Part shown: in pieces, positions 1 through 64,000 of the stretch
Layout of the letters: the number at the start of each line of letters is the position of its first letter
Numbering within the stretch: position 1 is the first letter of the stretch
Assembly (NCBI RefSeq): GCF_032118995.1
Contig: NC_092663.1
Span: forward strand, 558,001 to 622,000
Source of the DNA: Asterias amurensis
Lineage: Eukaryota > Echinodermata > Asteroidea > Forcipulatida > Asteriidae
DNA: 64,000 bases
Direction: 5' to 3'
Notes under the pieces: model-generated
What the model was told of the DNA's origin: nothing
The model's database searches: none
What the model saw: the letters and a program-made list of their open reading frames with translations, nothing else
Made by a program: the position numbers and the translations under genes

Positions 1-425
1 CCCGCCACGGTATGATTTAGTTACGTGGACGGCTCGAAATCTAGACTACACTCTGCAAGTCAACCGCGCGTAGTACACTATCCAGAATCAAGCACCATCG
101 TCTTGGGCCAAGACTACCATCGACTCCGCTCCTCATCAGATTTGACCCGGCCTAGATCCCGGAGGAAAGCCGGGGATATGGCCTTTGCTGTTGCTGCACC
201 GCGCTTGTAGAACGCGCGGCCAGCGAGTCTGAGAGGGGCTGCGTCGTTGGCTGTGTTTAAACAACGCCTCCTCAAGACCTTTTTATTTCCAGAACCATCC
301 CAATTTGCTCCTCTTTTTGTTTCTCTATTATAGCCTGTCGTTGGTCTGTTTTTTTTTTGTTGCCCTCCCTTTGTTAATGTTAGGCGCTCTGTTCTTTGTA
401 TAGCGCCTTATAAATGCTTTGTATT
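1..425 (+). mobile_element. 3' end of a CR1-like LINE
   Basis: The forward strand encodes the C-terminal tail typical of CR1/Jockey-type reverse transcriptases: MAFAVAAPRL, then a stop where these proteins have W, then SLRGAASLAVFKQRLLKTFL (about 176-290). The following 3' untranslated part ends in a short stem, GCGC...GCGCCTTATAAATGC, near 385-420. The copy is cut by the window edge and is dead because of that stop. The family assignment rests on the remembered APRLWN..P..LR motif. Confidence 0.7.
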
Positions 426-427
426 AT

Positions 428-627
428 AGTGTACGTCTTTTCTCCTCCTCGCATTGACCACCAGAAGAGGAGCCTATTTCCTCCTCCCCTCCCGACGGCC
501 GCACAGGGGGCGGGGGGGGGGGGGAGGAGGGTTACGTTTCCGACGCAACTAATTTCCCTTGGCATTCGGCCTCAGGAAATAGGTCTCTCCTGGTCACTCA
601 CAGTCCCTTGGGGAATAGACGTACACT
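428..627. mobile_element. Hairpin MITE, family with AGTGTACGTC ends
   Basis: The ends are inverted repeats (AGTGTACGTCTTTTC at left, GAATAGACGTACACT at right). The inner halves also pair imperfectly: GACCACCAGAAGAGG...CCTATTTCC against GGAAATAGGTCTCTCCTGGTC. The middle holds a long G tract (about 507-530). A shorter copy of the same family lies at 25448-25577. Confidence 0.7.
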
Positions 628-905
628 GGTCCTTTGCTACAAAATTTACGAGCCTGGATTGTTTATTTGTTATCATTGTGTGGGACTGATTTTGTGAGCT
701 TTCCCACTGAAGTTAAAAAACTAACAACCCTTGTGCGACATTATGATGAATTGGTAATCCTGATCACCTTGATTGGACAAGATAGCACCCACAATATCAT
801 GCGCTGTATGGGCATTTTCTCCTAGGACGTCGTTCAATAAACAAGGATTCCTTCTTGGTCTGTCTTGGACAAGATTTGACAAGGGACCCTGGACACTCCA
901 AAAAA

Positions 906-1010
906 TGGTGTCCTTTCACATGAGGTACATTTTGTAAAATCTTACAACCATTGCTACAATTTAGCAAGGGACCCTTGCTAAATTGCTTTCATGTGAAAGG
1001 GGCTTTAATC
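906..1010. repeat. Palindromic repeat with near-perfect central hairpin
   Basis: At the core, CAATTTAGCAAGGG (957-970) is followed after one base by its exact reverse complement (972-985), a 14 bp stem. Outer sequences CCTTTCACATGA and TTCATGTGAAAGG also pair. It is probably a small foldback MITE. The family is not recognised. Confidence 0.55.
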
Positions 1011-1049
1011 GTTAACTCGCTACCAGTCAATATGTGTATGAATAGTGTA

Positions 1050-1130
1050 CTTCAGGCCCAGTGACCAGCAGGGGTAATAATGTTGGAAGCGCTTTGAGAT
1101 CACCCTCGTGAAAAGCGCTATATAAAAACT
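1050..1130 (+). repeat. 3' tail fragment of a non-LTR element
   Basis: The stretch contains AGCGCTTTGAGATCACC...AAAGCGCTATATAAAA, the kind of short stem found at the 3' ends of CR1/L2-like elements. A related piece in the opposite sense lies near 5840-5900. From 640 to 905 and from 1131 to 1303 I see no gene or repeat that I can name; the latter should hold the 5' leader of BLOC1S1. Confidence 0.4.
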
Positions 1131-1303
1131 GACTATCGACTTGTACACAAGTCTACCATTGGCTGGTTGTTGACACGAATTGCGAATTAAACCATGAGGG
1201 CGCTATTGACTCAATTTCTTCATTTCTTCGTTCGACGATTCGGTATTACTTGTCGAAATTCTTGGTTTTTCCCCCAGAGCCCAGTAAAAAGTTTACAAAC
1301 AAA

Positions 1304-4300
1304 ATGTTAGCTTCAATGTTGAAAGAACACCAGTCAAAGCAATCGTCTAAGAAAGATCAGCAAGGTAGGCCTATATAGGTTATTTATAAATTTAGGTAGA
1401 AGAGGTCATTTGTAAATGTAATCAAAATTAAGTCATGACGCCCATTCCCATCTTCTGCTTCTCTACTTCTAAGTTCTAAGGTGATACTCGACAATTTAAT
1501 GTCTGTAATTAAAGTGTAAGTGTAAGTTGTACATATCATCATAGATTTCTCTTGACAGAAGGTTGGATCACTTTCCGTATGGCGCCACCACTTTTTCACT
1601 AAAAGAGATATCTCATTGAGGTAAATTAGATACTATTACTAAGTATATCATTTCATATCAAATGAAAAAGTGGTGGCACCATACCAGAAGGTTTCCGGTT
1701 TTGCTGTCCCCCCCCCCCCCTGTTCAATCTTCCTAATTGGGTAAACAAAATTAAATAAATAAATTCCAAACTCCCACCATAGAGCAAGGTTGCTCTATGC
1801 TCCCACCAAACCTTCAAAAGTAGTTACATTCACAATCTTGGCCTAAACGACAACAACAAAAAACCGAATTAGATGATGTAGGTATGTGACAATCCTGTGC
1901 ATTGCAGTATATTTGTATGGGCCGCGGCGTCCGTAGCGTCCGTGTCACCTTCAATCGTTTTTGGATAGATCACGTCCGAGTATTGCTTTTGTTGACACTT
2001 CGTTATGAGGTTTTATTTTAACCGTACCCGGTCGATTTTTTTTTTAACACATAGAGGACATATTCAGCTTTAACCTCGTCCCCAAATTTTCTGGACGCGA
2101 CATCATAAAGTTTTGAAAAAAAATTACTAAAAAAAAAAAGTTTGATCTTGTTCGTCAAAACCGTTGATGAATTACTAAAAAGGTGAGTGGATCGCTTATT
2201 AAACCCCAAGAAGTGATTGATGTACTTGTTTTCTACCTTTTGGCCAAATTTGAAGAAGATTGAGTTTTAAGCAGTCACCTTTTTGAGATTTACAAACGCC
2301 GATGTCATCCCGAGAATTGTAACGTGAAAGGTCAATAGATGGAATTTTCAGTCCGATAAAACATCTGTTTAAACCCAATAAACATCGACAAAATACACAA
2401 ATTTTAAGTTTAATATGTGGTTTTATGTGTCAACAAGTCATTTTTCACATTATATTTGCAAACTTAGCTTTGATAATGCTGATGATTGATGATTTAAAAG
2501 CCTACCCTGCTCACCAAATTTATGAATGAAACTGTCTATGCAGGTCACATGACTGGTATGAAGCGCTCTGATTGGCTGATGCTCAGTGTTTGCAAAACAT
2601 AGCTATCTTACTTTCGTTTTTCATGGCCCTTTTTTAAAGGTTACCAGTCCAGTATCAGTGATTAACTTCTTAAATATTATTTTGATTTGATCCAGGATAA
2701 TAAATTCCTGTAGACCTAAGAGTAAGGGCTAAAAAGAGAAAAACTTCCACGATTTTAAGTAGTTCCTTGTAAAATAATGTTATTATTATTATTATTAAGT
2801 TTTTTTTTGGTCATCTGATTTGGGAAAGTTTATCATATTGTTTATTAGTTTATCAAAAAGGGTAGGATGTGTTACACACATTTACAAAAATTGTATTAAG
2901 ATATATAGTATAGCCATATATAGGGATGTGAAATGGAATTTCGAGGGGGGGGGGGGTTGCCCTAAAAAAAGAAACTCTGTTTTTGTTTATGCCCACACCC
3001 AATTATTTATTTCTTTCTTTTCTTTTTGGAAAAAATTCTGAAAGTTATATGGATTAACCATATTGCTCATTCAGTCCTAAAAGACATCCTCATAGAAACC
3101 ATCTTTGGGCGTAAGATTAGCCACTCCTGGTACGATGAACACACAGCTTCAAAGACAACCTTCTAAGGGAAAGTGGAAAAGCTGAAAACAAGAAAGGGAA
3201 ATGGTTATTGTTACAGGATTGGGTACTGGTCAGTAGATGAAACATATGAGGATGCAATAGATTATGACGTCACTAAGTTTGCTCTGGCTGCAGACTTTGT
3301 TTGTGACGACTTGGTTATCTGCTAAGAAACTGACCTCTGAGCATTGTGTTGATTATTTCTACATGTAGTAAGCTTTTATTTTGATGTCCTTGTTTGCCAT
3401 TATTTGCACTCTAAGAGATTGTGAATGAGGACACTTTTGTAATGCATTGATTTTTGTACACATGGCATTTCTTTTTTTTTTTTTTTTTTTTTTTCCTGTC
3501 TTAACACAAACAGATATACTCCCCAACACCTGCCCCAAATTAACAAACCATTGTCTTGGCCTTATTGAGCATTGTTTTAGCTTTACAATGACACAAAGTT
3601 TGTTAAAAAGGACCCCAAAATAAGAAAGCTACGGACTTTGGGCTTCGGCTTGAAAATTGCCCGAAAATGGGTCTGCGCGGTCACAGCTCAAATCCTATGT
3701 CCTATATAGTTTACCATTAAGACGATGGCCGCAATTAGCCCAAATTCACGCCACTTAAATGGCCATAACTTTTTTTTTAAGAGTCATAGAGCAAAGTTCT
3801 TTGCATCATTGGAAAGCTATTGGTAAGGGCTTTCCAGTGATACTAAACTTATAAGCTCTTCTGCAACTTCAATTTTTTTGTCACATACCTAGATGATGCT
3901 CTCCTGACCTTGTTAAGTTTCCCAGCGCCGGAAGCTTCAGTCAGGAGGAAAATCTTATCTACCAAGTACCAAGTAACAAAAGAACAGGATTTAGCACACA
4001 TAATTGTATGTGGAGGTTATTTGGAAGTATTGTCCATGCACAAAAGCAAGGATTCACTTTCATTGATCAATTAATTTATATTTTGTAAATTTTATTTTGA
4101 CAGAAAAAAGGCGTAAAGAGGCAACAGCATCTGCCATTGCAGTTACTAAAGCCTTGGTTGGGAACGTCAACAACAGGTGAAGTTCTTATTCTTCCTAATT
4201 GTTTGCACCTGTAAAATTTTCTGTCAGACATCCATCTACGAAATTAGAGTATGTGACATGGCCAGATTGGCAAGTAGTGATTTCCATCATGGGTGCAAGG

Positions 4301-7300
4301 AATGTAGCCCACCTTGTTGGGTTGTTTTGGTTCTCTTTTAACATCTGCGTCTATGATAAGACTGGTGTTAAAAAGAGAGACATAACGGCGCAACAAGGTA
4401 GGCAAGGAATTCAGCCAATCTTTGCATAATGGAGCAGGGGTGGATTTTGCAAAAAGTTGAGACCAGTCTTACCTTGAGATAAACTTAGGACTAGCCTTAA
4501 GTTATAATATCTCCTAGTCCTAACTCTTTGTGAAATCGACCCGCTTACCACTAGACAATCTCTTGGAAAGACATCTATTCTAGAGTGGTAAAGGTCATGG
4601 GTTTGAATCTCACCCAAGTATAAACCTGTGGATTTTGTAACAGGTTTTAGGATTTGGTGCTTTACACATGTTAGTGCTTGAGTTCAGCCAAATAATATTC
4701 TTTTTATTGTTGTTTAATTTCACAGAGTATCCATGGCATATTCAAATGAAAAGCGACTTGACACCGAAGCTAGACATCTACAATCTAATGCAGCCCAGTT
4801 TGCCAAGCAAAGTATGCAATGGTTGTCTCTAATAGAAAGTTTCAACACGGCACTCAAGGTAAATATCCAACTAGCTCAACAAGGTGGGCTAAATCCAAAT
4901 GCATACTGTCCATGCATATCATACATGCATATGATGATTTACCCTTCTGATGTACAACTGGCTAGTGTGTACTAAAACTTCATTTGGATTTTATACCGAA
5001 TGGATATTTGTTTGTGATCAACTTGCATTTTTTTGATATAAACAAAACTGAATTGGCTGCAAGAGATGTCAGATCAGGGGTTGTATTCACATAGATGGTC
5101 CTAACTTAGGACTAGTCATATGACTATTTAAAAACTTAAGGCTAGTCCCAAGTAAGGAGGACTAACTCATCCTAACTCAAGATAAGACTAGTCTGAACTC
5201 TTTGTGAAATCCACCCCTGATCTTCTAAACAAACCTCGTCGTTAGGCTGATTTAGCTGGAAGAGATGTCATACTTGTGTCAAGTCAGGGTTTGATTTCAC
5301 ATTTATAGTTGTGACTAAGGACTAGTCCTACGACTCTTTAGGACTTATTAAAATCTTTAAGGCTAGTCCTAAGCCATTTCCCACTCAAGATAGAATAGTC
5401 TTAACTCTTTATGAAATCCACCCGGAATCTTCTAAACTAATTTTGTCGCTAGACAACAAAATCCACTCTGAGTCAAATTACTGCGATCATATTCTGAACT
5501 TGCTAATTGTATGAATGATAACTTATTTATGATTTAATTGCAGGAACTTGGTGATGTTGAGAACTGGGCTAAGAGTATAGAGGTTGACATGCATACAATA
5601 TCAAGTGCACTGGAATATGCATTAAAAGGTTAGCTGCTCATTTATTCTCAATAATAACAATAATAATAAAATAATAATAGTAATGTTGAACATTTCTAGT
5701 GCGCCATGTCTGTCAATGATGTTACTCCTGGCCAAAATACCAAGAAATCAGCTAATACACAACGACACAAGACAACCAAAAGCTTGAAGGCTATTGTTTC
5801 CGAAATAGATATGTGTAGCAAGCATTTATATTATAGTGCTTTTCACACCCGAAGGGCATCTCAAAGCGCTTTCAACATTATTCCCGCTTGTCACTAGGCC
5901 TTAATTCATTCTGTATAGGATAATGCCCGAGGTGCGCGCCATTATTGTGTAAGAATGGCCCAAGGGGGAAGCCCGAGGGCCATTTGTACCCACGAATGGC
6001 GCGTTCACCAAGGGCATATGCGACTTAACCCACACCTGTGACGTCATGCTAATGTTAAAATCGCTCCATTATTTCGCACGAATGGCGCGATATTGTTTAA
6101 TTTTTAAGTCAATTGTTTGTATGTATTACGTAAGCTTGTTCACTCCAGTGAACACCACTGGTGGTGTGTGAACAATGGACGAAGACCAACATTTAGGAAA
6201 ATATGCTTGTTCCTTCGATAGTGGCATCATAGATCGGGAGCAAAAGTGGCAGCAGATAAGTGATTTTGTTTCTTGACTTTAAGTAAATTTATACAAGTTA
6301 GTGATAGAAACAGACTATCAGATGATGTTGTAGCCGACTTTCTTGGTCTACAAAAAACCCAAAAGGTTAAGATAAAAGAAGTGACCTACCCGCGTACAAG
6401 CCTGTAGTTTCAGATTTGTTTTTGATAAACAAATTTAAGCTACCTTTATGATCAACACTTTTCAGTTGAATTCCTGTTATTTTATGATGATATTGAAAAA
6501 AGTATCTATGGACTCACTTAGCATGTTTGTGTATGATAAATTAAGCATTTTGAATCAATAAAAACAAAAAACAAAAAAACTGGTTAAAATGAAATTGATT
6601 TATCTGACTTTAAGACCTGGTTAAATTACTGTTGTAGTTATATAATTATTTTTTAACATCTCAGCTAAATAATAATTTAATAATGTAGCTGTTCACTTAT
6701 GGAAAGTGTTAATGATAATTTTGCAATACATACATATGTAGCTCTATTAACCTGTGTTAAAAATCATTAAAAACAAAATAATATATGGTCCATGGCGTCA
6801 TTGACTTCATTTACTTTATTCCCTAACTCTTTTATGCACAATGGGTGAATAGATGTACCCATCGCGTCATTCGTGCAAAATAATGGAGCGATTTGACAAT
6901 AGCATGACGTCACAGGTGTGGGTTAATTAAAAGGAAGGGTACACTATTGGTAATTGTCAAAGAACAGTGCTCTCACTTGGTGTATCTCAACATATGCATA
7001 AAATAACAAGCCAGTGAACATTTGAGCTCAATTGGTCATCAGAGTTGGGAGAAAATGATGAAAGAAAAAACACCCTTGTTGGATGAATTTGTGTGCTTTC
7101 AGGTAGGAAAAAAAGACTTCTAGCTAGATGTCTTTTATTATTTGAGTGAGAAATTACCTCTATTTCAAAATATTTTATTCTTCAGAGGCAGCCAGTTCTC
7201 ACAATGTTTTATACTATCAACAGGTCTCCAATGCTTGTTACCAAGTTTTTAAGTTAACATTTGCTTTGAGTAATTACCAAACGTGTACCTTCCCTTTAAA

Positions 7301-8100
7301 TCATCTCAGCTCCATGGGGAGTATACAACCTTAATCAATCAGGTACCCATTTACCCCTGGGTGGAGAGAAGCAATTATAGTGAAGTGTCCTTGCTCAGGG
7401 ACACAAATGTCATGATCGGGATTCAAACCCACACTCTGCTGAACAGAAACACCAGAGCTCGAGTTCGGCACTCTTATCTGCTCAGCCAAAACACCCTACA
7501 AGCAATGTTTGTAAATGTATGTTTATACTGAAAATTAAAAATGAGGCCCTTTCTAATACAGTCTGTAAGCAGTAGTCTACAAAACAAACTGTTTTAAAGG
7601 CAGTGGACACGATGGGTCTTTCGGGACGCTTGGTGGCAGGAGACTTACCGGGTAAAAGCCGTTGTTCTTGGTCATGTGCGCACGCTCAGAACTACAACGG
7701 AAATTTACTTGGTAAGTCTGCTGCCACCTAGTGTTTCAAAGTCTCCCATTGGTAATTACTTAAAATAATTATTAAAATAAAACCTTACTTGGTGACAAGT
7801 AATGGAGAACTGTTGATAGTATAAAACATTGTGAGAAAAAGCTCCCTCAGATGTAGAAAAGTTTTTGAGAAAAAGTAATTTTCCACAAATTTGATTTTAA
7901 TACCTTAGAATTAGATTTTGCGGTCTCGAAATCGAGCATCTGAAAGCACACAACACATTTTCACAGGTTTATTTTGTGCATATTGTTGGACGCACCAAGT
8001 GAGAAGACTGGTCTTTGACAATTACCAATAGTGTCCAGTTTCATTTATGTATAGAATGACTTTATTTGTTTTTCTTATTTTCTTTTTTGTAGATACTTGA
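1304..8100 (+). CDS. BLOC1S1: BLOC-1/BORC subunit 1 (GCN5L1), five coding exons
   Basis: Coding exons are 1304-1364, 4104-4176, 4726-4858, 5544-5628 and 8093-8100, all with GT-AG borders and matching phases, giving 119 aa (the human protein has about 125). The protein starts [20 protein letters not shown], continues [20 protein letters not shown], and carries [20 protein letters not shown] and [17 protein letters not shown], close to human BLOC1S1. It is mostly helical and coiled-coil. The family product is a subunit of BLOC-1 (lysosome-related organelle biogenesis) and BORC (lysosome positioning), and has been linked to mitochondrial acetylation. The last exon adds only Asp-Thr and the stop. 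If the last intron is kept, the stop comes one codon after the splice site, so both forms end almost alike. The start is the first ATG and matches the conserved N terminus. Any upstream exon was not found. Confidence 0.93.
1571..1690. mobile_element. Short MITE, CCGTATGGCGCCACC ends (BLOC1S1 intron 1)
   Basis: The inverted ends are CTTTCCGTATGGCGCCACCA on the left and GTGGTGGCACCATACCAGAAG on the right, separated by about 75 AT-rich bases. A second copy with the same middle (ATATCATTTCATATCA-like and CTCAATGAGATATC) sits at 15477-15600. Confidence 0.7.
3074..3325 (+). pseudogene. 84-codon coding remnant of unknown family (BLOC1S1 intron 1)
   Basis: One frame reads as protein over 84 codons with a single interruption and ends at TGC TAA. 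Segments include [20 protein letters not shown] and [20 protein letters not shown], followed by [20 protein letters not shown]. The W/Y-rich, acid-rich pattern resembles C-terminal parts of uncharacterised invertebrate proteins that I associate loosely with DNA transposons, but I cannot name the family. It has no obvious splice sites and lies in the sense of the host gene. The rest of intron 1 (1691-3073, 3326-4103) is AT-rich, with homopolymer runs near 2941-2957 (G) and 3473-3494 (T) and no other gene seen. Confidence 0.4.
4304..4404. mobile_element. Hairpin MITE, TAGCCCACCTTGTTG ends
   Basis: The left half TAGCCCACCTTGTTG...TCTCTTTTAACA pairs with the right half TGTTAAAAAGAGAG...CAACAAGGTAGGCA. 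A near-perfect copy is at 15207-15336, and one end (CTCAACAAGGTGGGCTA) occurs alone near 4875-4892. Confidence 0.65.
4437..4543. mobile_element. Palindromic MITE, TTAGGACTAG family, copy 1
   Basis: Reference entry for the family. The ends read GGGGTGGATTTCACAAAGAG and its complement, CTCTTTGTGAAATC(G/C)AC(C)CC. The inside is made of short palindromes such as CCTAACTTAGGACTAG, so the whole element folds on itself. There is no coding capacity. This copy is degenerate at its left end (GGTGGATTTTGCAAAAAG). Confidence 0.7.
5076..5433. mobile_element. Two palindromic MITEs, TTAGGACTAG family, copies 2 and 3
   Basis: Copy 2 spans 5076-5219 and copy 3 spans about 5285-5433. They lie head to tail in BLOC1S1 intron 3, separated by about 65 bases that recur before each copy (GGCTG..TTTAGCTGGAAGAGATGTCA and TTGGCTGCAAGAGATGTCAG). 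This suggests that a short stretch carrying the element was locally duplicated. Confidence 0.65.
5640..5905 (-). mobile_element. 3' part of a LINE or SINE with an AAT-repeat tail
   Basis: On the minus strand the piece begins with AGCGCTTTGAGATGCCC and ends in an ATT/AAT microsatellite (5640-5690), the usual layout of an L2/CR1-like 3' end. It lies in BLOC1S1 intron 4. Confidence 0.5.
5922..6017. repeat. GC-rich hairpin repeat
   Basis: ATGCCCGAGGTGCGCGCCATT at left pairs with GAATGGCGCGTTCACCAAGGGCAT at right, and GGCCCAAGGGG pairs loosely with CCCGAGGGCC in the middle. It lies directly beside the TTAA-flanked element that begins at 6029. Confidence 0.55.
6029..6922. mobile_element. 894 bp DNA transposon flanked by TTAA
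   Basis: The ends are inverted repeats of about 70 bp: CCCACACCTGTGACGTCATG at left and CATGACGTCACAGGTGTGGG at right, including CAAATCGCTCCATTAT-type inner sequence. Each end is bordered by TTAA (6025-6028 and 6923-6926), the target duplication used by piggyBac-type transposases. A short open frame starts with ATG at 6175 and ends with TGA at 6274-6276 (33 aa, [17 protein letters not shown] at its start). It has no recognisable domain. No transposase is seen, so the element is probably non-autonomous. Confidence 0.75.
6927..7300. mobile_element. MITE, GGACACTATTGG family, GTGTACCTTCCC subfamily
   Basis: The ends read TTAAAAGGAAGGGTACACTA and GTGTACCTTCCCTTTAA. The inside follows the common family body: CTTGGTGTATCTCAACATATGC, AACACCCTTGTT, TGTTTTATACTATCAACAG. 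It abuts the TTAA of the preceding transposon without a gap. A partial copy of the same subfamily lies at 34413-34506. Confidence 0.75.
7302..7505 (-). mobile_element. tRNA-derived SINE (Leu/Ser-like head), minus strand
   Basis: Read on the minus strand, the head (about 7409-7494) has an A-box-like TGGCTGAGCAGATAAGAG stretch, a long variable arm, and the B box GGGTTTGAATCCCGATC. The body resembles the Leu-type SINEs at 29185-29500 and 18356-18626 (GAATGTCCTTG..., TACCCGG-like parts), but it is more diverged. Confidence 0.55.
7592..8043. mobile_element. MITE, GGACACTATTGG family, with a nested hairpin insert
   Basis: The outer ends are TTAAAGGCAGTGGACAC and AATTACCAATAGTGTCCAG. A second small hairpin element interrupts the left side at about 7626-7737: CGCTTGGTGGCAGGAGACTT pairs with AAGTCTGCTGCCACCTAGTG. 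A related GGCGCTGGTGGCAGCAGACA stretch occurs at 36351. The element ends about 50 bases before the last BLOC1S1 exon. Confidence 0.7.
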
Positions 8101-8593
8101 TGAGAGTCCAGTTCAACTATTATCAGCAACTCATCGTAGCCAAAGACTGTAAATGGAGAAATAGTATTGCAATGAAGAAACAGACGCTACGTGTCAAGGA
8201 TTTCAATTCATCACGATTTATTTTGAATGTTTGATATCAACAAGACCCTCCAAGTTATTTGATCATATTAAATCCCAAGACTACAATGTGTATTGACGCG
8301 TCACACGCGACGAATGATGCCACGCTCACCATGTTGGTGGTCAATAGGTTTACGTGTAGAACGTCGCGTCACCTAAAATGCGCACTGCACTGAATAACAC
8401 ACATTGACATTGATCACCAAAACGGCGCATCCAAGATTATTCTGATGATGACGTCAGGTGAATTGGGCCAGTAGTCTTTTAAAACATGTAGTTGCTAATC
8501 AAAAGTCTATACAATCATGTACATTGTATAATATATGTTGACTAACAAGAACTTACAATTTGTATTTTAGGGGGGGGGGGGCGGGGGGCTCTA

Positions 8594-8935
8594 TTTAAAG
8601 ACAGTGGACACTATTGGTAATTGTCGTTTGTCAAAGACCAGCCTTCTCACTTGGTGTATCTCAACATATGCATAAAATAACAAACCTGTGAAAATTGGAG
8701 CTCAATTGGTCGTGGAAGTAGTTGCAAGATAATAATGAAAGAAAAAACACCCTCGTCGCACAAAGTTGTGTGCTTTCAGATGCTTGATTTCGAGACCTCA
8801 AAATCTAATTCCGAGGTCGTGAAATAAAATTTGTGGAAAATTACTTCTTTCTTTAAAACTATGTTACTTCAGAGGGAGCCGTTTCTCACAATGTTTTATA
8901 CTATCAATAGCTCTCCATTGAGAGTAATAACTAAG
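8594..8935. mobile_element. MITE, GGACACTATTGG family, truncated at the right
   Basis: It starts TTTAAAGACAGTGGACACTA, and the body is typical up to TACTATCAATAGCTCTCCATT, but the right terminal repeat is missing. It follows a G-rich run (8571-8588). The stretch 8101-8593 should hold the 3' UTR of BLOC1S1; no clear AATAAA is seen there. Confidence 0.7.
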
Positions 8936-9326
8936 GCAATCAATGTGTCGTGAAGAGGTTTTCAACTAATGGTTTAAACCCGAGGCCTGGTTCTTGATAA
9001 TTTACTGAGATGAAGTCGAAGTAAATTGAAAAGTAAGTTGAAAACCGATTCAACACACTTTGATTTCCATTCATAAATACCTTTTTGCTCAAAAAACATT
9101 AACAACTTGGGTAACAAAATAAAATAGTTACAAAAATTATAATTGTTCAATGATTTCTTTTAACAAAACACCCCTCCAGCTATGAAATGGTAAGGCCCTC
9201 CATCGCCCTCGGGTAAACAACTCCTTCTAAAGGAATGATGTGGCACAACTGTCCCGGCCATTGCTCTCGAGGTGCAAGCTCGCGTGTCACGCCCATGTTT
9301 CACATTACGTGTCCGGCCCTCTAAAA

Positions 9327-9363
9327 CCCGACCCGACCAAACCTTGTATCTGGTCGGGTCGGG
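9327..9363. repeat. Perfect 13 bp GC-rich inverted repeat
   Basis: CCCGACCCGACCA (9327-9339) and TGGTCGGGTCGGG (9351-9363) are exact reverse complements around an 11-base loop. It lies in a gene-free stretch (8936-12090) between convergent BLOC1S1 and PYM1. There I see no coding exon, only AT-rich DNA, a block of CGC-rich sequence near 9620-9960, and scattered short repeats. Confidence 0.6.
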
Positions 9364-12090
9364 ACGCATACTTTTGGAGGTTTTTAAAGTGAGAAAAATC
9401 AGCTGGGAGTTGGGGGATTAAGATCGTTATCACCACTAATCCGATAAGGTTTGACAAAGCCATCCTGCCTGAAGGAATCCATGTGGATTTATTTCAATTG
9501 AAGACTAAGATATTGATTGTTACAATATTTAAAATGATTAGAATTGTAAAAAGTTACTTGGTTTTCTTTTTTGAATGGTAAAAATCCATCCATGAATAGC
9601 AAAGAACGGTTATTGTTTGTGTCGACTTTCGTTCCGCCGGCTACGCCGTACGTGCGCACTAATACTGTTTATAGATAAAGTAGTGCTGCTAGGCCCTGTC
9701 CGTGACAAACATGCATGCGAACGTTTTTTAAAGGCAAACTTGTTCTTTCAATTAATTTTACAAAATAAAACATCTGGAAGAAGTTCTATGAGTGACAAAT
9801 AACTTGTCTTTTTAACCGCTGCACTGGCCCTCGAACGTCAGCAAACACGAATAGAAATAGCACCAGATTTCACGCACAACAGCAGATTTCAAGCCCACTA
9901 GTCGTTGTTCTTTGCGTGCGACACAAAAATACAAGAAACTTTGAACGCTAGAGGGCGCTTCAGAACAATGCGATAGCGTGAGATTAAACGCCCTCTATTG
10001 GTAAATTTACGCGAACTAGAAACACACACGCCTTGAGAGAACGACTTGACGTGTCTGCACATGCTCCCCCACGATGCATGCATAATAGTATACCTTACAT
10101 AACGTACATACATACATCATGTACAGCATAGTCGTCGCGCACATGGATATATATCTTTCTGTCAACATCGCCCAAAACCGAGCAGTTGCGTGGGAATTTT
10201 AGCGTCTCTACGACAAACTACACAACCAGCATGACCAATAGTAGCCGTATGAACAAAAATATTATTTCATTGTGTATTGTAAGATTTGTTCTTTATTTTG
10301 TTTATTTTGTTCAGTTAGATGAATGCTTTCTTTTTCTGTGGGTTAGTTTTTAGTGCATATTGGGTATAATAAATACGATAGTTAGGAGGCAATCGATTGA
10401 AAATTGAAATGGACAAATTGGAAGAACTGTTTTTTTGTCTTTTTTTTTCCAAATTGCCGTCGGGCCCTTCGCAACTTTTTTTATGATTGCCTTGATGCCC
10501 TTTGAAATTTTTGAAAATTGCCTTGGTGCCCTAAATTTTTACACACAAAAAAGGCAAAAAAAACCAACTAAAGTTACTATAGGCTGTACTATGTTTGCCC
10601 TAACACTTTAGCCCGCTTCGCAAATTTATGTGTCTGCAGTTTAAGCGATTTTTAAAATTTTGCTGTTAGATACTAAATTTATGGACTGCTATGCAAAATT
10701 TTGATTTAGCTATACAAAAAAAAAATGCGTAACGGTCCATGCAAAAATACTGGACGAAATCGTTCCCTGGTAAACTTAGAATGCTTTTAATAAAAGCTGG
10801 CCAAGAGCGCATGGGTCTTGTAACGTTGTTTTGCGTCATTTCCCTTTGAATATTAAATACTGTAAGTACAAAGTAGTCACAGTTTGCAAAGAAAGCTGCA
10901 ATTATAGCATCCATACTGGGCTTTGAACTGCTTACAATACCTTTTGCCAAAAAAGAAAAGGAAAAAAAAACACTTTTGTACATGTTTATAATGTATAATG
11001 CCTGATCAAAATCTAGAAGCAATGTACAATAAGCTTAATTTACCCATTAATGACAGAATTACGTAAAAAGTACTAATTTTAAAATACACATACTGCTCAG
11101 TTATTGCCATTGCCAATGGCCATTTCATGTAGCTTTTAAAAGTAGTTCCAGAAATCATCCAGTCAGGCCCGTCCAGAGCAGGTTGTTTGTTTAAGGGATT
11201 AAAGAGATTATCACAGTTGGATGCCAGGACAGTGTGTTTACTTAAGGATCCTCCAAAAGTATGTGTGAAACCAGCAATATTTTTTAAAGGGCTGGACACG
11301 TCATGAACACTTTTTACTGTTCATAAACAAAGGTTTATACACACCCATGTGACACGCTCTTTGCAATAGGAATAGCGAAACTGTCTGAGGTATTTATGAA
11401 TAAGTTGTTATGCTATTAATTACTTTGAGTAATTAACAAGTGGCCAGTGCCAGTAAGCTTGGCCCTATGCTCTCAAACGTCTCCCATAAGCAGTGTACAC
11501 CCGTTACTGTTTTAAAATAAATGAACAGTACATATATTTACAGCGACTACATTTGAATAAGTTTATTCATTCATTTGGTGTCAAGGAAAGTTGCAACATT
11601 AACATGGAGGCATTAAGTTTATGTTCATATACAATATACAAAAATTATTCATTTATGGTACCAATTTTAGATTTGTATCTGTTGAAAAAAGTCAGTCTAA
11701 TAGTCAAAATAAATCTTTACCTTGCTGCGTTGTAAACAAATTGGGATACATATACATTGTTTACAAATAAAGCATTAAATTATTCACCAGTCTGTTTTTG
11801 CAAGTAAAATAAACAATGGTCCTTAAAAAGGTTTTTAAAAAGCACCATAATTTGCCTGCATTTTTAAAATTGATAAAGCAACACTTGACTGTTTGAACTG
11901 CAGTAAATGTATTTAAAAATAGTTACCCATTTTCTTACCAAGCATAAAAATAATGAACAAATTGTACTTCAACTTGTCTGTTTTGTAACCTTTTTTAGTT
12001 CCTGTGTTCAATGCGCAATGACCATAAAACAGTGACGCCTAAGCAGTCCTTACGCAGTCTGCAAAGTCTGAAATGGTCATCAAGAGGATC

Positions 12091-12495
12091 ATATTGCCTT
12101 GGAGCAAACAAGTTGGTCTTTAAAATGAGTTTGAAAACGTTTCTAACTTTCTATTGATATGAAATACATATGGTTGGAAGGATATTTTAGAAGTAGAATA
12201 TAATGATCCAAACAAGTATCACTTTTACGTCAGGTACTAACACAGTCGGCCATTTTATGGCACCCAAAATTTGACTCCATGAAATGGCCGGAAAACGGAA
12301 AATGAAAACCGTGTGAAAAGGAAAACTGCATTATTTTGAGAAAAAGAAAGCTGTGTAATTTCGAGGCACGTTTGTGTGGATTATTATATTCTACTTATAA
12401 ATTATCTATCTAACCATTTCCATTTCATAACAAACGACTTAATACGCTTTTCAAAGACCAACTCGACCAATCCAAGGCAACATGTTCCTTCAAGA
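12091..12495. mobile_element. MITE, GTTGCCTTGGATCGG family, copy 1
   Basis: Reference entry for the family. The ends read TTAAAGGAACACGTTGCCTT and AAGGCAACGTGTTCCTTTAA. Inner parts are GAGTTGGTCTTTAAAA..CGTTTGAAAACG at left and CGCTTTTCAAAGACCAACTC at right, with a middle containing ATGGTTGGAAAGATGTTTTA. This copy lies just downstream of PYM1 and has a weakened left end. Other copies are at 23752-23952, 38910-39250 and 39443-39648. Confidence 0.7.
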
Positions 12496-12517
12496 CCAAG
12501 TCGGGACAGTACTCTTT

Positions 12518-12523
12518 TTTATT
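12518..12523 (-). terminator. Putative poly(A) signal of PYM1
   Basis: AATAAA on the minus strand lies about 40 bases after the PYM1 stop codon, inside a T-rich (minus strand A-rich) stretch. The position is plausible for a very short 3' UTR but is unproven. Confidence 0.4.
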
Positions 12524-12561
12524 TCCATGCTAATTATTTCAAATTTGTTGGGAGATAGTTT

Positions 12562-14168
12562 TCAGACTCCAAATTCTGCGATCAATTTGTCCAGTTCTGC
12601 TTCTACATCAGCTCTTTTAGAAAGCTTTTCTAACTGATCATGAGTAGGTTCCTCAATCTCCTTTGAATCAATCTTTGCTTGTAGGTCATCAATCTGACGT
12701 AACTTCTTTCTTAATGTCTTTGCACGTTTATCAGGAGGTGCTGTAGCAACCCTACCTCCCGTTTGTTCTTTCTGACCCGCGGATAAACTCAGTCCTGATA
12801 ATGTATCCGTGGTTTCTGATACATCATCCTTGCCTGAACCGTCTCCAGATTTGTCACTAACTGATTTATCTTGGCGTTTCTGTCTGCGTTTTTCGTTTTT
12901 CTTTGCTGACTTGGAAAGGTTTTTAGTTTGCTGCTGAGCTGTTGGAGTAGGGTCAATGTGTAATCCTGGTGGTAGAGTTGGTCGGCTGTTCATCCATTTC
13001 TTACCCTTTGTTTCAAACCTGAAACAAGTAAATCAGAGAAGATAACTCGAGTGAGACGCAATATTTTATGATGTCTGTTTCAGACAGTCTTGCAAAATAT
13101 TTAAGTACTGTTCATATAGATATGTACCCACTTTTAGGTTACAACACAAGGTTGCAAAGACAGGCCATTGCACTAGAAATATAAGACAACCTTTTTACTG
13201 CATAATTTAAAAGCCAGACCCAGTAAATGGGGGCTCTGTACTTGTTTAACAAATTTTGCTATTTGCTTTCTCATACATGTGAAAATGCAAATGTCAAAAA
13301 AGTGTTCAATGAGTTCTAGTTACTGGGTATAGCAAAGAGCAAAGCTTTTTACCCCAAACCTCAGAACTACAGTAAAGCATCTCATAATGTTTCTAGAATA
13401 TGCTGATTGTCGACTCACACTGGTACTTCTTCTTGAGGAACGTAACCATCTTTCACTCGTCTAGCTTTTCTCCACGTTCCATCTGGACGCTGGGTTGCTG
13501 GTATGTAAGTACCTGGAAAAAAAGTGTCAACATTAATTTGTTTCTATTCACAAACTTTGCAATTCAAGTACAAAAAGTGTTGAAGAAGATGCCAGAGATA
13601 CTTTTAGTACCCACCCACTCACTGACAATCCCCTCCCTATACATGGATGGATGGATTCGGCGCATTCGCAAAATATTTTTTTAATTTAGAAACTTCGCCA
13701 AATCGCAAGGGAAAAAAGTTGCAGATTGTCTAAAATTGTGGAAACTGTTTTGCCTTTTAACAAAAGAGCATTTATGAATGGGAAGGAAAGAAAACCTGTG
13801 AAATATACTTGTCAAGACTGCAAGACTAAGATTAAGAAAGACTGATGACTAAGACTAAGAGCACAGAATTCAGCTTCCTCAAAAGCATTGAATACAGTAC
13901 AGTAAGCTGAGCCATGAAATGGGGCATTGCAATTCATTGTTGAGTCGGTCGGGCTGGCTCCCGTACCCCCTCCCCCCCCCCCCCCCGAACAAATCGGTCA
14001 TAACTTCAAGTTCAACTTCATAAGAAAATAGATTACTCTTACACTACAGTCAATACTCTTAAGTCTTTTACTTTTAGTTTTAGAAGAAGAAAAAATAGGA
14101 TTAAATAAATGCAACTGGAACTATATTTTACCTGTTTCATCCGTCACCGTCTTAATGGTTGAAGCCAT
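12562..14168 (-). CDS. PYM1: Partner of Y14 and Mago (exon-junction complex recycling factor)
   Basis: Coding exons on the minus strand are 14168-14132, 13512-13419 and 13018-12562, with GT-AG borders and matching phases, giving 195 aa (human about 204). The N terminus [13 protein letters not shown] is followed by the conserved Mago-Y14 binding segment [20 protein letters not shown] and [11 protein letters not shown]. Next comes [19 protein letters not shown], a lysine/arginine-rich middle ([15 protein letters not shown]), and the C-terminal helix [18 protein letters not shown]...[10 protein letters not shown]. The family protein binds Mago-Y14 and the ribosome and strips exon-junction complexes from spliced mRNA in the cytoplasm. 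The start is the first ATG in frame ahead of the conserved block. It converges on BLOC1S1 and diverges from SLC11A2; the roughly 2 kb between 14169 and 16162 should contain both promoters. Confidence 0.95.
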
Positions 14169-15206
14169 GGTAATTATTTTATAGGACTAATTGTAGTTTA
14201 TTTAGAGAATCTCAGAGATTATGTCGTTTACACATCCCTTCTTGAATTGGTTGAATTCCGTACAAGAAGATCTTGCAGAACAACCAGGCGCGCATCAGAA
14301 AATATAACAAGAAAACATCGCCTACATAAATGGAGTTTAGGTACCAATCCTGATTTATTCGTACTAAAGTACTTACATTTAGTCTGTGACCCAGCGGAGC
14401 TCAGTTGAAGAAGTGCAGAACGAGTTGGGCGCAATATTTGAAGGCGCATTTTTTTTAATTGCGCGATAAACAAACAAAATCCATACCGTGAAAACTTAGT
14501 TTGATTGCGCAAATTCGAAATTTGCCTAATAAGTTTGCTTCGTGGTGTTTTGTGGCGCAGCATGCATTCAGTGCATATTATGTGCAGTGTGTCGGCCCGT
14601 CCCATACCCCATCCAGTTCCGTATAAAATTCTGTGACGACCCTGTGTAAAATGTCTGTGGTTTGCTTGATTATTGAGCTGAGGAGCCGAGTTTTTGCTTC
14701 GTTTTGTTTGTTTCTATAGACAGCGCACGTGATACTAAGGTATATTTTCATATTATTGAGCTTAAATTAATTACTTTTCATCTACTGATCTCCTGTCAAA
14801 TCATGTTTCATATTATTCGGTCTAGTGGTACTGGTAGTGAACTTTTGGCTTCCGGCGAAGCGGCCGGCGGCTGGACACTATTCACTCGTGATTCGTGAAA
14901 TACGTATTGTCAGTTGTCAATTATTATTGTCGCCTAGACTATTTATTTGACTACACTTCCTGTATTGTGATCCGAGAAATTATACACATGGATTGGCACT
15001 GAAGTTTGCTGGTTTATAAATTATAGATAAATAATATAATAATTTATCTATTAATTATGACAATGAACAAAAAAGTTTTCTTTTATTAAATCATCCTGGC
15101 CTGGACTGGTTAATAGTAAAAATCCGTAATTTAGTAATTAATTTATAAACTTTTATTTTTAAAGTAGGCTTGATAATAAATAATGCCATAGTAAAAAAGG
15201 TATGAT

Positions 15207-15336
15207 TAGCCCACCTTGTTGAGCTGTAAATGGCTCCACTTTTAACATCGGTCTCATCACTTCACTGTAGTGTGTGGTGACAGTGATGAGACCGATGTTA
15301 AAAGCGGAGCCATTTACAGCTCAACAAGGTGGGCTA
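15207..15336. mobile_element. Near-perfect hairpin MITE, TAGCCCACCTTGTTG family
   Basis: TAGCCCACCTTGTTGAGCTG...CATCGGTCTCATCAC on the left and GTGATGAGACCGATG...CAGCTCAACAAGGTGGGCTA on the right give arms of about 57 bp with at most one or two mismatches and a loop of about 16 bases. It lies in the PYM1-SLC11A2 intergenic region. The high arm identity suggests recent origin or conversion. Confidence 0.75.
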
Positions 15337-15476
15337 GACTATGACGATTTTAGGATCATATGATGATAATGATAAATATTATTGTTAATAATTGTTTAAC
15401 TAAATACTGGTACTGGTTTAATTATCGGTATATTGTACACAAATGTCTGGTCCAGTGAACATTTTCAGCGGAAAAG

Positions 15477-15600
15477 TTTCCGTATGGCGCCACCACTTTT
15501 TCACTCGATATGAAATAATATAGTATCTAATTTACCTCAATGAGATATCCCTTTTTGTAAAAAATGATTGAAAAGGTGGTGGTGCCATACAGAAAGTTAT
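15477..15600. mobile_element. Short MITE, CCGTATGGCGCCACC family, copy 2
   Basis: The ends are GTTTCCGTATGGCGCCACCA and GGTGGTGGTGCCATACAGAAAG. The middle carries the same ATATGAAATAATATAGTATC stretch as the copy at 1571-1690, but in inverted order. From 15601 to 16160 there is no named repeat; this part likely includes the SLC11A2 leader or promoter. Confidence 0.65.
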
Positions 15601-16162
15601 CCTTTTGAGCTAAGTACATATCACACAAGCGCGAGTGGAATACAAACAAATATAGCGCTTCTGCATCCCATATCCAACGAGGCCGAAGGCCGTGTTAGAT
15701 ATGGGACACAGATGCGCTTTATTTTTTCGTATTTCACGAGCGCGCGTGTAATAACAAATTTATCTTCCAGTTTCATGTGCAACGCGCAAAGATTAAAATT
15801 TCAGAACGGTATTTCACGACGAACAGCACTCACGCGTACAAGGTTTAGAATGTAATTTTTTCACTGTCTGTATATGAAGCGTGTACATTGACATTCACAA
15901 TACGCACTGTGTAATAAAACAGAGGAAGTAGGATATAAAACAGGAATATGTTTTTAACCCCCTAGTAGTTCGAGCATCTGATTGGTGGATTAGCGCGTAC
16001 TGGAAGATCAATAACTATGTATTTACAGTAGTCATCACTCAAAAATTCAATTAAAAATAGCTGTGGTCACACAAAATTTGAGTCAAATTAATTTTCTTCA
16101 AAAGTATATAAGTAAATAGTTACAAATTTTTTGCTGTTAACTATTTTCAGGAACAGGTTTGG

Positions 16163-36874
<20,712 letters not shown>

Positions 36875-36876
<2 letters not shown>

Positions 36877-36880
36877 TAAA
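36875..36880 (+). terminator. AATAAA overlapping the SLC11A2 stop codon
   Basis: AATAAA shares its first two bases with the TAA stop (36874-36876). It is too close to the stop to be the usual site. Another AATAAA is at about 38061, so the working poly(A) site may be farther down. Confidence 0.3.
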
Positions 36881-37139
36881 TGCATTAGCATCAACCCTAA
36901 GAAGCCAAACTGGACAACACCAATGTATTTTAGTACACAAAGCAATGTATATAATAATTGATTCTTATCATACCAAATAATATTAGGTGAAGGGTCTTTG
37001 ATGGTAAGGGTAGTAGTGTTGTAAGAATATTTTGGTGGTAACTTGGCTATGCATTTTATATGTACACAGATTTTAAGCTGTTTTTTGTTTTGTGGTGCTT
37101 TTATCTTTCAATATAAACATATCATTTATATGCAATAAT

Positions 37140-37470
37140 AACTTGGGAGGCTAGTCATCCTTACTCGCAGCTAAGAGCTGAATTGCTAAGGACGCGGCTA
37201 CAACGTGTTCAAGAAGCAGGCATGCAAGGGCGCCTTTGGCTGCCAGCCACATCAACCCATTATGACCACAGGGCACAGCCAAGATCGAAAGTGTTTGATT
37301 TTTCCCGAGGGAGGGACCGGATGGTCTGAAAAAACCCTTGTGGCACAGCAGAGAACCATCGCACAACTCAACTCACATATGGCCTTGGCCGGGAGCCGAA
37401 CCGGGGTCACCTTGGTGAGAGGCGAGTGCTTTACGCACAAGCCAACCATGCCACCGAACATGTGACTTAC
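37140..37470 (-). mobile_element. tRNA-Val(CAC)-like SINE, minus strand
   Basis: On the minus strand the head (about 37460-37385) reads TGGTTGGCTTGTGCGTAAAG, an anticodon stem-loop CGCCT-CTCACCA-AGGTG (anticodon CAC), and the B box CCCGGTTCGGCTCCCGGCC. The body continues to about 37140. It lies in the presumed 3' UTR or just beyond SLC11A2. Confidence 0.65.
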
Positions 37471-37649
37471 AGGACCCTCTACAAGATTCCTGCTCTATTT
37501 TAAATGAGTGTATTGAGGTCGTCTGTGAAGGCTCACAGCAAGCCTGCCAAATATTTATAATTTAAAAGAAAAACAAAATGTCAAAAACAAATGACTTCTT
37601 TGTTTTGTTTTCTGCTATCAATGCATTGCTTAAGACCAAACTGCCTTAA

Positions 37650-38023
37650 TGACACTGGACACTATTGGTTTCGTCTAAGACCAGTCTTCCCACCTGTTGT
37701 GCCTCATCATATGCAAAGAGGAACGGGTGTAATTTCACAATTAAATATTGTAGGCGTACGCTTTGTTTGTTTGTTTTGAAAGTTGTATCTTCCAATCAAA
37801 ATGACTTAGATCTACTTGGATGTTATATAAAAGAAATAATGAATGTTTTTCATTCGTGCAATAGTGCAAATATTTTCATTCATTGAAAGCTGGAATGTTC
37901 CATTCAACTCGGCTCCACCTCATTGAATAGAACATCCCATCTTTCAACTCATGAACATATTCGCTCCATTGCACTCATAAACATTTATTATGTGTATAAT
38001 AGTGTCTACTGCCTTCAAGAGTT
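37650..38023. mobile_element. MITE, GGACACTATTGG family, middle replaced
   Basis: The left end (GACACTGGACACTATTGGTT, GACCAGTCTTCCCACC) and right end (ATAATAGTGTCTACTGCCTT) remain. The middle holds another imperfect palindrome (TTTTTCATTCGTGCAATAGTGC..GCTCCATTGCACTCATAAAC) that is probably a separate insertion. Confidence 0.55.
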
Positions 38024-38319
38024 GAAAGTTAAAGGTGCTTCCAATGTTTCTACTAAACAATAAATACAATCTAGAAAATAAGAGATATAAAATAAGTTAA
38101 CTTAGTACTAAGTACAAGCAGTATCTATTAAGGAAGATTTTATGGAATTACTGTATTATCATAACAGGAGATGATGACTGATTTTTTATTGAATATGAAA
38201 TTTATACAGGCATATTAGGGGTTCTTTGTTTGAAACTGTTATGACTATAATTTACTGTAATTGTTCAATTTGCAAATAGCAGTAGGTTGAAATTATGCAA
38301 GTCATTAATCAGGCTTGAG

Positions 38320-39422
38320 ACTTGGCCCTTAAAAAAGAAGGAACATTTTCTGGATCTGGATATCGTTATACTCCGATAAAAACGGATACCCGCATCGCAT
38401 CAGATCGCATCATTTTGTTCAAGTACAAGAGTCGGCCTATGTACCATGGGGGCTTTTTGTTTGAGGGCCCACAAATCGGAAACAGATTAAGAAGGAAGAA
38501 CATGCCTGATGAATGGAGCGAATTAAAGTAAATTTTTTACTTGTTTGAATTTTTTTATTTAAAAGTATAGTAACTATTGAAGTTTGTTTAAGATGTATGA
38601 GTGTACATTTACATGGTTTCTAAAGGTACCTACTTTTTTAGTTCAGTTTAATATACATAAAAGGTGCCTTAACAAGTTTTGTTAGTTGTTATATTTAAGT
38701 ATTACAATTTTATGAAAAACAGCTTGCCTAAATTCCACATTTCATGTGCCTAAGTTCAAAATGTATGGTTCGCTTTAGCATTGTACAGTAACACAACTGT
38801 TTCCCACATAAAAAACTTCAAAACGGATTGATACAACCATCAGACAACACTTCTCAAAAAAGATATTGACATGGTGTTACCGCAAACCTCACCTAAGTAT
38901 AGGTCGCTTCTTAAAGGAACACGTTGCATATGTTTGCATATAATGCATATGTTTGGAAAGATGTTGTAAAATTAGAATACAATGATCCACACACATTTGC
39001 CTCAAAATTGCGTGTTTTTCCTTTTACTCTGCAAACTAACGCGGTCGGCCATTTATGGGAGTTAAAATTTTGATGGCCAACGGTGTTTGTCGACGAATAA
39101 ATGGAAAACCACGCAATTTCGAGTGATACTTGTATGGATCATTATGTTCTACTTTTAAAATATGTTTCTAATCATATGCATTTATAACAAACGGTTACAA
39201 ACGCTTTTGAAAGACCAACTCGACCGATCCAAGGCAACGGGTTCCTTTAAAACTAGAGAAAAAATGTTTTTAAAACATTATGGAGAATTTATTCAACTGC
39301 AATTACTTAAAATATGCTTTAGAAATCAGTTTAAGTAAAGTATTATCATGCAACACAAACTAAATGCAAAATTAAATTTAAGATATTTGACATGTTGTAT
39401 TGTTTCAGATCTGACAAAGACT
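38320..39422 (+). CDS. Possible last two exons of an unrecognised gene
   Basis: From 38320 to 38527 one frame reads like protein (GTFSGSGYRYTPIKTDTRIA, then SDRIILFKYKSRPMYHGGF and LFEGPQIGNRLRRKNMPDEW). It ends at a donor, AA-GTAAAT. The next good acceptor (TTGTTTCAG, ending 39409) continues the frame as SDKD and a stop (39420-39422), giving the C terminus ...PDEWSELKSDKD. The upstream border is unclear: a TGA lies two codons before, and an AG at 38318-38319 could serve as acceptor. I do not recognise the family. It could instead be an alternative 3' end of SLC11A2, though the phase from coding exon 14 does not fit the 38318 acceptor. Confidence 0.4.
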
Positions 39423-39648
39423 GAGTCTCCATGCTAGAGTGAAACATTAAAGGGACAAGATGCCTTGGATCGGGTGAGTTGATCCATGAAAAGCGTTTGA
39501 AAACTGTTTGTATGGATCATATTTTTATGGACCAATATACTCTACTTTTAAAACATCTTTTTAACCATGCATTTTATAACAGTTAAGGTTTTCAAACATT
39601 TTGCATAGACCAACTGGCCTGCATAAGCCAACGTGTCCCTTTAGCCTT
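38910..39648. mobile_element. Two MITEs of the GTTGCCTTGGATCGG family
   Basis: The first (38910-39250) has ends AAAGGAACACGTTGCATATG and CAAGGCAACGGGTTCCTTTAA. The second (39443-39648) has ends TTAAAGGGACAAGATGCCTT and AGCCAACGTGTCCCTTTAG. The short exon at 39410-39422 lies between them. Confidence 0.7.
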
Positions 39649-39649
39649 G

Positions 39650-40505
39650 TGCATGAACCTTGTGAATTTTTTCATGAAAATATTCTTGTGAACTTATCAT
39701 ATTTTTACTGAAAATATAACAAGGCTATATATAGCCTTTTGAACTTTTACAAAAGCCTTGTGAACTTATAAAAAAATTCCCGAAAATGTTCATCAGCCTT
39801 GTGAATTCTTATCAATTTTGTTCTTATCAAAATTTGATTATTATAGCCTTGTGATTATTTTCAAGTTCACAAGCCTTGTGAACTTATCATATATTTTCTT
39901 GTGAACTTGTCATATTTTTCTTGTAATTTTATCATACCTTTCTTGAACATCATATTTTTTTTGAAAGTTTTCAAAAGCCTTGTGACTTATCATATTTTTC
40001 TTGTGAACTTATCATATTTTTTGTAGTGATTTTATCATATATGTTTCTTGAACATGTTCACAAGGCTATATAGCCTTGCAAGCTTATCAGATTTTTCTTG
40101 TGATATATTTCTTGAACATGTTCACTGATCATACTTTTCTTGAACATGTCACATTATAGCCTTGTTAACTTATCATATTTTCTTGACTATAGCCTTGTGA
40201 CATGATCAAGAAACACATGATAAAGTCACAGGAAAAATATGATAAGTTCACAAGGCCTTGTGACATGTTCAAGAACCTTTGATAAGTTCACAAGCCTATA
40301 GCCTTGTGACATGTTCAAGAAACAAATGATAAAATCAAAAGAAAAATATGATAAGTTCACAATGCTATATATAGCCTTGTGAAAATGTTCAAGAAAAATA
40401 TGATAAGTTCACAAGCCCTTGTGACATGTTCAAGAAACATATGATCAAATCACAAGAGAAATATGATAAGTTCACAATGCTATATATAGCCTTGTGAAAT
40501 GATTC
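39650..40505. repeat. Two-way tandem array of GCCTTGTGAAC...GTTCACAAGGC units
   Basis: The first half (39650-40190) repeats CTTGTGAACTTATCATATTT and TTCTTGAACATGTTCACAAG. The second half (40190-40505) repeats the complement: TGACATGTTCAAGAAACATA and GATAAGTTCACAAGGC. Each unit is itself ended by an inverted CCTTGTGAAC/GTTCACAAGG pair, and TATATATAGCC words recur. One-sense copies lie at 61680-62430. No coding signal is present. Confidence 0.75.
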
Positions 40506-40545
40506 TGACTGTGCTTGAGGTCCAAATTCTGTTAAGATCGTCAGG

Positions 40546-40948
40546 GCCTAGTTTCTTTAAAGCTTTTAAGCACAATAAACTTGCTAAGCAAAGAAAAGTA
40601 CCGCTACAGAACAGCTGACCAGTCGAAATTACATTTGATGTTTATATTGTTGTAACTGGTGCCCAACCAGGTTTTGCTTAGCAAATAAATTGTTAAACTT
40701 AAGCAGCTTCAGCTTGTTCTGCTTAGATGTAAGCAAAGAATCAGGGTTTATGCAAGCAGGGACTTACACGCTTACGTCAAGCCTATTTCACAGGCAAGCA
40801 GGACATTTTACTTGGCACTTGAGTACCCTAAGTTACTTACTATTCACCTACACAGCTGTTGCATAAATTTGGTGCTTGCACAGTAAGCAAAGAATCATGG
40901 TTGTAAGCACATAAACCGGCGGTAAGCAGACCCATGAAGTTGGGCCCA
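40546..40948. mobile_element. Old MITE, GGGCC..TTTC ends
   Basis: It has GGGCCTAGTTTCTTTAAAGC at left and ACCCATGAAGTTGGGCCC at right, with repeated GCTTAGCAAA/TAAGCA words inside, as in the nested copy at 21061-21312 but longer and more diverged. Confidence 0.55.
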
Positions 40949-41509
40949 GCTTTGTGTACCCAGAACAATTAAGTTAATATTTAAAGTGTTTAAACATGTT
41001 TCTAACTGCAACAGGAAACTTTACACTTATAACTTAATAAATAATTGAGATTTGGCTGCATGAAAAGTTATGTTTTATTTAAATACCACCAACAGTTTTT
41101 ATACTTGTACTTGTCTATATCCTTCACAATGGATAACTCTTAAAAAATGATTAAAGAAGAAGACGCACAAATTCATGATTTCACGACATTTTGTGTTTGT
41201 TATTATCATATTATGCCTCTTCAACATGGAGTACTTTTAATATGCAGTGTTTGACCCAAATTTGATAAAAATGCTGGACTAAACCCTTGTGGTTTTTCAA
41301 TAATTATTTGAAACGCATTGGTAAGACAGCTGGACTTGCTTGTTGCCCATTGTGAATTTGTCAGTACATGTACTTGGCAAAATTTGATAAAAACGCATGA
41401 TTTAACCACCCTTGAGATTTTATTTATTTATTATTGTTCCATATTTAAAGTGTTTGTTGGGGTGTTTGTGTGCTGTTGTTGTTCTTCTTTTGTTCTTGTT
41501 TTATTTTTA

Positions 41510-41567
41510 TTTTATTTTATTTTATTTATTTATTTTTTTTTTTTTTTTTTTTTTGGGGGGGGGGGGG
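41510..41567 (+). repeat. T-rich run followed by a G run
   Basis: A TTTTATTTTATT-rich stretch runs into an uninterrupted T tract and then a G tract of about 12 (41556-41567). The stretch 40949-41732 is otherwise AT-rich without a named feature. Confidence 0.7.
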
Positions 41568-41732
41568 TAAATAACTTTAACGAAATTTAAGAACTGGCAA
41601 CCTTGGTTCCCACTAGTTTTGCTGTACTCATGCAAACACCATTTCCCCGAGACTCTTCGGCCCAAATCTTGATTTGTCAGTATGCATAATATCAAGTGAT
41701 TCAGTAGTGGTATGGTTTTATAGGGAGGGGGA

Positions 41733-42252
41733 GTCCTTGGGTGGATTTCACAAAGGGAGTCCTAACTTAGGACTAGTCTTAGGCAATACTAAGAGATTGG
41801 ACTGGTCCTAAGTTAGGACCAGTAACTGATCCTAACTTAAGACTGGTCCTATCTCTTAGCGTTGCCAAGGACTAGTCCTAAGTTAGGACTACCTTTGTGA
41901 AATCCACCCCTGGACACTATTGGTAATTGCCAAAGACCAGTCTTCTCACTTGGTGTATCTCATGCATAAAATAACAAACCTGTGTAAATTAGAGCTCAAT
42001 TGGTCGCCGAAGTTGCGAGATAATAATTAAGGATAAACACTCTTGTCACACTAAGTGTTGTGCTTTCAGATGCTTGATTTTGTTGAAAATCAAATTCGTT
42101 TAACCTTTATTCTTTCTCGGAAACTGCGTTACTTCAGAGGGAGCCGTTTCTCACAATGTTTTATCAACCTCTCCCATTTACTTGTTACCAAGTAAGATTT
42201 CGTGATTATAATTATTGTGAGTAATTACCAATGTGGCACTGCCTTTTTAAGA
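41733..42252. mobile_element. Palindromic MITE followed directly by a GGACACTATTGG MITE
   Basis: The first (41733-41912) has ends GGGTGGATTTCACAAAGGGA and CCTTTGTGAAATCCACCCC, with a long central palindrome around GGACCAGTAACTGATCC. The second (41909-42252) begins CTGGACACTATTGGTAATTG and ends ATTACCAATGTGGCACTGCC. The same juxtaposition of these two families occurs at 34602-35125. Confidence 0.75.
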
Positions 42253-42930
42253 CAGCACCCCGCCCCCATAACTACTGACAAAGGCCCCCAGTGAAACTCC
42301 ATGCCAACCGTGCCCCCCGCCCTCCCCAGTGAAAATCCATGCCACACCTCCCGCACTCCTTCCAGTGAACTTCCATTCTAAAGAGGTACAATGGTGAGGT
42401 GAGCCTTTTGTTTTCTAATATTATTGAAAATAATTGCTGTTCGCATTAGGCCTATTATTATTCTTGAGACATTTTGGTGTGATTTCGGCATAAGCGCGCT
42501 GAAGTGTGGTATTTTTCCTTATAAGACTAATGTCAAATGATTCAAGCCTTCAATTCTCGCATTTCGAATCATTCCGCGAGATCTCGCGGGAGCCAGTTTG
42601 CCCCTTTGATCTTGGACAGGCACCGGTGATTGGAACCAGCTAAAGCAACCGACAGGTACCCGATTTCCACGCTACGCGAAATAAACATCAACAGAGCAGT
42701 AGAGGTCTGGGTACTCGACGGCTTGATGCCGTGACGCGATATTCAAAATGGCCACCAACCATGCTTGTGAAGTTGTCAACACCGTGGATATACTTACGAT
42801 GATTTGATGTGATTTAATGTCTCTTTGGGTAAGCTTTATCATGCAGCTTATTTAAGTTAATAATGTAGAATAGGATGAGGGCCTCGTGGAAGGCGTGTAA
42901 CCACCTAGTTTGTCATAAAACGGGCAATTC

Positions 42931-43182
42931 TTGTCGCAATTTTATTCCACCTTCATGCTCAACATAAACAACGGCAAGCCGGAAGTAGCTGTAACGTTAG
43001 AGCATAGGTCATTGCAGTGTCATTGCCAATTTGCCGTCAATCAGATACTGGATGAAGAATTCCTCCGTGATCTGATGAAACAATCGACTTTTCTGTGTAT
43101 AGTTCTTATAGATTATCTACTTCAATTCGTGTCGGCCACTTCTACGTGTTTCTTTGTCAGTTTTTGTTTACATGTTATGTAA
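42931..43182 (+). other. Open frame in the left arm, mirrored in the right arm
   Basis: The 83-codon frame contains NINNGKPEVAVTLEHRSLQC and NQILDEEFLRDLMKQSTFLC. Its mirror at 56604-56858 (-) has 84 codons and is nearly identical, with changes such as K to N and S to P. It could be a relic exon of an element protein, or a chance frame kept by arm similarity. I recognise no domain. Confidence 0.35.
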
Positions 43183-43429
43183 CACTGAGCTGCCGTAAAC
43201 TGTTTACCAACCAAAATGCCTGGTGCTCTGACATTCGGAGTCGAAGGCCTACCATCCAAAAGAATTGATACATCATGTTCAAGCGTTGCCTTTCTCATAT
43301 CAAGTTGTAAATCTAAAACTGGTTTGCCACCTATACTGCCGAATGATGATGTAAATTTTTAAAGTCTGAACATGGTCTGAATAAAACTGGCGGGTTTTTT
43401 ATTTTTATCTTTTTAATCGTTTGAAATTT

Positions 43430-43745
43430 CATCCAGATGTGTAATGAAGGGCGAGGTGCACAGAAAAACCTTGGTCTGAGTCGTAGGCAACTTTTTGAGA
43501 TATTGTCTAGTTTTCGATGCCCCCAAATCAAGATTAAAATTAATATTAATTTTAGGCCCTTCCAATTGTTCCAGCCATCTGTAATCCGTAGAGCGTCTTT
43601 TGCACATAAAGAACTTTCTTTGGTTAAATTTTGAGGCAAATCTGAGAGAAATTTTATTTGAGGGTGAAAAAACGTCAAGTTTTATACCCCATGCCGTTTT
43701 TCCAAAAACCTGTCGAAAAAAATTGTGTTTTTCAAAATCGCCTGA
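43430..43745. repeat. Outer, diverged satellite unit in the left arm
   Basis: It shares the order of words with the central satellite: TTTTTGAGATATTG, AAATCAAGATTAAAAT, CCAATTGTTCCAGC, GGTTAAATTTTGAGGCAAAT and GTGAAAAAACGTCAAG. It is clearly older. The mirror unit is at about 56030-56350. Confidence 0.65.
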
Positions 43746-43999
43746 AAACTTGGGTTTAGTCGTCTACCTTAGTAACTTTTTGATGTAATTGTTTTTATTG
43801 CCTGATTTTCGATATAACAATGTCTCAAATAATTATTGTATCAAACTGAATCAAACCAATTGTACCATCACGGCGAGTACCCACCAAGAGCACTGGTTGA
43901 TCCCAGCTAGCCTACTAAAGACTCAGCCACCCAACCCCAATGTACCCCGCTACCTTTTCCACAGCGACCGACAATCCCCAATTCCCATCGAAATGCCAG

Positions 44000-44880
44000 A
44001 CCAACTTCCTCTGTGAACTAATTGTCTAAACCTACATCGTGTGCCTTCGACTCAAATAATTGTTTTGTAAGTCCCCTATTATGCCTATGTTTCCTTGTAA
44101 ACCAATGCGCCATACTTACAGCGTGTGCCTTCCATCCACTCACCAATTTTTTAAATTACAACCAAAGATTCCCCTGTCTATCCGTCAGTAAAGCGTATGC
44201 CTTCCACTCTCAAATTATTTACTAAGTCCAAAGCAAGGATTTCCCTATGCCATTGTACCATGCGTACCATTTCCCCATTAATGAAACTAATTGTCTATCT
44301 TTATGCCTACAGCGTGTGCCTTCAACTCGTCGAATACTTTTTAAGTCCGAACACAAGAGTCCCCTATCTACTACCAATACCCGTCAGTAAAGCGTATTAT
44401 GCCTTCCATTTGCAAATTATTTACTAAGTCCAAAGCAAGGATTTCCCTATGCCATAGAACCATGCGTACCCCTTTTCCCATTAGACTATACAGTGTGTAG
44501 ATTTTAACCCTAATGTTTGAAGTCCGAACCCGTGAGTTTCCCATGCCTATGTATATGTAACCAGCCCACAACTTGTGCATTTCACTCGAAATTACTAAGT
44601 ATAAAGCACTGATTTTACTATGCCATAGCATCATGTGGAAAGTGTTCCCCTCGCAAATTATATACCAAGTATAAAGTATAATATACAAAGTATAAAGCAT
44701 TGATATTCCCATACCATAGTATCCTTTGAAAAGTATTCAACTCGCAAATTATACACTAAGTATAAAGCATTGATAATCCCATACCATAGTATCCTATGAT
44801 GAGTATTCAATTATATACTAAGTATAAAGCACTGAAATCCCATGCCATAGCTTTCTGTGTAAAGTATGAACCGAAGGTTT
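44000..44880. repeat. Headless tail modules, left arm
   Basis: A module containing GCAAATTATTTACTAAGTCC..AAAGCAAGGATTTCCCTATG..CCATA repeats about every 110-170 bases without the tRNA-like head seen further in. The mirrored run is at about 54950-55700. Confidence 0.65.
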
Positions 44881-44904
44881 ATCAGGTCTAAAATGCGAAT
44901 TATT

Positions 44905-45060
44905 CTGGGGGGGACCCAAGTGGGTGTCGTGGGTAGGTGTCGGCCTCCCAAGCAAAGGGTTCCCGGTTCGAACCCCGGTGGTGGCAGCGCGGTTGCCGAC
45001 CGAGAAGTCTCGACACACCAGACAGTGGCACTCACCGCTAGCACTCGCTGAGGAAAGAAA
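44905..45060 (+). repeat. Gly-tRNA(CCC)-like module, left arm
   Basis: AAGTGGGTGTCGTGGGTAGG, an anticodon region GGCCTCCCAAGC, and the T arm CCCGGTTCGAACCCCGG lie on the plus strand, opposite to the other tRNA-like modules of this arm. The mirror module is at about 54721-54905 (-). It looks like the head of a separate SINE. Confidence 0.6.
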
Positions 45061-45159
45061 CTTAAAACTTAAAACTTAAAACGAACCTATGCTCTTTTTT
45101 ATATAAGTTTAAAATAAATTATATAAAAAACATTTTTAAAACGTCTCCAACTTTTCTGA

Positions 45160-46795
45160 AGCTGGATTCGATCCCAGGACCCTCCGGTCCAGAGACCAGA
45201 GCCCTTCCACTGGACCACTGCTCCTTCTTACAAATATGCGTTCGAGTTTAATTTTAAACCTTCGTATGACAAACTTTTAATTATTTTTATAAAAAACATT
45301 TTTAAAACGTCTCCAACTTTTCTGAAGCTGGATTCGATCCCGGGACCCTCCGGTCCAGAGACCAGAGCCCTTCCACTGGGCCACTGCTCCTTCTTACTAA
45401 TATGCGTTCAAGTTTAATTTTAAACCTTCGTATGACAATGTTTTAATTAAAACGTAGTAAAAGAACACCCGGGAATCGAACTCCACACCATTGGGTGTAG
45501 AGCCCGGAGCCCTTCCATTGGGCCACTACTACTCTTACTTCATTTGCGTTCGAGTTTAATGTTATACCTTAGAATGAACAATTTCAAATCGAAATGTAGT
45601 AAAAGAACACACGGGAATCGAACCCCGTACCATTGGGTGTAGAGTCGGAAGCCCTTCCATTGGGCCACTACTACTCTTACTTCATTTGCGCTCGAGTTTA
45701 ATGTTACACCTTAGAAGGAACAACTTTAAATCAAAACGTATTACAGCTTATGCCTTCCACTCGCAAATTATTTACAAGTGTAAAGCAAGGATTTCCCTAT
45801 GCCATAGGATACCGCGCAAACCAATGTTCTCAAGCATACTAAAAGAACACAGATCGGGAATCGAACTCCGCACCATTGGGTGTAGAGCCCGGAGCCCTTC
45901 CATTAGGCCACTACTACTCTTTCTTCATTTGCGTTCGAGTTTATTGCTATACCTAAAATGAACAATTTTAAATCAAAACGTAGTAAAAGAACACACGGGA
46001 ATCGAACCCCGTACCATTGGGTGTAGAGTCGGAAGCCCTGTCATTGGGCCACTACTACTCTTACTTCATTTGCGTTCGAGTTTAATGTTATACCTTAGAA
46101 GGAACAACTTTAAATCAAAACGTATTACAGCTTATGCCTTTCACTCGCAAATTGTTTACAAGTGTAAAGCAAGGATTTCCCTATACCATAGGGAACCGCG
46201 CAAACCAATGTTCTCAAGCGTAGAAAAAGAACACAGATCGGGGTTCGAACTCCGCACCATTGGGTGTAGAGCCCGGAGCCCTTCCATTGGGCCACCACTA
46301 CTCTTAGTTCATTTGCGTTCGAGTTTAATTTTATACCCTAGAGTGAACAACTTTATATTAAAACATATTGTAACTTATGCCTTCCACTCGCATTAATTAT
46401 TGATTAGGGGTTAAGCAAGGATTTTCCTATGCCGTAGGGTACTGCGTAAACTAATGTTCTTCAACCAAGAAAAAGAACACACACCGGGGTTCGAACCCAG
46501 TACCTTTGGCTTCAGAGTCCAGAGCCCTACAACTGTGCCACTGTCCTTCTTCATAAAAAAAGGTTCGAGTTTAAATATAAACCTTAGAATGAATTCAACT
46601 TTAAGTCAAAACGTAATAGCGGGTGCCTTCCACTCGCATGTTATTTATTAGGTATAAAGCAAGGATTTCCCTATGCCATAGGGTTCCGCTTAAACCAATG
46701 TTCTTAAGCGTAGAAAAAGACACACTACGGGGCTCGAACTCAGTACCTCTGCGCTCAGAATCCGGAGTTCTACCACTGGGCCACCGCTCTTCTTA
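45160..46795 (-). repeat. Nine tRNA-like modules, left arm
   Basis: The tRNA-like cores are at about 45163-45226, 45327-45390, 45463-45534, 45604-45675, 45844-45920, 45988-46060, 46228-46310, 46471-46552 and 46716-46793. On the minus strand each has an A box such as TGGCCCAATGGAAGGGC (perfect D stem in most), an anticodon-like stem-loop, and a B box such as GGGTTCGAACCCCGG. Many end in TGTGTTCTTTTT, a Pol III stop. Acceptor stems do not pair. Tails carry GCATAGGGAAATCCTTGCTT and CGTTTTGATTTAAA. Confidence 0.75.
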
Positions 46796-47759
46796 TGAAC
46801 AATGGGTTCAAGTTTAATTATAAACCTTTAAATCAAAACGTATATAGCTAGTGCCTTCCACTCACGTGTTTTACAAGGATTTCCCGGTGCCATAGTACCC
46901 CAGATAATGTAAAGATTGGGACTGGGTACAACAGAGTTGATGCATGCACACATTCGACGGTGTTTGAGATAAATAAAATGCACGGGACTAAAACGGGTCT
47001 ATCTAACTGAGAAAATATCAGCGATTGAAAAAGTCTCTAGAAGCCGGGCAAATCGGGCAAATGGGTTGGGGGACATATTCAAACAGGGGGCGTAACAATG
47101 TGACCAACAAAGCCATTTATTATTATATGTAATAAATATTTGATAATCTAAGGAAATTGAACTCTAAATAAGACACGGGACGGAGTATTCTTTATGTTTT
47201 TATTCAATATTGTTTGAGTTTCTACATTTCACATATGACTGCTCTTCAAATCAATATAATAGAATTCAGACAATAATTGACATACACATTCAAATCTATT
47301 TTAAGCAGCAATTTTTTATTTATTTTTATTTATTTAAAAAGTTAAAATCATTAAAATTTTAATTTAAACGTCAAGTGTTTGTGCATCGTAAAAGATTTTT
47401 TTTTTCTCCAAAGGCGATCAAAGAATACTGACCGAAACGTCAGTTGAGACCAACGGTTACTTTCAGAACCACCCATTTAGAGATGATAGTCATTGCATAG
47501 TGTTACCGCAAACCTGTCCATATCGTATTTCCACAATGCACAATTTTAAATCCAGGGTACAACATCAAAGCATTGCCATAAATAGGCTGTACAAATGCAT
47601 GCAGTAAATAATTAGATTGGAACAATTTTACGACCTCACCACCGATTTCTGGCCGTTTTGTTTTAATCTCCGAATAATCAACGGGAAAACAGCAACCTAC
47701 AGGCCTACTAACTATAACCGAGAACTATATTGAGCAATAACACACCATACCCACTGTGT

Positions 47760-47815
47760 TGTGCACAGTAGACCTACACGTACATGTACATGTACATGTA
47801 CCATGTACATACACA
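47760..47815 (+). repeat. ACATGT simple repeat, left arm
   Basis: CGTACATGTACATGTACATG continues to about 47805. The mirror position (about 51903-51925) has only a short version, so the run expanded or shrank in one arm. Confidence 0.7.
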
Positions 47816-48164
47816 AGCATACCAGCTAACGTAGTGTAAACCTATAGCAAACAAATCACAAACATTGCTTTTACCATGGGTTTGAACGACTTTATATTGA
47901 ATCAGAGTAAACGAGTACACATTAGTCTTGCCTGAACAGATCCCTGAAGATTAAAACTACATCAAAAAGGCTCTAAATATCGTCCACGGAGACAGCCAGA
48001 GTCAACTGCATGGTTGGAGATCATTTTGAATACATGTGTGTACGCGGTAAATTACTGGGTACGAAGCATGGGTTATAAGACCAACTATAGGGTACCCGAC
48101 TATTCGTGTTCTTGTCGCAATGTCGCTTACTTCTTGATATAGCAGTGCCTCCAAAAAGAGAGGT

Positions 48165-51100
48165 TAAAATGAATATGAGACCCATCCCATTGTTCAAGCA
48201 ACCTGTAACTTGGAGACTGTCTTTTATACATGACGAACTTCCTTTGGTTAAATTTTGAGGCAATTCGGAGAGAAAATGTTTCCGAGGCTGAAAAAACGTC
48301 AAGCTTTACCCCCTTGTGGTTTTTTCAAAAATCGGCCGATTTTTTGTATCTCCAAATCTTATGAAAAATTATATATAGGTCAAATAGAGGGCGAGGATCA
48401 CAAAAATCTTGGTTTTAGTCGTCTACGATGGCAACTTTATGAGATATTGCCTAAATCCTTTTACAACGACGGTTCAAAATCAAGATTAAAATGAATATTT
48501 GAGGCCCATCCCATTGTTCCAGCAATCTGTAACTTGAAGACTGTCTTCTACACAAAAAGGACTTCCTCTGGTTAAATATTGAGGCAAATCGGAGAGAAAA
48601 AGTTTTTGAGAGTGAAAAAACGTCAAGCTTACCCCCTTGTGGTTTTTTCAAAAATCGGCCGATTTTTTGTATCTCCAAATCTTATGAAAATTCATATATA
48701 GATCAAATAGAGGGCGAGGATCACAAAAATCTTGGTTTTAGTCGTCTACGATGGCAACTTTATGAGATATTGCCTAAATCTTTTTACAACGACGGTTCAA
48801 AATCAAGATTAAAATGAATATTTGAGGCCCATCCCATTGTTCCAGCAATCTGTAACTTGGAGACTGTCTTCTACACAAAAAGGACTTCCTCTGGTTAAAT
48901 TTTGAGGCATATCGGAGAGAAAAAGTTTTTGAGAGTGAAAAAACGTCAAGCTTACACCCTTGTGGTTTTTTCAAAAATCGGCCGATTTTTTGTATCTCCA
49001 AATCTTATGAAAATTCATATATAGGTCAAATAGAGGGCGAGGATCACAAAAATCTTGGTTTTAGTCGTCTACAATAGCAACTTTATGAGATATTGCCTAA
49101 ATCCTTTTACAACGACGGTTCAAAATCAAGATTAAAATGAATATTTGAGGCCCATCCCATTGTTCTAGCAATCTGTAACTTGGAGACTGTCTTCTACACA
49201 AAAAGGACTTCCTCTGGTTAAATTTTGAGGCAAATCGGAGAGAATAAGTTTTTGAGAGTGAAAAAACGTCAAGCTTACCCCCTTGTGGTTTTTTAAAAAA
49301 TCGGCCGATTTTTTGTATCTCCAAATCTTATGAAAATTCATATATAGGTCAAATAGAGGGCGAGGATCACAAAAATCTTGGTTTTAGTCGTCTACGATAG
49401 CAACTTTATGAGATATTGCCTAAATCCTTTAATAACGACGGTTCAAAATCAAGATTAAAATGAATATTTGAGGCCCATCCCATTGTTCCAGCAATCTGTA
49501 ACTTGGAGACTGTCTTCTACACAAAAAGGACTTCCTCTGGTTAAATTTTGAGGCAAATCGGAGAGAAAAAGTTTTTGAGAGTGAAAAAACGTCAAGCTTG
49601 CCACCCTTGTGGTTTTTTCAAAAATCGGCCGATTTTTTGTATCTCCAAATCTTATGAAAATTCATATATAGGTCAAATAGAGAGCGAGGATCACAAAAAT
49701 CTTGGTTTTAGTCGTCTACGATGGCAACTTTATGAGATATTGCCTAAATCCTTTTACAACGACGGTTCAAAATCAAGATTAAAATGAATATTTGAGGCCC
49801 ATCCCATTGTTCCAGCAATCTGTAACTTGGAGACTGTCTTCTACACAAAAAGGACTTCCTCTGGTTAAATTTTGAGGCAAATCGGAGAGAAAAGTTTTTG
49901 AGAGTGAAAAAACGTCAAGCTTACCCCCCTTGTGGTTTTTTCAAAAATCAGCCGATTTTTTGTATCTCCAAATCTTATGAAATTTCATATATAGGTCAAA
50001 TAGAGGGCGAGGATTACAAAGATCTTGGTTTTAGTCGTCTACGATGGCAACTTTATGAGATATTGCCTAAATCCTTTTACAACGACGGTTCAAAATCAAG
50101 ATTACCCCTTGTGTTTTTTTCAAAAATCGGCCGATTTTTTGTATCTCCAAATCTTATGAAAATTCATATATAGGTCAAATAGAGGGCGAGGATCACAAAA
50201 ATCTTGGTTTTAGTCGTCTACGATAGCAACTTTATGAGATATTGCCTAAATCCTTTAATAACGACGGTTCAAAATCAAGATTAAAATGAATATTTGAGGC
50301 CCATCCCATTGTTCCAGCAATCTGTAACTTGGAGACTGTCTTCTACACAAAAACGACTTCCTCTGGTTAAATTTTGAGGCAAATCGGAGAGAAAAAGTTT
50401 TTGAGAGTGAAAAAACGTCAAGCTTGCCACCCTTGTGGTTTTTTCAAAAATCGGCCGATTTTTTGTATCTCCAAATCTTATGAAAATTCATATATAGGTC
50501 AAATAGAGAGCGAGGATCACAAAAATCTTGGTTTTAGTCGTCTACGATGGCAACTTTATGAGATATTGCCTAAATCCTTTTACAACGACGGTTCAAAATC
50601 AAGATTAAAATGAATATTTGAGGCCCATCCCATTGTTCCAGCAATCTGTAACTTGGAGACTGTCTTCTACACAAAAAGGACTTCCTCTGGTTAAATTTTG
50701 AGGCAAATCGGAGAGAAAAGTTTTTGAGAGTGAAAAAACGTCAAGCTTACCCCCCTTGTGGTTTTTTCAAAAATCAGCCGATTTTTTGTATCTCCAAATC
50801 TTATGAAATTTCATATATAGGTCAAATAGAGGGCGAGGATTACAAAGATCTTGGTTTTAGTCGTCTACGATGGCAACTTTATGAGATATTGCCTAAATCC
50901 TTTTACAACGACGGTTCAAAATCAAGATTACCCCTTGTGTTTTTTTCAAAAATCGGCCGATTTTTTGTATCTCCAAATCTTATGAAAATTCATATATAGG
51001 TCAAATAGAGGGCGAGGATCACAAAAATCTTGGTTTTAGTCGTCTACGATAGCAACTTTATGAGATATTGCCTAAATCCTTTAATAACGACGGTTCAAAA

Positions 51101-51183
51101 TCAAGATTAAAATGAATATTTGAGGCCCATCCCATTGTTCCAGCAATCTGTAACTTGGAGACTGTCTTCTACACAAAAACGAC
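48165..51183 (+). repeat. Central satellite, about 323 bp units
   Basis: ATGAGATATTGCCTAAATCC and GGTTCAAAATCAAGATTAAA recur every 323 bases from about 48440 to 49440, then in a 323+323+180 pattern. Every unit has the 19-base palindrome AAAATCGGCCGATTTTT. Open frames of 75-91 codons repeat on both strands because the units are nearly identical. I found no reason to think they are genes. Confidence 0.9.
49348..51000 (+). repeat. 826 bp higher-order repeat, two copies
   Basis: The block starting near 49348 recurs at 50174, and 49548-50173 matches 50374-50999 as far as I can check, with at most isolated changes (for example AAAAGGAC versus AAAACGAC). Each block holds two full units plus a shortened unit that jumps from AAATCAAGATTA straight to CCCCTTGTG. 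Confidence 0.85.
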
Positions 51184-51545
51184 CAAAGGAAGTTCGTCAT
51201 GTGTAAAAGACAGTCTCCAGGTTACAGGTTCACTGGAACAATAGGATGGGTCTCAAATATTCATTTTAACCTTGATTTTAAACCGTCGTACTATCCGAAA
51301 TGAGGCATTATCTCAAAAAGTAGCCATCGTAGACGACTAAAACCAAGATTTTCCTGCTTTTTTTCGGTCGATTTTTGAAAAAACTACAAGGGGGTAGGTA
51401 AGCTTGACGTTTTCCAGCCTCGAAAACATTTTCTCTCCGAATTGCCTCAAAATTTAACCAAAGGAAGTTCGTCATGTGTGAAAGACAGTCTCCAAGTTAC
51501 AGGTTGCTGGAACAATGGGATGGGTCTCAAATTCATTTTAACCTC
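51184..51545 (-). repeat. Satellite in reverse orientation (start of the right arm)
   Basis: At 51183/51184 the sequence passes from CTTCTACACAAAAACGAC directly to CAAAGGAAGTTCGTCATGTG, which is the complement of the unit. One full unit and a part follow in reverse. This is the turning point of the palindrome. Confidence 0.8.
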
Positions 51546-52919
51546 TCTTTTTGGAGGCACTGCTATATCAAGAAGTAAGCGACATTGCGACAAGAACACG
51601 AATAGTCGGGTACCCTATAGTTGGTCTTATAACCCATGCTTCGTACCAGTAATTTACCGCGTACACACATGTATTCAAAATGATCTCCAACCATGCAGTT
51701 GACTCTGGCTGTCTCCGTGGACGATATTTAGAGCCTTTTTGATGTAGATTTAATCTTCAGGGATCTGTTCAGGCAAGACTAATGTGTACTCGTTTATTCT
51801 GATTCAATATAAAGTCGTTCAAACCCATGGTAAAAGCAATGTTTGTGATTTGTTTGTTTCTATTAGCTATAGGTCTACACTACGTTAGCTGGTATGCTTG
51901 TGTATGTACATGTACGTGTAGGTCTACTGTGCACAACACAGTGGGTATGGTGTGTTATTGCTCAATATAATTCTCGGTTATAGTTAGTAGGCCTGTAGGT
52001 TGCTGTTTTCCCGTTGATTATTCGGAGATTAAAACAAAACGGCCAGAAATTGGTGGTGAGGTCGTAAAATTGTTCCAATCTAATTATTCACTGTATGCAA
52101 TTGTACAGCCTATCTATGGCAATGCTTTGATGTTGTACCCTGGATTTAAAACTTTGAATTGTGGAAATACGATATGGACAGGTTTGCGGTAACACCATGC
52201 AATGACAAGCATCTCTAAATATGGGGTGGTTCTGAAAGTAACCGTTGGTTTCAATTGACGTTTCGGTCAGTATTATCTGATCGCCTTTGGAGAAAAACCA
52301 AATTCTTTTACGATGCACAAACACTTGACGTTTAAATTTTAATTTTAATGATTTTAATTATTTAAATAAAAAAAAATATAAAAAAATAAAAAAATTGCTG
52401 CTTAAAATTAATTTGAATGTGTATGTCAATTATTGTCTGAATTCTATTATATTGATTTAAAGAGCAGTCATAATGTGAAATGTAGAAACTCAAACAATAT
52501 TGAATAAAAACATAAAGAATACTCCGTCCCGTGTCTTATTTAGAGTTCAATTTCCCTAGATTATCAAATATTTATTAAAATAATAATAACTGGCTTTGTT
52601 GGTCACATTGTTACGCCCCCTGTTTGAATATGCCCCCATTCGCCCGATTTGCCCGGCTTCTAGAGACTTTTTCAAACGCTGATATTTTCTCAGTTAGATA
52701 GACCCGTTTTAGTCCCGTGCATTTTATTTATCTCAAACACCGTCGAATGAGTGCATGCATCAACTCTGTTGTACCCAGTCCAAATCTTTACATTACCTGG
52801 GGTACTATGGCATCGGGAAATCCTTGTAAAACACGCGAGTGGAAGGCACCCGCTATAATACGTTTTGATTTAAAGTTGTCCACTCTAAGGTTTATAATTA
52901 AACTCGAACCCATTGTTCA

Positions 52920-54650
52920 TAAGAAGAGCGGTGGCCCAGTGGTAGAGCTCCGGATTCTGAGCGCAAAGGTACTGAGTTCGAGCCACGGCGTGTGTCTTTT
53001 TCTACGCGTAAGAACATCGGTTTAAGCGGAACCCTATGGCATAGGGAAATCCTTGCTTTATACATGCGAGTGGAAGGCACCCGCTATTACGTTTTGATTT
53101 AAAGTTGAATTCATTCTAAGGTTTATATTTAAACTCGAACCGTTTGTTATGAAGAAGGACAGTGGCACAGTGGTAGGGCTCTGGGATCTGAAGCCAAAGG
53201 TACTGGGTTCGAACCCCGGTGTGTGTTCTTTTTCTGGGTTGAAGAACATTAGTTTACGCGGTACCCTACGGCATAGGGAAATCCTTGCTTAACCCCCAAT
53301 CAATAATTAATGCGAGTGGAAGGCATAAGTTACAATATGTTTTGATATAAGGTTGTTCACTCTAGGGTATAAATTAAACTCAAACGCAAATGAAGTAGGA
53401 GTAGTAGTGGCCGAATGGAAGGGCTACCGGCTCTACAACCAATGGTGCGAGGTTCGAACCCCGGTCTGTGTTCTTTTTCTACGCTTGAGAACATTGGTTT
53501 GCTCGGTTCCCTATGGTATAGGGAAATCCTTGCTTTACACTTGGTAAATAATTTGCGAGTGTGAGGCAAATAATACGTTTTGATTTAAAATTGTTCATTC
53601 TAAGGTATAACATTAAACTCGAACGCAAATGAAGAAAGAGTAGTAGTGGCCCAATGGAAGGGCTTCCGACTCTACACCCAATGGTACGGGGTTCGAACCT
53701 CGGTCTGTGTTCTTTTTCTACGCTTGAGAACATTGGTTTGCTCGGTTCCCTATGGTATAGGGAAATCCTTGCTTTACACTTGTAAATAATTTGCGAGTGG
53801 GAGGCATAAGCTGTAATACGTTTTGATTTAAAGTTGTTCCTTCTAAGGTATAACATTAAACCCGAACGCAAATGGCGTAAGAGTAGTAGTGGCCCAATGG
53901 AAGGGCTTCCGACTCTACACCCAATGGTACGGGGTTCGATTCCCGTGTGTTCTTTTACTTCGTTTTGATTTAAAATTGTTCATTCTAGGGTATAACATTA
54001 AACTCGAACGCAAATGAAGAAAGAGTAGTAGTGGCCCAATGGAAGGGCTGCCGGCTCTACACCCAATGGTGCGGGGTTCGATTCCCGATCTGTGTTCTTT
54101 TAGTATGCTTGAGAACATTGGTTTGCGCGGTATCCTATGGCATAGGGAAATCCTTGCTTTACACTTGTAAATAATTTGCAAGTGGAAGGCATAAGCTGTA
54201 ATACGTTTTGATTTAAAGTTGTTCATTCTAAGGTGTAACATTAAACTCGAACGCAAATCAAGTAAGAGTAGTAGTGGCCTAATGGAAGGGCTCCGGGCTC
54301 TACACCCAATGGTGCGGAGTTCGATTCCCGGGTGTTCTTTTACTACGTTTTAATTAAAAAATTGTCATACGAAGGTTTAAAATTAAACTTGAACGCATAT
54401 TAGTAAGAAGGAGCAGTGGCCCAGTGGAAGGGCTCTGGTCTCTGGACCGGAGGGTCCCGGGATCGAATCTAGCTTCAGAAAAGTTGGAGACGTTTTAAAA
54501 ATGTTTTTTATAAAAATAATTAAAAGTTTGTCATACGAAGGTTTAAAATTAAACTCGAACGCATATTAGTAAGAAGGAGCAGTGGCCCAGTGGAAGGGCT
54601 CTGGTCTCTGGACCGGAGGGTCCCGGGATCGAATCCAGCTTCAGAAAAGT
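52920..54650 (+). repeat. Nine tRNA-like modules, right arm
   Basis: The cores start at about 52925, 53155, 53400, 53640, 53882, 54026, 54268, 54410 and 54576. The module at 53155 has a well-paired T arm (CTGGG-TTCGAAC-CCCGG) followed by TGTGTGTTCTTTTT. The anticodon-like loops of several read CTCTACA or TTCTGAG. The order and number match the left arm. Confidence 0.75.
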
Positions 54651-54720
54651 TGGAGACGTTTTAAAAATGTTCTTTATATAATTTATTTTAAACTTATATA
54701 AAAAAGAGCATAGGTTCGTT

Positions 54721-54905
54721 TTAAGTTTTAAGTTTTAAGTTTCTTTCCTCAGCGAGTGCTAGCGGTGAGTGCCACTGCGCGGTGAGTGCCACTGTCTGGT
54801 GTGTCGAGACTTCTCGGACGGCAACCGCGCTGCCACCACCGGGGTTCGAACCGGGGACCGTTTGCTTGGGATGCCGACACCTACCCACGACACCCACTTG
54901 GGTCC
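54721..54905 (-). repeat. Gly-tRNA(CCC)-like module, right arm
   Basis: This is the mirror of 44905-45060. The right copy carries a short extra duplication near 54765-54795 (GTGAGTGCCACTG twice) that the left copy lacks. Confidence 0.6.
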
Positions 54906-57249
54906 CCCCCAGAATAATTCGCATTTTAGACCTGATAAACCTTCGGTTCATACTTTACACAGAAAGCTATGGCATGGGATTTCAGTGCTTTATACTTAGT
55001 ATATAATTGAATACTCATCATAGGATACTATGGTATGGGATTATCAATGCTTTATACTTTATATACTTTATACTTGGTATATAATTTGCGAGGGGAACAC
55101 TTTCCACATGATGCTATGGCATAGTAAAATCAGTGCTTTATACTTAATAATTTCGAGTGAAATGCACAAGTTGTGGGCTGGTTACATAGGCATGGGAAAC
55201 TCATTGGTTCGGACTTAAAACATTTGAGTTAAAATCTACACACTGTATAGTTTAATGGGAAAAGGGGTACGCATGGTACTATGGCATAGGGAAATCCTTG
55301 CTTTGGACTTAGTAAATAATTTGCAACTGGATGGAATAATACGCTTTACTGACGGGTATTGGTAGTATATAGGGGACTCTTGTGTTCGGACTTAAAAAGT
55401 ATTCGACGAGTTGAAGGCACACGCTGTAGGCATAAAGATAGACAATTAGTTTCATTAATGGGGAAATGGTACGCATGGTACAATGGCATAGGGAAATCCT
55501 TGCTTTGGACTTAGTAAATAATTTGAGAATGGAAGGCATACGCTTTACTGTCGGGTAGACAGGGGACTCTTTTGTTGTGATTTAAAAAATTGGTGAGTGG
55601 ATGGAAGGCACACGCTGTAAGTATGGCGCATTGGTTTACAAGGAAACATAGGCATAATAGGGGACTTACAAAATAATTATTTGAGTCGAAGGCACACGAT
55701 GTAGGTATAGAAAATTAGTTCACAGGGGAAGTTGGTCTGGCATTTCGATGGGAATTGGGGATTGTCGGTCGCTGTGGAAAGGGTAGCGGGGTACATTGGG
55801 GCTGGGTGGCTGAGTTTTTAGTAGGCTAGCTGGGATCAACATGACGGTGGGAATATAACTTCTTTGAGGTTCCACCAGTGCTCTTGGTGGGTACTCGCCG
55901 TGATGGTACATTCAATTGGTTTGATTGAGTTTGATACAATTACTATTTGAGACTTTGTTATATCGAAAATCAGGCAATAAAAACAATTACATCAAAAAGG
56001 TTACCAAGGTAGACGACTAAACCCAAGTTTTCAGGCGATTTTGAAAAACACAATTGTTTTCGGCAGATTTTTGAAAAAAAACGGCATGGGGTATGACTTG
56101 ACGTTTTTCCCACCCTCAGAAAACAATTTCTCTCAGAGTTGCTTCAAAATTTAACCAAAGAAAGTTCTTTATGTGCAAAAGACGCTCTACAGATTACAGA
56201 TTGCTGGAACAATTGGAAGGGCCTCAAATTGATATTATTTTTATTCTTGATTTGGGGGCATCGAAAACTAGACAATATCTCAAAAAGTTGCCTACGACTC
56301 AGACCAAGGTTTTTCTGTGCACCCTGCCCTTCATTACACATCTGGATGAAATTTCAGACGATTAAAAAAATAGAAATAAAAAACCCGCCAGTTTTATTCA
56401 GACCATGTTCAGACTTTAAAAATTTACATTATCATTTGGCAGTATAGGTGGCAAACCAGTTTTAGATTTACAACTTGATATGAGAAAGGCAATCTGCAAA
56501 GGCTTAAATATGTTGTATCAATTCTTTTGGATGGTAGGCCTACGACTCCGAATGTCAGAGCACCGGTCATTTGGGTTGGTAAACAGTTTACGACAGCTCA
56601 GTGTTACATAACATGTAAACAACAACTGACATAGAAGAAACACGTAGGAGTGGCCGACACGAATTGAAGTAGATAATCTATAAGAACTATACACAGAAAA
56701 GTCGATTGTTTCATCAGATCACGGAGGAATTCTTCATCCAGTATCTGATTGACGGCAAATTGGCAATGACACTGCAATGACCTATGCTCTAACGTTACAG
56801 CTACTTCCGGATTGCCGTTGTTTATGTTGAGCATGAAGGTGGAATAAAATTGCGACAAGAATTGCCCGTTTTATGACAAACTAGGTGGTTACGCGCCTTC
56901 CACGAGGCCTTCATCCTATTCTACATTATTAACTTAAATAAGCTGCATGATAAAGCTTACCCAAAGAGACATTAAATCACATCAAATCATCGTAAGTATA
57001 TCCACGGTGTTGACAACTTCACAAGCATGGCTGGTGGCCATTTTGAATATCGTGTCACGGCATCAAGCCGTCGAGTACCCAGACCTCTACTACTCTGTTG
57101 ATGTTTATTTCGCGTAGCGTGGAAATCGGGTACCTGTCGGTTGCTTTAGCTGGTTCCAATCACCGGTGCCTGTCCAAGATCAAAGGGGCAAACTGGCTCC
57201 CGCAAGATCTCGCGGAATGATTCGAAATGCGAGAATCGAAGGCTTGAAT

Positions 57250-57300
57250 TGATTCAAGCATGATTCAAGCCTTCGATTCTCGCATTAAAAGTGATGAATA
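57250..57300 (+). repeat. Stub of the giant element's end, inverted beside its right terminus
   Basis: Just outside the right end, ATTCAAGCCTTCGATTCTCG (from about 57272) repeats the terminal sequence in the opposite direction. This suggests an older insertion, a failed excision, or terminal rearrangement. The stretch 57301-58225 is AT-rich and shows no gene; it has a C run and A run at 57569-57590. Confidence 0.65.
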
Positions 57301-58225
57301 AACGCTTACACTGTAACTAATTGTGGTAATTAAACCAAGTAGCCTTACGTTTGTTTAACTTAAAATGATTTAGCGCAAAGTTGAAAGAACTAAAGGTAAT
57401 ATATGAGGTCTATTTTTTGTTCGTTTCTCAGCTTATTATTAATGTAGGAATAAATAACTTGTAGGTAGATTATTAAAAAGTGACCTTATTTCGTTGTTGA
57501 AAATACCTCACTCAAATTTGCGCCACCAAATAATCTAACTTTTAAAGCCTTCGGTACACTTCAACCACCCCCCCCCAAAAAAAAAAAAAGAAATATGGCC
57601 ATCTTATGCATGTTGTTGTGTTAGAAAATTGCATTGATTTTACTAAAACGCAAGGCTTACCATTTGAATTTTTGTAACAAAAAATTCAAGGCTTTGAACA
57701 TCCATTTTTTGTGGGGTAAACCGTTTTTGTTTACTGAAAAAGTTTAAAGAGATGAGCCTTGTGCCTCAAAATAAATACATCAATAAAAATAAAATAAAAA
57801 AATACAAACAAAACAAGGGGTAAATGTCCTACAGTTTATCAAATTTTGGGCCATAAATTTAAGAAAACACAAAGAGTTGTTTTTATTCTCTAAAATAATG
57901 CGATAGGTACCTCTGACTCTGATGTGTTTTTAACTTGAGGAATAACTTTTATAAATAATATTTTCAACTTGAGGAATGGTTTGGTCAACATCAAATCTCA
58001 ATCTTAGAAAAAAAATGAAAGGTACATAATGCCATCACTGAAGAAACCAGCTTCATTTTAATGCATACAAATCGAACTTAAAAAATGTGGTCAAATAATA
58101 AAAATAAATAAAATCACAAGGCATAAGTCAAGCATTTTTTATCAATAGTTTGTAATTTTGTTTATTGGAATAGTACAGTATAACACATTTGGCTTGATCA
58201 GAAATGTATAATGTTAAATCACAAT

Positions 58226-59060
58226 AGTTAAAGGCAGTGGACACTATTGGTAATTACTCAAAATAATTATTAGCATAAAACCTTTCTTGGTGACGAGTAA
58301 TGGGGAGAGGTTGATAGTATAAAACATCGTGAGAAACGACTCCCTCTGAAGTGACATAGTTTCCGAGAAGGAAGTAATTTTCCACAAATTTGATTTCGAG
58401 ACCTCAGATTTAGAACTTGAGGTCTCGAAATCAACCATCTGAACGTACACAACTTCGTGTGACAAGGGTGTTTTTATTCTTCATTATTATCTCGCAACTT
58501 CGATGACCGTTTGAGCTCAAATTTTCACAGGTTACGTTATGTTATGCATGTGTTGAGATACACCAACTGTGAAGGCTAGTCCTTGACAATTACCAATAGT
58601 GTCCTCTGCCATTAAACCTGCAATATTGTATGTTGATTTAAAGACACTGGACATGTTTGGTAATTGTCAAAGGCCAGTATTCACTTTTGATGTATCTCAA
58701 AATATGCATAACATAACAAACCTGTTAAAATTTGAGCTCAGTTGGTCGTCAAATTTACAAATAGAGAACAATGAAAGCAAAAACGCCCTTGTTGCACAAG
58801 TTGTGTGCTTTCAGATGCTTGATTTCGAGACCTCAAATTCTAATTCTGAGGTCTCGAAATCAAATTCAAATATTTTAGTGAGAAATCGCTTCTGTCTTAA
58901 AAACTATGTTACTTCACAGGGAGCTGTTTCTCATAATGTTTTATACTATCTCCAGCTCTCCAGTTTTATACTTTGTCCAGCTCTCCATTGCTCGTTACCA
59001 AGTAAGTTTTTAATGATAACAATTGTTTTGAGAAATTACCAATTGTGTCCAGTGCCTTCA
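58226..59060. mobile_element. Two neighbouring MITEs of the GGACACTATTGG family, opposite orientation
   Basis: The first (58226-58612) starts TTAAAGGCAGTGGACACTAT and ends CAATAGTGTCCTCTGCC. The second (58638-59060) starts TTAAAGACACTGGACATGTT and ends CCAATTGTGTCCAGTGCCTT. Their internal markers run in opposite orders, so they are inverted relative to each other. Confidence 0.8.
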
Positions 59061-59109
59061 AAGGAATTGTATAATGCTGAACCATGGTTCTATAAGGTTA
59101 TATCGCAAA

Positions 59110-59280
59110 TTGTATAAATTTATATCGCAATTGTATCAGGGAAATATTGCAATAGTTAAAGATTATATCACAATCATATAAGGTTATATCGCAAATGTAA
59201 AAGGTTATATCGCAATCGTATAAAGGTAATATCGTAATTGTATATACAGTTATATTGCAATTGTATAAGGTTTTATATTC
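59110..59280 (+). repeat. Degenerate tandem repeat of AAGGTTATATCGCAATTGTAT
   Basis: About seven imperfect units of roughly 22-25 bases, all with TTATATCGCAA-like cores. No coding signal. Confidence 0.65.
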
Positions 59281-59599
59281 AAGGAATAATGACCCAGGAT
59301 TCTGTGTTGTTTTTGTCTTGGAATTTTGACATTAAATTTGCTTTGACACTGTTGCCCATATTGAAGTTTTAAGTAAAATAGTCTTTTACGTTTTGCATAA
59401 TTGAACATTAGGAAAGCTCTTTAAAAGAACTTCCAAGTGTGGCCTTTGAATTACTTATAAAAATTAATGGATGAGCAGTTAATATGACATGGGTAGTCAG
59501 CCCAGTGATCTCCATGACCCCTCCTAAAATTCCAGCCCGGACGCCCACGATTATGAATTGTAAATCAAGAACTTGTGGTTCAGTAACTAGACGCTTGTC

Positions 59600-60510
59600 A
59601 TTTTTAAAATAGCGGTTAGCTCGGTAGCATTTGAACCCAAAACCTTGTCACTGCAAGTCCTGTAGTCTAACCACTGAACCATCACAAAATTGTCATTGTA
59701 AAATGAGCAGTTAGCTGGTAGATTTCGAACCAACAACATTCTGATTGCAAGTCCTGCAGTCCAACCACTGGACCACAGTTAGCTTGGTAGGATTCGAACC
59801 CACAACCTTGTGATTGCAAGTCCTGCAGTCACACTACTGGACCACAGTTAGCTTTATAGGATTCGAACCCAGAACCTTGTGATTGCAAGTCCTACAGCCT
59901 AACCACTGGACCACAGTTAGCTTGGTAGGATTCGAACCCACAACCATGTGGATGCAAGTCCTGCAGTCTAACCACTTGATCACAGTTTGATTGGTGGGAT
60001 TCAAACCCAGAACCTTGTGATTGCAAGTCCTGCAGTCCAACCATTGGACCACAGTTAGCTGGGTAGGATTCGAACCCACAACCTTTTGATTGCAAGTCCT
60101 GCAGTCTAACCACTGGACCACAGTAAGCTTGTTAGGATTCGAACCAACAACCTTGTGATTGCAAGTCCTGCAGTCCAACCATTGGACCACAGTTAGCTGG
60201 GTAGGATTCGAACCCACAACCTTTTGATTGCAAGTCCTGCAGTCTAACCACTGGACCACAGTGAGCTTGTTAGGATTCAAACCAACAACCTTGTAACTGC
60301 AAGTCCTGCAGTCGAACCACTAAACCATCACAAAATTGTGATTCAGTAACTAGGGAACAATACTTATATTAGTCATTGTTAAACCAGCAGTTAGCTTGGT
60401 AGGATTTGAACCAACATATATGTGATTGCAAGTCCTGCAGTCTAACCATTGAACCACAGTTAGCTTGGTAGGATTCAAACCAACAACCTTGTGATTGCAA
60501 GTTCTGACAT
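59600..60510 (-). repeat. 69 bp tandem array of tRNA-like bodies
   Basis: GATTCGAACC (the complement of the B box) occurs at 59791, 59860, 59929, 59998, 60067, 60136, 60205 and 60274, a strict 69-base step, with irregular units at both edges (about 59629, 59720, 60400, 60470). On the minus strand each unit reads TGGTCCAGTGGTTAGACTGC, then AGGACTTGCAATCACAAGG (loop CTTGCAA), then GTGGGTTCGAATCCTAC. The T stem pairs well; acceptor stems are absent, and there is no spacer or TTTT stop between units. Confidence 0.85.
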
Positions 60511-60857
60511 ACCCATCACCGGCAAATGTATGGTGAAAGTGCAACACAAAAGTAAGAACTACTTCATTGCATTTCTAATCCCACCAGGTATTCATCAGCC
60601 ATTGTTAGGGTTGCAAGCTTGTGAGAAGATGAACATAATATAAAGAGAACTAAACATCACTAACACCCCTCCAAGTAGAAGATTTTGCAGATGTGTTCAC
60701 CGGTGTGGCGGTTTCAACTTTCCGCTGTGTTCAGTTTTCCGAATGACCAAATACGGTAATATTACGTCATGCGATGCCTGCGCACAGCAAGCGAAAATAG
60801 TCTATTTTTAGTTGTACTGAGTCTTCCGTTACCCTCCGGTAGCTGTCATGGCCTGAC

Positions 60858-61178
60858 GTGAAGAGCAAATGTCCAGTTGCAATCAGCGATTACTGGAACA
60901 GACGTGATGAACTTTCACAAGCAGACGACATGTTGTTCAAGGGAACTAAAATAGTAATCCCAACATCAATGCGCCGAAACATGCTTGAGAAAATCCATGA
61001 AGGTCACCTCCGCATTGTGAAATGTAAACGTACAGCCAGAGAAGTGATGTATTGGCCTCGCATCAACCAAGATGTACATGTAGCTGACATGGTAACAAAT
61101 TGCCACTCATGTCAAACATACCAGCCAAAGCAGACGGCAGAAACACTCCAGCCGCACCCTACTCCCGACCGTCCATGA
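60858..61178 (+). mobile_element. Fossil Ty3/Gypsy-type LTR retrotransposon fragment (integrase)
   Basis: The stretch encodes part of an integrase: the zinc-binding N-terminal domain with the H-H-C-C pattern (HEGH, then CHSC) and the YWPRINQDV motif usual before it. It is an isolated, broken piece. No LTRs, gag, protease or reverse transcriptase were seen nearby. It appears old. Confidence 0.8.
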
Positions 61179-61185
61179 CAAACAT

Positions 61186-61465
61186 GATCCAGGTGCCTCG
61201 CAATTGATACAGTAACCTCAAAATTGATCCAGGAACCTCTAAATTTATCCAGGCACCACAAAAATGATACAGTAACCCAAAACTTGTTTGGGCACCTCAT
61301 TTGATCCAGGCATTCAGAATTTGACTGGCATCTTAAAACTGATTCAGATACCTTATTGTTAGTCCATAGAAACAGTAAGTGATCCAGGGCCCGCTCAAGT
61401 TGATCCAGGGTCCACTAAAGTTGATCCAGGGTCTGCTCAAGTTGATCCAGGGACCTTCCACTGCA
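61186..61465. repeat. 21 bp minisatellite and degenerate flank
   Basis: TGATCCAGGG occurs at 61380, 61401, 61422 and 61443, a 21-base step. Further left, more distant relatives (TGATCCAGGTGCC, TTATCCAGGCACC) run back to about 61186. The right edge lies inside the last PAN2 codons. Confidence 0.75.
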
Positions 61466-61612
61466 GGCTGCGTCCCTCGCTGTACAAACGTTTCAACTTT
61501 TTCTGCCATTCATCTTGATTGTCTTTGGTTAGTTCCAAGTACTTGCGGTAGAGCTGCACAGCAGTCCGGGCATCTTCAATACTGTCATGAGTCTCTGATT
61601 GGATGTTCACAC
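61437..61612 (-). CDS. PAN2: PAN2 deadenylase, last coding exon
   Basis: On the minus strand an acceptor (GACTAG, ending 61613) opens a frame reading [56 protein letters not shown] and a stop (TGA, 61439-61437). The HDSIEDA segment carries the last acidic and histidine residues of the DEDD exonuclease site of PAN2, the catalytic subunit of the cytoplasmic PAN2-PAN3 poly(A) nuclease. The human tail runs on after WKVPE; here the frame ends within a 21 bp minisatellite, so the C terminus looks shortened. Earlier exons were not found between 61613 and 64000 and should lie to the right of the window. Confidence 0.85.
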
Positions 61613-61679
61613 CTAGTCAATAAGAACAAGTCAATAAGGGAATCAATGTGTGGTTTAAAACCTGTTGAGGCCTGGTTCT

Positions 61680-62430
61680 GTTCAAGAAAAATTTGATAAG
61701 TTTACAAGGCCTTGTGAACATTTTCTGCTCTGCTCTAGAATTGCAAAGAGTATACAGTGCTCACACACATCGGTGTACTGGTAAATTCTCATAAAACCAC
61801 ATTGATAAAATACCTCAGAAAATTTCGCTATTCCTATTGGGCTATAGCCTTGTGAACATGTTCAAGAAAAATATGATAAAATCACAAGAAAAAATATAAT
61901 AAGTTTACAGGGCTATAGGCTTGTGAACATGTTCAAGAAAAATATGATAAGTTCACAAGGCTAAAGCCTTTTTGAGGTGAAAGGAGTGTACTGTTTAGTT
62001 TGGGTGTATACACACAAATTTACCCAAACCTTAAAGACATAGCATTGTGTCCGCCATATCTCAAAAAGGCTTATAGCCTTGTGACATGTTCAAGAAAAGT
62101 ATGATAAAATCAGAAGAAAAAAAATGATATGTTCACCAGGCTATTTATATATGTTCAAGAAAAAAATGATAAGTTCACAAGGCTATGTTAACATGTTCAA
62201 GAAACAACCCAAGAAAAAATTCACAAGGCTATATGCAAACATGTTCCTTGCAAACATGTTCAAGAAAAATATGATAAGTTCACAAGGTGAACATGTTCAA
62301 GAAACATATGATCAAATCACAAGAAAAATATGATAAGTTCACAAGGGGATAGCCTTGTGAACATGTTCATGAAATATGATAAGTTCACTTGGGTGGGGTA
62401 TTCAAGAAACATATGATAAAATCACAAGAC
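61680..62430. repeat. One-sense array of CCTTGTGAACATGTTCAAG units
   Basis: AACATGTTCAAGAAAAATAT, GATAAGTTCACAAGGC and GATAAAATCACAAGAAAAAT recur here in the same sense as the right half of 40190-40505. Spacing is irregular. It is broken at about 61730-61840 and 61980-62080 by other sequence. It lies in a PAN2 intron if the PAN2 call is right. Confidence 0.7.
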
Positions 62431-62826
62431 GTTATAATCTTACTTTGGTAAAAGTTACTCTGTCATAGAATGAAGTAGTACGCACTGATGCAATCACTAG
62501 CTGGAATTTCACAAGCATTATTGATTCTTGGGGATTATCTGGTCCTTTTATAAACTGCCTTTTGTGGGTCAACAAACTTTCCACATTGACCATAATGTAA
62601 ACAAGTCAGTTATAGTTCTTATACAAGATTTGTTTCAATCCCACATTAGCTAACCTGGGTGTTCTCACATGCAGTGCATTTATCGTAAGATACAAATTCA
62701 GAACAGCAATAATATATAAAACCTAATACGTAATCCTCATTGTTATGCTAAATTAAACCCATTGCTATATTGGAATATGAATGACACAAAACCAAATTGG
62801 ATGCACAAATTCTGAACTTGAAACTT

Positions 62827-62866
62827 TGGCAAAGTTTGGCAAAGTTTGGCAAAGTTTGGCAAAATC
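62827..62866 (+). repeat. 11 bp tandem repeat TTTGGCAAAG
   Basis: TTTGGCAAAG with one extra T repeats four times. The inner GGCAAAGTTTGGC reads partly as a palindrome. It abuts the left edge of the next MITE. Confidence 0.75.
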
Positions 62867-62867
62867 G

Positions 62868-63238
62868 CTTTAAAAGCAGTGGACACTATTGGGGGATACT
62901 CAAAAAAATTTATTAGCATAAAACCTTTCTTTGTAAATGAGTAATGGGGAGAGGTTGATGGTATAAAACATTGTGAGAAACAGCTCCCTCTGAAGTTGTA
63001 CAGTTTTCGAGAAAGAAGGATTTTTCCACGAATTTGATTTCAAGACCTCAGATATAGAATTTGAGGTCTCGAAATCAAGCATCTGAAAGGCGACAACTTC
63101 GTGTGATAAGGGTGTTTTTTCTTTCATTATTATCTCACAACTTTGACGACCGATTCAGCTCAAGGTTTCACAGGTTTGGATACACCAACAGTGAAGGCTA
63201 GTCTTTGACAACTACCAATAGTGTCCAGTGTCTTTTAT
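62868..63238. mobile_element. MITE, GGACACTATTGG family
   Basis: The left end TTTAAAAGCAGTGGACACTA and right end ACTACCAATAGTGTCCAGTG are both present. GGTGTTTTTTCTTTCATTAT and the GAGACCTC-type palindrome are kept. From 63239 to 64000 I see no feature that I can support. Confidence 0.75.
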
Positions 63239-64000
63239 CCAAAATGCATGGAAATTAAACTGGCTGTACTTTTTCCGAAATTGATCTAGAAAACCTATAT
63301 TCGACTGCACAGAAAATACCCAACATTACATTTTCTTGAACCTGATATATTCATCTTAATCCATAAAGTGCTTTGATCTCTTAATGAAAAGTATAAATAA
63401 ATGCAACATTTTTGTTTGTTTATGATAAAATTAAACGAAACTCTAAAAAAAAATTCATGTGTGTATTTCCTTTTTCACTGTCCAGTTGAGTGGTTTTGGT
63501 TTTTCCCTGTTCCTGTTATTACATCAGTGCGGAAAAAAATATTACTTCGTTCTTGTCTTGGGTGACTGAGCTCCCTGTATTAGACACAAAAGACTTGTTC
63601 GTAATGGGCCCAAGCAGGGGAACCCCCACAGGCATGTGATTGCCATGTGAGGTCATGTGATTGACATGTGGCTGTTGTGAAGGTTTTATTTTATAATGCT
63701 CATTCATATGGAAATTTTGTTGATCAATAACTGCTTTCAAAACCTGACCCACTAGGGATTTTGCGGGTTTAAAAGGGGGCATTTCTGTAAAGCTTGTATA
63801 GAGTAAACTCAATTAGCTGGGAGACCACTGGGAACTGGTTTGCTACATCCACTTCAACAATTAAGGTATGCACTTAGTCTCAAATTCTTCCGATCATAAA
63901 CGTCTTTGTGTTACCCCATACCAAGAGTGTCTTTTAGTCTTGTTTGGTTGGAATTTACAGAACCAAATATCAAATAAATAATGGCGTCTGCTGGTGACGA

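Follow-up and report, generated by a model that had tools for sequence, protein, structure and literature searches.

A mirror-image stretch of 14.7 kb was identified in the window, the 64,000-nucleotide stretch of Asterias amurensis DNA analysed here, with much of its content consisting of degenerate tRNA-like repeats together with satellite DNA. The mirror is real and unusual in appearance, and no function is evident for it. It is tentatively regarded, with a little short of an even chance of this being right, as a large inverted duplication that arose in situ and not as an inserted transposon. The scar at its right end points to an accident of copying or repair more than to an established mobile element.

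Mirrored arms and their cargo

The alignment of the window against its own reverse strand bore out the original prediction of arms mirrored over their full length (Table 1). BLAST of the window against itself gave inverted matches that began at 42540/57249 and ran inward as far as 48339/51364, with main pieces of 86–97% identity, and in the global alignment the arms differed at 199 of 5537 paired columns (3.6% substitutions; 114 transitions and 85 transversions). Nine alignment gaps of at least 10 bp were present (35, 75, 17, 142, 238, 12, 14, 19 and 10 bp), those of 142 and 238 bp coinciding with module gains in one arm. The outermost 500 aligned columns were less divergent than the rest (8/500 versus 191/5037, p = 0.011), which could be explained by gene conversion between the arms or by constrained transposon ends. 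A weak inverted match was also detected between 42740–42818 and 48032–47950 (83 columns, 69.9%, E = 2e-5).

Table 1. Features of the mirror and its boundaries (positions in the window).
Feature	Position	Strand	Copy in the right arm	Basis or remark
Left arm	42540..48339	+		BLAST and global alignment versus 57249-51364
Right arm	51364..57249	-		BLAST and global alignment versus 42540-48339
Codon frame	42955..43182	+	56604-56834, minus	Counted from ATG
Old satellite unit	43525..43708	+	56253-56060	BLAST
Headless tail modules	44120..44850	+	55616-54967	BLAST with tail consensus from the window
Single tRNA-like module	44902..45082	+	~54915-54718, minus	Pointing inward
Two 166-bp units with modules L9 and L8	45122..45449	-	54351-54678, plus
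Modules L7 to L1, with tail modules in between	45455..46870	-	52820-54347, plus (R1 to R7)
Central satellite array, ~324-bp units	48161..51183	+		Unit BLAST and TRF
Satellite orientation flip	51176..51199	.		Symmetry centre near 51187
Scar tract 1	57250..57259	+		Exact 10-base direct copy of 42538-42547
Scar tract 2	57260..57286	+		27-base direct copy of 42537-42563, one difference

BLAST, the global alignment and the module comparison agreed on the predicted common ordered cargo of both arms and on a real divergence between them, and the old satellite unit, the headless tail modules and the central satellite were all present as claimed. The codon frame, given as 83–84 codons in the original prediction, measured 75 (left) and 76 (right) codons from ATG and 87 codons from stop to stop in the left copy. 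The two copies differed by three substitutions, all non-synonymous, and by one 3-base indel, and the Pfam search of the left copy gave no match. Since each of the three substitutions changed the amino acid, the frame was not evidently a gene; on this and on the negative Pfam result it was rejected as one.

The single tRNA-like module had GGTTCGAACCC as its B box, together with a body and a tail of (AAACTTA)n, an anatomy by which it may be classified as SINE-like. Its presence agreed with the prediction, but its supposed Gly identity was not retained, as neither ARAGORN nor Rfam called it and its best A-box match had two mismatches.

The expected nine tRNA-like modules per arm were found in both arms by A/B-box search and alignment, and all 18 were oriented outward. 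The module pairs across the arms comprised, in order, L1–R1 (94.0%) and L2–R2 (94.8%), with L4–R5 (94.8%, L4 being tied with L6), L5–R6 (96.6%) and L7–R7 (96.6%) as further pairs; the within-arm neighbours L1 and L2 were 68.1% alike. For 15 of the 18 modules, ties counted, the nearest relative was located in the opposite arm, with L3, L6 and R3 as the exceptions. Such relationships across the arms, in matching order where one-to-one, indicate that the module arrays are older than the mirror. Arrays of this type were not confined to the arms, a separate 69-bp tRNA-like array being located outside the mirror, at ~59.6–60.5 kb.

In the left arm, the old satellite unit was ~80–82% like the central units. 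The last 1.09 kb of the central satellite repeated at an 827-bp offset, with 49269–50357 and 50096–51183 being 99.5% identical. The flip was located by local alignment (50909–51176 against the reversed 51422–51199), and the mirror flips within a satellite unit, at a near-equal unit position on both sides (~80 and 90). The central satellite units of the two sides were ~15% different. This exceeds the divergence of the arms and means that at least one side of the original fold point has been overwritten.

Right-end scar and proposed origin of the mirror

Two templated insertions, one of 10 bases and one of 27, were present at the outer junction; these extra boundary copies at 57250–57286 had been passed over in the original prediction. 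Both tracts carried two or three bases (TG, ATG) lying beyond the left arm, which would follow if the left locus was intact and acted as the template. The TG/ATG match could also be due to chance, with estimated odds of 1/64 to 1/1024, depending on whether the two tracts are independent; alternatively, these bases may form the actual terminus of an element that has lost two bases on its right side. A perfect 24-bp hairpin stem was formed by 57263–57286, in scar tract 2, with the right arm end (57226–57249). A microRNA at the right end (57216–57296) was rejected, as the best Rfam score was 34.6 bits against a cut-off of 70 and these weak hits reflect the scar hairpin. The same hairpin raised the possibility of Helitron-like ends. 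The 27-base copy was rejected as an ordinary target duplication, since a further partial copy intervenes before the arm and the 27 bases are inverse to the arm end. Any target-site duplication was limited to 2 bp, only TG adjoining both ends, and a fixed-length duplication (8–10 bp, as in Tetris and Tm1) was absent at the mirror ends. All words of at least 8 bases shared between the searched flank stretches belonged to the scar copies, and shorter shared words, e.g., a 7-base word, were not adjacent to the ends.

The scar and the flip inside a satellite unit fit an in-place duplication by foldback or template switching. Old repeats (satellite units, tail modules and tRNA-derived modules) would already have formed a composite at the locus before a break or a stalled fork in the satellite, where a strand would have folded back inside a satellite unit and the arm would have been copied once more in reverse, out to 42540. 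The free end would then have been joined to the present right flank via the two templated insertions, with the boundary sequence 42537–42563 as the template. The arms would have diverged to 3.6%, each gaining about one tRNA-like module, and the central satellite would have expanded last. Of this model, the arms, the cross-arm module pairs, the scar, the flip in the satellite and the 99.5% satellite identity were observed; we infer the direction of copying, the enzymes and a left boundary unbroken beforehand.

To copy a 5.8-kb arm, synthesis would have to extend much further than in a short templated insertion, for example by break-induced replication or template switching. Foldback at yeast breaks yields short templated inverted duplications, mostly of ~5–34 bp, according to excerpts of PMC11724301. 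The insertions described there resemble the scar (10 and 27 bp) in being short inverted copies beside a break; they differ in coming from induced breaks in yeast, whereas here a 5.8-kb arm would have been copied. A point against the in-place duplication is that only one locus was seen, and the mirror may have been inserted. The overwritten fold point and the greater likeness of the outer 500 columns also stand on this side.

The mirror could alternatively be a non-autonomous foldback-type DNA transposon with long terminal inverted repeats, the right end of which suffered later damage that was mended by templated insertions, and the arms of which swelled as tRNA-derived modules and satellite units were amplified in tandem, in a manner comparable to the tandem repeats in the arms of Tetris and Galileo. 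This explanation, considered possible but unlikely, agrees with the long and internally repetitive inverted arms, a feature of the foldback type, with the sharp ends and flanks devoid of collinear similarity, and with the outer 500 columns being more alike than the remainder. The outer satellite unit, ~80% like the core, and the weak inverted outer–inner match represent an internal repetition that also fits a Tetris-like element. In excerpts of PMC4079207, the Tetris repeats are ~80% identical over 37 bp to their own outer domain.

However, no transposase domain was detected by Pfam in one element ORF and seven other ORFs of the window, the only domains found (RVT_1 and Integrase_H2C2) being located outside the mirror. 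None was present either in the 10 scanned of the 33 left-arm stop-to-stop ORFs of at least 60 codons, three of which gave sub-cut-off matches (E 0.07–0.15) to unrelated families. Non-autonomous transposon copies lack transposase anyway. The target duplication of at most 2 bp also argues against a transposon, as does the single 25-bp match to the mirror in the remaining window (E = 0.004). The terminal 60 bp, for which no repeat was seen in the left arm (top local score 11; shuffles: mean 11.01, maximum 14), may point the same way. Against the right arm, the best local score of the terminal 60 bp was 12; the shuffles covered the left arm. The exact pattern of the element end had no matches in viral and prokaryote contigs, and those of the dispersed window repeat, the satellite and the tRNA-like module had none in viral contigs, an outcome expected for animal DNA and of little weight. 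Given these results on transposase and target duplication and the scar at one end, the reading of the mirror as a foldback-type mobile element was not established. Rather improbable is a giant foldback family with 5.8-kb arms of outward tRNA-derived Pol III arrays, a satellite-supplying core and a spread of tRNA-like promoter arrays in mirror pairs.

There is only a small chance that the mirror is an assembly artefact, produced by a head-to-head join, within the satellite, of two haplotypes from a single locus. Such a join would fall in a repeat array, where assemblers err, and the 3.6% divergence and the repeat-number differences are of a size that haplotypes may show. The divergence, put forward earlier as excluding an assembly error, was indeed real, but the argument was incomplete, since a difference of 3.6% could also exist between the haplotypes of an outbred marine animal. 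In a haplotype join the flanks should match throughout, yet within 3 kb on each side only a common dispersed repeat family (41910–42246 versus 58604–58230, 76%) and two or three more short matches (76–84%) in non-collinear order were detected. The dispersed repeat family may resemble echinoderm (starfish) sequence. Moreover, the right end has extra end copies, as at a real junction. The flanks without collinear similarity and the scar are therefore better arguments against such a join than the divergence.

Pol III signals of the tRNA-like modules

The modules of each arm were characterized by A and B boxes at a spacing of 32 bases, together with a T-run nearby. The A box (TRGYNNARNGG) was matched without mismatches in 16 of the 18 modules and with one mismatch in the other two, and the 32-base A-to-B spacing was found in 17 modules by the box search and in the 18th (R1, 52932) by module alignment. 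A run of at least four T was located at 63–66 bases in 14 modules and at 76 in the remaining four, the background chance of a T-run in a 10-base window being 8–9% and the modules being related, so not independent. A total of 64 A/B-box pair rows was counted in the element, in comparison with a mean of 5.9 and a maximum of 13 in order-1 Markov sequences (30 replicates, overlapping rows counted alike in the element and the controls); the box patterns, as well as the tail consensus, were picked after inspecting the sequence. No intact tRNA gene was called among the 18 modules by ARAGORN or by Rfam at the gathering score, and at a permissive Rfam threshold four of them scored 20.5–21.8 bits versus the cut-off of 29. 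The minimum-energy folds of the modules carry no weight, as a control tRNA-Asn gave no cloverleaf.

In eight module pairs, assigned by position and similarity with L6 and R4 left out, 10 of 176 box positions (5.7%) differed between the arms versus 32 of 752 surrounding positions (17/418, 4.1%, and 15/334, 4.5%; Fisher p = 0.42). The boxes were thus no better kept than their surroundings, which leaves their use without support. They look inherited from tRNA-derived repeats and bear no mark of selection after the duplication. A functional array of Pol III transcription units maintained in mirror order, e.g., as a boundary or a small-RNA source, would account for the A box, the B box at a fixed spacing and the T-run terminator, but it is very improbable in view of boxes that differ between the arms as often as other positions and of modules none of which was called as a tRNA.

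Known systems and significance of the mirror

The sea-urchin TU and the plant FARE resemble the mirror in general foldback architecture. Sea-urchin and Arabidopsis foldbacks are cited in excerpts of PMC4079207 and FARE in excerpts of PMC3169594. Tetris of Drosophila virilis, as presented in excerpts of PMC4079207, has arms of up to 1,735 bp, ~220-bp tandem repeats seeding satellite arrays and no conserved ORF. Like the mirror, it possesses long inverted arms of domains with tandem repeats, a non-coding middle, arm repeats tied to a young satellite array and an outer domain with some likeness to the tandem repeats. Unlike Tetris, the mirror has ~5.8-kb arms, tRNA-derived modules, no 8–10 bp target duplication and a single known locus.

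Galileo, a member of the P-superfamily with foldback-like ends, also has long, internally repetitive inverted arms; according to excerpts of PMC3688188, these are 0.5–1.2 kb long and their repeats contain binding sites for a known transposase; no transposase was detected here in the ORFs tested. The composite inverted arms of Tm1 (Mutator/foldback, root-knot nematodes) are another likeness. Excerpts of PMC3169594 report that the arms of one Tm1 element are on average 93.15% identical, that short non-inverted motifs may flank the arms externally and that the copy at Cg-1 has no target duplications, so a proven foldback family can lack them. In the same excerpts, target duplications of 8–10 bp accompany 45 of 53 complete elements, and a putative transposase is encoded by some; the mirror showed neither feature, the latter in the ORFs tested. 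The Arabidopsis tRNA-Cys clusters are comparable to the present arrays as tandem tRNA-related units of variable number and putative transposable elements, but they consist of tRNA genes in 0.4-kb units, and no mirror structure is mentioned in excerpts of PMC10701932. No foldback family with tRNA-derived arrays as arms was present among the matches listed in the open-licence literature.

If the mirror is a transposon, it would be, to our knowledge, the first foldback family with arms of tRNA-derived arrays. If it arose by duplication in place, it would be a well-preserved natural record of the formation of a multi-kilobase palindrome, with a satellite flip and a far-end foldback scar, followed by separate module turnover and satellite growth.

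Structure and divergence of the arms

The inverted repeat put forward in the original prediction (42540–57249, here the mirror) was recovered by aligning the window against its own reverse complement, with the match running from 42540/57249 inward to 48339/51364. The mirror is real and well above chance. The arms are 5801 and 5886 bases long in the global alignment. Of its 5537 paired columns, 199 carry a substitution (3.6%; 85 transversions and 114 transitions), and nine gaps span 10 bp or more. The differences are unevenly spread (200-column bins: mean 7.1, variance 24.6, top bin 26), with an old satellite unit sitting in the most divergent 250-base stretch (10.8%) and the outer 500 columns being less diverged than the remainder (8/500 vs 191/5037, p = 0.011).

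Each arm starts with an outermost part of about 0.9 kb. Next inward lies the old satellite unit, about 80% similar to those of the central array, and then a stretch of headless tail modules. A single tRNA-like module follows, whose body and (AAACTTA)n tail give it a SINE-like anatomy. Two 166-bp units carrying tRNA-like modules precede seven further tRNA-like modules interspersed with tail modules; innermost, a further 1.3 kb or so of different sequence leads up to the start of the satellite. The predicted order of old satellite, tail modules, tRNA-like modules and satellite core was retained; the frame in the outermost part has 75/76 codons instead of 83–84. A perfect 16-bp palindrome is located at 42574–42589, 34 bases inside the left end, and its right copy (57200–57215) carries one change.

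tRNA-like modules and the order of events

As originally predicted, nine tRNA-like modules were found per arm. All 18 are oriented outward. The A box matched TRGYNNARNGG without mismatches in 16 modules and with one mismatch in two. The box-pair scan gave 17 modules, each with its B box starting 32 bases downstream of the A box; the 18th, module 1 of the right arm (R1), was seen in the module alignment. Measured from the first base of the A box, a stretch of four or more T began at 63–66 bases in 14 modules and at 76 in four. Neither ARAGORN nor Rfam at its cut-off called a tRNA in any of the 18, and four modules scored 20.5–21.8 bits against the Rfam cut-off of 29. The minimum-energy folds gave no cloverleaf, a test that is uninformative as the true tRNA-Asn of the window gives none either. 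The most plausible reading of the modules is that they are repeats derived from tRNAs and now decayed. In eight module pairs, the arms differed at 10/176 box positions, 17/418 other core positions and 15/334 flank positions, and thus the boxes show no trace of selection after the arms separated.

Such tandem arrays also occur outside the mirror. The array of 69-bp units at 59595–60506, separate from the mirror and about 2.3 kb past the scar that follows its right end (see below), reached a best Rfam tRNA score of 23.5 bits (cut-off 29); we tentatively take it to be Cys-like from its likeness to tRNA-Cys, a label assigned by no program. The predicted arrays are present in the arms, but arrays of this kind are not confined there, which makes their presence in the arms carry less weight. 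A dispersed repeat family of about 350–400 bp with a MITE-like look was observed at eleven places in both orientations, at some as tandem or inverted pairs; its look may point to an echinoderm host.

Features of the window
Feature	Position	Strand	Details
Dispersed family, places 1–4	6941–7300, 7748–7954, 8595–8919, 16504–16846
Dispersed family, places 5–8	26401–26637, 27238–28021, 31370–31748, 34773–35129
Dispersed family, places 9–11	41910–42251, 58228–58962, 62868–63178
Tandem array, 69-bp units	17882–18219		well kept; 5 copies, 95% matches
Frame beside RVT_1 remnant	30111–30443		RVT_1 match below cut-off
Reverse transcriptase remnant	30341–30811		RVT_1, E = 2.8e-12
Intact tRNA-Asn	33568–33640	plus	ARAGORN; Rfam 56.3 bits
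Second tRNA match	33859–33916	minus	Rfam 32.1 bits; ~220 bases past tRNA-Asn
Tandem array, 33-bp units	35118–35288		well kept; 5.2 copies, 98% matches
Central satellite	48161–51183		units ~324 bp
Tandem array, 69-bp tRNA-like units	59595–60506	minus	A-to-B spacing 33 bases; spacers mostly absent
Integrase zinc-binding domain remnant	60843–61178		Integrase_H2C2, E = 1.4e-12

For 15 of the 18 modules (ties counted), a nearest relative was located in the other arm. Clear cross-arm pairs in matching order were L1–R1, L2–R2, L5–R6 and L7–R7 (L, left arm; R, right arm); L4–R5 were also paired, L4 being tied with L6. L8, L9, R8 and R9 formed one close group, in which R8 and R9 each had L8 as nearest relative. 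R4 was tied among L3, R3 and R6, and L3, L6 and R3 were nearest to L5, L4 and R4 of their own arms. Because relatives lie across the arms and pairs keep their order, the module array is older than the mirror. About one module per arm has changed since the mirror formed, as seen in the 142-bp and 238-bp arm gaps. The satellite orientation flips between 51176 and 51199. Since 49269–50357 and 50096–51183 are 99.5% alike and the right-hand satellite pieces differ by about 15% from the left unit, the central satellite expanded later.

Ends of the mirror and its possible origin

The left flank passes directly into the arm at 42540. On the right, there is no simple stop at 57249, as two copies of the left boundary come after it (the scar): 57250–57259 is an exact copy of 42538–42547, and 57260–57286 copies 42537–42563 with one difference. 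Both start 2–3 bases outside the left arm. Of the bases adjoining the mirror, only TG is duplicated on both sides.

An in-place inverted duplication is tentatively regarded, at close to even confidence, as the most likely origin. A fold-back or template switch within the satellite would have led to the arm being copied in reverse as far as 42540, after which the growing end may have jumped twice onto boundary sequence and then joined the right flank. The intact left boundary would have served as the template, so that both scar tracts carry bases from beyond the arm. The scar, the flip and the order of modules are directly observed, the copying direction and the enzymes inferred. Short foldback-templated inverted insertions, mostly of about 5–34 bp, are described at yeast breaks (PMC11724301).

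Insertion as a foldback transposon, a possible but less probable origin, is just as good an account of the arms. It also agrees with the lower divergence of the outer 500 columns, with the satellite unit in the outer arm and with a weak inverted match inside the left arm, between its outer and inner parts (42740–42818 vs 48032–47950; 83 columns, 69.9%, E = 2e-5). However, insertion by a transposase normally leaves a clean target duplication, and none beyond TG was found at the mirror ends; the terminal 60 bp lack repeats, no transposase was detected among the ORFs tested and the rest of the window holds a single 25-bp match to the mirror. One Tm1 copy, though, also lacks a target duplication (PMC3169594). 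A haplotype join is improbable given the right-end scar and the 3-kb flanks, which share only the dispersed family and a few short, non-collinear matches.

Relation to known foldback elements

No foldback element with tRNA-derived arms was found among the matches listed in the open-licence literature. As far as the excerpts of these sources go, long composite arms are shared with Galileo (PMC3688188) and Tm1 (PMC3169594), and Tetris (PMC4079207) has the nearest architecture, down to arm repeats that are linked with satellite DNA. The arms of Tetris (up to 1,735 bp) and Galileo (0.5–1.2 kb) are shorter than those here, and the same excerpts mention no tRNA-derived modules in the arms of Tetris, Galileo or Tm1, in contrast to the mirror. 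Although its membership of the foldback transposons is not established, the mirror can fold back on itself as such elements do.
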